A DNA stretch of 64,000 bases from Streptomyces sp. NBC_01255 (GTDB taxonomy: Bacteria > Actinomycetota > Actinomycetes > Streptomycetales > Streptomycetaceae), in NCBI RefSeq assembly GCF_036226445.1, contig NZ_CP108474.1, positions 744,001 to 808,000 of the forward strand, given 5' to 3'. How positions within the stretch are numbered: position 1 is the first letter of the stretch; every line of letters starts with the position of its first letter. A program made the translations under genes and the position numbers. Shown here one piece after another: positions 1 through 64,000 of this stretch. The notes under the pieces are model-generated. The model did no database searches. It saw nothing but the letters and a program-made list of their open reading frames with translations, and was not told where the DNA came from.

Positions 1-75
1 ACGCAGCGCCGGACGCTCAAGGACAGCGCCCGCTGGTACGCGGACGTGATCACCCGGGGCGGTCTCGGCGGCTGA
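1..75 (+). CDS. GH1 beta-glucosidase, C-terminal end only
   Basis: Only the last 24 codons are present. They read in frame from the first base to a TGA. The tail contains KDSARWYADVI, which matches the conserved end of actinomycete family 1 beta-glucosidases (typically K.SARWY..VI), where the final helix closes the TIM barrel. Such enzymes hydrolyse terminal beta-glucosides such as cellobiose. Nothing of the catalytic centre is in the window. The identity rests on this short motif alone. A strong hairpin follows directly. Confidence 0.7.
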   Translation, partial: TQRRTLKDSARWYADVITRGGLGG

Positions 76-78
76 GCA

Positions 79-113
79 CCCCGAGGGGGGTGCCGTGGCA
101 CCCCCCCTCGGGG
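79..113 (+). terminator. Hairpin terminator after the GH1 gene
   Basis: A 16-nt arm beginning CCCCGAGGGGGG pairs with a 17-nt arm ending CCTCGGGG across a loop of about 2 nt, with one bulged base. It starts 4 nt after the stop codon. There is no U-tract, as is usual for Streptomyces. It may also serve the S1 protease gene that converges from the other side. Confidence 0.8.
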
Positions 114-153
114 CCGCGGCACCCCCGGTCACCGCCCTGTGTGGGTCAGTGGG

Positions 154-1509
154 TCACTGGCGCTGCCACAGAGCCGGGACGTTCGGCGGCTCCCAGCCGG
201 TCTGGGCCTGGTGGCCCTGGAGACAGCGGTAGGTCGCGCCGCCGTACGTGACCGTGGCGCCGGCCGCGTAGACCTTGCCCGCCGCCCAGGTGCCGCCCGG
301 CTGCGGTTCACCGGGCCCGGGGCCCGGGTCGGTTCCGGTGGTCTTCAGGGTCAGGCCGTAGTTCTGCAGCAGCGGGTTCAGCGGCTGGAAGAAGGTCGTG
401 CCGCCGCTGGAGCAGTTGCCCGAGCCGCCCGAGGTGACGCCCTGGGCCTGGCTGCCGGAGATGTACGAGCCTCCGGAGTCGCCGGGCTCGGCGCAGACCG
501 TCGTGCGGGTCACGCCGGAGATGGTGCCCTCCGGGTAGGTGACGCTGGTGTTGTGCTGCTGGATCGTGCCGCAGTGCCAGCCGGTGGTCGAGCCGGAGCG
601 GCAGACGGACGCGCCGACGGGCTGGAGGACCGACCCGGTCACCTGGACGTTCGCGCCGCCGGAGCCCTTGACGTACGGGGTGGCGGTCCAGTTGGTGTTG
701 GCGGCCACCCAGGCCATGTCGTTGCCGGGGAAGACCGAGCCCTGGAAGCTGCCCTGGGCGACCTGGTTGAAGCCGCTGGTCGTGGTGCCCGCGCGGCCGC
801 AGTGTCCGGCCGTGGCGAACCCCTGGGTCGTGCCGCGGGTCACCGCGAAGCCGACGGAGCAGCGGCCGCCGCCCCCCATGTAGTACGCGTCGCCGCCCCG
901 GATGTCGTACAGCGGTCGGGGTGCCCGGTCTGTCCTCACGACCCGTACGAGGTCACGCGGGACTCCGGTGGCCTCGACGAGCCGCCCCCCGGCGCCGGCC
1001 CGGGTCTCCTCGACGACGAGGACGTTGGCGCGCACGTCGACGTAGCGCACGGGCGCCTCGGCGGTGGCGGCCCGGTCCAGGGCCTGCTTGGCCCGCTCCA
1101 GGGCGGTCAGGCCGTGCGGGACGAGCCGGGCGTTCGCGCCGGTGGCACGTATCGCGGCGGCGTCGGCGGCGCGGGTGGTGGCCACGGTCAGGGTGCCGGA
1201 CTCCGCCCCGTCCACCCAGGCCCCGGCGAAGGCGCTGCCGAGGCTCTGGCGGAGCAGGGCGGCGGTGGCGCCGGCCTCGGCCTCGTTGGCGAGCCTGGTC
1301 AGGGCCTGGGGGCGGGTGAGTCCCAGGTCGCGCTGCATGGCGGAGAGGAGTGCGGGCTGGGCGGCGTCGGCGGCGAGGGTCCGGGCGGCGGTCTTCGCGG
1401 CCGGGCTCCCGTCCGGGGCCGCGGTGGCGGTCCCGGCCTGGAGGCCGGCCAGCGCCATCCCGGCGGCGACCAGCGCGGTACACGCCGTGCGGGCGTGTCG
1501 TCGGAGCAT
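154..1509 (-). CDS. sprC: Streptogrisin C-like S1 serine protease with chitin-binding domain
   Basis: This is a secreted chymotrypsin-fold endopeptidase of the alpha-lytic protease/streptogrisin group. A Sec signal peptide (about 1-31) is followed by an alpha-lytic-type pro-region (about 50-200). The mature protease starts near residue 202. The triad is visible as His236 (TAGHC), Asp264 (NDMAW) and Ser345 (GDSGG), with paired cysteines around the His and the Ser. A Pro/Gly linker (393-405) leads to a C-terminal CBM5/12-type module with Trp408, Trp439 and Trp448. This order and the 451-residue length match S. griseus SGPC. The start is ATG with GAGGAG about 8 nt upstream. A LysR gene lies 70 bp upstream on the same strand. 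The symbol is given by architecture; orthology is unproven. Confidence 0.88.
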   Translation of the reverse strand: MLRRHARTACTALVAAGMALAGLQAGTATAAPDGSPAAKTAARTLAADAAQPALLSAMQRDLGLTRPQALTRLANEAEAGATAALLRQSLGSAFAGAWVDGAESGTLTVATTRAADAAAIRATGANARLVPHGLTALERAKQALDRAATAEAPVRYVDVRANVLVVEETRAGAGGRLVEATGVPRDLVRVVRTDRAPRPLYDIRGGDAYYMGGGGRCSVGFAVTRGTTQGFATAGHCGRAGTTTSGFNQVAQGSFQGSVFPGNDMAWVAANTNWTATPYVKGSGGANVQVTGSVLQPVGASVCRSGSTTGWHCGTIQQHNTSVTYPEGTISGVTRTTVCAEPGDSGGSYISGSQAQGVTSGGSGNCSSGGTTFFQPLNPLLQNYGLTLKTTGTDPGPGPGEPQPGGTWAAGKVYAAGATVTYGGATYRCLQGHQAQTGWEPPNVPALWQRQ

Positions 1510-1579
1510 GGGGTGTCTCCTCGGTTCGGTGGGGGATCTGCCGAAACCGTAGGGATCCCGAAGGGGGCGGCGGGAGTTG

Positions 1580-2527
1580 TCAGTCGGCCCCTGCCACGGC
1601 GTTATGCCCCGGGGCGCCGAGGGCCGCGCTGTGGGCGAGTGCCTCCGCGTGGGCGGCCCGGGTGTGGTGCAGGACGGTCGCGGCCCGATCGGCCGCGCGC
1701 CCTTCGGGGTGCCAGCCGAGGAGGTGCCGCCAGACGAGCGGGGCGCCGGACAGGGGGCGGGTCACGATGCCCGGCGTCGCGGGGAAGGTGGCCCGGCAGA
1801 GGCCGACGGCCCGCCCCACCTGGACCAGGTGCACACAGGAGGCGGTGTCCGTCTCGTACACGCAGGCCGGGGTGAAGCCCGCGCGGACGCAGGCGGCGGC
1901 GAAGCAGTCGCCGAAGCAGCCGTCGCCCGGGACGTCGGTCCAGGCCTCCACCGCCAGTTCGGCCAGGTCGAGTTCGGTACGGGACGCCAGCGGGTGGTCG
2001 GCAGCCAGCATCACGTACACCGGGTCGCGGGCCACCTCCGTCCAGGCGAGCCGTCCCGCCTCGGGCGGCGCGCTCTCGCCGCAGACGCCGACCAGGGCGA
2101 AGTCCAGCCGTCCTGCGGTGACCCCGCGGGCGATCTCCCGCTCCGACCAGGAGGTGTACGTGGTCACCGGCGAGCCGGGCTCGGTGCGGGCGAGCCGGTC
2201 GACGAGGCCGCCGAGGAGCGGGCCGTGGGTGCCGCCGAGCCGGTAGCCGCCGGAGCCCTCGCGGGCGAACCGCACCGCCTCCTCCTGCAGCTCGCACACG
2301 GCGGGCAGGACGACCCGGGCGCGGTCGAGGACCAGGTCCCCGAGCGCCGTGGTCCGCACGCCTTCCCGGCCCCGCTCGAACAGCGCGCCGCCCAGGGCTC
2401 GTTCGATCCGCTTGAGCTGGGCACTGAGCGCGGGCTGCGCGAGACCGAGCGCGGTGGCGGCACGCGTGAGACTGCCCGCGTCCGCGATGGCCCTGATCGC
2501 CTTGAGGTGCCTCAACTCCAAGTCCAT
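1580..2527 (-). CDS. LysR-family transcriptional regulator
   Basis: The 315-residue protein has the standard LysR layout. An N-terminal winged helix-turn-helix begins at the start codon (LRHLKAIRAIADAGS, then AQPALSAQLKRIE). A linker helix and a two-lobed effector-binding domain follow. The frame stays open for 69 more codons upstream, but that stretch lacks domain character and contains a remnant in another frame, so the ATG at 2527 is chosen. It lies 70 bp upstream of the S1 protease gene on the same strand and could read into it or regulate it. The effector is unknown. Confidence 0.85.
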   Translation of the reverse strand: MDLELRHLKAIRAIADAGSLTRAATALGLAQPALSAQLKRIERALGGALFERGREGVRTTALGDLVLDRARVVLPAVCELQEEAVRFAREGSGGYRLGGTHGPLLGGLVDRLARTEPGSPVTTYTSWSEREIARGVTAGRLDFALVGVCGESAPPEAGRLAWTEVARDPVYVMLAADHPLASRTELDLAELAVEAWTDVPGDGCFGDCFAAACVRAGFTPACVYETDTASCVHLVQVGRAVGLCRATFPATPGIVTRPLSGAPLVWRHLLGWHPEGRAADRAATVLHHTRAAHAEALAHSAALGAPGHNAVAGAD

Positions 2528-2585
2528 ACCGAGAGCTTGACGCCCCACCCCCGATAGGTCCAGACCAGCGACGGACGCGGGCGCC

Positions 2586-2696
2586 TCAGGCGGGTGCGGC
2601 GAGCAGCGCCGCCAGATGGCCGGCGAACGCGACGAGCCGGTCGACAAGCATCGCGAAGCGTTCGTCGTCGCGCTCGTGGAGCTGGACACCGCCCCA
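2586..2696 (-). pseudogene. Relic of a gene 3' end (36 codons)
   Basis: Between the LysR start and the pectate lyase promoter lies an open frame with strongly G/C third positions. It ends in LVAFAGHLAALLAAPA and a TGA. An in-frame stop (2697-2699) bounds it upstream and no start codon with a ribosome site is present. The codon pattern matches real genes of this genome, which suggests a decayed C-terminus. I do not recognise the family. A chance open frame cannot be excluded. Confidence 0.3.
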
Positions 2697-2749
2697 TCAG
2701 GACCTTGCTCATCGTTCATATGACTGAACTGCAATCACATACAGATCTA

Positions 2750-2796
2750 TTGACGCGTCCACAGCAGACCTCTAGCGTCCCACGGAAAGCGCTTTC
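2750..2796 (+). promoter_or_regulatory. Promoter and LacI-type operator of the pectate lyase gene
   Basis: TTGACG (2750-2755) and TAGCGT (2773-2778) are separated by 17 bp, a good sigma-70/HrdB-type pair. The perfect palindrome GAAAGCGCTTTC (2785-2796) covers the expected transcription start. Palindromes with a central GCGC and A/T-rich flanks are typical LacI-family (cre-like) operators controlling polysaccharide enzymes. The regulator is not adjacent. The GGAG ribosome site lies about 9 nt before the ATG at 2857. Confidence 0.6.
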
Positions 2797-2856
2797 TGAC
2801 CCGTGCTTCCCGCCCCCTGAAAGCCCCTCACAAGCCCCTCACACTGGAGAGCAACG

Positions 2857-4431
2857 ATGCGAACGGGACCCGTCATCGCGTGCGTCAGCCTGCTGGCAGG
2901 CACGCTCGTCGCCCTGTCCGGCACGACGGCGCAGGCCGCGACCACCACCTACGAGGCCGAGGCCTCGCCCGCGGTCTGCACCGGCACGATCGACTCCGAC
3001 TGGGCCGGTTTCACCGGCTCGGGATTCTGCAACGGCACCAACGCGGCCGGCGCGTACGCGCAGTTCACCGTGAACGCCCCGGCCGCGGGCACCGCCACGC
3101 TCACCGTCCGCTTCGCCAACGGCACCACCACCGCGCGGCCCGCGGCCCTCACCGTGAACGGATCGGCGGTCTCGTCGTCCTCGTACGAGACGACGGGCGC
3201 GTGGACGACCTGGGCGACGAAGACGTTCACCGTGCCGGTCGGCGCGGGGGCCAACACCGTCCGGTTCGACCCGACCGGCGCCGCCGGCCTGCCGAACATC
3301 GACCGGCTCGACGTCGAGACGGCCGGCACCACCACCCCGCCGTCGGGCAGCGCGCTCTACGTGGCACCGAACGGCACGGACGGCGCCGCCGGCACCATCT
3401 CGGCCCCGACCACGCTGAGCTCGGCGATCACACGCGTCGCGTCCGGAGGCACGATCTACCTCCGCGGCGGCACGTACAACCACTCCCGGACGGTCACCGT
3501 CCCCGCCGGCCAGAACGGCACGGCCGCCGCCCGCACCAGGCTCTCCGCCTACCCCGGCGAGAGGCCGGTGCTGAATTTCTCGGCCATGACCGAGGACCCC
3601 GCGAACCGCGGGCTCGCCGTGAACGGTTCCTACTGGCACGTCAGCGGCCTCGTCGTCGAACGGGCCGGAGACAACGGCATCTTCGTCGGCGGCAGCCACA
3701 ACATCATCGAACGGACCGTGACGCGCTACAACCGCGACTCGGGGCTCCAGCTCTCCCGGATCGCGTCCACCACGCCCCAGAGCCAGTGGCCGTCGGACAA
3801 CCTCGTCCTGAGCGCGGAGTCGCACGACAACGCCGACTCCGACGGCGAGGACGCCGACGGCTTCGCGGCGAAGCTCACGGTCGGCCCCGGGAACGTCTTC
3901 CGCTACGCCGTCGCCCACCACAACATCGACGACGGCTGGGACCTCTACACCAAGACCGACACCGGACCCATCGGAACCGTCACCATCGAGGACTCCCTCG
4001 CCTACGAGAACGGCACCCTCTCCGACGGCACGCAGAACGCCAGCGGCGACCGCAACGGCTACAAGCTGGGCGGTGAGGACATCGCCGTCGATCACGTCGT
4101 CCGGCGCAGCATCGCCTACCGCAACGGCAAGCACGGCTTCACGTACAACAGCAACCCGGGCACGATGACGGTGTCGAACAACCTCAGCGTGGACAACGCC
4201 CAGCGCAACTACTCGTTCGACGCGGGCACTTCGGTCTTCCGGAACAACACCTCGTGCCGGAGCGCCGCCGGCACGAACGACCGGACCATCGGAGACGCCG
4301 ACGGCTCCAACCAGTTCTGGTCCGGTACGAACGGCTCCCGGTGCTCCGCCTACTCCGGCGCCCTGGGCTGGTCGTACGCCACGGACGGCCGTCTCGCCGT
4401 GACCCTCGGCGGCAAGTCGGTCACCCTGTAG
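2857..4431 (+). CDS. Secreted PL9-type pectate lyase with CBM35-like module
   Basis: The 524-residue secreted protein has a signal peptide ending near AQA (about 27), then a beta-sandwich module starting TTTYEAEAS that resembles CBM35/CBM6. A right-handed parallel beta-helix starts near residue 168 (LYVAPNGTDG). Sequences such as DGEDADGFAAK, DDGWDLYTK and the late GYKLGG/NGKHGFTYN block are characteristic of family 9 polysaccharide lyases, which cleave polygalacturonate by Ca2+-assisted beta-elimination. The clustered Asp residues fit the calcium site. The gene stands alone behind a promoter with a LacI-type palindrome, consistent with catabolite or substrate control. Family is firm; the exact substrate is inferred. 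Confidence 0.85.
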   Translation: MRTGPVIACVSLLAGTLVALSGTTAQAATTTYEAEASPAVCTGTIDSDWAGFTGSGFCNGTNAAGAYAQFTVNAPAAGTATLTVRFANGTTTARPAALTVNGSAVSSSSYETTGAWTTWATKTFTVPVGAGANTVRFDPTGAAGLPNIDRLDVETAGTTTPPSGSALYVAPNGTDGAAGTISAPTTLSSAITRVASGGTIYLRGGTYNHSRTVTVPAGQNGTAAARTRLSAYPGERPVLNFSAMTEDPANRGLAVNGSYWHVSGLVVERAGDNGIFVGGSHNIIERTVTRYNRDSGLQLSRIASTTPQSQWPSDNLVLSAESHDNADSDGEDADGFAAKLTVGPGNVFRYAVAHHNIDDGWDLYTKTDTGPIGTVTIEDSLAYENGTLSDGTQNASGDRNGYKLGGEDIAVDHVVRRSIAYRNGKHGFTYNSNPGTMTVSNNLSVDNAQRNYSFDAGTSVFRNNTSCRSAAGTNDRTIGDADGSNQFWSGTNGSRCSAYSGALGWSYATDGRLAVTLGGKSVTL

Positions 4432-4464
4432 CCCACCGCCGCAACCGTCCGTCCCGCCAGGGAC

Positions 4465-4519
4465 CCCGCTCCCGTAGGCCGTTCACAGAGCCGACACACG
4501 AATGTCGTACGGGAGCGGG
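4465..4519 (+). terminator. Long-armed hairpin with nested stem between pectate lyase and LLM genes
   Basis: CCCGCTCCCGTA (4465-4476) pairs perfectly with TACGGGAGCGGG (4508-4519). A second 5-bp stem (CGACA 4492-4496 with TGTCG 4503-4507) abuts the 3' arm. The element sits 34 bp after one gene and 34 bp before the next start. It is most simply the terminator of the pectate lyase gene. The layered structure could also act as a leader for the LLM gene. Confidence 0.5.
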
Positions 4520-4553
4520 AATTCCCTTGCGAGGACGGCCCGTTGGGCCTGAC

Positions 4554-5516
4554 ATGACCCTCGGAGTAGTCCTCAGCACGACCACCCGCCAGCTCCCGAT
4601 CGACGACACGGTGCTCCTCGCGCAGGAGGCCCGAGACGCCGGACTGCACTCGGCGTGGTTCGGTCAGTCCTTCGCGTACGACTCCCCGTCGCTCGCCGCG
4701 ATCGTCGGGCGCGAGGTGCCCGGACTCCACGTCGGGACCGCCGCGATACCCGTCTTCGGCCGCCACCCGCTCATCGTCTCCAGTCAGGCGCAGACCGCAC
4801 AGGCGGCCACCGGCGGGCGCTACCACCTCGGACTCGCCCTCGGCACCAAGCACCTGACGGAGGAGGGGTTCGGCATTCCGTACGAGCGGCCCGTCCTGCT
4901 GCTCCGGGAGTTCCTCACCGCCCTGCGCGGCCTGGTCGAGACGGGCTCCGCGGACTTTCACGGCGAGCTGCTCACGGCCACGACACCGTGGCCGGCGTCC
5001 GTGCCCGGGGCCGAGCCGCCGGTACCTCTCCTCGTCGCCGCGATGGGGCCGCAGGCCCTGCGGGTCAGCGGTGAACTCGCCGACGGCATCCTGCCGTTCC
5101 TGGCCGGGCCGCGCGCGCTCGCCGAGGACATCGTCCCCGCCGTCACCGCCGCCGCGGCGGCGGCGGGCAGGCCGGCACCCCGGATCGTGGCCATCGTCCC
5201 CGGCGTCGTCACCGCCGACGTCGAGGCCGTACGGGCGGAAGCGGTGGAAGCTCTCTCGCTCTTCGACGGGATCCCCTCCTACCAGCGTGTCATCGCACGC
5301 TCCGGCGGCACGCGGGCCGCCGACCTGGCGGTGATCGGCGACGAGGAGACCGTCGCCGCCGAGGTGCGGCGCTACCGCGAAGCGGGGGCGACGGAGGTGG
5401 TGTTCACGGCGACGCACCTGGGCGGCGACGCGGACCGCAGCCGTACGTGGAAACTCCTCGGCGAGCTGTCGAGCGAGTACGGAACCAAGGATGGGGAGTC
5501 CGGCACGCAGGGATGA
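4554..5516 (+). CDS. LLM-class (luciferase-like) flavin/F420-dependent oxidoreductase
   Basis: The 320-residue protein has the single TIM-barrel luciferase-like monooxygenase fold. Diagnostic segments are the start TLGVVLSTT, the AWFGQSFAYDSP region, the GTAAIPVFGRHP strand and a late ELADGILPFL helix. In actinomycetes most such proteins use coenzyme F420 or FMN to oxidise or reduce small organic substrates. The substrate cannot be read. The frame is open upstream but without domain character, so the first ATG giving the canonical N-terminus is used. The ribosome site is weak. A structured hairpin precedes the gene. Confidence 0.8.
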   Translation: MTLGVVLSTTTRQLPIDDTVLLAQEARDAGLHSAWFGQSFAYDSPSLAAIVGREVPGLHVGTAAIPVFGRHPLIVSSQAQTAQAATGGRYHLGLALGTKHLTEEGFGIPYERPVLLLREFLTALRGLVETGSADFHGELLTATTPWPASVPGAEPPVPLLVAAMGPQALRVSGELADGILPFLAGPRALAEDIVPAVTAAAAAAGRPAPRIVAIVPGVVTADVEAVRAEAVEALSLFDGIPSYQRVIARSGGTRAADLAVIGDEETVAAEVRRYREAGATEVVFTATHLGGDADRSRTWKLLGELSSEYGTKDGESGTQG

Positions 5517-5791
5517 AGCCCCGCCGGCCCCACCCCTGCGCACACCCCTCGTACGGTCCGGTCCCGCCAGAGTCCCCGACCAGGAGGGTGTCGGCGGCGA
5601 CCACATCCTGCGGCGCGTACTCCCTGGTCTCACCCGAGAGCGTCGTGATGACGTGCCGCTGACGGCGGCCGATCGGGTGGACCTCGACGGGCGAGGGCGG
5701 GCGGCGGCCCGTTCCCCCTCGGGGCCGGTTCACGATGGCCCGGCGGAGCGCCCCGGTCTCCGTGCCCGCTCGACCAGGTGAAGGGGGAGAG
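5517..5791. other. Intergenic stretch, no supported gene
   Basis: These 275 bp separate the LLM gene from the large secreted protein. The minus strand carries a coding-like frame (including SGETREYAPQDVVAADTLLV) with G/C-rich third positions. It has no start codon with a ribosome site and runs into the LLM gene. It may be gene debris. No clear promoter was found. Confidence 0.4.
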
Positions 5792-8700
5792 ATGGCCGGC
5801 CGACGCAGGGCGATCGCCCGACTGCTGACGATGTGCCTGATGGTGGGTGCGGCCGGTGCCTGGGCTCCGGCGGTGCGCGGTGCGCTCCCCGCCGACCAGA
5901 CGACGATCTCCCATGACGACCTGCGGACCGGCTGGGACCGGGACGAGCCCGGTCTCGCCCCCGACCAGGTGTCCAGCTCGGACTTCGGCCTCCAGTTCTC
6001 GACCACCGTAGACGGTCAGGTGTACGCGCAGCCGCTGGTCGTGGGGCGCACGCTCGTCGCGGCCACCGAGAACAACAAGGTGTACGGGATCGACGCGGCC
6101 ACCGGGGGGATCGGCTGGACCAAGGACCTCGGCGCCCCCTGGCCGGCCTCGGCGATCAGCTGCGGGGACCTGGTGCCGAACATCGGGGTGACCGCCACGC
6201 CGGTCTACGACCCGGCGAGCAACGCCGTGTACCTGACCGCCAAGGTGAACGACGGGCCGGACGCCCAGCACCCCAACTGGTACGTGCACGCACTGGACCC
6301 GGTGACCGGCGCCGAGCGCGCGGGCTGGCCGGTGAAGGTGACGGGCGCGCCGGTGAACGACCCGGGGCGGGCGTTCAACCCGTACACGGCGGGTCAGCGG
6401 CCCGGGCTGCTCCTCATGGGCGGCTCCGTCTACGCGGCCTTCGCCTCGCACTGCGACCGCGGTCCGTACGTCGGGTACGTCATGGGCGTCAGCACCACGA
6501 CGCGCCGGACGACGCTGTGGGCCACCGAGGACTCCTCCGCCAACGGCATGGCCGGGGTATGGATGAGCGGTGGGGGTCTCGTCTCCGACGGCCCGGGCCG
6601 GATCCTGCTCTCGACGGGGAACGGCGTCTCGCCGGCGCCCGGCCCTGGCAGCCTGCCGCCGGGTCAGCTCGCGGAGTCGGTGGTCCGGCTCGGGGTGAAC
6701 AGCGACGGCACGATGTCGGCGCAGGACTTCTTCAGTCCCGCGAACGCCTCCCAGCTCGATCTGAACGACACCGACCTGGGCTCGGGCGGCCCGGTGGCCC
6801 TGCCGGGGCCGGTGTTCGGCACCAGCAGGCATCCGCGGCTGCTCGTCCAGATCGGCAAGGACGGGCGTCTGTTCCTGCTCGACCGGGACGACCTCGGGGG
6901 CCGGAGCCAGGGGCCGGGTGGCACCGACAAGGTGCTCGGCGCGTTCGGTCCGTACGAGGGTGTCTGGGGGCATCCCGCCGTGTACGGCGGGCAGGGCGGC
7001 TACGTGTACACGATCGGCAGCGGCGGCCCGCTGCGGGCCTTCGCGTACGGGCTCACCGGCTCAGGTCTCCCGGGGCTCACCAACACGGGCAGCAGCGCGC
7101 AGCGGTTCGGCTACACGTCGGGCTCTCCGGTGGTGACCTCGACGGGGACGAATCCGGGGTCGGCGCTCGTGTGGGCGGTCGCGTCGGACGGGGCGAGCGG
7201 CGCCAACGGGCAGCTGCGGGCGTACGACGCGGTACCCGTGAACGGGGCGCTGCGGCTGCGCTGGTCGGCGCCGATCGGGGTGGCGTCGAAGTTCGCCGTG
7301 CCCGCCACCGACGGCGGGCGGATCTATGTCGGTACGCGGGACGGGCACGTGCTGGCCTTCGGGCGTCCGGCCAACACCGCGCTGACCGGTGAGCCGGTGG
7401 ACGCGGGCGAGGTGGCGGTCGGCTCGGCGGGGACCGTCACGGCCACGGTCACGGCGACCCGGGACGTGACGATCACCGGGGTGAGCACGCCGGCGGGCGG
7501 CCCGTTCTCCGCGACCTCGGCCGGGCTGCCGCGCACGCTGCGGGCGGGCGAGACCCACACCGCGCGGGTGACGTTCTCCCCGACGACGCCCGGCCCGGAC
7601 ACCTCGGCGCTGACGTTCGCCACCGACCTCGGCGACAGCGCGCTCGGGCTCACGGGATACGGCACCCGGCCCGGGTTCCTCGCCTCGCCGGGCGCGCTCG
7701 ACTTCGGCACGGTGCCGACGTCGACGAGCAAGTCGCTCGGCGTGACGTTCACGAACACGGGCACGGCCGACGAGACGATCTCCGCGGTCTCCGTCCCGGG
7801 CGCCCCTTTCAGCTCGGCTGACCCGCCGGCCGTCGGCACGGTCGTGAAGCCCCGGCAGTCCGTCACCGTGCAGGTGACGTACGCACCGACGACCGCCGGG
7901 GAGCACACGGGAACGCTCGCCGTCGGCGGGTCGAACGGCACGGCGTCCGTGGCCGTGACCGGCACGGCGGTGACCGGTCGGGCGGAGCTCACGGTCACGC
8001 CCACCTCCACGGCCTTCGGCGAGGTGAAGGTCGGTCAGTCGGTCACCAGGACCTTCGACATCAGCAACACCGGCAACATCCCGCTCACCATCACCAAGGC
8101 GAAACCGCCCGCGGCTCCGTTCCACGTCACGAACCCGATCAGCGAGGGCCAGGTCCTCGGCCCCGAGGACGTGGTCCACCAGGCGGTGACCTTCTCGCCC
8201 ACCTCGATCGGGGCGGTGACGGCCGCGTACGAGCTGACCTCGGACGACGGGCGGGGCCCGCGCAACGAGGCACTGACCGGTACCGGCGTGGCGGGCACCG
8301 GGGTCACCGTGCCGTCGCCGGGCGCGGGCGGCTGGCGGCTCAACGGCGCCGCCGGGATCTCCGGCAACGACCTCCAGCTCACGCAGGCGAGCGCGTCCCA
8401 GCGGGGTTCGGCGGTGTGGCCGGTCCCCGTGCTCACCGACGGCCTCAAGGCCTCGTTCACCACGGTGATCGGCGGCGGCACCGGCGCCGACGGCCTGACC
8501 TTCGCCCTCCTCGACCCTGCCAGGACGACGCCGGCCGCGCTCGGCGGTGTGGGCGGTGGCCTCGGCTACGCCGGGCTCCCGGGGGTGGCCGTCGCCTTCG
8601 ACACGTACCGCAACACCGGGGACCCGTCGGCCAACTTCGTCGGTGTCGCGACCGGCGGCAGCGGCTCGGCCCTCACGTACGCGGCGACGACGTCGAGCGT

Positions 8701-9493
8701 CCCGAACCTGCGGGCGGGCACCCACACGGTCACCGTCGCGGTGACCGGCAAGACGGTCACGGTCTCCGTCGACGGAACGCAGCGGCTGCGGACGACGGTG
8801 GCCTCGCTGCCCCCGGCGGCGCTGCTCGCCTTCACGGGAGGGACGGGCGGCCTGACCGACATCCACGCCGTGCGCGGCGCGGCGATCACCTCCCCCTCGT
8901 ACGCGCTGCCGCCGCCCGGGCCCAACGGCTGGACGTACAACGGCGCCGCCGCCCTGTCCGGGACGAGCCTCGTCCTCAACCCCGCCCAGGCATACGTCAA
9001 GGGGTCGGCGATCCAGGCCACGGCGGTGCCGTCGGCCCGGCTGCGGGCCCGCTTCACCGCGACGCTCTCGGGCGGCACCGGCGCCGACGGGCTCGCCCTG
9101 CTGCTCCTCGACGCGGCCCACACCACGCCGAAGGCGCTGGGCTACGGGGGCGGCGGGCTCGGCTACAGCGGGCTGCCCGGGGTGGCCGTCGCCCTGGACA
9201 CCTACCGCAACCCGGGCGAGCCGTCGTCGAACTTCGTCGGCGTGGCCACGAGCGGCTCGGCGTCCACCCTGCGGTACGCCGCGACCTCGACCGCCGTCCC
9301 CGCGCTGCGTACGGGCAGTCACGTGGTCGACGTGAACGTGACCGCCGCCGGGCGGCTCCTCGTCCTCGTCGACGGGGTCCAGGTCATCGACGTGGCGGTG
9401 CCGCTGCCGAAGAACGTCCTGGTCGGATTCGGCGGCGCCACCGGGGGCCTGACGGACCGTCACGTGGTCTCGGGGGTCCGCGTCGGCTACTGA
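5792..9493 (+). CDS. Large secreted protein: PQQ-like propeller, ASH-type repeats, tandem L-type lectin domains
   Basis: The protein has 1,233 residues. A signal peptide (about 1-31) precedes a beta-propeller region of about 500 residues with repeats like YAQPLVVGRTLVAATE and GRIYVGTRDGHVLAFG, as in PQQ/quinoprotein-like folds. Three immunoglobulin-like repeats follow (about 535-835; DFGTVPTSTSKSLGVTFTN, AFGEVKVGQSVTRTFDIS), resembling choice-of-anchor-D/ASH domains. Two near-duplicate legume-lectin-like domains end the protein (about 845-1030 and 1045-1233). Both contain GTGADGL, a GYAGLPGVAVAFDTYRN-type strand and NFVGVAT. No PQQ-dehydrogenase catalytic set was seen, so an adhesive or carbohydrate-binding surface role is inferred. 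The start is fixed by AGGGGGAG just before the ATG. Confidence 0.75.
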   Translation: MAGRRRAIARLLTMCLMVGAAGAWAPAVRGALPADQTTISHDDLRTGWDRDEPGLAPDQVSSSDFGLQFSTTVDGQVYAQPLVVGRTLVAATENNKVYGIDAATGGIGWTKDLGAPWPASAISCGDLVPNIGVTATPVYDPASNAVYLTAKVNDGPDAQHPNWYVHALDPVTGAERAGWPVKVTGAPVNDPGRAFNPYTAGQRPGLLLMGGSVYAAFASHCDRGPYVGYVMGVSTTTRRTTLWATEDSSANGMAGVWMSGGGLVSDGPGRILLSTGNGVSPAPGPGSLPPGQLAESVVRLGVNSDGTMSAQDFFSPANASQLDLNDTDLGSGGPVALPGPVFGTSRHPRLLVQIGKDGRLFLLDRDDLGGRSQGPGGTDKVLGAFGPYEGVWGHPAVYGGQGGYVYTIGSGGPLRAFAYGLTGSGLPGLTNTGSSAQRFGYTSGSPVVTSTGTNPGSALVWAVASDGASGANGQLRAYDAVPVNGALRLRWSAPIGVASKFAVPATDGGRIYVGTRDGHVLAFGRPANTALTGEPVDAGEVAVGSAGTVTATVTATRDVTITGVSTPAGGPFSATSAGLPRTLRAGETHTARVTFSPTTPGPDTSALTFATDLGDSALGLTGYGTRPGFLASPGALDFGTVPTSTSKSLGVTFTNTGTADETISAVSVPGAPFSSADPPAVGTVVKPRQSVTVQVTYAPTTAGEHTGTLAVGGSNGTASVAVTGTAVTGRAELTVTPTSTAFGEVKVGQSVTRTFDISNTGNIPLTITKAKPPAAPFHVTNPISEGQVLGPEDVVHQAVTFSPTSIGAVTAAYELTSDDGRGPRNEALTGTGVAGTGVTVPSPGAGGWRLNGAAGISGNDLQLTQASASQRGSAVWPVPVLTDGLKASFTTVIGGGTGADGLTFALLDPARTTPAALGGVGGGLGYAGLPGVAVAFDTYRNTGDPSANFVGVATGGSGSALTYAATTSSVPNLRAGTHTVTVAVTGKTVTVSVDGTQRLRTTVASLPPAALLAFTGGTGGLTDIHAVRGAAITSPSYALPPPGPNGWTYNGAAALSGTSLVLNPAQAYVKGSAIQATAVPSARLRARFTATLSGGTGADGLALLLLDAAHTTPKALGYGGGGLGYSGLPGVAVALDTYRNPGEPSSNFVGVATSGSASTLRYAATSTAVPALRTGSHVVDVNVTAAGRLLVLVDGVQVIDVAVPLPKNVLVGFGGATGGLTDRHVVSGVRVGY

Positions 9494-9504
9494 GCGCGGA
9501 TTCC

Positions 9505-9536
9505 GGGGCGCCGGCCGTACCGGTGACCGGCGCCCC
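9505..9536 (+). terminator. Terminator after the propeller-lectin gene
   Basis: GGGGCGCCGG (9505-9514) and CCGGCGCCCC (9527-9536) are perfect 10-bp complementary arms with a 12-nt loop. The hairpin begins 12 nt after the stop codon. Confidence 0.8.
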
Positions 9537-9629
9537 GCCCCGGCATCTGTCCGCATGCCGGACGGTCGCGGTAGTCTGCTCGCCTTTCGGAGCACGTACC
9601 CGATCACTTCCGTGAGGCGAGCGATACAC

Positions 9630-10976
9630 ATGACCGAACTGAGCCGGATATACGTGGACGAGTGCCTGCGCGGGGACGGCGCCCTCGGCGAGGCCGTCGC
9701 CCGGGCCGAGTTCCCCCCGGGGTTCGAGAAGGCCTGGCGCTCGTACCTGCTGCACCGGCCCTGGTTCGTGGACGCCGCGGAGACGGAGGCCTTCGCACGG
9801 GACCTGGGGGGCCTCTTCGACCTCCTGGTGTCGCTGCCGCGGCGGCTCTTCGACGGTGACATGGAACGGTACGGGGCGGCCATCGGGATCGACCCCCGGC
9901 TCGTGTCGCTGCTCCGCCGGGGCGGCTCCGGGGTTCCCGACAGGCTGGGCCGCGCCGACGCGTACCACGACGGCACCTCGTACAAGCTCCTGGAGTTCAA
10001 CCTCGGCAGCGAGGTGGGCGGGCTCGAACTGGCCGTGTTCAACCAAGGGCTGCTCGGCGTACCGGAGTTCGGCGCCTTCGCGCGGAAGCACGGTCTCGGC
10101 CACGTCGACATCGGGGCCCGGATGGCGGCGGTGCTGCGCGAGCGGGCGAAGCCCGCGCTGTCGGGCGGCGGGGAGCCGGTCGTCGGGCTCGTCGAGGGGC
10201 GCGGCGGCGTCGCCGCGTACGGGCGGATGATGGTCGCCACGCAGGAGGCGATGGCCGCGCACGGTCTCGATCTGCGGATCGGCGAGGTCGGGGACGTACG
10301 CACCCGGGCCGACGGCAAGTTGACCCTGGACGGGACGCCGCTCGACCTGGTCGTGCGGAACTTCGCGGCCGGTCAGCTGCTGGAGGATCCGGCGGGGCCG
10401 GAGGTGGCGGAGCCGTTCTTCCGCGCCCACGAGGCGGGCAGGACCGTGCTGTTCACCACCCTGGAGAGCGGCTTCTACGGGAACAAGAGCGCGCTCTCAC
10501 TGCTCACCGACCCGCGCTGGAGCGCCGCCTTCGACGCGGACGAGCGGGCGCTGGTCGAGCGGCTGCTGCCGTGGAGCCGCACGGTGAGCGCCGCGGGTAC
10601 CGCCGGGCTCGCGGAGATCGTGGACCTCTGCCGGGAGCGGCGGGAGGAGCTCATCCTCAAGCCGGGGGCCGGGTACGGCGGTCTGGACACGTTCGTCGGC
10701 TGGGAGAGCACCGACGCGGAGTGGCGGGCGGCGCTGGCCGTCGCGGTCGAGCACGGCGGTTACGTGGCGCAGGAGCGGGTCGTCCCGCGGGCCGAGCCCG
10801 TCTACGACCCGGCGACGGGGGCCGTCGAGGAGTGGATCGCGGTCCTGGGGGTCTTCCTCACCGACGACGGGTACGCCGGGACACACGCGCGGGCGAACCG
10901 GGCCGACGGCGGCGCGATCGTCGGGCTGAGCAGCAATCCGGGCACTCGCATGGTCGGCGTGTTCTCCCATCCCTGA
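9630..10976 (+). CDS. Circularly permuted ATP-grasp-like / glutathionylspermidine synthase-like protein
   Basis: This 448-residue cytosolic protein resembles preATP-grasp/ATP-grasp ligases of the glutathionylspermidine-synthase and circularly permuted ATP-grasp groups. Supporting segments are the substrate-side LLEFNLGSEVGG, then ESGFYGNKSALSLLTD, and late LILKPGAGYGGLDT with a basic, Gly-rich ATP-binding look. A C-terminal segment (GTHARANRADGGAIVGLSS) resembles the end of such folds. These enzymes form amide bonds through acyl-phosphates. The substrate is unknown and no peptide precursor gene was found nearby. The ATG at 9630 gives the natural N-terminus. The gene is monocistronic and converges with the DUF4232 gene. 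Confidence 0.6.
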   Translation: MTELSRIYVDECLRGDGALGEAVARAEFPPGFEKAWRSYLLHRPWFVDAAETEAFARDLGGLFDLLVSLPRRLFDGDMERYGAAIGIDPRLVSLLRRGGSGVPDRLGRADAYHDGTSYKLLEFNLGSEVGGLELAVFNQGLLGVPEFGAFARKHGLGHVDIGARMAAVLRERAKPALSGGGEPVVGLVEGRGGVAAYGRMMVATQEAMAAHGLDLRIGEVGDVRTRADGKLTLDGTPLDLVVRNFAAGQLLEDPAGPEVAEPFFRAHEAGRTVLFTTLESGFYGNKSALSLLTDPRWSAAFDADERALVERLLPWSRTVSAAGTAGLAEIVDLCRERREELILKPGAGYGGLDTFVGWESTDAEWRAALAVAVEHGGYVAQERVVPRAEPVYDPATGAVEEWIAVLGVFLTDDGYAGTHARANRADGGAIVGLSSNPGTRMVGVFSHP

Positions 10977-10992
10977 CGGGCGCCCGGGGCGT

Positions 10993-11886
10993 CTACCGCG
11001 TGCCGTCCTTCTTCCAGGGGCCGATGCCGAGCTTCCCCGTCGTGCCGAGGTCGAGCTCGGGCGTCACCATGACCGGGGCGGCGCCGGGCTTGGCCCGGAC
11101 GCGGGCGTAGGGGGCGTTGACGGGATCGCCGGCCTCGACGGTGTTGCGCCAGACCAGGCCGGAGTAGGCGCGCTCGCCGGGCGCGAGGACGAGCGGCCGC
11201 GCCGGTCCCTCCATGCCGGTCGCGCCGGCGATCCGCTCGCCGCCCTGGAGGAGTTCCACGCCGTCGACGGATGCGTGCTCCTCGTCGACGAGCCCGATCC
11301 GGGGGTAGCCGTTCAGCTCGTAGGGGGCGGTCCCGCAGTTCTCCAGGTGGAGGCCGACGACCCGGAGTCCCATGGCGGAGTCGCCGTCGTCGGCGTACAC
11401 GCGCACGCCCGAGGGCGGGCAGGGGCCCGACTCTGAGGGCGCTTCGGCGGTCGGGACGCTCCGGACCGTGAGGACCTGGAACCGTCCGCCGCCGGCCGCG
11501 TCCGCGGGGACGTCGGCAGCGGTGATGGTGCGTCGGACGGTCTTGCCGGGGGCGACGGCCGGGACGGTCTCCTTGACGGTCGCCATCGCCTGGCCGCTCG
11601 CCGTCAGGAACGAGAAGGCGATCGTGTACGTGAAGGGTTCGGTCTCGGCGCTGGTGACCGTGTACTCGGCGCAGGGGTCGGTCTGTCCGGCCATGGCCCC
11701 GCCGGCGGCGGATTCGCCCATCCCCGTGATCGTGACCCCGTCCTCCGTCGAGCCGTCGCCCGGCCGGGCCGCGCAGCCCGCCGCCGTGGCGGACGGCCCC
11801 GATGGGCCGCCGCCCGCCTGCTCCGTGCCGCAGGCCGTGAGCAGCAGCAGACCGGCGAGGGCGGCGGGGAGCGTGGCGCTACGCAT
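10993..11886 (-). CDS. DUF4232 lipoprotein
   Basis: The 297-residue exported lipoprotein has a short hydrophobic signal ending in the lipobox LLTAC (lipidated Cys19) and a Gly/Ser-rich tether. The C-terminal half (from about PCPPSGVRVYADDGDSAMGLRV) is a DUF4232 beta-sandwich, common in Streptomyces cell-envelope lipoproteins and without known biochemistry. Its start overlaps the last 8 nt of the upstream TetR gene, so the two are co-transcribed. Confidence 0.8.
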   Translation of the reverse strand: MRSATLPAALAGLLLLTACGTEQAGGGPSGPSATAAGCAARPGDGSTEDGVTITGMGESAAGGAMAGQTDPCAEYTVTSAETEPFTYTIAFSFLTASGQAMATVKETVPAVAPGKTVRRTITAADVPADAAGGGRFQVLTVRSVPTAEAPSESGPCPPSGVRVYADDGDSAMGLRVVGLHLENCGTAPYELNGYPRIGLVDEEHASVDGVELLQGGERIAGATGMEGPARPLVLAPGERAYSGLVWRNTVEAGDPVNAPYARVRAKPGAAPVMVTPELDLGTTGKLGIGPWKKDGTR

Positions 11887-12595
11887 GCGGGGCGGCCTCC
11901 TGGGGGCGCAGTGCCGCCATCGCGCTGAGCATCAGCTCCAGCGCGAAGGGGTAGCCGCTGTCCAGCATGTCGGCGGCGAGCAGCGGGTAGGTCGCGGCGA
12001 TGTTCGGGTGGGTGTCGGGCGACAGTCTGCCGTACACCGACTGCCAGACCGCCTCGTCCCCCTCCCGGGCGGCGGGCGGCAGGGCCGCCGCGGCGGCGTC
12101 CTGGGCGGCGAAGGCGAGGGCCTGGTCGACGAAGGCGTGGTAGATGCGCACCGCGAGGGGGTCGGGGAAGCCCGCGGAGCGGAGGATGCCGAGGATCCGC
12201 TCGACAGCCCGGGTCTCGTGGGGGCGACCGGTCGTGCGGTACGCGCCGAGGACGGCGGCCTGCGGATGGGTGAGGTAGCAGGCGTGGATCCGCTGGCCCA
12301 TCGAGCGGAGGTCCTGCCGCCAGTCGCCCGTCGCCGTCCAGCCGTCCTGCGCCCGGCCGATGAGCTCGTCGGCGATCGCGAGGAGGAGGGCGTCGGTGTT
12401 GCGGAAGTAGCGGTAGAGCGCGCTGGGGTCGGCGCCGAGCGCGGCGCCCAGCCTCCGTACCGACAGGGCTTCGGCGCCGTGCTGGGCGACGAGACGGAGC
12501 GCCGTCTCGACGATCAGCTGCTCCGAGAGGACGGCGCCCTGCTTGGTGGGGCGGCGGCGCTGCCGGCTGCCTTCGGGGACCACGCGTTCGGACAT
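11879..12595 (-). CDS. TetR-family repressor
   Basis: The protein has 238 residues. An N-terminal basic arm is followed by a TetR helix-turn-helix (about 28-75; LRLVAQHGAEALSVRRLGAALG, then PSALYRYFRNTDALL) and an all-helical ligand-binding C-domain resembling the TetR_C group. It is divergent from the amidohydrolase gene at 12691. The shared 95-bp spacer carries a perfect dyad. It is the first gene of a pair with the DUF4232 lipoprotein. The ligand is unknown. Confidence 0.85.
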   Translation of the reverse strand: MSERVVPEGSRQRRRPTKQGAVLSEQLIVETALRLVAQHGAEALSVRRLGAALGADPSALYRYFRNTDALLLAIADELIGRAQDGWTATGDWRQDLRSMGQRIHACYLTHPQAAVLGAYRTTGRPHETRAVERILGILRSAGFPDPLAVRIYHAFVDQALAFAAQDAAAAALPPAAREGDEAVWQSVYGRLSPDTHPNIAATYPLLAADMLDSGYPFALELMLSAMAALRPQEAAPHA

Positions 12596-12607
12596 GGCCG
12601 GGACCTT

Positions 12608-12626
12608 ACGTCAACACCATTGACGT
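12608..12626. promoter_or_regulatory. Dyad operator between TetR and amidohydrolase genes
   Basis: ACGTCAA (12608-12614) and TTGACGT (12620-12626) form perfect inverted arms around 5 bp. The right arm doubles as a TTGACG -35-like hexamer for the rightward gene. The dyad is 13 bp from the TetR start, so the repressor probably controls both directions. Confidence 0.6.
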
Positions 12627-12690
12627 GTAAACAGCCTTGCCGCTTCCATAGCGCCCAACCACCTGCCGCCTCATGTTCTGGAGCATTCGC

Positions 12691-14325
12691 ATGGCCAAGG
12701 CCGATCTGGTCTTCACCCGCGGTCCCGTCTTCACGGTGGACCCGGCCCGTACCCGGGCGACCTCGCTCGCCGTCATCGGCGAGCGGATCGCCGCCGTCGG
12801 CCACGACGAGGTGCGCGAGCTGATCGGCCCGGACACCGAGGTCGTCGACCTGACGGGGAAGCTGCTGGTCCCGGGCTTCCAGGACGCCCACGTCCACGCG
12901 GTGTTCGCCGGGGCCGAGCTGGCCCAGTGCGACCTGTCGGAGACCGTCAGCGTCGACGAGTACCTGCGCCTGGTCCGCGCCTACGCGGACGCCAACCCGG
13001 ACCGTGAGTGGATCTCCGGCGGCGGCTGGTCGATGGAGAGCTTCGAGGGCGGTCTGCCGACCCGGCAGCTGCTCGACGCGGTCGTCCCGGACCGGCCGGT
13101 CCTGCTGTCGAACCGTGACCACCACGGCGCCTGGGCGAACACGCGGGCGCTTGAGCTGGCGGGGATCACGGCCGAGACGCCCGACCCCGCCGACGGCCGC
13201 ATCGAGCGGGAGGCGGACGGCACGCCCAGCGGCATGCTCCAGGAGGGCGCCGCCGGCCTCGTCGGCCACCTGGTGCCGCCGATGTCGGACGCGGACCGCC
13301 TCGCCGGCCTGTACCGCGCCCAGTCGCTGCTGCACTCCCTCGGTGTCACCGGCTGGCAGGACGCCATGCTCGGCGAGTTCCACGGGCAGCCCGACCCCTC
13401 CGACGCCTACATGACCGCCGCGCTGGACGGCACGCTCACCGCCCGCGTGACCGGCGCGCTCTGGTGGGACCGCGAGCGCGGCGCCGAGCAGATCCCCGAG
13501 CTGGTGGCCCGGCGCGCGAAGCTGAACGCCGGCCGGTTCCGTGCGACGTCGATCAAGATCATGCAGGACGGCGTCGCGGAGAACTTCACCGCCGCGATGA
13601 CCACCCCGTACCTGGACGGCTGCGGCTGCGCCACCGCCAACTCCGGGCTGAGCTTCGTCGACCCCGACGCGCTGCGCGGCTACGTGACCGAGCTCGACGG
13701 CCTCGGCTTCCAGGTCCACTTCCACGCCCTGGGCGACCGGGCCGTCCGGGAGGCCCTCGACGCGATCGAGGCCGCCATGGAGGTCAACGGGCGCCGCGGC
13801 AACCGTCACCACCTCGCCCACCTCCAGGTCGTCCACCCCGACGACCTGGCCCGCTTCGCCGCGCTCGGCGCCATCGCCAACATCCAGCCCCTGTGGGCGG
13901 CGCACGAGCCGCAGATGGACGAGCTGACGATTCCGTTCCTCGGCGCGGAGCGTGCCGCCTGGCAGTACCCCTTCGGCAGTCTCGTCCGCGCCGGGGCCAC
14001 GCTCGCCGCCGGCAGCGACTGGCCCGTCAGCAGCCCCGACCCGATCGCGGGCATCCACGTGGCCGTGAACCGCCGGGACCCGGAGTCCGCCGACGCGCCG
14101 GTCTTCTACCCCGAGCAGCGGCTGGACCTCCCGACCGCGCTGGCCGCCTACACCGCCGGCACCGCCCATGTGAACGGTCACGACGACGCGGGCAGCCTGC
14201 GCGCCGGGAACCTCGCCGACCTCGTGGTCCTGGACCGCGACATCCTCACGGCGCCGCCGGAGGAGATCGGCCAGGCCCGGGTGGAGCGGACCTACGTCGG
14301 CGGCAAGCTCGTCCACGCGAGCTGA
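12691..14325 (+). CDS. Amidohydrolase, YtcJ-like
   Basis: This is a 544-residue metal-dependent hydrolase of the amidohydrolase_3 group (YtcJ/LAF3-type). The N-terminal beta-sandwich (DLVFTRGPVFTVDPA) is followed by the metal-binding PGFQDAHVHAVF, a mid-barrel FHALGDRAVREA His, a GNRHHLAHLQ segment and AAGSDWPVSSPDP containing the conserved Asp. The end (LRAGNLADLVVLDRDI) rebuilds the sandwich domain. Relatives cleave C-N bonds in cyclic amides or N-acyl substrates; the substrate here is unknown. CTGGAG sits 7 nt before the ATG at 12691, preferred over the ATG at 12673. Probably regulated by the divergent TetR. Confidence 0.82.
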   Translation: MAKADLVFTRGPVFTVDPARTRATSLAVIGERIAAVGHDEVRELIGPDTEVVDLTGKLLVPGFQDAHVHAVFAGAELAQCDLSETVSVDEYLRLVRAYADANPDREWISGGGWSMESFEGGLPTRQLLDAVVPDRPVLLSNRDHHGAWANTRALELAGITAETPDPADGRIEREADGTPSGMLQEGAAGLVGHLVPPMSDADRLAGLYRAQSLLHSLGVTGWQDAMLGEFHGQPDPSDAYMTAALDGTLTARVTGALWWDRERGAEQIPELVARRAKLNAGRFRATSIKIMQDGVAENFTAAMTTPYLDGCGCATANSGLSFVDPDALRGYVTELDGLGFQVHFHALGDRAVREALDAIEAAMEVNGRRGNRHHLAHLQVVHPDDLARFAALGAIANIQPLWAAHEPQMDELTIPFLGAERAAWQYPFGSLVRAGATLAAGSDWPVSSPDPIAGIHVAVNRRDPESADAPVFYPEQRLDLPTALAAYTAGTAHVNGHDDAGSLRAGNLADLVVLDRDILTAPPEEIGQARVERTYVGGKLVHAS

Positions 14326-14336
14326 CGGGCCGGGGT

Positions 14337-15458
14337 CTACCCGTGCTGCCGTACCGAGGACGCCCGGACGTCGAGACGGGTCGGGACGAGCGTCCCGGCC
14401 GGTTCCCGGTCACCGTGCTCCAGGACCCTCACCAGGTGCTCGATGCCCGCATCCGCGATCGCCTCGGGCCGCAGGCTCAGCGTGGTCACGGGCGGCTCGG
14501 TGTGCTCGGCCGTGACGTCCTCGCTCACACAGACGAGGAGCAGATCGCCGGGTACGTCGTAGCCGTGGCGGCGCGCCGCCTCCAGGACGAGGGGCGGGCT
14601 CGCCTCGGCGACGACGAGGAGGGCGTCCGGCCGGTCACCACCGTCCGGTCGGCCACTGCCGTCCGACCCGTCACCACCGTCCGGCCGCTCGTCGTCCTCG
14701 CCCGCCGGGCCTCCCGCCAGGGCGGTCTCGACGGCGTGGACCACCGGTCCGTTGCCGGGTTCCCCGACCCGTACGACCCGCTCCGGCAGGCCGTGCTCCG
14801 CGCACCACTCCCGGTGGGCGGCGAAGACCTCGTCATGGAAGCGGGTGGTGCTGTCGGGTACGACGAGGACCGGCCTCCGGGCGCCCTGCTCCAGGAAGTG
14901 GTCCAGGGCGGTGCGGACGGCGGCGCTCGTGTCGACGTCCACCCAGTACGCCCCGGGCCGCCCCTCCACGGAGCGGTCGCTGAAGACGGGGATCCCGGCG
15001 GCGAGCACGTCGTCGACGATCCGGTCGTCGGCACCGGGGTCGGTCACGACCACGGCGTCGAGCGGCAGGTCGGCCCACTCGTTCTGCAGGGATCCGGTGG
15101 GCAGCAGGACCATGGCGTAGCCGCGTCGCAGCGCGGTCGCCGCCGTGGCCCCGGTCAGCCGGGCGAAGTACGGCGACTCGACGAACACCGAGGTGACGTC
15201 GGCCGTCTCACCCACCACGTATCCGATCAACTTGGCTCGTCCCGCGCGTAGTTGGCGCGCGGTGGCATTGGGCCGATAGCCCATTCTGCGCGCGGTCTCG
15301 CGGGCTTTCTCCCGTACGGCGGGAGAGAGCCTTCCGGTGTCGTTGAGAGCCGCCGAGACGGTCGTCTTGGACAGGCCCGCCTCGCGGGCGACGTCGACGA
15401 GGCGGACGCGCGGGGTGGGTGAAGAGGGCTGCCCGCCGTGCCGTGATCCAGAGGTCAT
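14337..15458 (-). CDS. LacI-family regulator of the adjacent ABC importer
   Basis: The 373-residue protein has an N-terminal LacI helix-turn-helix and hinge (VRLVDVAREAGLSKTTVSAA, then ATARQLRAGRAKLIGY) and a periplasmic-binding-like effector domain. Oddly, the effector domain has an insertion of about 25 residues rich in Gly, Asp, Arg and Pro at about 272-297. It looks like a repeat expansion (GGDGSDGSGRPDGGD) and may be a flexible loop. The gene diverges from the importer operon, and the intergenic DNA carries matching half-sites, so autoregulation plus control of the importer is inferred. Confidence 0.85.
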   Translation of the reverse strand: MTSGSRHGGQPSSPTPRVRLVDVAREAGLSKTTVSAALNDTGRLSPAVREKARETARRMGYRPNATARQLRAGRAKLIGYVVGETADVTSVFVESPYFARLTGATAATALRRGYAMVLLPTGSLQNEWADLPLDAVVVTDPGADDRIVDDVLAAGIPVFSDRSVEGRPGAYWVDVDTSAAVRTALDHFLEQGARRPVLVVPDSTTRFHDEVFAAHREWCAEHGLPERVVRVGEPGNGPVVHAVETALAGGPAGEDDERPDGGDGSDGSGRPDGGDRPDALLVVAEASPPLVLEAARRHGYDVPGDLLLVCVSEDVTAEHTEPPVTTLSLRPEAIADAGIEHLVRVLEHGDREPAGTLVPTRLDVRASSVRQHG

Positions 15459-15495
15459 GGAGCGATGGTGCCACCCTCCTGACCTTTGCAAAACC

Positions 15496-15537
15496 GTTCC
15501 CGCAAGACCTTGTGCGGGAACGTTCCCGCATTAATAC
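15496..15537 (+). promoter_or_regulatory. Importer promoter with three LacI half-sites
   Basis: TGCGGGAACGTTCCCGCA (15513-15530) is a perfect 18-bp palindrome. A third half-site GTTCCCGCA (15496-15504) forms another inverted pair with TGCGGGAAC at a spacing of 8 bp. The palindrome fills the spacer of TTGTGC (15510-15515) and TAATAC (15532-15537), which are 16 bp apart. Bound repressor would block polymerase, with release by a transported substrate or its product. Confidence 0.75.
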
Positions 15538-15589
15538 TCGCTCCATCCCCCCAGCGCCCGTCACTACACCCGTAAAGGGGTGGGTCTGC

Positions 15590-17227
15590 ATGCGCATGTC
15601 GAGAACCATCGCGCTCCTCACCTGTACCGCCGCCCTCGCGGCCACGACCGCCGCCTGCTCCGGCGCCACCAAGCCCGGTGCCGCCCCCGGCGGCGGGCCC
15701 GGCTACGAGGTCACCCCGATGTCGCCCCCCGCGAAGGGCACCCTGGACTCGTTCACCTGGTCCCTGTACGCCGAGCCGTACACGCTCGACTACGCCCTGG
15801 CGTACGACTACCCGCCGAACACCGTGCTCGCCAACGTCTGCGAGCAGCTCTTCCGCGTCACGCCCGACATGAAGATCGAGCCCGGTCTCGCGGTCAAGTA
15901 CGAGCAGCCCGATCCGCGCACGCTGGTCTACACCCTCCGCTCCGGGGTGAAGTTCCACGACGGCACGACCATGACCGCCGACGACGTCGTGGCCTCCCTC
16001 AAGCGCCAGATGGACCCGGCGACCGGCTCGCCGTGGGGCTCGGCCTTCAAGAACGTCGACACGATCGAGAAGACCGGCCCGCTGGAGGTGACCCTCCGCC
16101 TCGGCAAGGCCGACGTCCTGCTGCACGAGCTGATGGCCGCCTCCCCCGGCACCATCGAGAGCGCCGCGTACCTGAAGAAGGCCGGCAAGGACTACGGCAC
16201 CCCCAAGGGCGGCGTGAACTGCACCGGCCCCTTCTCCCTCGAATCGTGGGACGCGGGCTCGGGCATCACCCTGAAGAAGAACGCCGCCTACTGGGACCCG
16301 AAGCTCGCCCCCAAGTCGGAGTCCGTCAAGTTCACCTTCATCGAGGACCCGGCGGCCCGCACCAGCGCCATGCTCTCCGGCACCGCCGACGGCGGCTACA
16401 TGGTGCCCACGTCCTCGATCCAGCAGCTGCGCACCAGTGGCAAGGGCACGCTCCTCTTCGGCCCCAACACCGCCGCCGCGGACCTCGCCGTCCTCGACCT
16501 GCACGGCCCGCTCGGCAAGCTCAAGGTCCGCCAGGCCCTCTCCATGGCCCTCGACCGCAAGAACATCGTCAAGGCCGCGGCCGGCGGTGTCGGCGTCCCC
16601 GCGAAGGCGCCCGCCGCGCGTGGCGCCTGGTCGCTCGCCCCGGAGAAGACCGCCGAGCTCTACGACACGCTGCCCGAGCCCGTGTACGACGTCGAGGCCG
16701 CGAAGAAGCTCGTCCAGGAGGCCGGCGCCTCCGGCAAGACCATCACCCTCGTCACCAGCACGCTCGCCCCCGAGATCAGCATCGTCGCCACCGCCGTGCA
16801 GGCCGCCGGACGGCAGATCGGCCTCGACGTCAAGCTGAAGTCCGTCGCGCCCGAGGCGTACAGCAGCATCTTCGTCGACCCCGACGCGCGCGCCGGCCTC
16901 GACCTGGTGATCACCAACGGGTACGACAACACTCCCGACCCGCTGGAGTTCTACCAGTACTTCCGCACCGGCGACTTCGGGAACTACGGAAACTGGTCGA
17001 ACGCCGAGTACGACGTCGCCTTCGACCGCGCGAACTCGGAGCCCGACCCGGCCAAGCGCGCCGAGAAGACCGCGGAGCTCCAGAAGATCGCCCTGCGCGA
17101 GCTGCCGAGCATCCCCGTCTACGAGGCGCCGTACAACGTCTTCCTCGGCAAGCGCATCACCGGTGCCCCCACCGGCATCGCCCAGCTGTACTACCCGTGG
17201 GCCGCGACGATCGGGGCCGCTAAGTAA
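15590..17227 (+). CDS. ABC importer substrate-binding lipoprotein, family 5
   Basis: The 545-residue extracellular solute-binding protein of family 5 (Opp/Dpp/Nik class) has a lipobox TTAAC (Cys23) and a canonical core: FRVTPDMKIEPGLAVKYE, TLRSGVKFHDGTTMTADDVV, CTGPFSLESW and VRQALSMALDRKNIV. It is tethered outside the membrane and delivers ligand to the two permeases downstream. LacI control and the absence of a Nur box argue against nickel. An oligosaccharide or peptide-like ligand is an inference. The start ATG at 15590 is set by AAAGGGG 9 nt upstream. The stop overlaps the next start by 1 nt. Confidence 0.85.
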   Translation: MRMSRTIALLTCTAALAATTAACSGATKPGAAPGGGPGYEVTPMSPPAKGTLDSFTWSLYAEPYTLDYALAYDYPPNTVLANVCEQLFRVTPDMKIEPGLAVKYEQPDPRTLVYTLRSGVKFHDGTTMTADDVVASLKRQMDPATGSPWGSAFKNVDTIEKTGPLEVTLRLGKADVLLHELMAASPGTIESAAYLKKAGKDYGTPKGGVNCTGPFSLESWDAGSGITLKKNAAYWDPKLAPKSESVKFTFIEDPAARTSAMLSGTADGGYMVPTSSIQQLRTSGKGTLLFGPNTAAADLAVLDLHGPLGKLKVRQALSMALDRKNIVKAAAGGVGVPAKAPAARGAWSLAPEKTAELYDTLPEPVYDVEAAKKLVQEAGASGKTITLVTSTLAPEISIVATAVQAAGRQIGLDVKLKSVAPEAYSSIFVDPDARAGLDLVITNGYDNTPDPLEFYQYFRTGDFGNYGNWSNAEYDVAFDRANSEPDPAKRAEKTAELQKIALRELPSIPVYEAPYNVFLGKRITGAPTGIAQLYYPWAATIGAAK

Positions 17228-18180
17228 TGACCCGATACCTCGTCGGCCGGCTCCTCGGGCTGGTGGCGGTGCTGTTCGTGACCTCACTCGTGGTCTTCGG
17301 CGCCATCCACCTGGCCCCCGGCGACCCGGTGACCTTCCTGCTCCACGGCCGCCCCGCGACGCCCGAGGCCGTGGCGGCCCTGCGCACCCAGTACCACCTG
17401 GACGACCCGCTGGCCGTCCAGTACGCGAAGTGGCTCGGCGGCGTCCTCACGGGCGACTTCGGCACCTCCGCCCAGTTCCACCAGGACGTGACCGACCTCA
17501 TCGCGTCCCGGCTGCCCAGTACGGCACTGCTCGTCTCGTACGCGGCGCTGCTCGTCACGCTGATCGGCGTGGGGTCCGGGATCCTCGCCGCGCTGCGCCC
17601 CGGCCCGCTGGACCGGACGGTGCTCATCGGCACCGGTGTCGCCACGGCGACCCCGTCCTTCGTCAGCGCCATCGTGCTCGTGTCGCTCTTCTCCGTGCAG
17701 CTGGGATGGTTCCCCGGCCCCGGCGGCACGCCGGTGGGCTTCTCGCAGCAGCTGTACCACCTGACCCTGCCGGCCTTCGCCCTGGCGATGACCTTCGCGG
17801 GGCTGCTCGCCCGGGTCACCCGCTCGGCGATGCTCGACGAGCTCGGCCGGGAACACGTCGAGGTGTCCCGGGCCCGAGGCGTCGCGGGCCGGACCGTGGT
17901 CCGGCGGCACGTCCTGCGCAACGCCCTCGGCCCGGTCGTCACGGTCGGCGGCACGATGCTCGCCGGCCTCCTCATCAGCACCTCGATCGTCGAGACCGCC
18001 TTCGACGTACCCGGGCTCGGCTCCCTGCTCGTGTCGTCGGTGACGGCCCAGGACTTCGCGGTCGTGCAGGCGATCACCCTGCTCAGCGTCGCCGCCTTCG
18101 TCCTCGTGAACCTCGCCGTCGACCTGCTCGCGCCCCTCATCGACCCCCGGCTGTCGCTCCACGGGGAAGGCTCCTCATGA
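17227..18180 (+). CDS. ABC importer permease, DppB/OppB type
   Basis: This is a 317-residue integral membrane protein with six predicted helices. The N-terminal helix is followed by the typical extracytoplasmic stretch (LAPGDPVTFLLHGRP). The EAA coupling loop appears as ARGVAGRTVVRRHVLRNALGP, which contacts the ATPases. It is encoded between the binding protein and the second permease with 1-nt and 4-nt overlaps, so stoichiometric coupling is expected. Confidence 0.88.
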   Translation: MTRYLVGRLLGLVAVLFVTSLVVFGAIHLAPGDPVTFLLHGRPATPEAVAALRTQYHLDDPLAVQYAKWLGGVLTGDFGTSAQFHQDVTDLIASRLPSTALLVSYAALLVTLIGVGSGILAALRPGPLDRTVLIGTGVATATPSFVSAIVLVSLFSVQLGWFPGPGGTPVGFSQQLYHLTLPAFALAMTFAGLLARVTRSAMLDELGREHVEVSRARGVAGRTVVRRHVLRNALGPVVTVGGTMLAGLLISTSIVETAFDVPGLGSLLVSSVTAQDFAVVQAITLLSVAAFVLVNLAVDLLAPLIDPRLSLHGEGSS

Positions 18181-19046
18181 CCACCACCACCTCAACGGTG
18201 CCGTACCGCAGGCCAGGCCTGCGCCGGCTGCGCGCCCTCGGCCAGGGCCCCCTCTTCACCGTCTCGGTCGCGGTGCTCGTCGCCCTCGTCCTGGTCGCCC
18301 TCCTCGCGCCCGTCCTCGCCCCGTACGACCCCGAGGCCGTCGACCTCACGTCGAGCCTCGTCGGGACCAGCGCCGATCATCTCCTCGGCACCGACCAGTC
18401 CGGGCGGGACATCCTGTCCCGGCTGCTCTACGGCGCCCGCACCGGTCTCCTCGGACCGCTGCTCGTCGTCGCCGTCTCCACCCTCCTCGGCACCCTGGTC
18501 GGCATCGTGGCGGCCTGGCGGGGCGGCTGGGCGGACACGATCCTGTCCCGCTCGATGGACATGGTCTTCGCGATCCCCGGGCTGCTCCTCGCCATCCTGC
18601 TCGTGACCGTCGTCGGCTCCGGGATGACCGCTCCGGTGATCGCCATGGCCGTGGCGTACACCCCGTACGTGGGTCGTCTGGTGCGCGGCATCGCGCGCCA
18701 GGAGAGGGCCCGCCCCTACATCGAGGCGTACCGGGTGCAGGGCTGGTCCGGCTGGACCGTCTGCCTGCGCCACCTGCTGCCGAACATCGCCCCGACGGTC
18801 TTCGCCCAGTCCGCGATGAACTTCGGGTACGCCCTGATGGACCTGGCCGCGCTCTCCTACCTCGGCTTCGGCGTGCAGCCGCCGACCGCCGACTGGGGCG
18901 CCATGATCAACGAAGGCCAGTCGGCCGTCCAGCAGGGGGCGATGCTGCCCGCCCTCGCGCCCTCCGCGTGCATCGTGCTCGCCGTGGTGGCGTTCGGCAT
19001 CGTCGGCGAGGGACTCGCCGACCGGATCGCGAAGCGTGAGCGGTGA
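18177..19046 (+). CDS. ABC importer permease, DppC/OppC type
   Basis: The 289-residue membrane protein starts at an ATG overlapping the previous stop (ATGA). It shows the DppC hallmarks: LLGTDQSGRDILSRLLYGAR after the first helix, an EAA-like loop (YRVQGWSGWTVCLRHLLPNI) and LAALSYLGFGVQPPTADWG near the end. It forms the translocation pore with the upstream permease. Confidence 0.88.
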   Translation: MTTTTSTVPYRRPGLRRLRALGQGPLFTVSVAVLVALVLVALLAPVLAPYDPEAVDLTSSLVGTSADHLLGTDQSGRDILSRLLYGARTGLLGPLLVVAVSTLLGTLVGIVAAWRGGWADTILSRSMDMVFAIPGLLLAILLVTVVGSGMTAPVIAMAVAYTPYVGRLVRGIARQERARPYIEAYRVQGWSGWTVCLRHLLPNIAPTVFAQSAMNFGYALMDLAALSYLGFGVQPPTADWGAMINEGQSAVQQGAMLPALAPSACIVLAVVAFGIVGEGLADRIAKRER

Positions 19047-20038
19047 ACGGCATGAAGGAACACAGCGGCACCACGCCGGTCCTGGAGATCGACGGGCTCG
19101 ACGTCCGGCTCCCCGAGGGGCGCGCCGGACGGCCGATCCTGGACGGCGTCAGCCTGCGCGTCGAGGCCGGGGAGAGCGTCGGCCTGGTCGGCGAGTCCGG
19201 CTCCGGCAAGTCCGTGGCCTGCCGCAGCGTCCTCGGGCTGCTGCCCGGGGGCGCGCGCACCACCGGTCAGGTCCGGGTCGCGGGCCGGGACGTGCTCGCC
19301 ATGAACCGCACGGAGCTGGCCGCGCTGCGGGCCCGGCAGGTCTCCATGGTCTTCCAGGACCCGCGGGCCTCCGTGAACCCGCTCCGCCGCGTCGGCGACT
19401 TCCTCACCGAGGGACTGCGCGCGGCCGGCACCCCGCCCGCCGCGGCGACCGCGCGGGCCCTGGAGCTCCTCGAAGCGGTCGGCATCCGCGACCCGAAGGG
19501 CGCCCTGCGCCGCCGGCCGCACGAGTTCTCCGGCGGCATGCTCCAGCGCGTGGTCATCGCCGCGGCGCTCGCCTCCGAGCCCGCGCTGCTCGTCGCCGAC
19601 GAGCCGACCACCGCCCTGGACGTCACGACCCAGGCCGAGATCATCCGGATCCTGACGCGCCTGCGGGCCGAGCGCGGCACGGGCATGCTCTTCGTCACCC
19701 ACGACCTCGAACTGGCCGCCGCCGTCTGCGACCGCGTGTACGTGATGTACGCGGGCCGGATCGTGGAGACGCGGGGCACCGACGAGCTGTTCGACCGGCC
19801 CCGCCACCCGTACACGGCGGGCCTCCTCGGCTGCACGCCGAGCATGGAACCGGGCGCCCCCGCGCCCCGGCCCATCCCGGGGCGGCCCGTCTCCCTGGCC
19901 GAGACGCCGCAGGGCTGCGCCTTCGCCCCGCGCTGCGCCCACGCCGTGCCGCGCTGCTCCCAGGAGAAGCCGGTCCTCGCCCCGTACGGCGACGGACTCG
20001 CCGCCTGCCACCGCGCCGACGAAGGGATCATGCTGTGA
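19043..20038 (+). CDS. ABC importer ATPase, DppD/OppD type
   Basis: The 331-residue ATPase has Walker A GESGSGKS, a Q-loop in VFQDPRASVNP, signature FSGGMLQRV, Walker B LLVADEP and the H-loop FVTHDLE. The C-terminal oligopeptide-transporter extension carries cysteines in GCAFAPRCAHAVPRCSQ, like the Fe-S-type cysteine cluster of OppD/DppD. The GTG at 19043 overlaps the previous stop by 4 nt; an ATG at 19052 is an alternative. Confidence 0.88.
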   Translation: MNGMKEHSGTTPVLEIDGLDVRLPEGRAGRPILDGVSLRVEAGESVGLVGESGSGKSVACRSVLGLLPGGARTTGQVRVAGRDVLAMNRTELAALRARQVSMVFQDPRASVNPLRRVGDFLTEGLRAAGTPPAAATARALELLEAVGIRDPKGALRRRPHEFSGGMLQRVVIAAALASEPALLVADEPTTALDVTTQAEIIRILTRLRAERGTGMLFVTHDLELAAAVCDRVYVMYAGRIVETRGTDELFDRPRHPYTAGLLGCTPSMEPGAPAPRPIPGRPVSLAETPQGCAFAPRCAHAVPRCSQEKPVLAPYGDGLAACHRADEGIML

Positions 20039-20844
20039 CCGTGTCGACAAAGGACGGCCCGGTCGTCGAGACCGGCCTGGTCGTCGACGGCCTGCGGAAG
20101 GTGTACGGGGACCACACCGCCGTCGACGGCGTGTCCTTCACCCTGGCGCCGGGGGCGTCCCTCGCGATCGTCGGCGAGTCCGGCAGCGGCAAGACCACCA
20201 CGGTCCGGATGCTCGTCGGTCTGGAGCGCCCGGACGGCGGCACCGTCCGCCTGGACGGCCGGGACCGCTCCGCGCGGCCTCGGCGCAGGGCGGAACGGCT
20301 CGCCAGGGCCCGCGAGATCCAGATGGTCTTCCAGGACCCGTACCTCTCGCTCGACCCCCGGATCTCCGTCTCCGGCTGCCTGGACGAGGTCCTCCGCCTC
20401 CACACCGGTCTCGACGGGGCCGCCCGCGCCACCAGGGTCTCCGAGCTCCTGGACCAGGTCGGGCTCGGCACGCGCGAGGCCGCGGCGCTGCCCCGCGGGC
20501 TCTCCGGCGGGCAGCGGCAGCGCGTGGCGATCGCCCGCGCCCTGGCCGTGGAGCCCCGGGTCCTCGTCCTCGACGAGGCCGTCGCGGCGCTCGACGTCTC
20601 GATCCAGGCGCAGATCCTCGAACTCCTCGGCACGATCCGCCGCGACTCGGGCATCGGCTACCTGTTCGTCACCCACGACCTGGCCGTGGTCCGGCACATC
20701 GCGGACGAGGTGATGGTGCTGAAGTCCGGTCAGGTGGTGGAGGCCGGCTCGACCTCGCGCGTCCTGGAGTCCCCGGAGCACCCGTACACCCGGCTGCTCC
20801 TGGACTCGGTGCCCCGGCGCGGCGGGTTCGCGACGGCCCGCTGA
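20035..20844 (+). CDS. ABC importer ATPase, DppF/OppF type
   Basis: The 269-residue second ATPase has Walker A GESGSGKT, signature LSGGQRQRV, Walker B VLVLDEA and H-loop FVTHDLA. After Walker B it reads DEAVAALD rather than the usual DEPTSALD, a mild divergence seen in some DppF proteins. It lacks the long C-terminal cysteine extension of its partner. The GTG start overlaps the previous stop by 4 nt. It is the last gene of the operon. Confidence 0.87.
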   Translation: MTVSTKDGPVVETGLVVDGLRKVYGDHTAVDGVSFTLAPGASLAIVGESGSGKTTTVRMLVGLERPDGGTVRLDGRDRSARPRRRAERLARAREIQMVFQDPYLSLDPRISVSGCLDEVLRLHTGLDGAARATRVSELLDQVGLGTREAAALPRGLSGGQRQRVAIARALAVEPRVLVLDEAVAALDVSIQAQILELLGTIRRDSGIGYLFVTHDLAVVRHIADEVMVLKSGQVVEAGSTSRVLESPEHPYTRLLLDSVPRRGGFATAR

Positions 20845-20889
20845 CGGGCCACCGGGTCCGGTCGGGGGGCCGGGCCGGGCGGGCCGGGG

Positions 20890-22419
20890 TCAGTCCCGCA
20901 GTCGCCGGAGGACGGACCGCATCGCCCGTTCCACGGCAGCGCGGGAGGCGTCGGTCGGGTCGACCAGTTCGAAGCTGTGGTGGCCCAGCGGTACGTCGAC
21001 GAGGTCGACCTCCACCCCGTTCTTCGCGGCGGCGTCCAGGAAGTCCTGGACCGTCGCCGCGAAGGCGGGGTGTTCGCGTCCGGCCCGGGTGAGGACGACC
21101 GGCGGCCCGCCCGGCTCGGTACCGACAGCGTCGACCGGCCGGAAACGGGACTCGACCGCGCCCCAGCCGGGCAGCGGCGCGAGGGCGGGGTAGCTCGCCG
21201 CGACGCATCGCAGCCACGGCGGGGGCGCGGCGAGCCAGTCCGCCGCGAGGAGCCCGCCGGTGGAGAAGAACCAGAGGGCGACGCGGTCCCCGTCGACGCG
21301 CGGGTCTGCGCGGACGAGTGCGACGGCCTCGACGAGGTCCTCGGCGGCCCGCGGATAGTCGGCGAGGCCGTGCAGCCGGTGGTCCAGGGTCACACCGACG
21401 ACGCCGAGGCTCGCCGCGTAGCGGCCGTATCCGAGGAGGAACGGCGTGTCGCGCGGGGTGGGGTGCTGGTCGGGGGCGATCGGTCCGCCGTGGACGAAGA
21501 CCACGGCCGGCTGAGGACGGTCTCCGTCCTCGCCGGCTGTCGGCAGGTGGAGGTCGATCCGTCCCCGCCGTTCGCGCGGCGCCTCGGGCACGTCCAGGAG
21601 GAACGGCAGGAGGTGCGTGGGCTGTTCGGGTACGCGGGCGCGCTCGGGGGCGCTCACCTGGTGGCCCTCTCCGGCCGCCGCGCGGAGGAGCGTCTCCGCG
21701 AGCTCCCCGGGGACGGAGAGCATCGGCCAGTGCCCGGTGGCCAGTTCGAGGAAGCGGATCCCGGCGTCGGCGAGCGCCCGGAACTGCGGCGGGCCCGATT
21801 CCACCAGCATCTCGACGAGGTCGATGCTCGATCCGTTGGCGGTGCACAGGACGCCCGTGACCGGCAGGGCGGAGGCCGCACCGGTCAGGCGCAGCGGCTG
21901 TGTGAGCGTGCCCGGCGGCTGCGGGGCGGCGAGCCGCGCCAGGCGGTCCAGCGCTTCGGCGGGGACGCCCTCGGTGCTGCCCCAGCGCGGCCAGGTGTCG
22001 CGCGTCGGCGGCGGTACGGGCCCGCTCTCCCCGGTCGGGTCATCCGCCGGCCGGGCCCGGACCTCGGGGTCGGGCACGGAGCGCACGGCAGCCTCCCAGT
22101 TCTGCGGGAGCGGTGTGTCGAGGGCGACGATCCGGGCGACGCGCTCCGGACGCCGGTCGGCTGCGCCGAGGACGGGATGGAGACCGTAGCCGTGCCCCAC
22201 GAGGACGACGTCGGTGTCGGCGATCCCGTCGACCAGCCGCACCAGGTCATCGACGTGCGTCTCCAGATCGGTGCCGGGCCCGGACTCGGCGCGCCGCTCC
22301 CCCATGCCGGTGAGCGTCACCGGGTACGCCTCCGCGCCCGCCTCCCGCAACCGTACGGCTGTCGCCTCCCATACCCAGCCTCCGGTGAAGGGGCCCGGCA
22401 CCAGCACGAACGCGGTCAT
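20890..22419 (-). CDS. Tandem alpha/beta-hydrolase fusion with an altered first nucleophile elbow
   Basis: The 509-residue protein contains two alpha/beta-hydrolase folds. Domain 1 (about 1-240) resembles EstC/MEKHLA-type esterases (FVLVPGPFTGGWVWE), but its nucleophile elbow reads GHGYG, so the usual Ser is Gly. Domain 2 (about 270-509) has the oxyanion HGG motif (VVFVHGGP), a Ser in FFSTGGLLAAD and a late His in LGHHSFELVD, so it looks catalytically competent. Domain 1 may therefore be regulatory or dead. GGAGA precedes the ATG. The promoter is of MerR type and is shared with the divergent MerR gene, which probably activates this gene. The substrate is unknown. Confidence 0.72.
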   Translation of the reverse strand: MTAFVLVPGPFTGGWVWEATAVRLREAGAEAYPVTLTGMGERRAESGPGTDLETHVDDLVRLVDGIADTDVVLVGHGYGLHPVLGAADRRPERVARIVALDTPLPQNWEAAVRSVPDPEVRARPADDPTGESGPVPPPTRDTWPRWGSTEGVPAEALDRLARLAAPQPPGTLTQPLRLTGAASALPVTGVLCTANGSSIDLVEMLVESGPPQFRALADAGIRFLELATGHWPMLSVPGELAETLLRAAAGEGHQVSAPERARVPEQPTHLLPFLLDVPEAPRERRGRIDLHLPTAGEDGDRPQPAVVFVHGGPIAPDQHPTPRDTPFLLGYGRYAASLGVVGVTLDHRLHGLADYPRAAEDLVEAVALVRADPRVDGDRVALWFFSTGGLLAADWLAAPPPWLRCVAASYPALAPLPGWGAVESRFRPVDAVGTEPGGPPVVLTRAGREHPAFAATVQDFLDAAAKNGVEVDLVDVPLGHHSFELVDPTDASRAAVERAMRSVLRRLRD

Positions 22420-22458
22420 GATCGTCTCCTCGCGACTCCTGGGCGATGCGTCGCGGCC

Positions 22459-22489
22459 ACGCTAGGAACTCCCCCTGAGGGAGATTCAA
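22459..22489 (-). promoter_or_regulatory. MerR-type promoter with 19-bp spacer
   Basis: On the minus strand TTGAAT (22489-22484) and TAGCGT (22464-22459) are separated by 19 bp, too long for unaided polymerase. The spacer contains the inverted repeat CTCCC-N5-GGGAG. This is the classic architecture at which MerR activators twist DNA to align the hexamers. It drives the tandem hydrolase gene. Confidence 0.8.
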
Positions 22490-22527
22490 GAGCCGCCCGG
22501 GTCCGCCACGGACGTAGGGTTCGACTC

Positions 22528-23439
22528 GTGTTGTCGTCCGACGGGCTGTGGAGCATCGGGGAACTCGCCGAGCGGGCGGGGGTCACCGTGAAGACCGTGC
22601 GCTTCTACTCCGACCGGGGTCTGCTCCCCGAGGCGGGGCGCAGCTCCGGCGGGCATCGGCGGTACGGGCCCGAGGCGTTGGACCGGCTGCGGCTCATCCG
22701 TTCGCTGCGCGCCCTCGACCTGCCGGTGCCGGAGGTGGAGCGGGTTCTCGAACGGGACGAGGCCCTGGAGGAGGTCGTCTCGGGGCAGTTGCGCGAGGTG
22801 AGCTCCCAACTGGCCGCGCTGCGCTGGCGCGAGGCGTCCTTGCGGCTGGTCCAGGACTGCGCGGCCGGGGAACGCGCCGAGCGGCTGCGGCTGGTCGGGG
22901 CCGTGGCCATGCCGCCCGACACGGCTGCCCTGGCCCGGTTCTGGCGGCGGACGCTGCCGGTGCGGCTGCCGGCCCGGACCGTGTCGGCGGTCCTCGATTC
23001 CGTGGTACCGCGGCCGCCGCGGGAGCCGAGCCCCGCGCAGGTGCTGGCCTTCGCCAGGCTGCACGAGCTGGTCACGGATCCGCGCCTCGACCGGCCGGAG
23101 TTCCGGCCGGCACCACCGCTGCCGGACGGGGAGTACCGGCCGACGGTGCTGTACGAGGGCCTTGCCGAGGCGTACGCGCTGGCCGCGTCCTCGACGGCCG
23201 TATCCGCCGAAGCCCTCGACTGCTTCGCCGCCGCCTACGCGAAGGCGCTCGGCAGCCGCGACACTCCCGCCTTCCGGCGCCGTCTCCTCGGTCTGCTCGC
23301 CCGGAACGACGGTCCCGTGATCCGCCGCTACTGGAAGCTCGCCACCGGCCTCTTCGCGCCCGACGAGCCGGTCCTCGGCGCCCTCCACCATCACCTCTCC
23401 GTCGCCCTGTACGCCCAGGTCGAGGCCCGGGCCGTCTGA
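22528..23439 (+). CDS. MerR-family regulator with large C-terminal sensing domain
   Basis: The protein has 303 residues. The MerR winged helix (about 6-75; LWSIGELAERAGVTVKTVRFYSDRGLL, then SGGHRRYGPEAL) is followed by a dimerisation helix and a C-terminal region of about 190 residues with no cysteine metal-site motif, so an organic ligand is more likely. The start is GTG with GTAGGG about 8 nt upstream. It is divergent from the tandem hydrolase, whose promoter carries its likely binding site. Confidence 0.83.
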   Translation: MLSSDGLWSIGELAERAGVTVKTVRFYSDRGLLPEAGRSSGGHRRYGPEALDRLRLIRSLRALDLPVPEVERVLERDEALEEVVSGQLREVSSQLAALRWREASLRLVQDCAAGERAERLRLVGAVAMPPDTAALARFWRRTLPVRLPARTVSAVLDSVVPRPPREPSPAQVLAFARLHELVTDPRLDRPEFRPAPPLPDGEYRPTVLYEGLAEAYALAASSTAVSAEALDCFAAAYAKALGSRDTPAFRRRLLGLLARNDGPVIRRYWKLATGLFAPDEPVLGALHHHLSVALYAQVEARAV

Positions 23440-23554
23440 CAGGCCCCATCCGCATCGTGGGCACCCGGCGTCCACAAACTGGGCGGCCAGGTGGCGGATC
23501 TCGCCGCTCCCCCAACGTCACCGCAGGTCAGAGGCGTACGGAGGGAACGTCAGG

Positions 23555-23572
23555 TGGCGCAATACTGCGGCA
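23555..23572 (+). promoter_or_regulatory. Candidate operator before the GntR gene
   Basis: TGGCGCA-N4-TGCGGCA is an imperfect dyad (6 of 7 positions match) about 38 bp before the GntR start. It could be a self-regulatory GntR site also affecting the ferredoxin operon. No clean -35/-10 pair was identified. Confidence 0.35.
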
Positions 23573-23609
23573 ACACCACCCGGGCCCGTCCGCCGCTACG
23601 TTCCGTTGC

Positions 23610-24377
23610 ATGCCAGCCGAACCCGCCTCCGCCGCCCTCCCGCTCGCCGCCGCCCGCCGCCGGCGCCTGCGGGCGGACCGGGCGCGGCAGCTCGCCGACC
23701 TGCTGCGCCACCAGATCCTTGCGGGTGGCTTCCCCGACGGGATCCTCCCGCTGGAGGACACGCTCGCCGCCGACTTCCGGGCCAGCCGGAACACCGTGCG
23801 GCAGGCCCTGGACCTGTTGCGGGGCGAGCAGATCGTGGCCCGGCAGCCGGGGGTCGGCACCGTGGTCGTCTGCGAGAAGTTCCCGCACGGCCTGGAGCGG
23901 CTCCAGGGACTGGCCGAGACCCTGCACGAACACGGGAGGGTCACCAACGAGGTCCGCACCATGGGGCCGGTCGGCGCGCCGGGTCCCGTGGCCCACCGGC
24001 TCGGCCTGCCCGAGCACGCGGACGTGCTCTGCGTCGAGCGGCTGCGCCGCCTGAACGGGCTGCCGCTCTCCCTCGACCTGTCGTATCTGCCGATGGACAT
24101 CGGCGGTGAACTGCTGGGCTGCGACCTGGAGAACACGGATGTGTTCCGGCTCCTGGAGCAGCTGACGGGCGGCCCGTTGGGGCACGCCGAGATCACCCTT
24201 GAGGCCGTGAACGCCGACGCCCATTCGGCGGCGGTGCTCCAGGCCCCGCGTGGGGCGGCCGTCCTGATGCTGGAACGGCTCACCCATCTGCCGGACGGAC
24301 GGCCGGTGGACCTGGAGTTCATCCGGTTCCGCGGCGACCGCATCACCATGAGCGGCGTCCTCCGCCGCTCTCTCTGA
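23610..24377 (+). CDS. GntR/HutC-family regulator of the ferredoxin-flavoprotein operon
   Basis: The 255-residue protein has a winged-helix GntR domain (about 22-90; RQLADLLRHQILAGGFPDGI, SRNTVRQALDLLRGEQIVARQPGVGT) and a UTRA effector domain (about 100-250; VLCVERLRRLNGLPLSLDLSYLP). HutC-type regulators bind small metabolites. The ferredoxin gene starts 41 bp downstream on the same strand, so this is either the first gene of that operon or its dedicated regulator. Confidence 0.85.
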   Translation: MPAEPASAALPLAAARRRRLRADRARQLADLLRHQILAGGFPDGILPLEDTLAADFRASRNTVRQALDLLRGEQIVARQPGVGTVVVCEKFPHGLERLQGLAETLHEHGRVTNEVRTMGPVGAPGPVAHRLGLPEHADVLCVERLRRLNGLPLSLDLSYLPMDIGGELLGCDLENTDVFRLLEQLTGGPLGHAEITLEAVNADAHSAAVLQAPRGAAVLMLERLTHLPDGRPVDLEFIRFRGDRITMSGVLRRSL

Positions 24378-24418
24378 CCCCCACTCGTTCCCGTACACGA
24401 CCTTTCCTGGAGACAGCC

Positions 24419-24646
24419 GTGCCTCTCGTCCCCCAGCGCGCCGACGTGCCCGTGACCATCGACGAGTCGAAGTGCATCGACGGCTGCACGCTCTGCGTCG
24501 ACATGTGTCCCCTCGACTCGCTCGCGATCCGCGAGGACAACGGCAAGGCGTACATGCACGTGGACGAGTGCTGGTACTGCGGCCCGTGCGCCGCCCGCTG
24601 CCCCACCGGCGCGGTGACCGTCAACATGCCCTACCTGCTCCGGTGA
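24419..24646 (+). CDS. 2x[4Fe-4S] ferredoxin, AprB-like
   Basis: The 75-residue protein has two cysteine clusters: Cys19, Cys23, Cys26, Cys30 (CX3CX2CX3CP) and Cys51, Cys54, Cys57, Cys61 (CX2CX2CX3CP). This implies two [4Fe-4S] centres. Size and spacing resemble bacterial ferredoxins and the core of AprB. It is likely the electron partner of the AprA-like flavoprotein encoded four genes later. The start is GTG with GGAG 6 nt upstream. The next gene follows after 14 bp. Confidence 0.85.
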   Translation: MPLVPQRADVPVTIDESKCIDGCTLCVDMCPLDSLAIREDNGKAYMHVDECWYCGPCAARCPTGAVTVNMPYLLR

Positions 24647-24660
24647 AAGGCCGAACCCCC

Positions 24661-26016
24661 ATGAACGTCACGAGACTCCGTCCCTTGATCCCCCTGGTCC
24701 TGCTGCTGCCGCTGGCCACCGCCTGCGGCAGCTCCGCCGGCGCGGACGGCGGGGGCGACGCGAAGACGGTCACGGTGACCGTCGGGTACCAGTCGAAGAC
24801 CATCAACACCGTCACCGCCGGCACGCTGCTGCGCTCCCTCGGCTACTTCGAGGAGGAGCTCACGGCCCGCGGGAAGCGGGACGGTGTCACCTACCGGGTG
24901 GTGTGGCAGGACTACGCGACCGGGGCGCCGATCACCGCGCAGATGACCGCCGGGAAGATCGACATCGGCTCGATGGGAGACTTCCCGCTGCTGATCAACG
25001 CGGCGCGCGGCGTCCAGCTCAAGGAGCGGACCCGGCTGGTCTCGGTGACCGGCTACAACCCGCGCGGTGGGCTCAACACCGTGGTGACGGCGCCGGGTTC
25101 GCCGCTCCGCTCCCTCGCCGACCTGCGCGGGAAGAAGGTGTCCACCAGCGTCGGTTCGGCGGCCGACGGCACGCTCGTCCGCGCGCTCCAACGGGCGGGG
25201 ATCGACCCGGACAAGGGCGTGGAGAAACTCAACCAGCAGCCCAGCGTGGGTGCTTCGGCCCTGACGTCGGGCAATGTCGACGCGCTGTCGCAGTTCGTCG
25301 CCTGGCCGGGTCTCCTGGCCTTCCAGGGCAAGGCCACGGCCCTGTACGACGGGGCCGAACTGAACCTGCCGACCTTCCACGGCGTGACCGTCCGGGAGGG
25401 GTTCGCGACCCGGCGGCCCGGGGTCCTCGACGACTTCCTGCGGGCCCAGCGGCGGGCGACGGACGAGCTGCGGTCGCGGCCCGTCGCCGCCGCCGAGTCG
25501 GTGGCGAAGGAGACCGGCCTCCCCGCCGAGGTGGTCTACCTCTACAACGGCTCCCAGGGCATCGCGACGTTCGACCCGGCCCTCCGCCCGGAGCTGATCG
25601 CCGCGCTGAAGAACGACGTGTCGGTGCTGAAGGCCGCCGGTCTGGTGGAGGACGTCGATGTCGACGCCTTCGTCGACGCGGCGCCGCTGCGCCGGGCGGT
25701 CCGGGACCCCGCGTACCCGAAGGCGGGCCCGGCCAGGTCCGAGCTGTGGCTGAAGGGGCAGGGCACGACCCGGACGTTCGCGACTCCCGGGGAGCTCCTG
25801 AAGGCCGTCGGAGAGGCGGGCCCGGACAAGGTGCGGGCCGCGTACGTGCCGGACGCGGTGACCGGGACGCTCTGGTTCGCCGACCGGGCGGTGTGGGTCA
25901 CGGACGGTTCCGGACCGCGGGCGTTCGTCACCCGGTCGGGGGCCGAGCGGTACGTCTCCGCTCACGCGGGGGCCCGGATCGTCGGCTACGCGGACGCCCT
26001 GCGGGCGGCGTCGTGA
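24661..26016 (+). CDS. SsuA/TauA-type substrate-binding lipoprotein with NosL-like C-terminal domain
   Basis: The 451-residue lipoprotein has lipobox LATAC (Cys22). The NMT1/SsuA-like binding fold spans about 35-330, with DFPLLINAARG, LADLRGKKVSTSVGSAADG and GVTVREGFATRRPGVLDDFL. Residues about 365-447 form an added domain (RAAYVPDAVTGTLWFADRA, AFVTRSGAERYVSAHAGARI) that resembles NosL, a copper-binding accessory protein of nitrous-oxide reductase. That fusion is unusual for an ABC binding protein. The typical NosL Met/Cys ligands are not evident. Ligand prediction (sulfonate, taurine or similar) comes only from the family. Confidence 0.75.
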   Translation: MNVTRLRPLIPLVLLLPLATACGSSAGADGGGDAKTVTVTVGYQSKTINTVTAGTLLRSLGYFEEELTARGKRDGVTYRVVWQDYATGAPITAQMTAGKIDIGSMGDFPLLINAARGVQLKERTRLVSVTGYNPRGGLNTVVTAPGSPLRSLADLRGKKVSTSVGSAADGTLVRALQRAGIDPDKGVEKLNQQPSVGASALTSGNVDALSQFVAWPGLLAFQGKATALYDGAELNLPTFHGVTVREGFATRRPGVLDDFLRAQRRATDELRSRPVAAAESVAKETGLPAEVVYLYNGSQGIATFDPALRPELIAALKNDVSVLKAAGLVEDVDVDAFVDAAPLRRAVRDPAYPKAGPARSELWLKGQGTTRTFATPGELLKAVGEAGPDKVRAAYVPDAVTGTLWFADRAVWVTDGSGPRAFVTRSGAERYVSAHAGARIVGYADALRAAS

Positions 26017-26885
26017 GCGGGGGCCGCAGACTCCTTCGGGTCGCCTCGCTCGGCGCCGCCCTCGGGCTGTGGCAGGTGCTGACCGCCCTGGACGTCACGC
26101 TGTGGCTGCGGTTCGAGCAGTTCCCCACGGTCGGGGAGGTGGCCTCGGCCCTCGCCGACCGGCTCGGCACCGACACGTACTGGCAGGATCTCGGGCACAG
26201 CCTGCGCCGGATCGTCGTGGGCTTCCTCCTCGCCGCGGTGCTCGGCGTGGCGGCCGGGACGGCCGTCGCCCGGTCCCGGTGGGCCGCCGACCTGCTCGGC
26301 CCGCTGGTGGAGGTGGTGCGGCCGGTGCCGGCCATCGCCCTGGTGCCGGTGGCGATCCTGCTGCTGCCCACCACCGAGCAGGGCATCGTCTTCATCACCT
26401 TCACCGCGGCCTTCTTCCCCGTCCTCGTGTCGACCCGGCACGCGGTGGCCGCGCTCGGCCCGGTCTGGGAGGAGGCCGTGCTCACCATGGGCGGCGGCCG
26501 GCTCCGGGTGCTGTTCTCCGTGGTGCTGCCGGGCTCCCTGCCGGGGATCTTCGGCGGCCTCTCGGTCGGCATCGGCGTCTCGTGGATCTGTGTGATCTCG
26601 GCGGAGATGATCTCCGGCGAGTACGGGGTGGGCTACCGCACCTGGCAGGACTACACGGTCGTCGACTATCCGGGGGTGTTCGTCGGCATGGCCACCATCG
26701 GCGTCCTCGGCTGGCTCACCTCCACCGCGGTCGAGGTGCTCGGCCGCCGTGTCACCGCCTGGCTCCCGCGCCCGGCCGCACGCGGGGCGGCCGGTCCCGT
26801 CCGCGCGCCGGGCGGCGCCGCTTCCGCGGCCTTCCGACGTACCCCCGCCGCCGTCCCCCTGGCGGAGAAGGAGCCGGTGTCATGA
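26013..26885 (+). CDS. SsuC/TauC-type ABC permease
   Basis: This is a 290-residue membrane protein of the nitrate/sulfonate/taurine permease class. It shows the family segments EVVRPVPAIALVPVAILLLP and the coupling loop WEEAVLTMGGGRLRVLFSVV (EAA-like), followed by GISWICVISAEM-type helices and GYRTWQDYTVVDYPGVFVGM. An Ala/Arg/Pro-rich cytoplasmic tail of about 45 residues is extra. The GTG start overlaps the previous stop (GTGA). Confidence 0.87.
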   Translation: MSGGRRLLRVASLGAALGLWQVLTALDVTLWLRFEQFPTVGEVASALADRLGTDTYWQDLGHSLRRIVVGFLLAAVLGVAAGTAVARSRWAADLLGPLVEVVRPVPAIALVPVAILLLPTTEQGIVFITFTAAFFPVLVSTRHAVAALGPVWEEAVLTMGGGRLRVLFSVVLPGSLPGIFGGLSVGIGVSWICVISAEMISGEYGVGYRTWQDYTVVDYPGVFVGMATIGVLGWLTSTAVEVLGRRVTAWLPRPAARGAAGPVRAPGGAASAAFRRTPAAVPLAEKEPVS

Positions 26886-27694
26886 GTGTCGTGCGTGCCG
26901 TGAGTGATGTCAGTGGCGCGAGTACCGTGAGCCCGTCCACCGGTGCGAACCCGCGCCCCGACGCGAGCCCCCGCCCCGGCGCGGAGCTCGCCCTGCACGG
27001 CGTACGGCTCGGCCACCCGGGCGGCGTGGCCGTGCCCGCCCCCGCCGGACTGCGGATCCCGCCCGGCGAACTGCTCACCGTGGTCGGTCCCTCCGGCTGC
27101 GGGAAGACGACGCTGCTGCGCACCCTCGCCGGGCTGCTGCCGCCGCTCGCCGGGCAGGTCACCCAGGACGGGGAGCCGATCGTCCGGCCGGGCGCCGACC
27201 GGGCGCTGGTCTTCCAGCACGACGCCCTGCTGCCCTGGCGTTCCGTCCGCGCCAACGTGGAGCTGCCGCTGGCGATCCGCAGGGTCCCCCGGGCCGAGCG
27301 GCGGCGCGCGGCGGAGGAGTGGCTGGAGCGGATCGGACTCGCCGGGCACGCGCACAAGCTGCCGCACCAGCTGTCCGGCGGGCAGCGGCAGCGCGTACAG
27401 CTGGCCCGGGCCCTGGCCGGCCGGCCCCGCGCGGTCCTGATGGACGAGCCGTTCGGCGCGCTCGACGCGCACACGCGCGCCGGGATGCAGGACCTGCTCG
27501 TGGAGATCCTGCGCGGCACGGGCGCGACCGTCGTCTTCGTCACGCACGACGTCGACGAGGCGCTCCATCTGGGCGACCGGGTCGTCCTGTTCGCGTCCGG
27601 GGAGGTCCTGGACGTGCCGCACCCGCGGTCGCGGGACGCCCGCCACGCTCCGGCCACGGCCGCGCTGCGCCGCCGCGTCCTCGACTCCCTCTGA
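26882..27694 (+). CDS. SsuB/TauB-type ABC ATPase
   Basis: The 270-residue ATPase has Walker A GPSGCGKT, Q-loop VFQHDALLPWRS (typical of nitrate/sulfonate/taurine ATPases), signature LSGGQRQRV, Walker B VLMDEPFGALD and H-loop FVTHDVDEA. A low-complexity N-terminal tail of about 35 residues precedes the fold, so the true start might be later. The ATG overlaps the permease stop (ATGA). It energises the permease for the NosL-tailed binding protein. Confidence 0.87.
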   Translation: MSVVRAVSDVSGASTVSPSTGANPRPDASPRPGAELALHGVRLGHPGGVAVPAPAGLRIPPGELLTVVGPSGCGKTTLLRTLAGLLPPLAGQVTQDGEPIVRPGADRALVFQHDALLPWRSVRANVELPLAIRRVPRAERRRAAEEWLERIGLAGHAHKLPHQLSGGQRQRVQLARALAGRPRAVLMDEPFGALDAHTRAGMQDLLVEILRGTGATVVFVTHDVDEALHLGDRVVLFASGEVLDVPHPRSRDARHAPATAALRRRVLDSL

Positions 27695-27720
27695 CTGAAA
27701 GTCCCTGCGAAAGGCATCCC

Positions 27721-30525
27721 GTGAGCACTCCCCTCGCCGACCACGGCCCCGCCCTCGGCGGCCCCGCCCTCTCCATCCCGGCCCTCGCCGACGCGACCGA
27801 GCTCACCTGTGACGTGCTCGTCGTCGGCGGCGGTACGGCCGGCACCATGGCCGCGCTGACCGCGGCCGAGCGCGGTGCGAACGTGCTGCTCCTGGAGAAG
27901 GCGCACGTGAGGCATTCGGGGGCCCTGGCCATGGGCATGGACGGGGTGAACAACGCGGTCGTCCCGGGCCGGGCCGAACCCGACGACTACGTCGCCGAGA
28001 TCACCCGCGCCAACGACGGTCTCGTCGACCAGTCCACCGTCCGGCAGACGGCGACCCGCGGCTTCGCGATGGTCCAGCGGCTCGAGTCGTACGGGGTGAA
28101 GTTCGAGAAGGACGAGCACGGCGAGTACGCGGTCCGCCAGGTGCACCGGTCCGGCTCGTACGTGCTGCCGATGCCGGAGGGCAAGGACGTCAAGAAGGTC
28201 CTCTACCGGCAGCTGCGGCGGCGGGAGATGCGGGAGCGGATCCGGATCGAGAACCGGGTGATGCCGGTGCGGGTGCTCACCCACCCGGACGACGGCCGGG
28301 CCGTCGGAGTCGCCGGATTCCACACCCGTACAGGGGAATTCGTCACGGTCCGGGCGGGTGCGGTGATCCTCGCCACCGGGCCCTGCGGTCGGCTCGGCCT
28401 GCCGGCCTCCGGGTATCTGTACGGGACGTACGAGAACCCGACGAACGCGGGTGACGGCTACGCGATGGCGTACCACGCGGGAGCCGCGCTCACCGGGATC
28501 GAGTGCTTCCAGATCAACCCGCTGATCAAGGACTACAACGGTCCCGCCTGCGCCTACGTCGCCAACCCCTTCGGCGGGTACCAGGTGAACCGGCACGGCG
28601 AGCGGTTCGTGGAGTCGGACTACTGGTCGGGGCAGATGATGGCCGAGTTCGCGACCGAACTCGCCTCCGACCGGGGCCCGGTGTACTTGAAACTGAGCCA
28701 TCTGCCGGAGGAGACCATCGGCGCCGTCGAGTCGATCCTCCACACCACGGAGCGGCCGACCCGGGGCACCTTCCACGAGGGGCGCGGACACGACTACCGG
28801 ACCCACGACATCGAGATGCACATCTCGGAGATCGGTCTGTGCGGCGGCCATTCGGCCTCCGGGGTACGGGTGGACGCCCATGCCCGCACGACCGTGCCCC
28901 GGCTGTACGCGGCCGGCGACCTGGCCTCCGTACCCCACAACTACATGATCGGCGCGTTCGTCTTCGGCGACCTGGCGGGCGAGGACGCGGCACGGTACCG
29001 GACGTACGAAGGGGAGCTTCCGGCGGACCAGTTGGCCGCCGCGCACGAGCTCGTCTACCGGCCGCTACGGAACCCCGAGGGCCCGCCGCAGCCCCAAGTC
29101 GAGTACAAGCTGCGGAGGTTCGTGAACGACTACGTGGCGCCGCCGAAGACCGGGGCGAAACTCTCCCTGGCGGTGGAGGCGTTCACCCGGATGTCGGAGG
29201 AGATCGCCGGCATGGGGGCACGCACGGCTCACGAGCTGATGCGGTGCGCGGAGGTGAGCTTCATCCGGGACTGCGCCGAGATGGCGGCGCGGGCGTCGCT
29301 GGCGAGGACCGAGTCGCGGTGGGGGCTCTACCACGAGCGTCTCGACCATCCGGAGCGGGACGACCAGGACTGGCTGCACCACCTCGATCTGCGCAAGTCC
29401 CCTTCCGGGACGATGGAGTTCACGGCGCGGCCGGTCGAGCCGTACGTGGTGCCGGTGCCGGAGTTCGCACCGCCGGCGGGTCCCGAGCGGCCGCTCGGGG
29501 AGGTCGCGCTCGTACCGGTGGCGACGGCCGGGCCGCGGGACGGGGCGCCGACGGCCCGCAAGGCCACGACGGCGACCGCAACCACGACCACGCCCGCGTC
29601 GCCGGACCCGGCAGGGCATGCCGGTGCCCCGGACCCCCATCTCCCCCTGCTTCGCCTCCTCGCGCTCGTCGAGGAGTCCCCCGACCTGGCGGCGCTGCGG
29701 CCCTACCTCGACGACGCCGACCCGGCGGTCCGGGCCGCCGCCGTCACCGCGCTCGGGGAGACCGCTCCGGCCGGGGCGGGGCCGGCGCTCGCGGCGCATC
29801 TGGCGGACGCGGCGCCGCGGGTACGGGCGGCCGCCGCGGCCGCGCTGCGCGAGCTGGTCGAGGTCCTGCCGGCCGATCCGCCGCTCGCGGCGGGTCTGCG
29901 GGAGGCGCTCGGCGTGCCCGACCCGGCGGTGCGCACAGCGGCGCTGGACGTCCTGCGGGCCCTGCGGCTCGGTGACCCCGCGCTGTACGCGGCCTCGCTC
30001 GCCGACGCCGACGTCGAGGTCCGTATCCAGGCCGTCCGGGCGCTGGTCTCGGTGGACGCGGTCGAGGAGCTCGCGGGGGCGGCCGCCGATCCGGCCCGCG
30101 AGGTGCGGGTCGCGGTGGCCCGTGGTCTCGCCGCCGTGCGCGCCCCCGCCCCGAAGCCGCTCGACCCGCTGCTCGACGACCCCGACCCTCTGGTCAGGGG
30201 GGCCGCGCTGGCCGCGCTGGCGGGTACGGGCTGCCCGCCGGAGTACGCGGCGGCCGCGGTGGCGGCACTCGCCGATGCCGCCTGGCAGGTCCGGGCCGGC
30301 GCGGCGACCGCGCTGCGGGCCGCACCGCCCGAGCCGGCGGTTCCCGCGCTCGCCGGGGCCCTTCGCAGCGACGCGAACGCGGACGTCCGCAAGGCGGCCG
30401 TCCTCTCCCTGCTCGCGCACGGCGCCGAGCCGGCGGCCCGCGCGGCCCTCGCCGGGGCGGCCGACGACCCCGACGCCGACGTCCGCGCCTACGCCTCGCG
30501 CGTGCCGGTGAGCGGGAAGCCGTAG
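27721..30525 (+). CDS. AprA/fumarate-reductase-like flavoprotein with C-terminal HEAT repeats
   Basis: The protein has 934 residues. An N-terminal FAD-binding_2 domain carries the dinucleotide motif GGGTAG (36-41). The mid-region GYLYGTYENPTNAGDGYAM and the return strand PRLYAAGDLASVPHNYMIG follow. The helical C-domain ends in SRWGLYHERLDHPERDDQDW, as in SdhA/FrdA/AprA (about 430-570). A Thr/Ala/Pro linker leads to about 290 residues of HEAT/PBS-lyase-like repeats (from about 645; DPAVRAAAVTALGE, DVEVRIQAVRALVS). HEAT repeats are not part of AprA or SdhA and suggest a docking scaffold. With the 8Fe ferredoxin it resembles an AprAB-like redox pair; the substrate is unknown. The start is GTG with GAAAGG upstream. 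Confidence 0.8.
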   Translation: MSTPLADHGPALGGPALSIPALADATELTCDVLVVGGGTAGTMAALTAAERGANVLLLEKAHVRHSGALAMGMDGVNNAVVPGRAEPDDYVAEITRANDGLVDQSTVRQTATRGFAMVQRLESYGVKFEKDEHGEYAVRQVHRSGSYVLPMPEGKDVKKVLYRQLRRREMRERIRIENRVMPVRVLTHPDDGRAVGVAGFHTRTGEFVTVRAGAVILATGPCGRLGLPASGYLYGTYENPTNAGDGYAMAYHAGAALTGIECFQINPLIKDYNGPACAYVANPFGGYQVNRHGERFVESDYWSGQMMAEFATELASDRGPVYLKLSHLPEETIGAVESILHTTERPTRGTFHEGRGHDYRTHDIEMHISEIGLCGGHSASGVRVDAHARTTVPRLYAAGDLASVPHNYMIGAFVFGDLAGEDAARYRTYEGELPADQLAAAHELVYRPLRNPEGPPQPQVEYKLRRFVNDYVAPPKTGAKLSLAVEAFTRMSEEIAGMGARTAHELMRCAEVSFIRDCAEMAARASLARTESRWGLYHERLDHPERDDQDWLHHLDLRKSPSGTMEFTARPVEPYVVPVPEFAPPAGPERPLGEVALVPVATAGPRDGAPTARKATTATATTTTPASPDPAGHAGAPDPHLPLLRLLALVEESPDLAALRPYLDDADPAVRAAAVTALGETAPAGAGPALAAHLADAAPRVRAAAAAALRELVEVLPADPPLAAGLREALGVPDPAVRTAALDVLRALRLGDPALYAASLADADVEVRIQAVRALVSVDAVEELAGAAADPAREVRVAVARGLAAVRAPAPKPLDPLLDDPDPLVRGAALAALAGTGCPPEYAAAAVAALADAAWQVRAGAATALRAAPPEPAVPALAGALRSDANADVRKAAVLSLLAHGAEPAARAALAGAADDPDADVRAYASRVPVSGKP

Positions 30526-30658
30526 CCGAGGGCCGTGCGCGCACCCGCGTGTGTGGTGATCGGCGGCACATGGGTGAACGCGCGCATGCGGGGCCGCCAG
30601 GCGGGGAAGGGGCGCGGGGCGGTGTCGGGAGACCCGCTGTGGACGGTGGACCGAGGAG

Positions 30659-31471
30659 ATGGTGGGAGTGACGGTGAGCGCGGAGGCAGTGGGCGCGCCG
30701 TGCTGGCTGAATCTGGCCGCGCGCGATCTCGACGCGGCGGAGCGGTTCTACGGGGCCGTGCTCGGCTGGACGTTCCGCCGGGGCGCTCTCGGCGACGAGT
30801 ACGCGGTGGGCGAGCGGGACGGGGTGCCGGTGGCCGGGATCGCGGCGGTGGCCGCCGAGATGGCGGTGCCGGTGGCCTGGACGGCGTTCTTCGCGGTGGA
30901 CGACGCCGACGCGGCGGTGGCGCGGATCCGGGAGCGCGGGGGCACGGTCGGCGTGGGGCCGGTCGCCTTCCCACCCCGGGGGCGCGCGGCGCTCGCCACG
31001 GACCAGGAGGGCGCCCAGTTCGCGGTGTGGGAGGGGCGGCTGATCTCGCGGTGGCGCGTGGACGAGCAGACGGCACCGGCCTGGCTCGAACTGCACACGC
31101 GGGACGCGTTCGACGCCGCCGTGTTCTACGGCGGGGTGCTCGGCTGGGCGGACGGGAGCCCGTCCGGCGTCGAGGTCTCGTACGAGGAGGACCAGGTGGT
31201 GCTGCGGTGGCACGGCGAGGCCGTCGCCCGCCTGAACAGCGGCCCGGTCGAGTCCGCCTCGCCCCGGCCGCAGCTGCGTCCCCGCTGGCTCGTACGGTTC
31301 CGGGTGCCGGATCTGGAGACCGCGACGGCCGCGGTCGTGAAGCACGGCGGTTCGGTGGTGCCGGGCGGCGAGTGGGGCGGGGTGCGCGCCCCGGACGGCG
31401 CCGACCGGCATCGTACGGTCGTACGAGACCCGGACGGCGCGCTGTTCACGCTGGACACCGGGGCGAACTGA
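30659..31471 (+). CDS. Two-domain VOC (glyoxalase-fold) protein
   Basis: The protein of about 270 residues has two vicinal-oxygen-chelate modules (about 12-125 and 138-268). Each has the beta-alpha-beta start (WLNLAARDLDAAERFYGAVLGW; WLELHTRDAFDAAVFYGGVLGW). Such tandem VOC proteins are abundant in Streptomyces and mostly uncharacterised; metal ligands cannot be assigned with confidence. GAGGAG touches the ATG at 30659, so the GTG at 30668 (spacing 9) may be the real start. It is one of three similar proteins in this window. Confidence 0.78.
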   Translation: MVGVTVSAEAVGAPCWLNLAARDLDAAERFYGAVLGWTFRRGALGDEYAVGERDGVPVAGIAAVAAEMAVPVAWTAFFAVDDADAAVARIRERGGTVGVGPVAFPPRGRAALATDQEGAQFAVWEGRLISRWRVDEQTAPAWLELHTRDAFDAAVFYGGVLGWADGSPSGVEVSYEEDQVVLRWHGEAVARLNSGPVESASPRPQLRPRWLVRFRVPDLETATAAVVKHGGSVVPGGEWGGVRAPDGADRHRTVVRDPDGALFTLDTGAN

Positions 31472-31477
31472 CCGGTT

Positions 31478-31583
31478 TCACAGGGGATTTCCGAAGCCGG
31501 AGACCCCCAGCCCCTCGTCGGCGAGCGCATGGGCGAGGCGCGTCGTCTCCCACACGTACCGGAAGAGCAGCGTGATCGCGCGG
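31478..31583 (-). pseudogene. Relic of a gene 3' end beside the MFS gene
   Basis: A minus-strand frame with G/C third positions (ITLLFRYVWETTRLAHALADE to a TGA) occupies the gap after the exporter gene. It is in a different frame from that gene and has no start or ribosome site. I do not recognise the family. It may be the decayed end of a gene once downstream of the exporter. Confidence 0.3.
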
Positions 31584-33071
31584 CTACCGCAGGGCGGCGC
31601 GCGGAGCGCCCTCGGATCCGGCGTCGGTCCCGGATCCGGCGTCGGTCCCGGTACCGGACGGGCCGTCCGCGCCCGTCGCCGGGGCCTTCGCCGGGATCAG
31701 CGCGGCGACGACCGCGGCGACCAGGCCGACCCCGGCACCGATCATCATGGCGGCGCGGAAGCCGCCCTCGGAGGGCAGGACGTGGCCGCCGAGCGTGGTG
31801 GTCATCTGGGCGAGGACGACGCCGATGACGGCCGCCGACACGGAGGTGCCGATGGACCGCATCAGGGTGTTGAAGCTGTTGGCCGACGCCGTCTCCTCCT
31901 GCGGCACCGCGCCCATGATGAGCGCCGGCATCGCCCCGTAGGCGAGCCCCACTCCCGTGTTGCAGATGAGCGTCACGACGAGCAGGCCCCAGGTGGAGCC
32001 CATCAGCGCGAGGGAGGAGGCGTATCCGGCGGAGATGACCAGGGCGCCGAGGGAGAGGGTGACCTTGGGGCCGCGGGCGGCCGACAGCTTGGCGCCGAGC
32101 GGGGCCAGGGCCATCATCATCAGTCCCGCCGGGGCCATCCAGAGGCCCATCGCCATCATCGACTGGCCGAGGCCGTAGCCGGTGGCCTCGGGCAGCTGGA
32201 GCAGCTGCGGGACGACCAGCGACTGCGCGTACATGGCGAAGCCGACGAGCACTGAGGCCGCGTTGGTCAGGAGGACGACGGGGCGGGCGGTGACGCGCAG
32301 GTCGACCAGCGGGTCACGGGTCCGCAGCTCCCACGCGCCCCAGGCGAGCAGGACGACGGCCGAGCCGCCGAAGAGGCCGAGGGTGGTGCCGCTGCCCCAG
32401 CCCCAGGTCGCGCCCTTGGAGACGGCGAGCAGCAGGGCGACGAGTCCGACGCCGAGGCCGAGGGCGCCGGGCACGTCGAAGCGCCCGGGGGCGGGGTTGC
32501 GGGGGCCCGCGGGCACGACGCGCCAGATCAGGAGGCCGACGAGCAAGCTGAAGGCGGCGGCGACCCAGAAGAGGACGCGCCAGCTGGCGTTCTCGGCGAC
32601 GGCGGCCGAGAAGGGCAGGCCGAGGGCGCCGCCGACGCCCATGGAGGCGCTCATCAGGGCGATGGAGCCGCCGAGCTTCTCGGGCGGCAGGACGTCCCGG
32701 AGGAGGCTGATGCCGACGGGCACGACGCCCATGCCGAGGCCCTGGAGGCCGCGTCCGACGATCATCGGGACGACGGAGGAGGCGAGCGCGCAGACGACGG
32801 ATCCGGCGATCAGCGGAACGACCGAGGCGAGCAGGACGCGGCGCTTGCCCAGGGTGTCGCCGAGGCGTCCGGCGACGGGGGTGGCGACGGCCGCGGCGAG
32901 CAGGGTGGCGGTGATCACCCAGGAGGCGTTGGACGGGGCGGTGTCGAGAAGTTTCGGCAGGTCGCCGATGAGCGGCACCACCAGGGTCTGCATGAGTGCG
33001 GCCACGATGCCCGCAAGGGCGAGGACGCCGACGACGCCTCCGGTGCGGGCTTCGGGCTTGGAGCCGTCCAC
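31584..33071 (-). CDS. MFS drug exporter, DHA2/EmrB type
   Basis: The protein of about 495 residues has about 14 predicted transmembrane helices. The loop 2-3 motif is RLGDTLGKRRVLL (motif A), the helix-4 region is GRGLQGLGMGVVPVGISLLRD (motif B region) and the helix-5 region is GVGGALGLPFSAAVAE (antiporter motif C). These identify a proton-coupled exporter. The GTG at 33071 with GAGGGAG upstream is preferred; the longer frame runs across the operators. It is divergent from a MarR gene, which probably represses it until a toxic ligand appears. The tail is Gly/Thr/Ser-rich. Confidence 0.87.
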   Translation of the reverse strand: MDGSKPEARTGGVVGVLALAGIVAALMQTLVVPLIGDLPKLLDTAPSNASWVITATLLAAAVATPVAGRLGDTLGKRRVLLASVVPLIAGSVVCALASSVVPMIVGRGLQGLGMGVVPVGISLLRDVLPPEKLGGSIALMSASMGVGGALGLPFSAAVAENASWRVLFWVAAAFSLLVGLLIWRVVPAGPRNPAPGRFDVPGALGLGVGLVALLLAVSKGATWGWGSGTTLGLFGGSAVVLLAWGAWELRTRDPLVDLRVTARPVVLLTNAASVLVGFAMYAQSLVVPQLLQLPEATGYGLGQSMMAMGLWMAPAGLMMMALAPLGAKLSAARGPKVTLSLGALVISAGYASSLALMGSTWGLLVVTLICNTGVGLAYGAMPALIMGAVPQEETASANSFNTLMRSIGTSVSAAVIGVVLAQMTTTLGGHVLPSEGGFRAAMMIGAGVGLVAAVVAALIPAKAPATGADGPSGTGTDAGSGTDAGSEGAPRAALR

Positions 33072-33100
33072 GGGTTCTCCCTCGGTTTTCCACAGTGAAT

Positions 33101-33155
33101 GATGTGCATCATGCACAGCTCTTGCGTTATACACAAGTCGTGCACGATGCACATC
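33101..33155. promoter_or_regulatory. Twin MarR operators in mirror orientation
   Basis: GATGTGCATCATGCAC (33101-33116) and GTGCACGATGCACATC (33140-33155) are inverted copies of each other at 15 of 16 positions, separated by 23 bp. Each is itself a partial dyad (ATGATG-TG-CATCAT; GTGCA-CGA-TGCAC). They bracket the intergenic region of the exporter and MarR genes, so one regulator can control both promoters. Confidence 0.75.
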
Positions 33156-33181
33156 ACGTCGCCACGAGAGAGAATGCCCCC

Positions 33182-33649
33182 ATGGACAAGCCCGTGGACA
33201 AGCCCACTCACCTGGTCGAGTTCGAGACCATGCTGCTCGGCCGGCACGCCCACCTGTACGCGCCCCGCTCCCGCGCCGCCGGCGGTCACCTCGACCGCAG
33301 CGCGTACGTCCTGCTGAGCCGCATCCGCATGCACGGGCCGATGTCCATCGGACAGCTCACCGACGCCTTCGGCCTCGACGCCTCCACCCTCAACCGGCAG
33401 ACCGCCGCCATGCTCCGCGCCGGGGTCGTCGAGCGCATCCCCGACCCCGACGGCGGCATCGCCCGCAAGTTCCGCATCACGGAGGAGGGCGAGCACCGGC
33501 TCGACGCCGACCGGGCGTCGAACATCGAGGGCCTGGAGCGGGTCATGGAGCACTGGTCGCCGGAGGACGTGGCCCGTTTCGCCGGCTTCCTCGAACGCTT
33601 CAACCGGGACATCGAGCGCCTGGAGGGCCGCCCCTGGCCCCGCCCCTGA
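33182..33649 (+). CDS. MarR-family regulator
   Basis: The 155-residue protein has a single winged helix with flanking dimerisation helices: SAYVLLSRIRMHGPMSIGQLTDAFGLDASTLNRQTAAML (recognition helix), then the wing RIPDPDGGIARKFRITEEGE. It is divergent from the MFS exporter, the usual MarR arrangement, with twin operators between them. The ATG at 33182 has a weak ribosome site. A strong terminator follows. Confidence 0.88.
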   Translation: MDKPVDKPTHLVEFETMLLGRHAHLYAPRSRAAGGHLDRSAYVLLSRIRMHGPMSIGQLTDAFGLDASTLNRQTAAMLRAGVVERIPDPDGGIARKFRITEEGEHRLDADRASNIEGLERVMEHWSPEDVARFAGFLERFNRDIERLEGRPWPRP

Positions 33650-33691
33650 CGGGGAACCGCCTCCCGATTCCCCCCTCGACCGAGCACCCCT

Positions 33692-33726
33692 GCGGGGCCC
33701 GTGGCCGATCCGGCCACGGGCCCCGC
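33692..33726 (+). terminator. Terminator after the MarR gene
   Basis: GCGGGGCCCGTGGCC (33692-33706) and GGCCACGGGCCCCGC (33712-33726) are perfect 15-bp arms around a 5-nt loop, 42 nt after the stop. Confidence 0.9.
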
Positions 33727-33790
33727 TTCCGTCGGATCCCTTTACGGGCGGGCCGCACAGCGGTAACTTCCGGCCACGCAAGATGTTTCT

Positions 33791-33799
33791 GAAAGTTTC
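33791..33799 (+). promoter_or_regulatory. GAAAGTTTC dyad upstream of the alpha-amylase gene
   Basis: GAAA-G-TTTC lies 82 bp before the ATG, preceded by an overlapping TTTC half-site. Similar GAAA-N-TTTC boxes occur before actinomycete polysaccharide-hydrolase genes, where they act in substrate control. The nearby promoter hexamers are not clear. Confidence 0.35.
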
Positions 33800-33881
33800 C
33801 GACTGCGTTTCCAAAGGACCTCACAGCCCGTCAGGGGGCGAGCTCCGACCGGTGACGCGGCGGCCCTGCCTGGAGATTCAG

Positions 33882-36881
33882 ATGACACGCACCCGCAGAC
33901 GGCTGCCGGCCCGCCCGGTCGCCGCACTGGCGGCCGCCGCCGGCGTTCTCGGCCTGGTGGTCGCCTCGCCCCCCGGCGGGACCTCCCCCCGCACCGCACC
34001 GGTCGCGGCCGCCGCCGACAACACGGCCACGGTCTTCTACTGGACGAAGACGAAGAACTGGGCCCTCCACAACCTCCATTACGCGCCCGACGGCGGGTCC
34101 TGGACCACGGTCCCCGGCGTCGCCATGGAGGCCGCCTGTACGGACTGGGTGAAGAAGACCGTGACCCTCGGCACGGCCGCGGGCCTCCAGGCCACGTTCA
34201 ACAACGGCAGCGGCACCTGGGACAACAACGGCGGCAGGAACTACGCCCTCGGCACCGGCGCCATCACCGTCAAGGACGGGGTCGTCGCGCACTCCGACCC
34301 CTGCGCCGGAACCGAGCCGACCCCGACGCCCACTCCGTCAGCATCTGCCAAGGCCACGGTCTACTACTCGACCGAGGCGCTCGGCTGGTCCACCGTCAAC
34401 GTCCACTACCAGCCCGCGGGCGGCGCCTGGACGACCGCCCCCGGCGTCGGCATGCAGGCGGCGTGCGCCGGGTGGTGGAAGCGGGAGGTCGACCTCGGGA
34501 CAGCCGCCTCCCTCAAGGCCGCCTTCAACAACGGCAACGGCACCTGGGACAACAACCGCGGCTCGGACTACACGATCGGTACGGGCGTCAGCACCGTACG
34601 GAACAACGTGGTGACGGCGAACGCGTCCGACCCGTGCGCCGCCGCCGTGCCCGACACCCAGGCCCCGACGGCGCCCACCCGGGTCACCGCCGCCGCCGAC
34701 GGCGTCTCCGTCCTGCTCACCTGGGATCCCGCCATGGACGACCGCGGGGTGACGAGGTACCAGGTGACCCGGTCCGGCGGCAGTGGCGGCACGGTGGTGA
34801 CCGACGTCGGCTCCACCGTCTTCTCCGACACCGGACTCGCCGAACGGACCACGTACAGCTACACGGTGAAGGCCGTGGACGCCGCGGGGAACGTCTCCGC
34901 GGCCTCGGCCGCCGCGACCGCGACCACGGGCGACAAGCCGCAGACCCCCGCCGCCGGGAAGCCGCTCGGCACCGATCCGCGCAAGGACCCGATCTACTTC
35001 GTCCTCACCGCCCGCTTCAACGACGGCGACCCGTCGAACAACCGCGGCGGGAGCCAGCACACCAAGTCCGGCAACGCGGCCAACGACGACCCCATGTTCC
35101 GGGGCGACTTCAAGGGCCTCGTCCAGAAGCTGGACTACGTCAAGGGCCTCGGCTTCTCGGCGATATGGGTCACCCCGGTGGTCCTCAACCGCTCGGACTA
35201 CGGCTACCACGGCTACCACGGCTACGACTTCTACAAGGTCGACCCGCGCCTGGAGTCCGCCGGAGCCTCCTACCAGGACCTGATCGACGCCGCCCACGCC
35301 AAGGGCATGAAGATCTACCAGGACGTCGTCTACAACCACTCGTCCCGCTGGGGCGCCAAGGGCCTGTTCGTACCCACCGTGTACGGCGTCCGGGACAGCC
35401 AGTGGAGCTGGTACTACGACGAGAAGCAGCCCGGCTTCGAGTACGACGGCCTGACGGTCGACGCCAAGTCCGGTAAGTCATACTACAACGGCGACCTGTG
35501 GTCGACGGCCGAGCCGACCGGCAACACCTGCGTCAACTGGGGCAAACTGACCGGCGGGAAGAGCGCGGAGGGCTACATCGTCTACAACTGCCAGTGGCCG
35601 AGCCCCACGTCCGGCATGTTCCCGAAGAACCTCTTCCACCAGTGCTGGATCGGCAACTGGGAGGGTGAGGACTCGCGTTCCTGCTGGCTGCACGAGGACC
35701 TCGCCGACTTCAACAGCGAATCCCCCGCCGTGCAGAACTACTTGATCGGCGCCTACAACAAGTACATCGACATGGGCGTCGACGGATTCCGCGTCGACAC
35801 CGCCGTGCACATCCCCCGCACCACCTGGAACCGCCGCTTCCTGCCCGCGATCCAGGAGCGGGTGACGCAGCGTCACGGAGCGGAGGCCGCACGGAACTTC
35901 TTCGTCTTCGGCGAGGTCGCCGCCTTCGTCAACGACAAGTGGAACCGCGGCTCGGTGAACCACTCGGCGCAGTTCTTCACCTGGAAGGAGCGCAAGGAGT
36001 ACGACGCCGACGACGCCAAGGCCGCCCTGGAGATGTACGACTACGAGCAGCAGCAGGGCACGGGAAGCCAGCCCACCTCCACCAACGCCTTCCTCGACGG
36101 GAACACCTACCACGCCCCCGACCACAGCCGCTTCTCCGGCATGAACGTCATCGACATGCGCATGCACATGAACTTCGGTGACGCGTACAACGCCTTCTCC
36201 AACGGCAAGGACTCGGACGACAGCTACAACGACGCCACCTACAACGTCGTCTACGTCGACAGCCACGACTACGGCCCCAACAAGTCCAGCGAGCGGTACA
36301 CGGGCGGCACCGACGCCTGGGCCGAGAACATGTCGCTGATGTGGACCTTCCGCGGCATCCCGACGCTGTACTACGGCTCGGAGATCGAGTTCCAGAAGGG
36401 GAAGAAGATCGACTGCGGGCCGTCCTGCCCGCTCGCCACCACCGGCCGCGCGTACTTCGGCGACCACGTCGCCGGCTCCGTCACGGCCTCCGACTTCTCC
36501 CAGGTCTCGTCGGCCTCCGGGGCCGTGGCCACCACGCTCCAGCAGCCCCTGGCGCGGCACGTGCAGCGGCTCAACCAGATCCGCCGGGCGATCCCGGCCC
36601 TCCAGATGGGCCAGTACTCCACCGAGGGCATCCAGGGCGGCATGGCGTTCAAGCGCCGCTACACCAGCGGCACGACGGACAGCTTCGCCCTCGTCACGAT
36701 CTCGGGCGGCGCCACCTACACGGGCATCCCGAACGGCACGTACACCGACGCCGTCACGGGCGACGTGAAGACCGTCACCAACGGAACGCTCTCGGTCGGC
36801 GCGCCCGGCAAGGGCAATCTCCGGGTGTACGTCCTGAACGGCCCCGGCAGGATCGGAGCCGCGGGCCCGTACCTGAAGTAG
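33882..36881 (+). CDS. Secreted GH13 alpha-amylase with two CBM25 and one FnIII domain
   Basis: The protein has 999 residues. The signal peptide ends near AAAAD (about 44). Two CBM25 starch-binding modules follow (about 46-142 and 156-251; both have FNNG.GTWDNN), then a fibronectin-III domain (about 260-350) and a GH13 barrel from about 368. Catalytic residues are Asp639 (GFRVDTAVH), Glu678 (FGEVAAF) and Asp796 (VDSHDYG). The order CBM25-CBM25-FnIII-GH13 suits digestion of raw starch granules outside the cell. GGAG lies 6 nt before the chosen ATG. Terminators flank the gene on both sides, so it is monocistronic. Confidence 0.9.
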   Translation: MTRTRRRLPARPVAALAAAAGVLGLVVASPPGGTSPRTAPVAAAADNTATVFYWTKTKNWALHNLHYAPDGGSWTTVPGVAMEAACTDWVKKTVTLGTAAGLQATFNNGSGTWDNNGGRNYALGTGAITVKDGVVAHSDPCAGTEPTPTPTPSASAKATVYYSTEALGWSTVNVHYQPAGGAWTTAPGVGMQAACAGWWKREVDLGTAASLKAAFNNGNGTWDNNRGSDYTIGTGVSTVRNNVVTANASDPCAAAVPDTQAPTAPTRVTAAADGVSVLLTWDPAMDDRGVTRYQVTRSGGSGGTVVTDVGSTVFSDTGLAERTTYSYTVKAVDAAGNVSAASAAATATTGDKPQTPAAGKPLGTDPRKDPIYFVLTARFNDGDPSNNRGGSQHTKSGNAANDDPMFRGDFKGLVQKLDYVKGLGFSAIWVTPVVLNRSDYGYHGYHGYDFYKVDPRLESAGASYQDLIDAAHAKGMKIYQDVVYNHSSRWGAKGLFVPTVYGVRDSQWSWYYDEKQPGFEYDGLTVDAKSGKSYYNGDLWSTAEPTGNTCVNWGKLTGGKSAEGYIVYNCQWPSPTSGMFPKNLFHQCWIGNWEGEDSRSCWLHEDLADFNSESPAVQNYLIGAYNKYIDMGVDGFRVDTAVHIPRTTWNRRFLPAIQERVTQRHGAEAARNFFVFGEVAAFVNDKWNRGSVNHSAQFFTWKERKEYDADDAKAALEMYDYEQQQGTGSQPTSTNAFLDGNTYHAPDHSRFSGMNVIDMRMHMNFGDAYNAFSNGKDSDDSYNDATYNVVYVDSHDYGPNKSSERYTGGTDAWAENMSLMWTFRGIPTLYYGSEIEFQKGKKIDCGPSCPLATTGRAYFGDHVAGSVTASDFSQVSSASGAVATTLQQPLARHVQRLNQIRRAIPALQMGQYSTEGIQGGMAFKRRYTSGTTDSFALVTISGGATYTGIPNGTYTDAVTGDVKTVTNGTLSVGAPGKGNLRVYVLNGPGRIGAAGPYLK

Positions 36882-36887
36882 CGGACA

Positions 36888-36919
36888 CCGTACGGGGCGG
36901 GGGCACCCGCCCCGTACGG
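36888..36919. terminator. Bidirectional terminator between alpha-amylase and TetR genes
   Basis: CCGTACGGGGCGGG (36888-36901) and CCCGCCCCGTACGG (36906-36919) are perfect 14-bp arms with a 4-nt loop, fitting exactly between two convergent stop codons. Confidence 0.92.
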
Positions 36920-37543
36920 TCACTCCCGCCCCGCACCCAGGGGCGTGCGGTGCAGGGTGACGAGGAGGAGCCAGACCCGCCCGGCGACACCGGTGGGGGT
37001 GCCCTCGACAAGGCCGTGCAGCCAGTCGGCGAGGACTCCCGCGAAGGTCGCGGCCACGGCCGAGGCGATCAGTTCCGGCTCGGGAGCACCGACCAGGGTG
37101 CGCTCGGCGAGGCTGCGGGCCCGCAGGTCGTGATGGAGCACGCGCCCGAGCGGGCCGCCACCGCCCGGGCTCAACAGGGCTCGGTAGAGGGGGGCGTGCG
37201 GGGCGAGGCCCTCGAAGAAGGCGGTCAGCGCGGGCGGCGGGACCGCCGGGTCGGGGACGCCGCGCCAGGCGTGCAGGGCGTCCACCGCGTCCCGGACGAC
37301 GTCGGCGCAGGCATCGACGGCCAGCGCCTCCAGGTCGGCGTAGTGGACGTAGAAGGTGGCACGGCCGACCCCGGCCCTGCGGACCAGCGCGGCGGTGGTG
37401 ACCTCCGCCAGTGGACGTTCCACGCACTCGTCGAGGAGTGCTTGTCGCAGCTTGGCCCGCGTACGGGCGGCCCGGGGGTCCCCCGGCGCCGCGCCCCCCG
37501 GCGCCGCACCCCCCGGCGCCGCGTCTCCCGGCATCGGGGTCAC
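36920..37543 (-). CDS. TetR-family regulator
   Basis: The 207-residue protein has a Gly/Ala/Pro-rich N-terminal tail, a TetR helix-turn-helix (about 24-70; LLDECVERPLAEVTTAALVRR, then GRATFYVHYADLEAL) and a helical C-domain. The GTG start overlaps the stop of the DUF1304 gene by 4 nt (ATG at 37534 is an alternative). It is co-transcribed as second gene after DUF1304 and probably represses its own operon through the twin operators at 37930-37964. Confidence 0.83.
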   Translation of the reverse strand: MTPMPGDAAPGGAAPGGAAPGDPRAARTRAKLRQALLDECVERPLAEVTTAALVRRAGVGRATFYVHYADLEALAVDACADVVRDAVDALHAWRGVPDPAVPPPALTAFFEGLAPHAPLYRALLSPGGGGPLGRVLHHDLRARSLAERTLVGAPEPELIASAVAATFAGVLADWLHGLVEGTPTGVAGRVWLLLVTLHRTPLGAGRE

Positions 37544-37902
37544 CGGCTCAGCAGCACGGCGGCGAGGGCCAGCGCGCCGGGCAGCGCCTGGGCGACGAAG
37601 ATGCGGCGGTTCGCGGTGGCACCGCCGTACAGGCCCGCGGCGACCACGAAGGCCAGGAAGAACACCGTGACCCTGAACCCCGTCGGATCGTCGGCGACGA
37701 GTCCCCAGACGAGGCCGGCGGCCAGGAAGCCGTTGTAGAGGCCCTGGTTGGCGGCGAGCGGCGCGGTGGCGCGGGCCATGTCGGCGTCGAAGCCCGACAG
37801 CGCGCGGCCCGGCTTCCGCTCCCACAGGAACATCTCCAGAACCAGGATGTACGCGTGCAGGGCAGCCACCAGGCCCACCAGCACGTTCGCCGTCGTCTCC
37901 AT
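37540..37902 (-). CDS. DUF1304 small membrane protein
   Basis: The 120-residue protein has four predicted transmembrane helices and the DUF1304 hallmark near the end of helix 1 (MFLWERKPGRALSGF), followed by NQGLYNGFLAAGLVWG. The biochemical role of this family is not established. AGGAG lies 6 nt before the ATG at 37902; an adjacent ATG at 37905 is possible. It is the first gene of an operon with its TetR. Confidence 0.85.
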   Translation of the reverse strand: METTANVLVGLVAALHAYILVLEMFLWERKPGRALSGFDADMARATAPLAANQGLYNGFLAAGLVWGLVADDPTGFRVTVFFLAFVVAAGLYGGATANRRIFVAQALPGALALAAVLLSR

Positions 37903-37929
37903 CATTCTCTCCTCACCACACACACTTCC

Positions 37930-37964
37930 TGGACAGCTGTCCATCATACATGGACACCTGTCCA
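37930..37964 (-). promoter_or_regulatory. Twin TetR operators before DUF1304
   Basis: TGGACAGCTGTCCA (37930-37943) is a perfect palindrome. TGGACACCTGTCCA (37951-37964) is the same site with one asymmetric centre. Their centres are 21 bp apart, two helical turns, so two dimers would bind the same DNA face. The flanks TTCCTGGACAG and CTGTCCAGGAA extend the symmetry over the whole unit. Confidence 0.8.
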
Positions 37965-38130
37965 GGAAATCTCGCTCTTTTGACGCTGTTCGGTCAATAG
38001 TGCGTAACGCGAACGGGCTTCTCGGACAGAATGCTTCCTTCCGCCTCGCGAGTCTGGGATCTTGCGTCCACCCCACACATCACAGGGCCCGGCGGGCGCC
38101 ACACGCGCCACCGGGTCATCGGAGGACGCA

Positions 38131-39966
38131 TTGTTTTCCCAGATATCCAGCCGGTTGAGACTCTCGGCCATCGCCGTCGCGACCCTCGGTACGACCGTGG
38201 CGCTCGCCGCTCCCGCCGGATTCGCCCAGGCAGCACCGTCGGACACCGCGCCCGTCGCGGCCCGTTCGGCGGGGGCGACACAGGCCACCACGGCGCAGAC
38301 CGCCCCCTCGACCGCCGCCGCACCGGCGGCCTGGGCCGCGGGCACCCGCGCCTACCTCGTGATCACCGCGCCGGGCGGCACCTCCGCCGTCAGCGGCGCC
38401 GTGACGAGCAACGGCGGTTCGGTCTTCGCCACGTACGACGCGATCGGCGTGATCGTGGCGCACTCGACATCCGCGTCGTTCGCCTCGTCGATGCGCACGG
38501 TCGGCGGCGTCCAGCAGGTCGGGGCGACCCGTACGTCCGACGTCCCGGCCGACGCCTACAGCCCGGCCCTCCCGGCCAACCCGTCGCAGTCCACGACGAC
38601 GCTGACGGAGTCCAACCGCTGGGACATGACGCAGATCAAGGCCGACCAGGCCTGGGCCGTCACCACCGGTTCGGCGTCGGTGAAGGTCGGCGTCCTCGAC
38701 ACCGGCGTTGACGACCAGCACCAGGACATCGCGCCCAACTTCAACGCCGCCGACTCGGCGTCCTGCGCCTACGGCAAGGCGGACACCCGCGCCGGCGCCT
38801 GGCGTGACGTCGGCACCCACGGCACGCACGTCGCGGGCACGATCGCGGCGGCGAAGAACAGCAAGGGCGTCATCGGCGTCGCGCCGGGCGTGAAGATCTC
38901 CTCGGTCCGCATCGCGGAGCCGACGAGCAGCCTGTTCTTCGCGGAGAACACGATCTGCGGCTTCATGTGGGCCGGTGACCACGGCTTCAAGGTCACCAAC
39001 AACAGCTACTACACGGACCCGTGGGCGTTCAACTGCCCGGACAACGTGGACCAGGCCGCCATCATCGAGGGCGTCCGCCGCGCCCAGGCGTACGCCGAGG
39101 GCAAGGGCTCGCTCCAGGTGGCCGCCGCCGGCAACTCCAACTACGACCTGGCGAACAAGACGACCGACTCCGAGTCCCCCAACGACTCGACGCCGGTCAC
39201 CCGCACCATCACCAATGCCTGCATCGACATCCCGACGGAGCTCCCGGGCGTCGTGACCGTCGCCGCGCAGGGCAACGGCGGCGCCAAGGCCTCGTACTCG
39301 AACTTCGGCAACAGCGTCATCGACATCGCGGCCCCCGGCGGCGACGGCGCCTCCGGTGTCTACTCGACGCTCCCGGGCGGCAAGTACGGCAACATGAACG
39401 GCACGTCGATGGCCTCCCCGCACGTGGCGGGCGTCGCCGCGCTCATCGCGAGCGTGAACCCGACGTTCACCCCGGCGCAGATCCGGGACCAGCTCGGCGT
39501 CCAGGCCACGGACCGCGCGTGCCCCTCGGACACCCGCTGCACCGGCACCACCACCAAGAACGGCTTCTTCGGCGAAGGCGCGGTCGACGCCCTGAAGGCC
39601 GTCGGGGGCACCACCCTGCCGCCCGGCGCGTACTTCGAGAACCTGAACGACTTCACCATCACCGACAACGGGACGGTGGAGAGCCCCATCACGGTCAGCG
39701 GGCAGACGGGCAACGCCCCGGCGACCCTCAAGCTCGGCGTGGACATCAAGCACACGTACATCGGTGACCTGAAGGTCGACCTGGTGGCCCCGGACGGCAC
39801 CGTCTACACGGTGCACAACAGGACCGGCAGCGGTACGGACAACATCGTCCAGACGTTCACCGTCAACGCCTCGGCGGAGGTCGCCAACGGTGTCTGGAAG
39901 CTTCGCGTGAACGACAACGCGAGCCAGGACACGGGCAAGATCGACGCCTGGAACCTGACCTTCTGA
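38131..39966 (+). CDS. Secreted S8 subtilisin-type protease with P domain
   Basis: The 611-residue secreted protease has a signal peptide (about 1-35) and a pro-region of about 100 residues. The S8 catalytic domain carries Asp190 (VLDTGVD), His230 (HGTHVAG) and Ser426 (NGTSMASPH). A proprotein-convertase P domain ends the protein (about 510-611; GDLKVDLVAPDGT, GVWKLRVNDNASQDTG). No ATG precedes the signal peptide. GGAGGA sits 5 nt before the TTG at 38131, so TTG is the start, which is rare and may limit translation. The hairpin at 39998-40030 terminates it. Confidence 0.88.
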   Translation: MFSQISSRLRLSAIAVATLGTTVALAAPAGFAQAAPSDTAPVAARSAGATQATTAQTAPSTAAAPAAWAAGTRAYLVITAPGGTSAVSGAVTSNGGSVFATYDAIGVIVAHSTSASFASSMRTVGGVQQVGATRTSDVPADAYSPALPANPSQSTTTLTESNRWDMTQIKADQAWAVTTGSASVKVGVLDTGVDDQHQDIAPNFNAADSASCAYGKADTRAGAWRDVGTHGTHVAGTIAAAKNSKGVIGVAPGVKISSVRIAEPTSSLFFAENTICGFMWAGDHGFKVTNNSYYTDPWAFNCPDNVDQAAIIEGVRRAQAYAEGKGSLQVAAAGNSNYDLANKTTDSESPNDSTPVTRTITNACIDIPTELPGVVTVAAQGNGGAKASYSNFGNSVIDIAAPGGDGASGVYSTLPGGKYGNMNGTSMASPHVAGVAALIASVNPTFTPAQIRDQLGVQATDRACPSDTRCTGTTTKNGFFGEGAVDALKAVGGTTLPPGAYFENLNDFTITDNGTVESPITVSGQTGNAPATLKLGVDIKHTYIGDLKVDLVAPDGTVYTVHNRTGSGTDNIVQTFTVNASAEVANGVWKLRVNDNASQDTGKIDAWNLTF

Positions 39967-39997
39967 CACGGCGGTTCCGTCAGCGCGTGACCCCTTG

Positions 39998-40030
39998 ACG
40001 GGGCCGGAGTCCACTGGGCTCCGGCCCCGT
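39998..40030 (+). terminator. Terminator after the S8 protease gene
   Basis: ACGGGGCCGGAG (39998-40009) and CTCCGGCCCCGT (40019-40030) are perfect 12-bp arms with a 9-nt loop. Confidence 0.88.
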
Positions 40031-40096
40031 TCGCGTGCCCGCGGGAAAAAGTCCGTACCGAGGGGTAGGCCTGCCCCGGACCCTTGCTATACGTTC

Positions 40097-40127
40097 CGTC
40101 TAACAAGTCTGCTAGACGCAGCGTCTA
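40097..40127 (+). promoter_or_regulatory. TetR-type dyads upstream of the diiron oxygenase gene
   Basis: TAGACGC-A-GCGTCTA (40113-40127) is a perfect dyad. A third half-site CGTCTA (40097-40102) makes a wider inverted pair with its left arm. A TATACG element (40088-40093) lies just upstream and may be a -10 box. Sites of this form are typical of TetR repressors; the regulator is not adjacent. Confidence 0.6.
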
Positions 40128-40171
40128 ATAAGCGCCCGATCCGCCGGCCACGCGATCCAAGGAGCCGCACC

Positions 40172-41083
40172 ATGGCAAGCAGCACCGTCCGCCCGGAGCC
40201 CGAGGATCAGTACGACAACTCCACGGCCGAGCGACTGCTCCGGTCCGCTGCGAAGCTGTCGTACGACCCCGCCGTCGACGTCGACTGGGACACCCCGCTC
40301 GACAAGGACTTCCACGGCCAGAGCCCCGAGTGGAACTCCCTCTACGGCACCGCGTACTGGAACGAGATGACCGAGGAGCAGCGCAAGGAGCTGACCCGGC
40401 AGGAGACCGCCTCGGTGGCGAGCACCGGCATCTGGTTCGAGATGATCCTCCAGCAGATGGTGCTCCGCGACATCTACCGCATGGATCACACCGATCCGCG
40501 GTTCCAGTGGGCCCTCACGGAGATCGCCGACGAGTGCCGGCACTCGATCATGTTCGCCCGGGGCTCCGAGAAGCTCGGCGCGCCCGCGTACCGGCCCAAG
40601 CGGGCCGTGCTGGAACTCGGCCGCTTCATGAAGACCGTCGGCTTCGGCGAAGCCGCGTACGCCGGCATCCTCGTCGCCGAGGAGGTCCTCGACGTCATGC
40701 AGCGCGACTGGATGCGCGACGAGCGGGTCGTCCCCTTCGTGCGCACCATCAGCAACATCCATGTCGTCGAGGAATCCCGGCACATGAAGTTCGCCCGGGA
40801 CGAGACGCGCCGCAACCTCGCCCGCGCGAGTAGGGCGCGCCGCCGCTTCCAGGCCCTCGTGGTCGCCATCGCCGCGTACTACATCATCACCAGCCTGGTG
40901 AACCCGGAGGTGTACGTGCGGGCCGGACTCGACCCCGAGCGGGCCCGCCGCGAGGCGGCCGCCAACGAGCACTACAAGGCACAGCTGCGCGCCAGTTGCT
41001 CCGGACTGATGGAGTTCCTGGCCGACGTCGGGATGCTGACCCGGCCCGCCATGTTCTTCTACCGGCGCGCCCACCTCGTCTGA
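40172..41083 (+). CDS. AurF-like non-heme diiron oxygenase
   Basis: The 303-residue protein matches the p-aminobenzoate N-oxygenase (AurF)/diiron oxygenase family. The carboxylate-bridged metal site is complete in sequence: Glu90 (IWFEMIL), Glu121-X2-His124 (DECRH), Glu170/171 (LVAEEVLD), His197 (NIHVVE) and Glu201-X2-His204 (ESRH). AurF oxidises arylamines to nitro groups, while other members act on different substrates. The substrate here is unknown. AAGGAG lies 7 nt before the ATG. FprB, a ferredoxin-fused reductase, starts 48 bp downstream and probably supplies electrons. Confidence 0.82.
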   Translation: MASSTVRPEPEDQYDNSTAERLLRSAAKLSYDPAVDVDWDTPLDKDFHGQSPEWNSLYGTAYWNEMTEEQRKELTRQETASVASTGIWFEMILQQMVLRDIYRMDHTDPRFQWALTEIADECRHSIMFARGSEKLGAPAYRPKRAVLELGRFMKTVGFGEAAYAGILVAEEVLDVMQRDWMRDERVVPFVRTISNIHVVEESRHMKFARDETRRNLARASRARRRFQALVVAIAAYYIITSLVNPEVYVRAGLDPERARREAAANEHYKAQLRASCSGLMEFLADVGMLTRPAMFFYRRAHLV

Positions 41084-41131
41084 CCCCTCCGAGCCGAGCG
41101 CCTCCGAGCCGAGTAGAGCAGAGCCGACGAC

Positions 41132-42799
41132 ATGACCTACGCGATCACCCAGACCTGCTGCAACGACGCGACCTGCGTCGCCGTCTGCCCGGTCAACTGC
41201 ATCCATCCGACGCCCGGGGAACCGGACTTCGGCACCACGGAGATGCTGTACATCGACCCCAAGGCCTGCATCGACTGCGGCGCCTGCGCCGACGCCTGCC
41301 CCGTCGACGCGATCTTCCCGGCGGACCGCCTCACCGGACGGCTGCGGGAGTACGAGGCGATCAACGCGGACTACTACGCCGACCGGACGCCCGAACCGGC
41401 CGTGGCCTCGCCCAACTTCCACTCCTGGGGCGCCCCTTCCTTCCCCCGCTCGCTGCCCTCCGACTTCGCCCCGCTGCGCATCGCGGTCGTCGGCACGGGC
41501 CCCGCCGGCATGTACGCCGCCGAGGACCTGCTGCTGCACACGAACGCCGAGGTGACGCTGATCGACCGGCTCCCGGTCGCCGGCGGTCTCCTCCGCTACG
41601 GCGTGGCGCCGGATCACCCGGCGACCAAGGGCGCCGGGGAGGCCTTCGCCCGCTTCCACTCCCACCCCCGCGTCCGGCTGCGGCTGGGCGTGGAGATCGG
41701 CCGGGACGTCTCCGTCGAGGAACTCGCCGCACACCACGACGCGGTGATCTACGCGGTGGGCGCGCCCGCCGACCGGCGGCTCGGCATCCCCGGCGAGGAT
41801 CTGCCGGGCAGCGTCGCCGCCACCTCCGTCGTCTCCTGGTACAACGCCCACCCCGAGACCGGCGCGGACGCGGTCGACGTGTCGGCCGGGCGGGTCGTGA
41901 TCGTGGGCAACGGCAACGTGGCCCTCGACGTCGCCCGCGTCCTCGTCATGGACCCCGACGCCCTCGCCGCCACCGACATCGCCGACCACGCCCTCGCCGC
42001 GCTGCGCGGCACGCGGGTGCGGGAGGTGGTGCTGCTGGGCCGCCGGGGCCCCGAGCACGCGGCGTACACGTCGTCCGAACTGCTCGCCCTGAAGCACCTG
42101 TCGGGGGTGGAACTGCTCGTCGACGACCGGGACCCGCGGACCGGGGAGACGATCGACACGGCCGCGCCCGGGGACAGGGCCGCGCTCCTGCGGGACGTGC
42201 CCCGCGAGGCGGTGGACTGGACACGGGAGCCCGCGCGGGACCGGCGCAGGATCGTCCTGCGCTTCCACTCGGCGCCGGTCGAGGCACTCGGGACGGAGCG
42301 GGTACGGGCGGTCCGGGTGACGGGGAGCACGGAGGACGGAGCGCCGGCAGCCACGGAGATCGGGGCGGGCCTGCTCGTCCGGGCGATCGGCTACCGCGGT
42401 GTGCGTCTGGCGGGGCTGCCCTTCGACGAGGCCACCGGCACCGTGCCCCACGAGGCCGGACGGGTCACCGGACTGCCCGGCGGCTATGTCGTCGGCTGGA
42501 TCAAGCGGGGGCCCTCCGGGGGCATCGGGGCCAACCGGGCGTGCGCGGAGGAGACGGTCGGGACGCTGCTCGCGGACGCGGTCGCGGGCGCGCTGCCCTC
42601 CCCTACGGGCACGCCGCAGGCCTTCCGCAAGCTGGTGCGGAGCCGCAGCGCCGGTCTCGTCGACGCGCGCGGTCTCGCGGCCATCGACCGTGCCGAGCGG
42701 GCACGGGGCCGGGACGCCGGGCGCCCCCGGGTCAAGCTGGCGACGGTGCCGGAACTCGTCGCGGCGGCGCGGGGCAAACGGTGGCGCAGGCCGGTGTGA
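41132..42799 (+). CDS. fprB: Ferredoxin-NADP reductase with N-terminal ferredoxin (FprB)
   Basis: The 555-residue protein has an N-terminal ferredoxin (about 1-65) with two cysteine clusters (CCNDATCVAVCP and CIDCGACADACP). An adrenodoxin-reductase-like flavoprotein follows, with FAD motif GTGPAG (about 127), the segment GGLLRYGVAPDHPATK and NADP motif VGNGNVALDVARVL. Domain order and length match mycobacterial FprB. It passes electrons from NADPH to iron-sulfur or diiron partners. The gene follows the AurF-like oxygenase closely on the same strand, which suggests a dedicated two-component oxygenase. Confidence 0.9.
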   Translation: MTYAITQTCCNDATCVAVCPVNCIHPTPGEPDFGTTEMLYIDPKACIDCGACADACPVDAIFPADRLTGRLREYEAINADYYADRTPEPAVASPNFHSWGAPSFPRSLPSDFAPLRIAVVGTGPAGMYAAEDLLLHTNAEVTLIDRLPVAGGLLRYGVAPDHPATKGAGEAFARFHSHPRVRLRLGVEIGRDVSVEELAAHHDAVIYAVGAPADRRLGIPGEDLPGSVAATSVVSWYNAHPETGADAVDVSAGRVVIVGNGNVALDVARVLVMDPDALAATDIADHALAALRGTRVREVVLLGRRGPEHAAYTSSELLALKHLSGVELLVDDRDPRTGETIDTAAPGDRAALLRDVPREAVDWTREPARDRRRIVLRFHSAPVEALGTERVRAVRVTGSTEDGAPAATEIGAGLLVRAIGYRGVRLAGLPFDEATGTVPHEAGRVTGLPGGYVVGWIKRGPSGGIGANRACAEETVGTLLADAVAGALPSPTGTPQAFRKLVRSRSAGLVDARGLAAIDRAERARGRDAGRPRVKLATVPELVAAARGKRWRRPV

Positions 42800-42811
42800 C
42801 GCGTGGGGTGT

Positions 42812-42833
42812 CCGGCCCGGGACGGCGGGCCGG
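42812..42833. terminator. Hairpin between fprB and the Cyt-like gene
   Basis: CCGGCCCG (42812-42819) and CGGGCCGG (42826-42833) are perfect 8-bp arms with a 6-nt loop, placed between two convergent genes. Confidence 0.65.
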
Positions 42834-42839
42834 TACGGC

Positions 42840-43418
42840 TCAGACGGCGACGGTCGGGGACTGCCGGACCAGGATCGCGTTGAGCCGGACGGCGAAGGGG
42901 ACGACGTCCGTCAGCTCCAGGGTGGTGGCCTCGGCCTTCGGCAGCTCGACGGTCACGTCGACGCAGAAGGCGAGGGCGTAGATGTCCTCCCCGGTCTCCT
43001 CGTCCTGGAGGGCGAAGAACAGGTCCCGGTAGAAGCGGGTGCGCTGCTCGGACTCCTCGTAGAAGGAGAGTCCGGGCTGCCCCTCCTGCCCGGCGAGGCC
43101 GGTGAAGGCCTCGACGAGCTCGCGCTCGACGGTCCCCCAGAACCCCGCCTCCGCGTACTCCGGGGGAAGGGCCTGCCGGACGGCCTCCTTCAGCGAGAGG
43201 ACCATGACGAGGACGGGGGCGTGCTCCTGGAGCCCCCAGCCCCGGACCTGCCGCACGACGGTGGTGTCGGGTACGGCCGCGGCCGCGGCCCGTATCGCCT
43301 CGAAGTCGAAGTTGACGGTCGCGGGCGCGATCGCCTCCTGGAACACCCGGTCGATGGACCGGGCCCGTTCGAGATGGTCCGGTCCCACCTCGACGACGGT
43401 CCTGAAACTGGCGGCCAA
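42840..43418 (-). CDS. Cyt-family delta-endotoxin-like protein
   Basis: The 192-residue protein lacks a signal peptide. From about residue 16 to the end it follows the Cyt toxin core of Bacillus thuringiensis: a VNFDFEAIRAAAAAVPD-like stretch, FWGTVERELVEAFTGL, then YRDLFFALQDEETG, VDVTVELPKAE and a last strand FAVRLNAILVRQ. Cyt proteins insert into lipid membranes. The N-terminal extension that is proteolytically removed in classical Cyt toxins is short here. The start is TTG (43418) with GGAGGAG just upstream. The role (antagonism, insect interaction or other) is unknown. The family call is from remembered sequence and needs a profile search. Confidence 0.72.
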   Translation of the reverse strand: MAASFRTVVEVGPDHLERARSIDRVFQEAIAPATVNFDFEAIRAAAAAVPDTTVVRQVRGWGLQEHAPVLVMVLSLKEAVRQALPPEYAEAGFWGTVERELVEAFTGLAGQEGQPGLSFYEESEQRTRFYRDLFFALQDEETGEDIYALAFCVDVTVELPKAEATTLELTDVVPFAVRLNAILVRQSPTVAV

Positions 43419-43431
43419 AGCTCCTCCTGCG

Positions 43432-43446
43432 TGATCTCGATGATCA
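43432..43446. promoter_or_regulatory. TGATC-N5-GATCA dyad before the Cyt-like gene
   Basis: A perfect 5-bp-arm dyad lies 13 bp upstream of the TTG start, overlapping the expected leader. It may be an operator or an RNA hairpin near the ribosome site. Confidence 0.3.
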
Positions 43447-43532
43447 GGAGGGGTCAGTATGCCGAGGCGCCCCCGCCCCGGTGAGGGCCGTCCGCCGTGC
43501 GGACAGCGCCGGCACGGAAGGGTCGTACGGCG

Positions 43533-44441
43533 TCAGGACCGGCCGCGGGGCTTTCCGCCCTTGCCGCGGCCGGTTCCGCCCGCACCGCCGCTCTTGGCTC
43601 CGCCCGCGCCGCCGCTCTTGGCGCCGCCCTTGCCGCCGCTCTTGGCTCCGCCCTTGCGGGCCGCAGCGGGCTTGCCGCCACCGCGCGCGCCTCCGCCGCC
43701 GCCCGGCTTGGCGGACCTGCCGGGCTTCTGGTCCTTCCTCGGCTGCTTCTGCCCCTTCTGGGCCTCGGCACGACGGCCCCGGGTGCTGTTCACGGTCCGG
43801 CCGCGCACGATCCCGATGAACTCCTCCACCAGGTCGGGTGCCTCGTCGGCCGCCACCCACGACAGGGCCACGCGCGACTGCGGGACGTCGTTGAGCGTCC
43901 GGTACGTGAGGTCCTTGCGGTGGTGGAGCCGGGCGAGGGACTGCGGGACGGCGACCACGCCGACGCCCGCCGCGACGAGCTCGACCGCGTCGGCCGTCGT
44001 CTCGGGGCGCTCGTTCGCGGGGCGGCCCGGCGGCTGCTCCCAGCCGAGGGTGTCGTCGAGGGGGTGCAGGACGAGCTCGTCGGCGAGGTCCGACGCCCAG
44101 ATCTCCTCGACCTCCGCGAACAGGTGGTCCTTGGGGACGACGACGACCGTGGTCTCCGTGTAGAGCGGGATGGCGCTGAGGTCGTCCCGGTCGACGGGCA
44201 GCCGGACGAGACCCGCGTCCGCGGCCCCGTCCCGGAGCGCGCCGAAGGCCTCGGCCGGGTCCAGGGCGACGAGGGTCAGCGGCACGTCGGGCAGGCGCTC
44301 GTTCCAGATCCGCACCCACTTCGCGGGCGTCACTCCCGGGACGTACGCGAGCCGGAAGGCAGGGGAAGCCGAAGCGGAGGAGGGGGAAGCGGCGGGGGAA
44401 TCCGTGGGGGATTCCGCGGGGGAAACGTCCGAGCCTGTCAC
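43533..44441 (-). CDS. LysR-type substrate-binding domain protein without HTH, Lys/Gly-rich tail
   Basis: The 302-residue protein starts with a Ser/Pro/Ala-rich tail and goes directly into a LysR-type effector domain (about 29-215; FRLAYVPGVTPAKWVRIWNERLP, AADAGLVRLPVD, VELVAAGVGVVAVPQSLA). No helix-turn-helix is present. The last 80 residues are Gly/Ser/Ala with regularly spaced Lys/Arg (repeats such as KSGGAGGAKSGG), a nucleic-acid-binding-like tail. It diverges from the DUF5997 gene. Such HTH-less proteins may bind a ligand and act on DNA through the tail; that is inference. Confidence 0.75.
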   Translation of the reverse strand: MTGSDVSPAESPTDSPAASPSSASASPAFRLAYVPGVTPAKWVRIWNERLPDVPLTLVALDPAEAFGALRDGAADAGLVRLPVDRDDLSAIPLYTETTVVVVPKDHLFAEVEEIWASDLADELVLHPLDDTLGWEQPPGRPANERPETTADAVELVAAGVGVVAVPQSLARLHHRKDLTYRTLNDVPQSRVALSWVAADEAPDLVEEFIGIVRGRTVNSTRGRRAEAQKGQKQPRKDQKPGRSAKPGGGGGARGGGKPAAARKGGAKSGGKGGAKSGGAGGAKSGGAGGTGRGKGGKPRGRS

Positions 44442-44505
44442 CCCGCAAGGCTACCGGTAGCGGACGTGGTCGGAGGTCGCCCGCATGCTCGATACCCTTG
44501 GCACC

Positions 44506-44904
44506 ATGACGTCGCACCAGAACGCCCAGACGATGAAGCCCGCGACCGCGGCGAAGAAGCTGGGTGTGTACCTCGAAGCCACCCCCGCCGAGTTCCAGGA
44601 GGGGGTCGTCTCGCGCGCCGAGCTGACCGAGCTCCAGGCCAACCCGCCGGCCTGGCTCCAGGAGCTGCGCAAGAACGGCCCGCACCCCCGCCCGGTCGTC
44701 GCCAACAAGCTCGGCGTCTCCATCGCCGGTCTCGCCCGCGGCGGCATCACCGAGCCGCTCACCACCGAGCAGATCGACGCGATCAAGGACGAGCTCCCCG
44801 CGTGGCTGCGGAAGGAGCGGGCCACGCAGTCGGAGGTCCGCGCGGAGACCGTCCGCATCAAGGAGCGGGACGCGGAGCGGGCGCGCCGCGACCAGAGCGC
44901 CTGA
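44506..44904 (+). CDS. DUF5997 family protein
   Basis: The small basic protein of 132 residues starts with the family pattern QTMKPATAAKKLGVYLEATP. It has a central helix-turn-helix-like segment (VVANKLGVSIAGLARGGIT) and a charged helical end. The role is unknown; the HTH-like look suggests DNA binding. The gene is divergent from the HTH-less LysR-like gene 64 bp away, so the pair may work together. The ATG at 44485 has GGAGG 8 nt upstream, but the ATG at 44506 matches the family N-terminus, and TACCCT at 44493-44498 would suit a leaderless start there. Confidence 0.75.
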   Translation: MTSHQNAQTMKPATAAKKLGVYLEATPAEFQEGVVSRAELTELQANPPAWLQELRKNGPHPRPVVANKLGVSIAGLARGGITEPLTTEQIDAIKDELPAWLRKERATQSEVRAETVRIKERDAERARRDQSA

Positions 44905-44920
44905 CACCCCCTTCTTCCTC

Positions 44921-44958
44921 CACCGGCCCGTACCGAAGCGATTCGGTACGGGCCGGTG
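44921..44958 (+). terminator. Terminator after the DUF5997 gene
   Basis: A perfect 17-bp stem (44921-44937 with 44942-44958) beginning CACCGGCCCGTACC closes a GCGA tetraloop, 16 nt after the stop. This is the strongest hairpin in the window. Confidence 0.95.
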
Positions 44959-44991
44959 TGGCGTGCGGGCGGGTGCGGGAGGCATGTCCCC

Positions 44992-45930
44992 ATGAGTGAC
45001 ACGAGCACCGCCTCCGAGCCCCCAGTCGTCGTCGGCGTGGACGGCTCCGAGCACAGCCTCCGCGCCCTGGAGTGGGCCCTGGATGCCGGGGAGCGCCTCG
45101 GCGCGCCCGTCGTGGTGGCCCATGTCCGCTCCGACGCGCTCCAGCTCGGGTCCGCCCGGATCGCCTCCCTGGGCAAGGAACCGGAGCTGCCCGACACCCT
45201 GCTGAACGCGGTCAGGACCGTCGTGGAGGAGCGCGGGCACACCGTTCCCGTCCGGTACGTGTCCCTCGACGGGACCGTCGCCGACGCGCTGCCGGCGGCC
45301 GCGCGGGGCGCGCGACTGCTGGTGACCGGCTCGCGGGGGCACGGCGGCTTCGTGACGCTGCTGCTCGGCTCGACCAGCCGCACGCTGGCGATGACCGCGC
45401 CCTGCCCGCTCGTGGTCGTGCCGCACGAGGCGCGGACCGTCGGGGCGCCGGGCGCCCCGGACAAGGGGCGGGTCCTGTTGGGCCTGCACCCCGAGGAGAC
45501 CCCGGACGAGGTGCTGGCCTTCGCCTTCGAGACGGCGCAGGGTCGGGGCGTACCGCTGGAGGTCGTGACCGCCTTCCGGATGCCCCCGCAGCCCGGGGCG
45601 CTGCTCGCGGCCCCGTCTCCGGCGCTCCAGGTGCCGCCGCCGCTGCCGGAGGCCGACGACTCGGCGGAGCTGCTGCGGGAGGCGGGGCGGGAGCAGGAGG
45701 AGCGGCTGCGGCCCTTCGCGGAGCGGTGGCCGGATGTCAGGCTGGTTCCGTCCGTCGTGCCGGGGGACGCGGCGGGGCGGCTCGTGGAGGGTTCGCGGGA
45801 TGCCGGTCTGGTGGTCGTGGGACGGCACCACCGGCACCGGATCGGCTCGCTGCTCATCGGATCGGTCGCCCATGCGGTGCTGCACCACGCGCACTGTCCG
45901 GTCGCGGTGGTCCCCCCGCCGGGGACATGA
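44992..45930 (+). CDS. Tandem universal stress protein
   Basis: The 312-residue protein has two UspA folds (about 8-145 and 155-310). Domain 1 carries VVVGVDGSEHSLRALEWAL and the ATP-binding GSRGHGG...GSTSR loop (G-2X-G-9X-G-S/T type), so nucleotide binding is likely. In domain 2 the loop reads GRHHRHRIGSLLIGSVAH, with His replacing small residues, which may weaken ATP binding. GGGAGG lies 9 nt before the ATG. It is monocistronic after a strong terminator. Confidence 0.88.
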   Translation: MSDTSTASEPPVVVGVDGSEHSLRALEWALDAGERLGAPVVVAHVRSDALQLGSARIASLGKEPELPDTLLNAVRTVVEERGHTVPVRYVSLDGTVADALPAAARGARLLVTGSRGHGGFVTLLLGSTSRTLAMTAPCPLVVVPHEARTVGAPGAPDKGRVLLGLHPEETPDEVLAFAFETAQGRGVPLEVVTAFRMPPQPGALLAAPSPALQVPPPLPEADDSAELLREAGREQEERLRPFAERWPDVRLVPSVVPGDAAGRLVEGSRDAGLVVVGRHHRHRIGSLLIGSVAHAVLHHAHCPVAVVPPPGT

Positions 45931-45992
45931 CAGTCCGTGGCCGGCCGGTGCGCTCTTTGTCGTGCGGAGAGGTCTGCTGGTAGAAGGGGGTC

Positions 45993-46493
45993 ATGTCCAC
46001 ACCAGACGAGGCCGCCGCGGCGCGCCGCAACGTCCAGCCGCCCCCTGCCCAGGCCTCGCTCGGCGCGGGCGTCGTCGTGACCGACGCGTCCGGCCGGGTC
46101 CTCCTCGGGCTGCACCGGTCCGGCGTGTGGGAGCTGCCGGGCGGCAAGGTCGAGCCGGGCGAGTCCGTGGAGGACGCGGCGGTGCGCGAGCTCGCCGAGG
46201 AGACGTCGCTCGTCGCGGACGCCGCCGACGTGGAGGTGCTGGGGCTGATCCTGGACTCGGTCACCTCGGCGGAGCTGACCCGGATGACCGTGGCCACGGT
46301 GGTACGCGGCTTCCGCGGCACGCCGGCCGTCACGGAGCCGGACAACATCGAGCGCTGGGCGTGGACGGACCCGGACCACCTGCCGACGGCGCTGTTCGTG
46401 CCCTCGGGCCAGGTCCTGAAGATGTGGCGTCCCGGACTTCCGGTGCCCGACGGCCCGTTCCACCGCTACGCGATGAGCCGCCTGCCCCGCTGA
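45993..46493 (+). CDS. NUDIX hydrolase
   Basis: The 166-residue protein contains a NUDIX box starting GGKVEPGESVEDAAVREL and continuing AEETSL. The final Gly of the consensus (EEXGU) is Ser. Family members hydrolyse nucleoside diphosphates linked to another moiety; the substrate is not predictable. TTGTCG (45957) and TAGAAG (45981) at 18 bp could form a promoter giving a nearly leaderless message. Confidence 0.87.
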   Translation: MSTPDEAAAARRNVQPPPAQASLGAGVVVTDASGRVLLGLHRSGVWELPGGKVEPGESVEDAAVRELAEETSLVADAADVEVLGLILDSVTSAELTRMTVATVVRGFRGTPAVTEPDNIERWAWTDPDHLPTALFVPSGQVLKMWRPGLPVPDGPFHRYAMSRLPR

Positions 46494-46523
46494 CCCCGCC
46501 GTCGGCCGGTGCTCGGCCCGCGC

Positions 46524-47213
46524 TCAGCCGGTGAGGGTGCGGGCGAGCCGGAACCCCACGTCGTCGATGCGGAGGGTGGGGTGGCTGCGGCGCCGTACGG
46601 AGGCGCGGCAGCTCCAGTGCTCGTCGAACCAGCCGCCGCCGCGCAGCACCCGGTAGCCGCCGTAGACCTCGGCGTCGTAGACGTCCCAGCACCACTCCCA
46701 GACGTTGCCGAGCATGTCGTGGAGCCCCCAGTCGTTGGGGCGGCGCCCGCCGGTCTCGTGGAGCCGCTCCGCGGAGTTCCCCCGGTGCCAGGCGATCTCG
46801 TCGAGCGGCCCGTACCGCGCCTCCGTGGTGCCGGCGCGGCAAGCGTGCTCCCATTCGGCCTCCGTGGGCAGCCGGTAGCCGTCGGCGTTCCCGTCCCACT
46901 CGGCCCCGTCCGGGTCGCCGTCCGGGTCGCCGTCCGGGATCCGGTACGCGGGGGTGAGTCCCTCGCGGTCGGAGAGGGCGTTGCAGAAGCGGACCGCGTC
47001 CCCCCAGGACACCCCTTCCACCGGGAGCCGGTCACCGTGCGCGGTGCTCGGCCGCTCCCCCGTGACCCGCTCGTAGAGCTCCTGGGTGACCGGGTGGACG
47101 GCCAGGCCGTACGCCGGGAGGTCGACCGTCCAGCGTCGCTCCGTGCGCCGGTCGGACAGCGTGACCCGGCCCGCCGGGACGGCGATGATCCCGTGCTCCG
47201 CGCTCGTCTTCAT
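46524..47213 (-). CDS. SUMF1/EgtB-type family protein
   Basis: The 229-residue protein has the SUMF1 fold: YGLAVHPVTQELYERVTG, GVSWGDAVRFCNALS, YRLPTEAEWEHACRAG, GLHDMLGNVWEWCWD and RGGGWFDEHWSCRASVR. The two catalytic cysteines of true formylglycine-generating enzymes (in the SYCYRYRC-type segment) are not both present, and no sulfatase gene is near, so another role is likely. A short direct repeat codes DGDPDGDPDG in the middle. It converges on the NUDIX gene. Confidence 0.78.
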   Translation of the reverse strand: MKTSAEHGIIAVPAGRVTLSDRRTERRWTVDLPAYGLAVHPVTQELYERVTGERPSTAHGDRLPVEGVSWGDAVRFCNALSDREGLTPAYRIPDGDPDGDPDGAEWDGNADGYRLPTEAEWEHACRAGTTEARYGPLDEIAWHRGNSAERLHETGGRRPNDWGLHDMLGNVWEWCWDVYDAEVYGGYRVLRGGGWFDEHWSCRASVRRRSHPTLRIDDVGFRLARTLTG

Positions 47214-47333
47214 GGGTGCATGATCGCAGCAGCGGCGGCACTGTCACGTCGCGTCACCGAGCGGTGTGCGACGGGCGTGGCTAGCGTGGCTCACAGGAAC
47301 ACGACATCGATCGCAAGAGAGAGAGTCACCGTC

Positions 47334-48134
47334 ATGGCCGCACGACCTGAAGGCACGCCGGTCTGGACCGACGCGATGTTCACCGACGTCGAGGGCGCCA
47401 AGGTGTTCTACGGCGACGTGCTCGGCTGGACCTTCGGCGAGTCCTCCACGGAATACGGCAACTACACGCAGGCGTACAAGAACGGAAAGGCGGTCGCGGC
47501 CGTCGTGCCGCCGATGCCCGGGCAGGACGGCGAACCGAAGTCGGCCTGGTGTCTGTACTTCTCCTCGCCGGACGTCGCCGCCACGGCGGCGAAGATCCGG
47601 TCGGCGGGCGGCACCGTCCTCATGGAGCCGATGCAGGTCGGCGACTTCGGGTCGATGTGCATCGCGCAGGATCCGACCGGCGTGTCGTTCGGCATCTGGC
47701 AGTCGGGCGTCCACGAGGGCTTCGAGCTGGAGGGTGAGACCGGCTCGTACGCCTGGGCGGAGGTCTTCACCCGGGAGCCGGCGAAGTCCGACGCCTTCTT
47801 CACCGCCGTCTTCGGCTACGCCTCCAAGAAGATGAAGGACGAGCACGTCGACTACCGGGTCTTCGACCTGGGAGGGGAGATGCCGGTCCTGGGGCGGATG
47901 AAGATGACCCCGGAGGAGTTCCCCCCGGAATTCGCCCCCTACATCCAGATCTACTTCGCCGTCGACAACTGCGACAAGGCCGTCGAGGCGGCCGAACGTC
48001 TCAAGGGGCGGAAGCTCTTCGGGCCGATGGACAGCCCGTTCGGCCGGTTCGCGGCGATCCTCGACCCGCAGGGCGCCGCCTTCGCGGTCATCGATCTCAA
48101 GACCACCGTCGGCGACATGCCCGAGATGGTCTGA
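47334..48134 (+). CDS. Two-domain VOC (glyoxalase-fold) protein
   Basis: The 266-residue protein has two VOC modules (about 10-125 and 138-262). Each begins with the typical strand-helix (MFTDVEGAKVFYGDVLGWTFGE; WAEVFTREPAKSDAFFTAVFGY). It resembles mycobacterial CFP32-like proteins. No catalytic assignment is possible. GAGAGAG lies about 9 nt before the ATG. TAGCGT about 50 bp upstream may be a -10 box. Confidence 0.8.
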   Translation: MAARPEGTPVWTDAMFTDVEGAKVFYGDVLGWTFGESSTEYGNYTQAYKNGKAVAAVVPPMPGQDGEPKSAWCLYFSSPDVAATAAKIRSAGGTVLMEPMQVGDFGSMCIAQDPTGVSFGIWQSGVHEGFELEGETGSYAWAEVFTREPAKSDAFFTAVFGYASKKMKDEHVDYRVFDLGGEMPVLGRMKMTPEEFPPEFAPYIQIYFAVDNCDKAVEAAERLKGRKLFGPMDSPFGRFAAILDPQGAAFAVIDLKTTVGDMPEMV

Positions 48135-48157
48135 CCCCACCCGTGGCACAGGGAACC

Positions 48158-48184
48158 GCCCCGGAGCCTCACGGCCTCCGGGGC
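48158..48184. terminator. Bidirectional terminator between VOC and secreted-protein genes
   Basis: GCCCCGGAG (48158-48166) and CTCCGGGGC (48176-48184) are perfect 9-bp arms with a 9-nt loop between convergent genes. Confidence 0.82.
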
Positions 48185-48200
48185 AGTTCCGTGCGCCCGG

Positions 48201-49790
48201 TCAGGCCTTGTCGCGGACGGCGATGATGCCGTTGAAGACACCCACGTACGCGGTGCCGTCCGGGCCGATGGTGATCGGCGCCCAGTTGTTGTCGTAGGCG
48301 AGGCCTGTGCCGGTGAAGCGCGAGAAGGCCCGCTGTCCGGTGCGGAAGTCGACGGCCGTGAGGTACCAGGCGTCGATGCCGAAGGAGTTCGGGCGCTTCT
48401 CGTAGAAGTAGAGCAGCCCGTTGGCGGTGGAGAGCTTCGGGACGGTGGAGGGCGAGCGGACGTCGCTCTCCCAGACGGTGTCGCAGCCGCTGCCGTCGGC
48501 GCGGACGTCGATCCTCGCCGCGCCGCCGACCACGCTGCGGCCGAGGGTGAGCGTACTCGGGTTCTCGTAGCCGTAGTTGTTCTCGACGACGAGGCTGTTG
48601 CCCCAGCTGATCAGGGAGTTGTCGGTGGTGGAGGCCCCGGAGCGGAAGACCGGGACCTTGCAGACGACACGCTCGGCGGCGGGGACGTCGGCGCCGCGCC
48701 GGTAGACGATGACGTTCATCCGGTCGTCGGCGTTGTCGGTGATGGCGACGTACTGGTCCCGGTCGCCGAACAGGTCGGGGGTGGTGCCCGAACCCTGGTT
48801 CACGGAGCCGGGCTTGGTGCCGGTCCCCCGGTCGTACGTCTCGCGCCACTCGACGCGCGGGGTGCCGTCGGCGCCCGCCCGGAAGCCGTACAGGGCGTGG
48901 TCGGTGACGATGGAGACGCCGTCCTCGGCGACGGAGAAGGAGTTCTGGATCTCCTCGCCGTCGAGCCTGATCGCCCGGAGCGTGCCCGTCGCCGGGTCGA
49001 CGGTGCCGACGCGGCCGAGCCGGGTGACCCACCAGATGCGGCCGTCCCAGTCGGGCATGACGGAGGTGACGGGGTCGCAGACGCCACTGGGGAAGAGATT
49101 GGTCCAGGTGACGCAGTCGTGCGGGACGAGGGAGGTGAGGTCCCAGTCGTTCTCGACGACGAACTCCCAGGCGCCGTCGGCCTTCTGGCGGTGGGCGATG
49201 CGCAGGACGTGCTGGCGGGAGTCGGCGAGGACGACCCGGTCCTGGTTGTCGAGGTAGAAGTAGGCGCCGCCGGAGGTGTCCTTGACGATTTTCTCGAAGT
49301 CGAGGCGGGTGATGGCCTCGACGGTCGAGGAGCGCTGCGGCAGCTTGTACTCGGCGAGGGTGTCGAGGGTGCGCGGATCGAGCAGCTTCAGGAGGAAGCC
49401 GCTGAAGGTGCCGCAGACGGTGACGAGGCGGCCGCCGGAGTCGAAGGTGACGGTGGCGCACTCGCCGCCGACGGGGGCGATCTTCTCGCTGTCGACCTGC
49501 GGATCGCGGCCGAGCGGACCGGAGTAGGGATGGGTGCCGCTGCCCGCGCCGTCGGCGTGCATGCCGCTGCGCCCGTTGGGGGCGAGGTACGGGTGCTGCG
49601 CGGGCGCCTTGCCGGGTACGGGCCGGGCGGTGGCGGGGGCGCCGTCGTAGTGGTCGACGAGTCGGTGGCCGATGGCGAGGGGTATCTCCTCGGCCTGGGC
49701 GACGGGCGCGGCGCCCGCGAGGAGGGTCGCGCTCAGCGCGACGACCAGCGCGAGCGCGCGTGCTCGTCTTCGGGGCGGGTGGGTGGTCAC
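48201..49790 (-). CDS. Secreted beta-propeller-like protein of unknown function
   Basis: The 529-residue exported protein has a twin-Arg-containing N-region (PPRRRARALALV) and signal peptide ending near AQAEE (about 34). The rest is rich in beta-strand repeats (GRIWWVTRLGRVGTVDPATG, SFSVAEDGVSIVTDHALYGF, GTAYVGVFNGIIAV), consistent with a propeller. I recognise no catalytic motif. GAGGAG lies 5 nt before the GTG at 49790, which gives a proper signal peptide; the frame is open further upstream but without ribosome site. Confidence 0.75.
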   Translation of the reverse strand: MTTHPPRRRARALALVVALSATLLAGAAPVAQAEEIPLAIGHRLVDHYDGAPATARPVPGKAPAQHPYLAPNGRSGMHADGAGSGTHPYSGPLGRDPQVDSEKIAPVGGECATVTFDSGGRLVTVCGTFSGFLLKLLDPRTLDTLAEYKLPQRSSTVEAITRLDFEKIVKDTSGGAYFYLDNQDRVVLADSRQHVLRIAHRQKADGAWEFVVENDWDLTSLVPHDCVTWTNLFPSGVCDPVTSVMPDWDGRIWWVTRLGRVGTVDPATGTLRAIRLDGEEIQNSFSVAEDGVSIVTDHALYGFRAGADGTPRVEWRETYDRGTGTKPGSVNQGSGTTPDLFGDRDQYVAITDNADDRMNVIVYRRGADVPAAERVVCKVPVFRSGASTTDNSLISWGNSLVVENNYGYENPSTLTLGRSVVGGAARIDVRADGSGCDTVWESDVRSPSTVPKLSTANGLLYFYEKRPNSFGIDAWYLTAVDFRTGQRAFSRFTGTGLAYDNNWAPITIGPDGTAYVGVFNGIIAVRDKA

Positions 49791-49865
49791 TGCGGCTCCT
49801 CGGGTTGCTGACAAACTGTCGCGCCGGCCGCCGACGCTAGGCCCGAGTCGGTGAGATGTACATGC

Positions 49866-49891
49866 AACTGCCCTGTGTTTCACAGACAGTT
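49866..49891. other. Inverted repeat in the gap before the secreted-protein gene
   Basis: AACTG-CCTGTG-TTT-CACAG-CAGTT forms a nearly perfect stem with one unpaired base. A second hairpin (GATCAT-GCA-ATGATC, 49895-49909) overlaps the end of the small membrane protein gene. These could terminate that gene or act as operator for the secreted-protein promoter (TAGCGT at about 49838 on the minus strand). Confidence 0.4.
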
Positions 49892-49907
49892 CACGATCAT
49901 GCAATGA

Positions 49908-50102
49908 TCACGGCTTGAGGCTGGAGACCACGTTGGCGGTGGCGGCGACGCCGTTGTGGATCGTGGGCGCCACGCTGGTGCCGGCGAGGAAGAAGCCGAG
50001 CAGGGCGCAGGTGAGCGCGTGGGTGACCTTGAGTCCGCCGCTGCGCAGGAAGATCACGGCCAGCACCAGCAGCAGCACCACGACAGAAATGGAAACGGCC
50101 AT
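49908..50102 (-). CDS. Small two-helix membrane protein
   Basis: The protein of about 64 residues has two hydrophobic helices (VSISVVVLLLVLAVIFLRSGG and ALTCALLGFFLAGTSVA) and ends in a polar tail. It looks like a conserved actinomycete small membrane protein, but I cannot name a function. GGAGG lies 12 nt upstream of the ATG at 50102; a GTG four codons earlier is an alternative. Its size and helices could suit a complex subunit, which is speculation. Confidence 0.6.
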   Translation of the reverse strand: MAVSISVVVLLLVLAVIFLRSGGLKVTHALTCALLGFFLAGTSVAPTIHNGVAATANVVSSLKP

Positions 50103-50234
50103 CGCCTTCACGTCCCTCCGTCGCCGCACCGGAATTGCGGCGTTCGGCGGACAGTGTGGCGGAATGAGCGGTCCGTCCGGGCGTATGGCGGGGCGGCCAT
50201 ACGGGTGGGATTTCGGCAGGGACGCCCCCTGGGT

Positions 50235-50875
50235 TCAGCCGCCGAGGCTCTCGGCGATGCTCGGGTGACGCACCGCGTCGACCTCCGGATCGGCGAGCAG
50301 CCCCGCGATCAGCGCGGCGTCACCGAAGACCTCGGTGGCGTTGAGGTCGAAGTCGGTGAGGACGAGCCAGCTCCCGTCCGCCGCCCACCAGGTGGCGGGA
50401 AACCATCCGTCCGGCATGGCGTCGTGGTGGGCGAGGGCGTCGCCCAGCCGACCCCGCCGGGCGACCAGGCGTTCGCCGTGGAGCATCCATTCCTCGTGTG
50501 ACGTCGCCACGGGGGCCCTGGCGCCCGCACAGGGGGTGTTCGGGCCCTGCGGGCCGCTACGGGCCAGGTGGTCGACGAGCCGGGCCAGGCACGCGCGGTC
50601 CATCTCCGCCGGGTCGGGCCCTTCGAGGTCGTGCGTCCCCTCCACGCCCTCGAAGACCAGGGAGGACAGGGTGTTTGGCCAGTCGGCGAGCCGGCGTCCG
50701 GCCCGGGACAGCACCTCGTCCCAGCGGAGCCGTACGGGACCGTCGTGGACGGTGTGGAGGATCCAGCAGCGGTCCTCGTACCCGCCCTGGGGCTCGTATC
50801 CGCAGTCGGCGGCGGTCACGGCGGCGCGCAGCCCGTCGAGGGGGTCGTCCTCGGCGGCGCGGCCCCAGGGGGTGG

Positions 50876-50879
<4 letters not shown>
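50235..50879 (-). CDS. Hypothetical protein at the end of the nickel transporter operon
   Basis: This is a 214-residue soluble protein, acidic and rich in Trp, His and Asp (GYEDRCWILHTVHDGPVRLRW, WWAADGSWLVLTDFDLNATEVFG). I do not recognise a family. The GTG start overlaps the stop of nikE by 4 nt, so it is co-transcribed with the transporter, though its own role may be unrelated. No signal peptide. Confidence 0.65.
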
Positions 50880-51539
<660 letters not shown>

Positions 51540-51547
<8 letters not shown>

Positions 51548-52550
51548 GGGGGTGCTCCGGGTGGTGACAGGCCACCCCGGCGCGCGGCTCGGGGCGGGTG
51601 GTGCAGAGGTCGGTGGCCAGGGGGCAGCGCGGGGCGAAGGCGCAGCAGTCGGGCAGCGCGGAGAGCTCCGGGGGCATGCCGGGGATGGGGGTGAACGCCC
51701 GGTCGGGGAGGGCGTCGAGGAGCCCGCGCGCGTACGGGTGGCGGGGGCCGGTGGCACCGAAGAAGCGGTGGGCGGGGGCGAGTTCGACGATCCGGCCCGC
51801 GTACATGACGGCGACGCGGTCGGCGATGCGGGCGGCCGCGGCGAGGTCGTGGGTGATGAGGAGCAGGCCCCGGCCCTCGTCGACGTGGCGGCGCAGTTCG
51901 TCGACGGTGCGGTCGACGAGGTCCCGGTCGAGGCCGGTCGTCGGTTCGTCGGCGAGGAGGAGGCGGGCGTCGCCGATGAGGGCGAGGGCGGTCGCGGCGC
52001 GCTGGGCGAGGCCGCCGGAGAGCTCGTGCGGGTACCGGTCGAGGTGGCCGGCCGGGAAGGCGGCCCGTGCGGCGGCGTCCTCGGCGGCCTTCCGCCGCGC
52101 GCGGCGCGGGGTGCCGGTGAGGGCCCGTACGGTCTCCTCCAGCTGGGACCGGACGGTGCGGACGGGGGTGAGGTGGGCGGCGGGGCTCTGCGGTACGAGC
52201 CCGACGCGGCGGCCCCGTACCGTGCGGGCCAGGGTCTTCTCGTCGGCGGCGAGCAGATCGGTCCCGTCGATCAGCGCCGTACCGGAGGTCTCGGCGTTGC
52301 CCGGGAGCAGGCCGAGGAGGGCGGAGGCGAGGACGGACTTGCCGCAGCCGCTCTCGCCGACGAGGGCGAGGCACTCCCCCGCGCCGAGGTCGAAGTCGGC
52401 GTCGCTGACGGCGGCGACGGTCCGGCCGCCGCGCAGCCGGAAGCGGACGGTCAGGTCGCGGACGCTGAGGAGGGCATCCTCGGCGCGCTCGGCGGTGACG
52501 GCTTCCAGAGCACGCAGGACCCTGCCCTCGGGAGCGTGTGGGGCGTTCAC
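51540..52550 (-). CDS. nikD: Nickel ABC importer ATPase (NikD-like)
   Basis: The 336-residue ATPase has Walker A GESGCGKS, signature LSGGLAQRA, Walker B LLADEPTTGLD and H-loop ITHDLAA. The C-terminal cysteine cluster (CCAFAPRCPLATDLC) is shared with OppD/DppD/NikD proteins. The GTG start overlaps the nikC stop (GTGA). It drives the NikB/NikC pore together with NikE. Confidence 0.82.
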
Positions 52551-53395
52551 AGCATCAGCTCCGATCGGCGGCGCGGGTTGAGCCGGTCGCGCCACACGCC
52601 CGCGAGTCCCGCGATGGCGAGGGTCGGCACGATGAGGAGGAGGCCGGGGAAGAGGGTCGGCCACCAGTCCCCGGCGAGCAGCGAGGAACGGGCGTTCTGC
52701 ACGAGGTTGCCGAGGCTCGCCTGGTGGCTGGGGAGGCCGAGGCCGAGGAAGGAGAGCGCCGACTCGTGCCACATGGCGTGCGGGACCATGAGGACGGCGG
52801 CGAGTCCGGCCTGCGGCAGGACGGCGGGCAGCAGGTGCCGGACGGTGACGCGCCACCGCGAGGCGCCGCCGGAGACGGCGGCGTCCACGAAGGGCCGGGT
52901 GCGCAGCGAGAGGACCTCGGAGCGGACGATCCGGGCGGTGGAGAGCCAGTGGGTGACGGCGACGGAGGCGATGACCGGCCAGACGCCCGGCCGGAAGAGT
53001 GCCACGACGAAGATGCCGAGCAGCAGGTGCGGCACGGACGAGAAGGCGTCGACGAGCCGCATGAGACAGCGGTCGATCCAGCCGCCGAGCGCTCCGGCGG
53101 CCGCTCCGGCGGCCGCTCCGACGGCGGTGCCGACGACGGTGGCGACAAGCGCGGCGACGAGCCCGACGAGGAGCGAGATCCGCAGCCCGTAGATGCAGCG
53201 CAGGAGCAGGTCGCGGCCGAGGTCGTCGGTGCCGAAGGGGTGGTCCCAGGACGGCGGGAGGAGCTTGCGCGAGAGGTCGACGGCCTGTTCGTCGAGCTGC
53301 ACGAGCGGGGGGACGACGAGGACGGCGAGGAGGATGACGCCGACGGTCACGGCGGAGCTCCACAGCCGCAGGCGGTGGGTGCGCTGGTCAGCCAT
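52547..53395 (-). CDS. nikC: Nickel ABC importer permease (NikC-like)
   Basis: The 282-residue membrane protein has the DppC/NikC features: HPFGTDDLGRDLLLRCIYGLR after helix 1, a coupling loop near AAVSGGASRWRVTVRHLLPAV and ESALSFLGLGLPSHQASLG near the end. The ATG overlaps the nikB stop by 8 nt. Confidence 0.83.
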   Translation of the reverse strand: MADQRTHRLRLWSSAVTVGVILLAVLVVPPLVQLDEQAVDLSRKLLPPSWDHPFGTDDLGRDLLLRCIYGLRISLLVGLVAALVATVVGTAVGAAAGAAAGALGGWIDRCLMRLVDAFSSVPHLLLGIFVVALFRPGVWPVIASVAVTHWLSTARIVRSEVLSLRTRPFVDAAVSGGASRWRVTVRHLLPAVLPQAGLAAVLMVPHAMWHESALSFLGLGLPSHQASLGNLVQNARSSLLAGDWWPTLFPGLLLIVPTLAIAGLAGVWRDRLNPRRRSELML

Positions 53396-54380
53396 CGAAG
53401 CCCACCCTCGGGTCGGCGAGTCCGTACAGCAGGTCGGAGAGGAGGTTGCCGAGGAGGACGGCGGCGGTGGCGAGGACCGTGAGCGCGGCGAGCAGCGGGA
53501 AGTCCACGGAGGTGGCGGCCGTGACGGTGGCCGCCGCGATGCCGGGCCAGCTGAAGACGGTCTCGACGAGCAGGGCGCCGGTGATGAGCTCGGGGACGCG
53601 GGAGCCCACGAGGGTGAGCATCGGCAGCATGCCGGAGCGCAGGGCGTGGCCGGTCAGGACGGTGCGGCCGCTCAGACCGCGGGCGCGGGCGCCGCGCACC
53701 GGGTCCTCGTCGAGGGCGTCGCCGACGCCCTGGCGGACGTACAGGAAGAACCACGGCAGCTGGGAGATCCCGAGGACGAGCGCGGGCAGCACGAGGTGGC
53801 GGGCGACCTGGTCGGCGGTGACGGTGTCGCTGGCGGTGTCGGTGAGCCCGCCGGCCGGGAGGACGCCGAGCTTCAGGGCGAAGAACCAGATCGCGAGCAG
53901 GCCGAGCCAGAAGGCGGGGGCGGCTTCCAGGGTGTACGCGGCGGAACTGACGGCCCGGTCGAGGAGGCCGCCGCGGCGGCGTCCCGCGAGGACGCCGAGG
54001 AGCGTGCCGAGGGCGATGGCGATCAGGAAGGCGGTGACGGCGAGGAGGACGGACCAGCCGAGGCGCTCCGTGATGACGTCGACGACGGGGGCGCGCATGA
54101 CCGAGGAGTCGCCGAGGTCGCCGGTGACGGCGGCGGTGAGCCACTCCCACCAGCGGGTGAGGAGGGGCAGGTCGGCGCCGAGGTTGGCGCGGAGCTGGTC
54201 GAGGTTCTCCTGCGAGGCGGTCAGTCCGGCGGTGCCGGCGTAGGCCTTCACGGGGTCGAAGGGGGAGGCCGCGGCGACGGCGAACACCGCGAAGGTGACG
54301 GCGAGGAGGACGGGGACGGCGGCCAGGGCGCGCCGTCCCGTCATCCGCGCCATGGCCCCCCAGGGGAGGCGGCGGTTCAC
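53388..54380 (-). CDS. nikB: Nickel ABC importer permease (NikB-like)
   Basis: The 330-residue membrane protein has six predicted helices with the DppB/NikB layout, a large external segment after helix 1 and the coupling loop RGARARGLSGRTVLTGHALR. The GTG at 54380 overlaps the binding-protein stop (GTGA). An ATG at 54353 preceded by GGGGGG is an alternative start. Confidence 0.83.
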   Translation of the reverse strand: MNRRLPWGAMARMTGRRALAAVPVLLAVTFAVFAVAAASPFDPVKAYAGTAGLTASQENLDQLRANLGADLPLLTRWWEWLTAAVTGDLGDSSVMRAPVVDVITERLGWSVLLAVTAFLIAIALGTLLGVLAGRRRGGLLDRAVSSAAYTLEAAPAFWLGLLAIWFFALKLGVLPAGGLTDTASDTVTADQVARHLVLPALVLGISQLPWFFLYVRQGVGDALDEDPVRGARARGLSGRTVLTGHALRSGMLPMLTLVGSRVPELITGALLVETVFSWPGIAAATVTAATSVDFPLLAALTVLATAAVLLGNLLSDLLYGLADPRVGFDG

Positions 54381-55993
54381 TTCTGCGTCGCTCCGGACTT
54401 CTTGGGCTTCCAGCCCTCGACGTCCCACCAGGGACCGGAGGCGAGGCCGTGGTCGTGCGGCTCGATCTGGGTGCTCAGCCCGTTCCAGCTGTCGTTGACG
54501 ACGTACAGGTGGTCGATGTGGGTGAGGAAGGTGTAGCCGGGGTTCTTGACCAGTTCGCGCTGGACGGTGTCGTACGCGGCGCGGCGCTCGGCGGTGTCGT
54601 TCGTCCGGCGGCCGTCCTCCAGGGCGCGGTCCACGGTCTTGTTGTCGTACCAGGCCATGTTGTTGAAGCCGTCGCCCCCGAGGGAGGACGTCAGGAGCAG
54701 GTACTGGTCGAAGTCGGGGTCGCCGGGCGAGCCGCCGCCGGCGAGGACGGCGTCGGTCTTCATCCGGGGCTCGATGACCTCCCAGGTGCCGGCCTGGGTC
54801 GTGATGTCGATGCCGGCCTTCTTGGCGTCGGAGGCGTAGGCGAGGGCGTGGTCCTGGCGGAGCTTGTCGCCGGAGAGGTACCAGAGCGGGAACGCGGCGC
54901 GGACGCCGTTCTTGACGCGGATGCCGTCCGGGCCGGGCTTCCAGCCGGCCTCGTCGAGGATCTTCTGGGCGCCGGCGAGGTCGTGGCGGCGCTCGGTGCC
55001 CTTCGCGAACCACGGGCTGTCGGTGGGGACGGGCCCGTAGGCGGGCTTCCCGGCCCCTTCGAGGATCTTGTCGACCATGGCCTGCCGGTCGACGGCGACG
55101 TCGAGGGCGCGGCGGACGGCGGGGTCGCCGGTCACCTTGTGGTGGGTGGGAAGGGTGACGGTGCGGTAGTCGTACGTCTTCGCCTCGTACGTCTTCCGCC
55201 CCTTGTCGCCCTTGAACCCGGCAGCGAGGTTGGGCGGCAGGATGGCGCCGTCGAGGTCACCGGCGCGCAGCCGGGTCGCGCGGACGTCGTCGTCCTTGAC
55301 GATGGCCATGGTGAACTTCTTCACCGCGGGCGCGCCGTCCCAGTAGGTCGGGTTGGCCTTGAAGCTGAGCTTCTCGCCCTTGGACCAGCCGCTGAGGACG
55401 TACGGTCCGGTGCCGATCGGCTTCGTGGTGAACGCGCCGGTGTTGACGTCCTGCTTCGCGGCGACGTGCTCGGGCGCGATGGCGTGGACGGTGCGCTCGG
55501 CGAAGGGCGCGTAGGGGTACTTCAGGGTGAAGACGACGGTGTCGTCGCCGATCGCCTCGACCTTCTTGACCGCGTCGAGCTCGGTGCGGGAGGCGTTGTT
55601 CGTCTTCGGGTCGAGGATCGTCCGGTACGTGAAGACGACGTCCTTCGAGGTGAAGGGCGCTCCGTCGCTGAAGGTCACACCGTCGCGGAGGGTGTACGTG
55701 TACGTGAGCCCGTCCGCGCTGACGTCCGGCAGCTTCGCGGCGAGGGCGGGCTTCAGCGTCATGTCGGCGTCGAAGGCGAGGAGCCCGTCGAAGATCTTGG
55801 AGTTGCCGTCCTTGCCGTAGCCGAGGAGCGGGCTGAGCGTCTCGGGCTCGTAGGCGATGCCGACGACCGCGGAATCCTTGGGGCCGCCGGAGGCCCCGGC
55901 CGGGGAGCCGGGGTTCGTGCAGGCCGCCGCCGTGAGGGCGAAGGCCCCCGCGAGTATCGCGGCGGCCGCGCCGCGGATGGATCGGGCGGTCAT
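54377..55993 (-). CDS. nikA: Nickel ABC importer binding lipoprotein (NikA-like)
   Basis: The 538-residue family-5 solute-binding protein has lipobox TAAAC (Cys25) and the core LTYTYTLRDGVTFSDGAPFTSKDVV, GTGPYVLSGW and VRRALDVAVDRQAMV. In S. coelicolor a five-gene importer of this order (nikABCDE) is repressed by the nickel sensor Nur. A Nur-like box lies 34 bp upstream here, so nickel (or cobalt) uptake is the best call; the sequence alone cannot exclude peptides. AAGGGG precedes the ATG at 55993, preferred over an upstream ATG at 56020. Confidence 0.8.
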   Translation of the reverse strand: MTARSIRGAAAAILAGAFALTAAACTNPGSPAGASGGPKDSAVVGIAYEPETLSPLLGYGKDGNSKIFDGLLAFDADMTLKPALAAKLPDVSADGLTYTYTLRDGVTFSDGAPFTSKDVVFTYRTILDPKTNNASRTELDAVKKVEAIGDDTVVFTLKYPYAPFAERTVHAIAPEHVAAKQDVNTGAFTTKPIGTGPYVLSGWSKGEKLSFKANPTYWDGAPAVKKFTMAIVKDDDVRATRLRAGDLDGAILPPNLAAGFKGDKGRKTYEAKTYDYRTVTLPTHHKVTGDPAVRRALDVAVDRQAMVDKILEGAGKPAYGPVPTDSPWFAKGTERRHDLAGAQKILDEAGWKPGPDGIRVKNGVRAAFPLWYLSGDKLRQDHALAYASDAKKAGIDITTQAGTWEVIEPRMKTDAVLAGGGSPGDPDFDQYLLLTSSLGGDGFNNMAWYDNKTVDRALEDGRRTNDTAERRAAYDTVQRELVKNPGYTFLTHIDHLYVVNDSWNGLSTQIEPHDHGLASGPWWDVEGWKPKKSGATQK

Positions 55994-56019
55994 CGTGTCC
56001 ACACCCCTTTTGGAGATCA

Positions 56020-56052
56020 ACTGTTATTGCGAACGGCTTGCAATTAAACAGT
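56020..56052 (-). promoter_or_regulatory. Nur-like box upstream of nikABCDE
   Basis: TTGCGA-ACGGC-TTGCAA (56027-56043) closely fits the Nur consensus tTGCaa-N5-ttGCAA. Outer arms ACTGTT (56020-56025) and AACAGT (56047-56052) add a second dyad. The site is 34 bp from the nikA start, where bound Nur with nickel would block transcription. This AT-rich patch stands out from its surroundings. Confidence 0.75.
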
Positions 56053-56102
56053 ATGTAAAGGGGTGTGGGCACAGTGGGCCCCTTACCGGGCCGGGATGGC
56101 CC

Positions 56103-57206
56103 TTACGCCGGGGCCGGGAGGTCCACCAGGGCGGCGATCGCGTCCTGGTGGCGGCCCGCCGAGCCCAGGGCGAGCTGGTCGGACTTGGCCCGCTTGAGCG
56201 CGATGTGCGCGGGGTGCTCCCAGGTCATGCCGATCCCGCCGTGCAGCTGGACGCACTCCTCGGCCGCGCGGACGGCCACCTTGGAGCAGTAGGCCTGGGC
56301 GACCGCCACCGTGAGCGGGGCATCCGGGCTGCCGGTGGCGAGGGCGTCGGCGGCCGCGCGGGCCGCCGCCCGGGCGCCGACGACGTCCAGCCACAGCTGG
56401 GCCATGCGGTGCTTGAGCGCCTGGAAGGAGCCCACCGGCCGGTTGAACTGGTGGCGCTCGCGGGTGTGCCGGACGGTCTCCTCCAGGCACCACTCGGCCA
56501 GACCCAGCTGCTCGGAGGCGAGCAGCCCGGCGCCGGCGAGCAGCCCGCGGCGGATCGCCGCGGCGGCCGCGTCCGGCCCGGCGAGCAGGGTGCCGCTCCC
56601 GGCCTCCGTGGTCACCCGGGCGAGCGGGCGGGTGAGGTCGAGCGGGATCTGCGGCTCGACGGTCGCCTCCCCCGCCGGCACGGCGTACAGGCCGTCGGCG
56701 CGGGAGACGAGAAGGACGTCGGCGGCGCCGGCATCCGCGACGCCGGTGACGGTGGAGGCGGTGGACCTCTCCGACGGCTCCGCGTACGGGGATGCCGACA
56801 GGGGCACGGCGAGGACCGCGACCGTGCGGCCGCTCGCGAGCCCGGAGAGGAGCTCGGCCGCCGGGGTGCTCTCCCCCGCGAGGGCGAGCAGCGTCTCGGT
56901 GGCCACGACCGCGCTCGTCAGGTACGGCGCCGGGGTCACCGCGCGGCCCAGCTCCTCCAGGACGACGGCGGCCTCGCGGTGACTCGCGCCCTGGCCGCCG
57001 AGCTTCTCGGGTACGAGGAGTCCGGCGGCGCCCATGTCCCCCGCGAGCGCCTTCCAGAGGCCGGGGACGTACGGGCTGTCCGACTCGATCCGGCCGAGCA
57101 GCTCCTGGTGGCCGGCCCGGTCGGTGAGCAGGGAGCGGACGGCGGCCCGCAGGTCGTCCTCGGTCTCGGAGTAGAGCAGATCGCTCTGTGCTGTCCGTTC
57201 CGTCAT
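56103..57206 (-). CDS. Acyl-CoA dehydrogenase, partner subunit
   Basis: The 367-residue protein has the acyl-CoA dehydrogenase fold: an N-terminal helical domain (LRAAVRSLLTDRAGHQELL, GLLVPEKLGGQGASHREAAVVLEELG), a divergent middle sheet lacking the SEPGAGSD-type FAD loop, and a C-terminal helical domain with RHQFNRPVGSFQALKHRMA and QLHGGIGMTWEHPAH. Adjacent ACAD pairs in actinomycetes often form alpha2-beta2 heterotetramers in which each subunit supplies part of the active site. Its ATG overlaps the stop of the other ACAD (ATGA), supporting that. Confidence 0.85.
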   Translation of the reverse strand: MTERTAQSDLLYSETEDDLRAAVRSLLTDRAGHQELLGRIESDSPYVPGLWKALAGDMGAAGLLVPEKLGGQGASHREAAVVLEELGRAVTPAPYLTSAVVATETLLALAGESTPAAELLSGLASGRTVAVLAVPLSASPYAEPSERSTASTVTGVADAGAADVLLVSRADGLYAVPAGEATVEPQIPLDLTRPLARVTTEAGSGTLLAGPDAAAAAIRRGLLAGAGLLASEQLGLAEWCLEETVRHTRERHQFNRPVGSFQALKHRMAQLWLDVVGARAAARAAADALATGSPDAPLTVAVAQAYCSKVAVRAAEECVQLHGGIGMTWEHPAHIALKRAKSDQLALGSAGRHQDAIAALVDLPAPA

Positions 57207-58384
57207 CGGCTCAGGTCCTTCCAGGCGACGTCCTTGTCGTTGCGGGGCTCGGAGGGCAGGCCGAGGACCCGTTCGGCGACGATGTTGAGCAGGACCTCGG
57301 TCGTGCCGCCCTCGATCGAGTTGCCCTTGGAGCGCAGGTAGCGGTAGCCGGCGTCGCGGCCGGTGAAGTCGACGAGCTCGGGCCGGCGCATCTCCCACTC
57401 GCCGTACAACAGTCCTTCCTCACCGAGGAGTTCCACCTCCAGGCCGCTGATGGCCTGGTTGAGCCGGGCGAAGCCCAGCTTCATCGCGCTGCCCTCGGGG
57501 CCGGGCTGGCCCGCGACGAGCTGCTGGCGGAGCCGTTCGCCGGTGAGCCGGGCCACCTCGGCGTCGACCCAGAGGTCGAGGAGGCGCCGGTGCAGGTCGT
57601 GGGTGCGCAGCTCGGGGCGTTCGCGCCAGGTCGTGGCGGCCTTCCCGATCATGCCGCCCTCGCGCGGGATGCGGGCGCCGCCGATGGAGACCCGCTCGTT
57701 CATGAGGGTGGTCTGAGCGACCCGCCAGCCGTCGCCGGTCTCGCCGAGGCGGTGGGCGTCGGGGATCCGGACGCCGGTGAGGAAGACCTCGTTGAACTCC
57801 GCCTCGCCGGTGATCTGGCGCAGCGGCCGGACCTCCACGCCGGGGTCGGTCATGTCGCAGACGAAGTAGGTGATGCCCCGGTGCTTGGGGACGTCCGGGT
57901 CGGTGCGGGCGATGAGGATGGCCCAGCGGGCGACGTGGGCGCTGGAGGTCCACACCTTCTGCCCGTCGACCACCCAGTCCCCACCGTCGCGGACGGCGCG
58001 GGTGCCGAGCGCGGCGAGGTCGGAGCCGGCGCCGGGCTCGCTGAAGAGCTGGCACCAGACCTCCTCCCCCACCCACAGCGGGCGGAGGAAGCGGCGCTTG
58101 ACCTCGTCCGAGCCGTAGGCGAGGAGGGTGGGGGCGGCCATGCCGAGGCCGATGCCGATGCGGCGCGGGTCGTTGTCGGGGGCGCCCGCGGCGGCGAGTT
58201 CGGTGTCGACGACGGCCTGGAGGGCGCGGGGCGCGTCGAGTCCGCCGAGGCCCACGGGGTAGTGCACCCAGGCGAGTCCGGCGTCGAAGCGCGCGCGCAG
58301 GAAGTCGGTGCGGTCGGTGGTGGCGGGCGGATGGTCGGCGAGCAACTGCCGGGTGAGGGAGCGGAGTTCTTCGGCGTCGGTCAT
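57203..58384 (-). CDS. Acyl-CoA dehydrogenase, second subunit
   Basis: The 393-residue protein has the full ACAD pattern: YPVGLGGLDAPRALQAV, the FAD/substrate loop QLFSEPGAGSDLA, WVVDGQKVWTSSAHVARW and the late SIEGGTTEVLLNIVAERVLGLP. It oxidises an acyl-CoA to the enoyl-CoA, passing electrons to ETF. It is the middle gene of three with 4-nt overlaps on both sides. Chain preference cannot be read; CoA-linked branched, sterol-side-chain or dicarboxylic substrates are possible. Confidence 0.88.
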   Translation of the reverse strand: MTDAEELRSLTRQLLADHPPATTDRTDFLRARFDAGLAWVHYPVGLGGLDAPRALQAVVDTELAAAGAPDNDPRRIGIGLGMAAPTLLAYGSDEVKRRFLRPLWVGEEVWCQLFSEPGAGSDLAALGTRAVRDGGDWVVDGQKVWTSSAHVARWAILIARTDPDVPKHRGITYFVCDMTDPGVEVRPLRQITGEAEFNEVFLTGVRIPDAHRLGETGDGWRVAQTTLMNERVSIGGARIPREGGMIGKAATTWRERPELRTHDLHRRLLDLWVDAEVARLTGERLRQQLVAGQPGPEGSAMKLGFARLNQAISGLEVELLGEEGLLYGEWEMRRPELVDFTGRDAGYRYLRSKGNSIEGGTTEVLLNIVAERVLGLPSEPRNDKDVAWKDLSR

Positions 58385-59349
58385 GCGCGGGCTCCTTCCG
58401 GGAGGACGACGAGGCGGCCGGTGGTGGTGCCGTCGGCGACGCGCTGGACGGCGTCCGCCGCGCCGTCGAAGGGGACGCGGTCGCCGATGAGGGGCTTGAT
58501 CAGGCCCTTGGCGGCGTAGGCGGTCAGGGTCTCGTGGCAGCGGGCGATCGCGCCCGGGTCCTTCGCCGCGTACAGGCCCCAGTGGAGGCCGAGGACGGAG
58601 TAGTTCTTCACGAGCGCGTGGTTGAGGGCGGGGGCGGGGACGGTGCCGCTCGCGAAGCCGACGATCACGATCCGGCCCTCGAAGGCGACGCACTTGGCGG
58701 ACTGCTGGTAGGCCTCGCCGCCGACGGGGTCGTAGATCACGTCGGCGCCCCGGCCGCCGGTCGCGGCCTTGACGGCGGCGACGACGTCCTCGGAGCGGCG
58801 GTCGACGACGAGGTCGCAGCCGAGCGTGCGGGCGACCGCCGCCTTCTCCGGTCCGCCGACGACCCCGATGACGGTGGCGCCGGCCGCCTTGCCGAGCTGG
58901 ACGGCGGCGCTGCCGACACCGCCCGCGGCGGCGTGGACGAGGAGGGTCTCGCCCTCCTGGAGGGCGGCCCGGCGGTGCAGGCCGAACCAGCCGGTCTGGT
59001 AGCCGATGTGCAGCGCGGCGGCCTCGGCGTCGTCCAGGCTCTCGGGGGCGGGGAGCAGCCCGGCGGCGTCGGCGAGCGCGTACGCGGCGAATCCGCCGTG
59101 CGGGAGTGCGGCCGTGGTGATGACACGGCGGCCGTCCTCGGTCTCGCCGCAGAGCTCCACACCGGGGGTGAAGGGCAGCGGGGGCCGGACCTGGTAGTGG
59201 CCGCGGCAGAGCAGCGCGTCCGGGAAGTTGACGTTCGCGGCGCGGACTCTGAGGAGGACCTGCCCGTCGGCGGGCGTGGGCGGCTCCACCTCCTCGCGGC
59301 GCATCACCGCGCTCGGTTCGCCGTTCTCGTACACACGCCATGCCTGCAT
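58381..59349 (-). CDS. MDR-family NADPH:quinone oxidoreductase-like protein
   Basis: The 322-residue zinc-free medium-chain dehydrogenase has an N-terminal GroES-like domain (VLLRVRAANVNFPDALLCRG, FTPGVELCGE) and a Rossmann domain with LLVHAAAGGVGSAAVQLGKA, a NADP(H) signature. It may act as a quinone or enoyl reductase in the same acyl pathway. It is the first gene of the operon, with GGAGG 8-11 nt before the ATG. Confidence 0.85.
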   Translation of the reverse strand: MQAWRVYENGEPSAVMRREEVEPPTPADGQVLLRVRAANVNFPDALLCRGHYQVRPPLPFTPGVELCGETEDGRRVITTAALPHGGFAAYALADAAGLLPAPESLDDAEAAALHIGYQTGWFGLHRRAALQEGETLLVHAAAGGVGSAAVQLGKAAGATVIGVVGGPEKAAVARTLGCDLVVDRRSEDVVAAVKAATGGRGADVIYDPVGGEAYQQSAKCVAFEGRIVIVGFASGTVPAPALNHALVKNYSVLGLHWGLYAAKDPGAIARCHETLTAYAAKGLIKPLIGDRVPFDGAADAVQRVADGTTTGRLVVLPEGARA

Positions 59350-59389
59350 CCGCGATGCCTCCTCCGTACCGGGTGGTCGGTGGCATACT

Positions 59390-59401
59390 AAGCGGTCGCT
59401 T
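59390..59401 (-). promoter_or_regulatory. AAGCG-GT-CGCTT dyad before the acyl-CoA operon
   Basis: A perfect 5-bp-arm dyad with 2-bp centre lies 41 bp upstream of the first gene. TetR-family regulators of acyl-CoA genes commonly bind such sites. No TetR gene is adjacent. Confidence 0.5.
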
Positions 59402-59415
59402 GCATGCTGCGGAAC

Positions 59416-59484
59416 GGGTCGGCCGGACTTCTTCGCCCGGGTCGGCCGGACTTCTTCGCCCGGGTCAGCCCGACTTCTTCGGTC
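59416..59484. repeat. 23-bp tandem repeat, three copies
   Basis: Two identical 23-bp units (59416-59438, 59439-59461; core GGTCGGCCGGACTTCTTCGC) are followed by a diverged third unit (59462-59484) that forms the end of the XRE-cupin gene and holds its stop codon. The period is not a multiple of 3, so each added copy would change the frame beyond the stop. Probably slippage duplication of the gene's 3' end. Confidence 0.8.
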
Positions 59485-60055
59485 GCGCCCTGACGTGCAT
59501 GCGCTCCCCCTGCGGACCGAAGAGGCTCAGGAACTCCACGGGACCGTCGGCCGTCGGGCCGAACCAGTGCGGCACGCGCGTGTCGAACTCCGCGGCCTCC
59601 CCGGCGGCGAGGACGACGTCGTGCTCGCCGAGGACGAGCCGCAGCTTCCCGGAGAGCACGTACAGCCACTCGTACCCCTCGTGGACGCGCGGCTCCGGGG
59701 CCTCGGTCGGCTTCTCCTGGATCACCTTGTACGCCTGGAGCCCGCCGGGCTGCCGGGTCAGCGGGTACATCGTGCGGCCGTGGCGCACGATCGGCCGGGC
59801 CTTGACCCGGGGGTCGCCGACGGCGGGGGCGCCGACCAGCTCGTCGAGGGGGACCTGATGGGCGCGGGCGAGCGGGAGGAGCAGTTCGAGGCTGGGCTTG
59901 CGCTGCCCGGACTCCAGGCGGGAGAGGGTGCTCACGGAGATGCCGGTGGCGGCGGAGAGCTCGGCCAGGGTCACGCCGCGGTCGCGGCGGACACGGCGGA
60001 GCCGGGGGCCGACCTCGTTCAGTACGGCGTCGATGCGGTCGTCGTCTTCGGTCAT
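59465..60055 (-). CDS. XRE-cupin transcriptional regulator
   Basis: The 196-residue protein has an XRE helix-turn-helix (about 18-72; LRRVRRDRGVTLAELSAATGISVSTLSRLESG) and a C-terminal cupin (about 115-185; GYEWLYVLSGKLRLVLGEHDVVL, FDTRVPHWFG). Such proteins sense small metabolites in the cupin barrel. It is divergent from the TrxR-like oxidoreductase; the shared spacer has a perfect dyad. The last codons lie in a 23-bp tandem repeat. Confidence 0.87.
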   Translation of the reverse strand: MTEDDDRIDAVLNEVGPRLRRVRRDRGVTLAELSAATGISVSTLSRLESGQRKPSLELLLPLARAHQVPLDELVGAPAVGDPRVKARPIVRHGRTMYPLTRQPGGLQAYKVIQEKPTEAPEPRVHEGYEWLYVLSGKLRLVLGEHDVVLAAGEAAEFDTRVPHWFGPTADGPVEFLSLFGPQGERMHVRARPKKSG

Positions 60056-60083
60056 GGCTCCAGTGTTCCTCGGGTGTTGCGGA

Positions 60084-60105
60084 AACGGCAAGAAGAGTTG
60101 CCGTT
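60084..60105. promoter_or_regulatory. Operator between XRE-cupin and oxidoreductase genes
   Basis: AACGGCAA (60084-60091) and TTGCCGTT (60098-60105) are perfect 8-bp inverted arms around 6 bp. A further TTGCGG half-site lies just left. The dyad is 28 bp from the XRE start and 55 bp from the other gene, ideal for control of both. Confidence 0.75.
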
Positions 60106-60160
60106 CGATCCGATGAGAAGGGACTCTCGCGACATGAGCACGAACGTGAGGAGCACGGAG

Positions 60161-61114
60161 ATGACGCAGACGGACGAGCGGTACGACGTGATGGTGGTCG
60201 GCGGTGGCGCGGCCGGACTGAGCGCCGCGCTGATCCTCGGCAGGTCGCGGCGGCGCACCCTGGTGGTCGACGCGGGCGAGCCCCGCAACGCGCCCGCGGC
60301 CCACATGCACGGGGTGCTGTCCCGGGACGGGATGAGCCCCGCCGCGTACCTGGAGGCGGGGCGGCGCGAGATCGCGGAGTACGGGGTCGAGTGGCGGGCC
60401 GGGAAGGTGACGGGAGCGACGCCTGACGGCCGGGACGGGTTCACCGTCGCCCTCGCGGACGGTACGGCCGTGGGCGCGCGGCGGCTCGTCGTCACGACCG
60501 GTCTCGTCGACGAGCTCCCGGGCATCGACGGCGTGGCCGAACGCTGGGGGCGGGACGTGCTGCACTGCCCGTACTGCCACGGCTGGGAGGTCCGCGACCG
60601 GGCCTTCGGCGTGATCGCGCACCCGGGGATGCCGGCGCACCAGGCGCTGATGCTCTCGAACTGGTCGAAGGACGTGACGCTCTTCCTGCACACGGCCGAC
60701 GAGCTCTCCGCGCACGACGCGGCGCTGCTCGACGCGGCCGGGGTCACGGTCGTGGCGGGCGAGGTGGTGGGGCTCGTCGTCGAGGACGACCGGCTGACGG
60801 GGGTCCGGCTCGCCGACGACCGGGTGGTGGCCCGCGAGGTGGTCTTCGTCGGGGCCGACCGCCTCGTACCCGGGGACAGCGTCCTGCGGCAGCTCGGGGC
60901 GGCGCTGCGCGAGACACCGTTCGGGGAGTTCGTGGCGGTGGACGAGACGGGCCGCACGAGCGTGCCCGGCGTCTGGGCCGCCGGGAACGTGACGGGCCCG
61001 CAGGAGCAGGTCGTCAACGCGGTGGGGCTGGGCTACCGGGCCGGTGTGGCCGTCAACAACGAGCTGCTGCTCGGCGACCTGGAGGACGCGGTGGCCGGTC
61101 GGCCGCGTGGATGA
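60161..61114 (+). CDS. Thioredoxin reductase-like NAD(P)/FAD oxidoreductase
   Basis: The 317-residue flavoprotein has FAD motif GGGAAG (14-19), a redox-active CPYC pair (Cys136, Cys139) followed by HGWEVRD, and the C-terminal FAD segment VPGVWAAGNV. The NADP-binding half is weakly conserved (FGVIAHPGMPAHQALML lacks a clear GXGXXG), as in thioredoxin-reductase-like proteins that accept other electron sources. GAGGAG lies 7 nt before the ATG at 60161, preferred over the ATG at 60134. Divergent from the XRE-cupin gene. Confidence 0.85.
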   Translation: MTQTDERYDVMVVGGGAAGLSAALILGRSRRRTLVVDAGEPRNAPAAHMHGVLSRDGMSPAAYLEAGRREIAEYGVEWRAGKVTGATPDGRDGFTVALADGTAVGARRLVVTTGLVDELPGIDGVAERWGRDVLHCPYCHGWEVRDRAFGVIAHPGMPAHQALMLSNWSKDVTLFLHTADELSAHDAALLDAAGVTVVAGEVVGLVVEDDRLTGVRLADDRVVAREVVFVGADRLVPGDSVLRQLGAALRETPFGEFVAVDETGRTSVPGVWAAGNVTGPQEQVVNAVGLGYRAGVAVNNELLLGDLEDAVAGRPRG

Positions 61115-61252
61115 ACCGGTGGTGCTGCGGCTGCGCCGCCGCGACGCAGGGGTGAGGATCGGTCATGGTGGCCGGAAGCCGGCGGGACCGGCGGCACGGT
61201 TCCGGCAGCACGACTCCGGCAGTCACGGACGACGGAAGGACAGGACACCTCC

Positions 61253-62026
61253 ATGCTCGGTACGCAGTTCACCACGGGTTCCCCCAGTTGGATCGATCTC
61301 GGCAGCCCCGACACCGAGGCGGCCGCGGCGTTCTACGGCGCCGTCCTCGGCTGGGAGTTCCGCTCGGCGGGCCCGGACGCCGGCGGCTACGGCTTCTTCC
61401 AGCAGGACGGCCGCACGGTCGCCGCGCTCGGCCCGCTCACCGAGGAGGGCGCGAGCAGCGCCTGGACGGTGTACTTCCAGACCCCGGACGCGGACGCCAC
61501 GCAGAAGACCACCGAGTCGGCGGGCGGCACCGTGCGCCTCCCCGCCTTCGACGTCATGGACGCCGGCCGCATGGCCGCCCTCACCGACCCGGGCGGCGCG
61601 CAGTTCGCCGTCTGGCAGCCGGGGACCACGAAGGGCCTGGAGCGGACCTCGGCCACCAACACCCTGGTCTGGGCGGAACTCCACGTCGCCGACCCGGAGT
61701 CCGTCCTCGCCTTCTACCGGACACTGTTCGGCTGGCGGTGGGCGGAGATGGAGGCACCGGGCATGACGTACCGGGTGATCTCCACGGCCGACGGGGACCA
61801 GGAGGACGCCTCCTTCGGCGGAGTCGCCGAGCTCCAGGGGGAGACACCGCACTGGATCCCGTACTTCGCGGTCGAGGACGCCGACGCGATGGCCCGCACG
61901 GCCCAGAGCAACGGCGGCTCGGTCCTCATGCCGGCGGCCGACATCCCGGACGTCGGCCGCATCGCCTGGCTCGCCGACCCCTTCGGCGCCCCCTTCGCGG
62001 TACTGAAGCCCGCGCCGATGGGGTGA
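61253..62026 (+). CDS. Two-domain VOC (glyoxalase-fold) protein
   Basis: The 257-residue protein has two VOC modules (about 10-122 and 135-255; WIDLGSPDTEAAAAFYGAVLGW, WAELHVADPESVLAFYRTLFGW). It is the third member of this family in the window and the most acidic. The function is unknown. The ribosome site is weak. 138 bp upstream show no clear promoter. Confidence 0.8.
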   Translation: MLGTQFTTGSPSWIDLGSPDTEAAAAFYGAVLGWEFRSAGPDAGGYGFFQQDGRTVAALGPLTEEGASSAWTVYFQTPDADATQKTTESAGGTVRLPAFDVMDAGRMAALTDPGGAQFAVWQPGTTKGLERTSATNTLVWAELHVADPESVLAFYRTLFGWRWAEMEAPGMTYRVISTADGDQEDASFGGVAELQGETPHWIPYFAVEDADAMARTAQSNGGSVLMPAADIPDVGRIAWLADPFGAPFAVLKPAPMG

Positions 62027-62047
62027 GCGGGCCCCCTCCGGTATCCG

Positions 62048-62800
62048 TCAGCGCGGGAAGAGTTCGAACGTCACCGCCGGGCGGCCGCCGAAGCGGGCGG
62101 CCGCGCGGGTCGTCGTCGCGGTGAGGAAGGAGCGGACGTACTCCTCCGGGTCCTCGTCCGTCAGGGCCTCGATGTAGGCGCGGTGGCAGAGCAGGGAGCG
62201 GATGGCGCGGTCCAGGCCCGGGGTCGCGTCGACCGCGTGGGTCGGGGTGCTGGAGGCCGCGACCGCCACCCAGCGCACGCCGTCCCAGGGCTCCAGGCCC
62301 TGTTCGGTGAGTTCGGGGAAGATCCAGCGGTTTCCGGCGTCGGCCGCCGCGTCGAGCGTGGCGCGGCCCACGGCGAGGTGGTCGGGGGTGTTCCAGGGGG
62401 CGCCGGGGCCGCCGCCCCAGGTGTCGCGGTGGTTGAGGGTGATGACGAGCTCGGGGCGGTGGCGGCGGATCGCGGCCGCGATGTCGCGGCGCAGCCCGAG
62501 CCCGTACTCGACGACGCCGTCGCGGTGGTCGAGGAAGTCGACCGTTTCCACGCCGACGACGGCGGCGCTGTCCCGCTGTTCCCGCTCCCGCAGCGGGGCG
62601 CAGACGTCCGGGGCGAGGGTGTCGATGCCGGCCTCGCCGCGCGTGGCGAGGACGTAGACGACCTCCTTCCCCGCGTCCGTCCAGTCGGCGACGGCGGCGG
62701 CGCAGCCGTACTCCAGATCGTCGGGGTGGGCGACGACCGCGAGGGCCCGCTGCCAGTCGCGGGGCATGTCCAGGAGGTCCGTGGCGTCGTTCTCGATCAT
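62048..62800 (-). CDS. PIG-L family deacetylase
   Basis: The 250-residue protein has the zinc-binding VVAHPDDLEYGC motif, a second metal segment around NHRDTWGG and a late TPDHLAVGR. Family members deacetylate N-acetylglucosaminyl compounds (for example MshB and GlcNAc-PI deacetylase). Its ATG overlaps the stop of the SIS gene by 4 nt, so it acts downstream of that sugar-phosphate protein, suggesting amino-sugar metabolism. Confidence 0.86.
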   Translation of the reverse strand: MIENDATDLLDMPRDWQRALAVVAHPDDLEYGCAAAVADWTDAGKEVVYVLATRGEAGIDTLAPDVCAPLREREQRDSAAVVGVETVDFLDHRDGVVEYGLGLRRDIAAAIRRHRPELVITLNHRDTWGGGPGAPWNTPDHLAVGRATLDAAADAGNRWIFPELTEQGLEPWDGVRWVAVAASSTPTHAVDATPGLDRAIRSLLCHRAYIEALTDEDPEEYVRSFLTATTTRAAARFGGRPAVTFELFPR

Positions 62801-63729
62801 GAGCGCAGGATACGGACCGCGTCCGACGCTGTCGGGCGGAACGCTCCGGCGAGGATCACCGAGCGCGAGACGTGCCGTGGGCGGTCGGGGTTGAGGCCGC
62901 GCCGGTCCGCGAGGGCGACGGCGAGCCGCTGGGCGCGGACGAGCGCGGCGACGGGGTCGATCGCGTCGGCGGCGAACAGGGCGCCGGTGGACTCCACTTC
63001 GTCCCGGAGGCCCGAGGGAGCGGGGCCGAGGCAGCAGACCAGGCTCGTCCGGTCGCTGATGCTGATCGGGCCGTGCCGGTACTCCATCGCCGCGTACGAC
63101 TCCGTCCAGGCGCGGGCCACTTCGCGGAGTTTGAGCGCCGCCTCGTCGGCGAGGCCCACGGTCCAGCCGGTGCCGAGGAACGTGAACTGGCCGCGTCGCT
63201 CCCAGACGGCGGGCAGCCGTTCGTACAGCACGAGTTCCGCGTCCACGATGGCGGGCGTGAGATCCACCCCGAGTCCCGCGCGCAGGAGTTGGAGGGCCGT
63301 CGTGGCGAACCTGGTCTGGACGACGGAGCGTTCGTCGGCGAAGGCGAGGTCGACGGTCTCGTCCGCGAGCTGTCCCGCCGGGCTGTCGGGGACGCCGGTG
63401 AGCACGAGGGTCGGGATGCGGCCGGCCGCGCCGGCGAGGAGGTTCACGACCTCCGTGGTCGTACCGGAGCGGGTGAGGGCGACGATCCGGTCGTAGCCGC
63501 GGCCGAGCGGCGTCGGGTCGGAGGCGGGGAAGGCGTCGGTCTCGCCCGCGCCGAGGGACTCCCGCAGCGCGGCGTAGGCGCGGGCGATGAAGTACGAGGT
63601 GCCGCAGCCGACGACGGCGACGCGCTCGCCCCGGCGCGGCAGCCGGGCGGCGTGGCGGTCGGCGGTCTCGGCGGCGCGGCGCCAGCAGTCGGGCTGGCTG
63701 GCGATCTCCGCGGTGACGTGCGTGCTCAT
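62797..63729 (-). CDS. SIS-domain sugar-phosphate protein (AgaS/GlmS-like)
   Basis: The 310-residue protein has two SIS lobes. Lobe 1 contains VAVVGCGTSYFIARAY and the phosphosugar-binding LTRSGTTTEVV; lobe 2 contains FTFLGTGWTVGLADEAALKLREV and AMEYRHGPISI, as in GlmS-type isomerase domains and AgaS deaminase/isomerases. No glutaminase domain is present. With PIG-L it probably handles amino-sugar phosphates. GAGAGGA precedes the ATG at 63729; a longer frame upstream lacks a ribosome site. Confidence 0.85.
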   Translation of the reverse strand: MSTHVTAEIASQPDCWRRAAETADRHAARLPRRGERVAVVGCGTSYFIARAYAALRESLGAGETDAFPASDPTPLGRGYDRIVALTRSGTTTEVVNLLAGAAGRIPTLVLTGVPDSPAGQLADETVDLAFADERSVVQTRFATTALQLLRAGLGVDLTPAIVDAELVLYERLPAVWERRGQFTFLGTGWTVGLADEAALKLREVARAWTESYAAMEYRHGPISISDRTSLVCCLGPAPSGLRDEVESTGALFAADAIDPVAALVRAQRLAVALADRRGLNPDRPRHVSRSVILAGAFRPTASDAVRILRS

Positions 63730-63817
63730 GGTGCGGTCCTCTCTCGCGGACTCCCCCGTGGGGTCCGGACCGAGTTCTACCGGCCGGGGGCAAGAGCACA
63801 CCATGAGCAATAGGGAC

Positions 63818-64000
63818 TCACTGCTTGGACTTTTGCTCGGCTCCCGCTCCCCTCGTGACTCCGCGTCCGCCCCCGCAGGACGCGCGGACGACGAGCCGGG
63901 GCCGCAGCTGCACCTGGTGGAGCGGGGCGGCGTCGCCCTCCGCGAGGCGCCGGAGCAGGATCTGCGCGGCGAGTCGCCCCAGCTGGTACTTGGGCGGCGA
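63818..64000 (-). CDS. LacI-family regulator, C-terminal end only
   Basis: Only the last 60 codons are in the window; the gene continues beyond the edge. YQLGRLAAQILLRRL, then a spacer and LRPRLVVRAS are the standard closing segment of LacI/GalR effector domains. It lies upstream of the SIS/PIG-L genes on the same strand, so it probably regulates amino-sugar use. The end is an Arg/Gly-rich tail to a TGA. Confidence 0.78.
   Translation of the reverse strand, partial: SPPKYQLGRLAAQILLRRLAEGDAAPLHQVQLRPRLVVRASCGGGRGVTRGAGAEQKSKQ

Follow-up and report, generated by a model that had tools for sequence, protein, structure and literature searches.

A conserved Streptomyces operon combining an AprA-like flavoprotein, an 8Fe ferredoxin and a TauABC/SsuABC-related importer as a candidate for organosulfur assimilation

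Which small molecule is handled by an operon that joins an importer related to those for taurine and sulfonates with a small ferredoxin and a flavoprotein resembling AprA, and what chemistry would it undergo? This question is raised by a locus in a window of 64,000 nucleotides (the whole stretch of DNA analysed here) from Streptomyces sp. NBC_01255. Sequence inspection and domain profile searches define six tightly spaced + strand genes (23610..30525), separated in order by 41, 14, -4, -4 and 26 bp. The first-pass annotation, which saw six consecutive same-strand genes with overlapping importer genes, was thus right on the layout. The features are, by window position:

23610..24377, + strand: GntR-family regulator with a UTRA ligand domain of the HutC type (Pfam UTRA 1.6e-32, GntR 5.4e-13)
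24419..24646, + strand: 8Fe ferredoxin, 75 aa, GTG start (Fer4_7 4.9e-11)
24661..26016, + strand: substrate-binding protein, a lipoprotein (NMT1 8.6e-14; SsuA_fam 122.8 bits; lipobox recognised by eye)
25738..26013, + strand: NosL-like C-terminal domain of the binding protein, about residues 360-451 (relatives' alignment and Pfam)
26013..26885, + strand: ABC permease of the TauC/SsuC/NtrB class, GTG start (BPD_transp_1 1.9e-18; ntrB 111.6 bits and TauC 108.1 bits, neither reaching its cut-off)
26882..27694, + strand: ABC ATPase of the TauB class (ABC_tran 2.4e-30; TauB model 222.5 bits)
27721..30525, + strand: AprA-like flavoprotein with C-terminal HEAT-repeat domain, 934 aa, GTG start (NF010374, NF006131)
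27811..29451, + strand: flavoprotein core, FAD_binding_2 (residues 31-404, Pfam 1.8e-34) and Succ_DH_flav_C (residues 463-577, 2.3e-15)
28504..28506, + strand: invariant Cys262, motif ECxQINPLIKDYNGPxC (128/128 sequences)
28549..28551, + strand: invariant Cys277 (128/128 sequences)
28840..28842, + strand: invariant Cys374, motif CxGHS, next to His377 (128/128 sequences)
29272..29274, + strand: invariant Cys518 (128/128 sequences)
29623..30522, + strand: HEAT-repeat domain, about residues 635-934 (Pfam HEAT_2 2.3e-26; profile-profile match)

Part of the region was mis-called by a simple GC-frame caller because open frames overlap in DNA of 74-75% GC, and the frames were settled by profile scores (NF010374 1588.6 bits, UTRA 1.6e-32, ABC_tran 2.4e-30). 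A Pfam search with a competing minus-strand frame (23553-24398) gave no match. The regulator reached the cut-off of no NCBIfam model, PhnF being the best (90.4 of 156.8). Scanning 23400-30700 for sigma-70 promoter-like and terminator-like sites revealed none, a sigma-70 scan saying little in an actinomycete.

The flavoprotein is a full-length member of the family modelled by NF010374 (PRK13800), HEAT part included, with 1588.6 bits (cut-off 1196) over residues 18-927 of 934, and it also exceeds the cut-off of NF006131 (862.8 bits, cut-off 587). The former model provides a name without a described function. Among solved structures, the alpha subunit of the archaeal PAPS reductase from Methanothermococcus thermolithotrophicus is nearest (8a8o_A, 1.6e-55 to 3.5e-55), followed by AprA. 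Among short PDB chains, the ferredoxin matches the beta subunit of this PAPS reductase best (8a8o_C, 6.3e-8), AprB scoring 3.1e-6 (3gyx_B); longer polyferredoxins outscore both. An alignment of 10 ferredoxins from three phyla shows eight invariant cysteines and a DECW motif. These matches and alignments bear out the earlier proposal of a soluble AprA/AprB-like flavoprotein-ferredoxin pair, which agrees with dissimilatory APS reductase, AprAB, in fold, in pairing and in a matching C-terminal helical part. Unlike AprAB, the set is linked to an importer and occurs in aerobes, and the curated cut-offs of TIGR02061 and TIGR02060 are far from reached by the operon's pair.

Differences are also seen at the AprA positions N74, E141, W234, R265 and H398, which we take to be substrate-site residues. 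While N74 is retained as N77, the HMMER alignment places S and Y at the E141 and W234 positions of the window flavoprotein. Across the family, the Glu141 position is occupied by Ser, Val, Met or Leu, and the positions of W234 and R265 are Tyr and Leu, respectively, in 128/128 sequences. The PAPS reductase has Arg at the R265 position, and its GGH aligns with His377; H398 falls outside the AprA alignment. APS or PAPS chemistry as such is unlikely in the flavoprotein because of the exchanges of Arg265 and Glu141. Further features setting it apart from 8a8o are family-specific motifs and the four cysteines (262, 277, 374 and 518), all invariant in 128/128 family sequences.

The first-pass annotation was correct about the AprA-like part and overlooked the HEAT domain detected by Pfam HEAT_2. 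Profile-profile comparison matches this domain to separate HEAT proteins (99.8% probability, E 2.4e-28); it is fused to the flavoprotein in the window and encoded by its own gene in proteobacteria and cyanobacteria. An AF2 model of the flavoprotein built from 23 sequences (mean pLDDT 60.9, poor near the active site) was used for the fold only, with the pocket excluded.

All three importer genes resemble the TauABC/SsuABC class, as first annotated. By curated models the importer is a relative rather than a member of this class, since SsuA_fam (122.8 of 163.5 bits), TauB (222.5 of 357) and TauC (108.1 of 342) all stay below their cut-offs. The modelled fold of the binding protein (AF2, mean pLDDT 79.6) is nearest to TauA (6ssy, 2.5e-18) and SsuA (2x26, 6.9e-18). 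In contrast to TauABC and SsuABC, the operon contains neither TauD nor SsuD, and the binding protein carries a NosL-like extra domain that had escaped the first annotation. This C-terminal domain aligned throughout in 21/21 relatives. When Pfam NosL (PF05573, cut-off 24) was applied to five pieces, two scored above the cut-off (28.1 and 25.9), two below (18.9 and 19.2), and the window piece, which contains no Cys and no Met, gave no match.

Within the genus, all six genes are kept in 32 of 34 loci from 34 other genomes, 31 times in the order of the window and once reordered (L120). The ATPase of L119 is a short fragment only (76 bits), L122 lacks the binding protein and the permease, and L123 is interrupted by a contig end. 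The set also occurs in proteobacteria and cyanobacteria with varying local gene order, so that one conserved enzyme set extends across Actinomycetota, Pseudomonadota and Cyanobacteriota. No described function for it and no study of the operon were found in the open-access literature searched, and no such genes are named in main-text passages of PMC7661421, PMC8557817 and PMC12581299. By sequence comparison, its conserved core is flavoprotein, ferredoxin and HEAT protein, often accompanied by DUF971. The DUF971 association, like the resemblance to asfRABC discussed below, had not been noticed in the first annotation.

Gene neighbourhoods were tallied for signs of sulfur metabolism. Three of the 13 plasmid loci (L015, L019 and L020) have sulfite-exporter-type genes (TauE/SafE, YeiH) next to the set, and a search for TauE/YeiH in 80 loci from genome contigs with single-sequence queries at 1e-8 gave no match. 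No consistent sulfur gene emerged among the same-genus neighbours (102 proteins tallied of 127), where a YeiH-type protein, a sulfatase, an FGE-sulfatase and a luciferase-like protein occur once each. For loci without importer, the tallies comprise 56 + 53 proteins, i.e., 109 of 165 listed; genes for SrpI-like encapsulin and class-V aminotransferase were each found in three downstream neighbours. To judge from their coordinates, the encapsulin loci are apparently from related Paraburkholderia/Burkholderia and may count once.

We tentatively propose, at somewhat less than an even chance, that the operon encodes an organosulfur-assimilation system, the link to sulfur being drawn from homology and a thin gene context. 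Several lines of evidence point this way: the conservation of the set (32/34 same-genus loci, proteobacteria, cyanobacteria); the importer fold nearest TauA/SsuA; the flavoprotein nearest PAPS reductase alpha and then AprA, with the same enzyme's beta subunit as nearest short chain of the ferredoxin; the retention of AprA N74 and of the PAPS-reductase GGH as N77 and His377; the exporter genes in the plasmid loci and the encapsulin and aminotransferase genes near importer-less loci; and asfABC, the only system of like composition that has been studied, which according to passages of PMC4267179 serves sulfonate sulfur. The regulator would release the operon when sulfur is scarce or in the presence of the compound, and the importer would take up a small sulfonate-type anion. 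Flavoprotein and ferredoxin may form an AprAB-like heterodimer, in which the FAD would act on the sulfur group, possibly by way of a flavin-sulfite adduct like that of APS reductase and possibly with the help of the invariant cysteines; the electrons would be carried by the ferredoxin. Sulfite would be freed for assimilation, and the HEAT part may serve as a scaffold or partner-docking arm. In importer-less loci, the substrate could enter via another transporter or be made inside the cell. If true, soil bacteria would have a further way of obtaining sulfur that uses neither TauD nor SsuD. Counted against the proposal were the exchanges at the Arg265 and Glu141 positions, the SsuA-like folds with other ligands, the absence of TauE/YeiH matches in the 80 loci and the near lack of sulfur-type genes beside the same-genus sets, the amidase, formamidase and ammonium-transporter neighbours, and the importer-less sets.

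In principle, the pair could instead oxidize or reduce a nitrogen- or carbon-bearing small molecule delivered by the NMT1-type importer, which we consider possible though doubtful. The same fold-match list that is headed by TauA and SsuA also contains SsuA-like folds serving thiamin precursors, nitrate and bicarbonate, and amidase, formamidase/acetamidase or ammonium-transporter genes neighbour the set in L011, L017, L020 and L023. Moreover, most other complex-II-like flavoproteins perform chemistry on C-C or C-N bonds, and UTRA regulators often respond to catabolic effectors. However, the nearest solved enzymes are PAPS and APS reductases, the nearest importer folds are those of TauA and SsuA, and sulfite exporters accompany 3/13 plasmid sets.

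Alternatively, flavoprotein, ferredoxin, HEAT protein and DUF971 or Mrp may make up a redox or Fe-S module of general use that acts on an internal substrate, with the importer an optional neighbour. The first-pass annotation had named wide occurrence of the pair apart from the importer as an argument against a single pathway, and this applies in part. Among the 70 proteobacterial loci that could be used, 22 lack the importer, and a binding-protein homologue (E 1e-20) is absent from 9 of 10 checked genomes with such loci; DUF971 is present in 59/70 loci, and an Mrp/NBP35 gene occurs in cyanobacterial loci. On the other hand, the importer is kept in 48/70 proteobacterial, 12/13 plasmid and 32/34 same-genus loci. 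Of the 22 loci without the importer, 4 have a different permease and ATPase of the same general kind close by, and NMT1 is the commonest family downstream (6/56 neighbour proteins). We regard a module of this type as unlikely.

A bolder variant of the organosulfur proposal appears less likely still. Here a new flavoenzyme class with the APS-reductase fold would break the C-S (or another S) bond in an organosulfur compound that is not activated, and would do so through FAD, an AprB-like ferredoxin and cysteines of the active site, with HEAT repeats as the scaffold and with neither an oxygenase nor a radical enzyme involved. Sulfur would then be assimilated by a widespread route that has gone unrecognised, and the related AsfA, instead of acting as an electron carrier alone, might itself carry out the desulfonation. 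If the set handles organosulfur compounds, it would also offer a testable frame for asking which part flavoproteins of the AsfA type play when aryl sulfonates are used.

Of the operons already described, asfRABC of Pseudomonas putida S-313 comes closest; in Cupriavidus metallidurans CH34, AsfA and AsfB are Rmet_4334/5. Passages of PMC4267179 describe asfABC as flavoprotein reductase, ferredoxin, binding protein and ABC transporter, and asfA is reported there and in passages of PMC9694294 from Rhodococcus and Williamsia. Common to both operons are a complex-II-like flavoprotein, a small 8Fe ferredoxin, an SsuA-family binding protein and an ABC transporter; the ferredoxin at 24419-24646 is of the same kind as AsfB, which does not imply orthology. 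Identity with asf, where the pair would pass electrons to an oxygenase desulfonating aromatic sulfonates, was our first lead and is very improbable. In the passages of PMC4267179, asfR is a LysR-type regulator and asfABC comes without a HEAT part, whereas the window encodes a GntR/UTRA regulator, a HEAT part and a NosL-like domain. We located CH34 AsfA by gene-number spacing and by the gene pair, at ~0.93 Mb via a NuoF homologue recognised by eye (Rmet_4300 by the numbering of PMC2864759); linear spacing had placed Rmet_4334 at 0.79 Mb, at a tricarballylate-type pair, and was dropped for the NuoF-based position. The presumed CH34 AsfA, compared here in place of that of P. putida S-313, is 26% identical to the window flavoprotein over 540 columns and, at 56.2 bits on NF006131 (cut-off 587), lies outside the family. 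No NF006131 gene was found in CH34, and the lead was given up on both counts. A tree also groups 13 family rows (99/99) with AsfA outside; since it includes SdhA_CH34 read from the wrong strand, omits one row and has long branches that meet, we prefer the scores.

Finally, an ordinary soluble succinate dehydrogenase/fumarate reductase, suggested by the NCBIfam names of NF010374 and NF006131 and by the Succ_DH_flav_C domain and set beforehand as the outcome that would overturn the first annotation, is hardly credible, as the operon encodes no 2Fe-2S/4Fe-4S/3Fe-4S subunit or membrane anchor besides its 75-aa 8Fe ferredoxin, and the catalytic residues of SdhA, the His of HPTG, a Glu and an Arg, align with N266, Y279 and N282 (alignment with 7d6v). 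The label 'fumarate reductase/succinate dehydrogenase' is contradicted by these residues and deserves correction, N266 and Y279 being invariant in 128/128 family sequences.

Six consecutive genes on the forward strand between 23610 and 30525 were recovered from the sequence, its translations and a domain search just as the first-pass annotation had described them. A Pfam-type search assigned to them, in order, GntR and UTRA domains, a 4Fe-4S dicluster, an NMT1 binding protein, BPD_transp_1, ABC_tran and, in the last gene, FAD_binding_2 and Succ_DH_flav_C together with HEAT repeats. The intergenic gaps of 41, 14, -4, -4 and 26 bp suit a single operon.

Gene starts read from the sequence, and features flanking the operon
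15419-20035: peptide-type ABC importer (SBP_bac_5 lipoprotein, permease, oligo_HPY ATPase), upstream and outside the operon
20893-22419, - strand: alpha/beta-hydrolase-type protein (Abhydrolase_6, 5.4e-17; weak second hydrolase match in the C-terminal half), preceding the operon
24419, + strand: GTG start of the ferredoxin gene
27721, + strand: GTG start of the flavoprotein gene
30659-31468: two-domain glyoxalase-like protein, downstream of the operon
31587-33152 (- strand) and 32996-33646: divergent MFS exporter/MarR pair, after the glyoxalase-like gene
33783-36878: amylase, large and of secreted type, carrying CBM25 and fn3 domains

Over its full length the flavoprotein belongs to NF010374/PRK13800 (1588.6 bits against a cut-off of 1196), and its core falls in NF006131/PRK08275 (862.8 bits against 587). 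The window's own genome (8.57 Mb, two contigs) holds a single gene above the NF006131 cut-off. Since NCBIfam already lists these protein families, none of the parts is new; what is added here is the operon-level set, the equivalence of HEAT gene and fusion, the NosL-like domain of the binding protein, the four invariant cysteines and the distinction from asf.

Both families carry the database label 'fumarate reductase/succinate dehydrogenase flavoprotein subunit', and an ordinary enzyme of this kind is improbable, since in the alignment the His, Glu and Arg of SdhA are replaced by N266, Y279 and N282. The top solved relative of the flavoprotein is the alpha subunit of PAPS reductase (8a8o_A, 3.5e-55), followed by AprA (2fja/1jnr). 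The top solved matches of the ferredoxin are long polyferredoxins, and its best short-chain match is 8a8o_C (6.3e-8), the beta subunit of the same PAPS reductase, with AprB at 3.1e-6 and 7.5e-6. The AprA-like pairing proposed at first pass is thus borne out at the level of sequence relationship. In HMMER alignments, N74, E141, W234 and R265 of AprA correspond to N77, S144, Y237 and L268; the PAPS reductase retains Arg at the R265 position, whereas the window protein has Leu. These AprA and SdhA positions have catalytic roles in those enzymes. A survey of 128 sequences (37 actinobacterial-type, 3 cyanobacterial and 88 proteobacterial, all rows of 127 loci being retained) found L268, Y237, H377, N266, C262, C277, C374 and C518 identical in every one, and N77 in 127, the remaining row being masked. 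Because AprA E141, W234 and R265 as well as the SdhA triad are replaced, flavoprotein and ferredoxin appear to be built on the AprAB plan with an active site of their own.

The set is conserved. NF010374 exceeded its cut-off in 35 of 101 same-genus genomes, the window's own included. The survey of conserved neighbourhoods suggested in the first-pass annotation found the genes kept together in this genus: all six occur in 32 of 34 loci from 34 other genomes, with the window's gene order in 31. Among the fetched same-genus loci, L120 has GntR and flavoprotein in the lead, ferredoxin and importer behind and the HEAT part as a separate piece; L119 has its ATPase reduced to a fragment, L123 is cut, and L122 misses binding protein and permease. 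In L122 (contig C288 of genome G014), nothing but an ATPase remnant lies between GntR, ferredoxin and flavoprotein; the importer was either lost naturally or the assembly is at fault. In a phylum-wide sample, NF006131 exceeded its cut-off in 5 of 149 genomes (three of the own genus, two from a different family); the open frames there span 967-1302 codons, room enough for the HEAT fusion. The plasmid collection yielded 54 records at 1e-30, 49 of which covered at least 80% of the core. In 13 fetched plasmid loci, screened with query proteins drawn from five of these same loci, ferredoxin and HEAT part were always present (the latter as a gene of its own in 11 loci and as a fusion in L010 and L021). 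Fourteen of 60 Cupriavidus genomes examined were positive. In L014, a 44-kb record labelled Acinetobacter baumannii plasmid, a chromate-efflux gene adjoins the set.

The importer is less constant than the core. A scan with 12 aligned cores gave 80 proteobacterial loci (the best 80 of 589 matches), and the 70 of these not near a contig end contained ferredoxin (70), HEAT (70), GntR (69) and DUF971 (59). Flavoprotein and ferredoxin stand without any importer gene in 22 of these 70 loci, which speaks in part against the first-pass reading, but the importer is complete in the other 48, in 12 of 13 plasmid loci (L011 gave no permease or ATPase match) and in the same-genus loci counted above. A genome-wide search for the binding protein in 10 of the 22 importer-less genomes found none at 1e-20 in nine and a copy elsewhere, 91% identical, in the tenth. 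The set can therefore occur without the importer. Its absence should not be over-read, since another permease and ATPase of general kind lie near 4 of the 22 loci and NMT1 is the top family among their downstream neighbours (6 of 56).

In a profile comparison by hhalign, 89 separate HEAT proteins matched the C-terminal domain of actinobacterial-type proteins (35 of the 37) at 99.8% (E 2.4e-28, with 2.9e-43 for the best single protein); repeat proteins inflate such scores. A single proteobacterial HEAT query did not recover the window domain at 1e-8, so the link between fusion and separate gene is visible by profiles only, and the consistent gene context argues more strongly for their equivalence.

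The predicted structure of the binding protein (mean pLDDT 79.6) is closest to TauA and SsuA, with DszB, Thi5, NrtA and CmpA lower in the list, which agrees with the sulfonate/taurine-class importer suggested earlier. An extra C-terminal domain, roughly 90 residues long, is shared by all 21 aligned binding proteins. Pfam NosL scored above cut-off in two of five C-terminal pieces, below it in two, and left the window piece unmatched. NosL binds copper; such binding is unlikely in the window copy, which has no Cys or Met.

In plan, the operon recalls asfRABC, which is needed for aryl-sulfonate sulfur in Pseudomonas putida S-313 and comprises reductase, ferredoxin, binding protein, ABC transporter and LysR regulator (PMC4267179). 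The AsfA/AsfB of Cupriavidus metallidurans CH34 are listed as Rmet_4334/5 in PMC2864759. The genome taken to be that of CH34 contains no NF006131 gene (best match 3.6e-35). On CHR2, at ~928-930 kb, a flavoprotein of 541 aa and a ferredoxin of 111 aa have binding protein, ATPase and permease alongside. They lie ~34 kb beyond what we take to be Rmet_4300, a NuoF-like gene, and we infer that the pair is AsfA/AsfB. This putative AsfA is only 26% identical to the window flavoprotein (E 2.9e-17 against six sequences) and reaches 56.2 bits on NF006131 (cut-off 587), so by this test the operon would fall outside asf proper, a candidate we rejected.

Judged by its sequences, the set is a distinct, conserved AprAB-like enzyme system, mostly with a sulfonate-class importer. 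Organosulfur assimilation, in line with the possibility raised at first pass, is the likeliest reading, although we favour it tentatively: sulfur genes are nearly absent among same-genus neighbours, and nitrogen-type genes also occur next to the set. TauE/SafE or YeiH-type exporters adjoin it in three of 13 plasmid loci (L015, L019, L020); single-sequence queries matched none in the 80 other loci (best 80 of 589). Among 56 proteins downstream of importer-less loci, SrpI-like encapsulin and class-V aminotransferase account for 3 each; by coordinates these are probably genes of L056, L062 and L067, the first for an encapsulin shell and the second read as cysteine-desulfurase-type. On the cyanobacterial plasmids L015 (5307-7343, - strand) and L019 (5562-7577, - strand), a protein of ~670 aa, annotated as LysR substrate-binding domain-containing, separates importer from flavoprotein.
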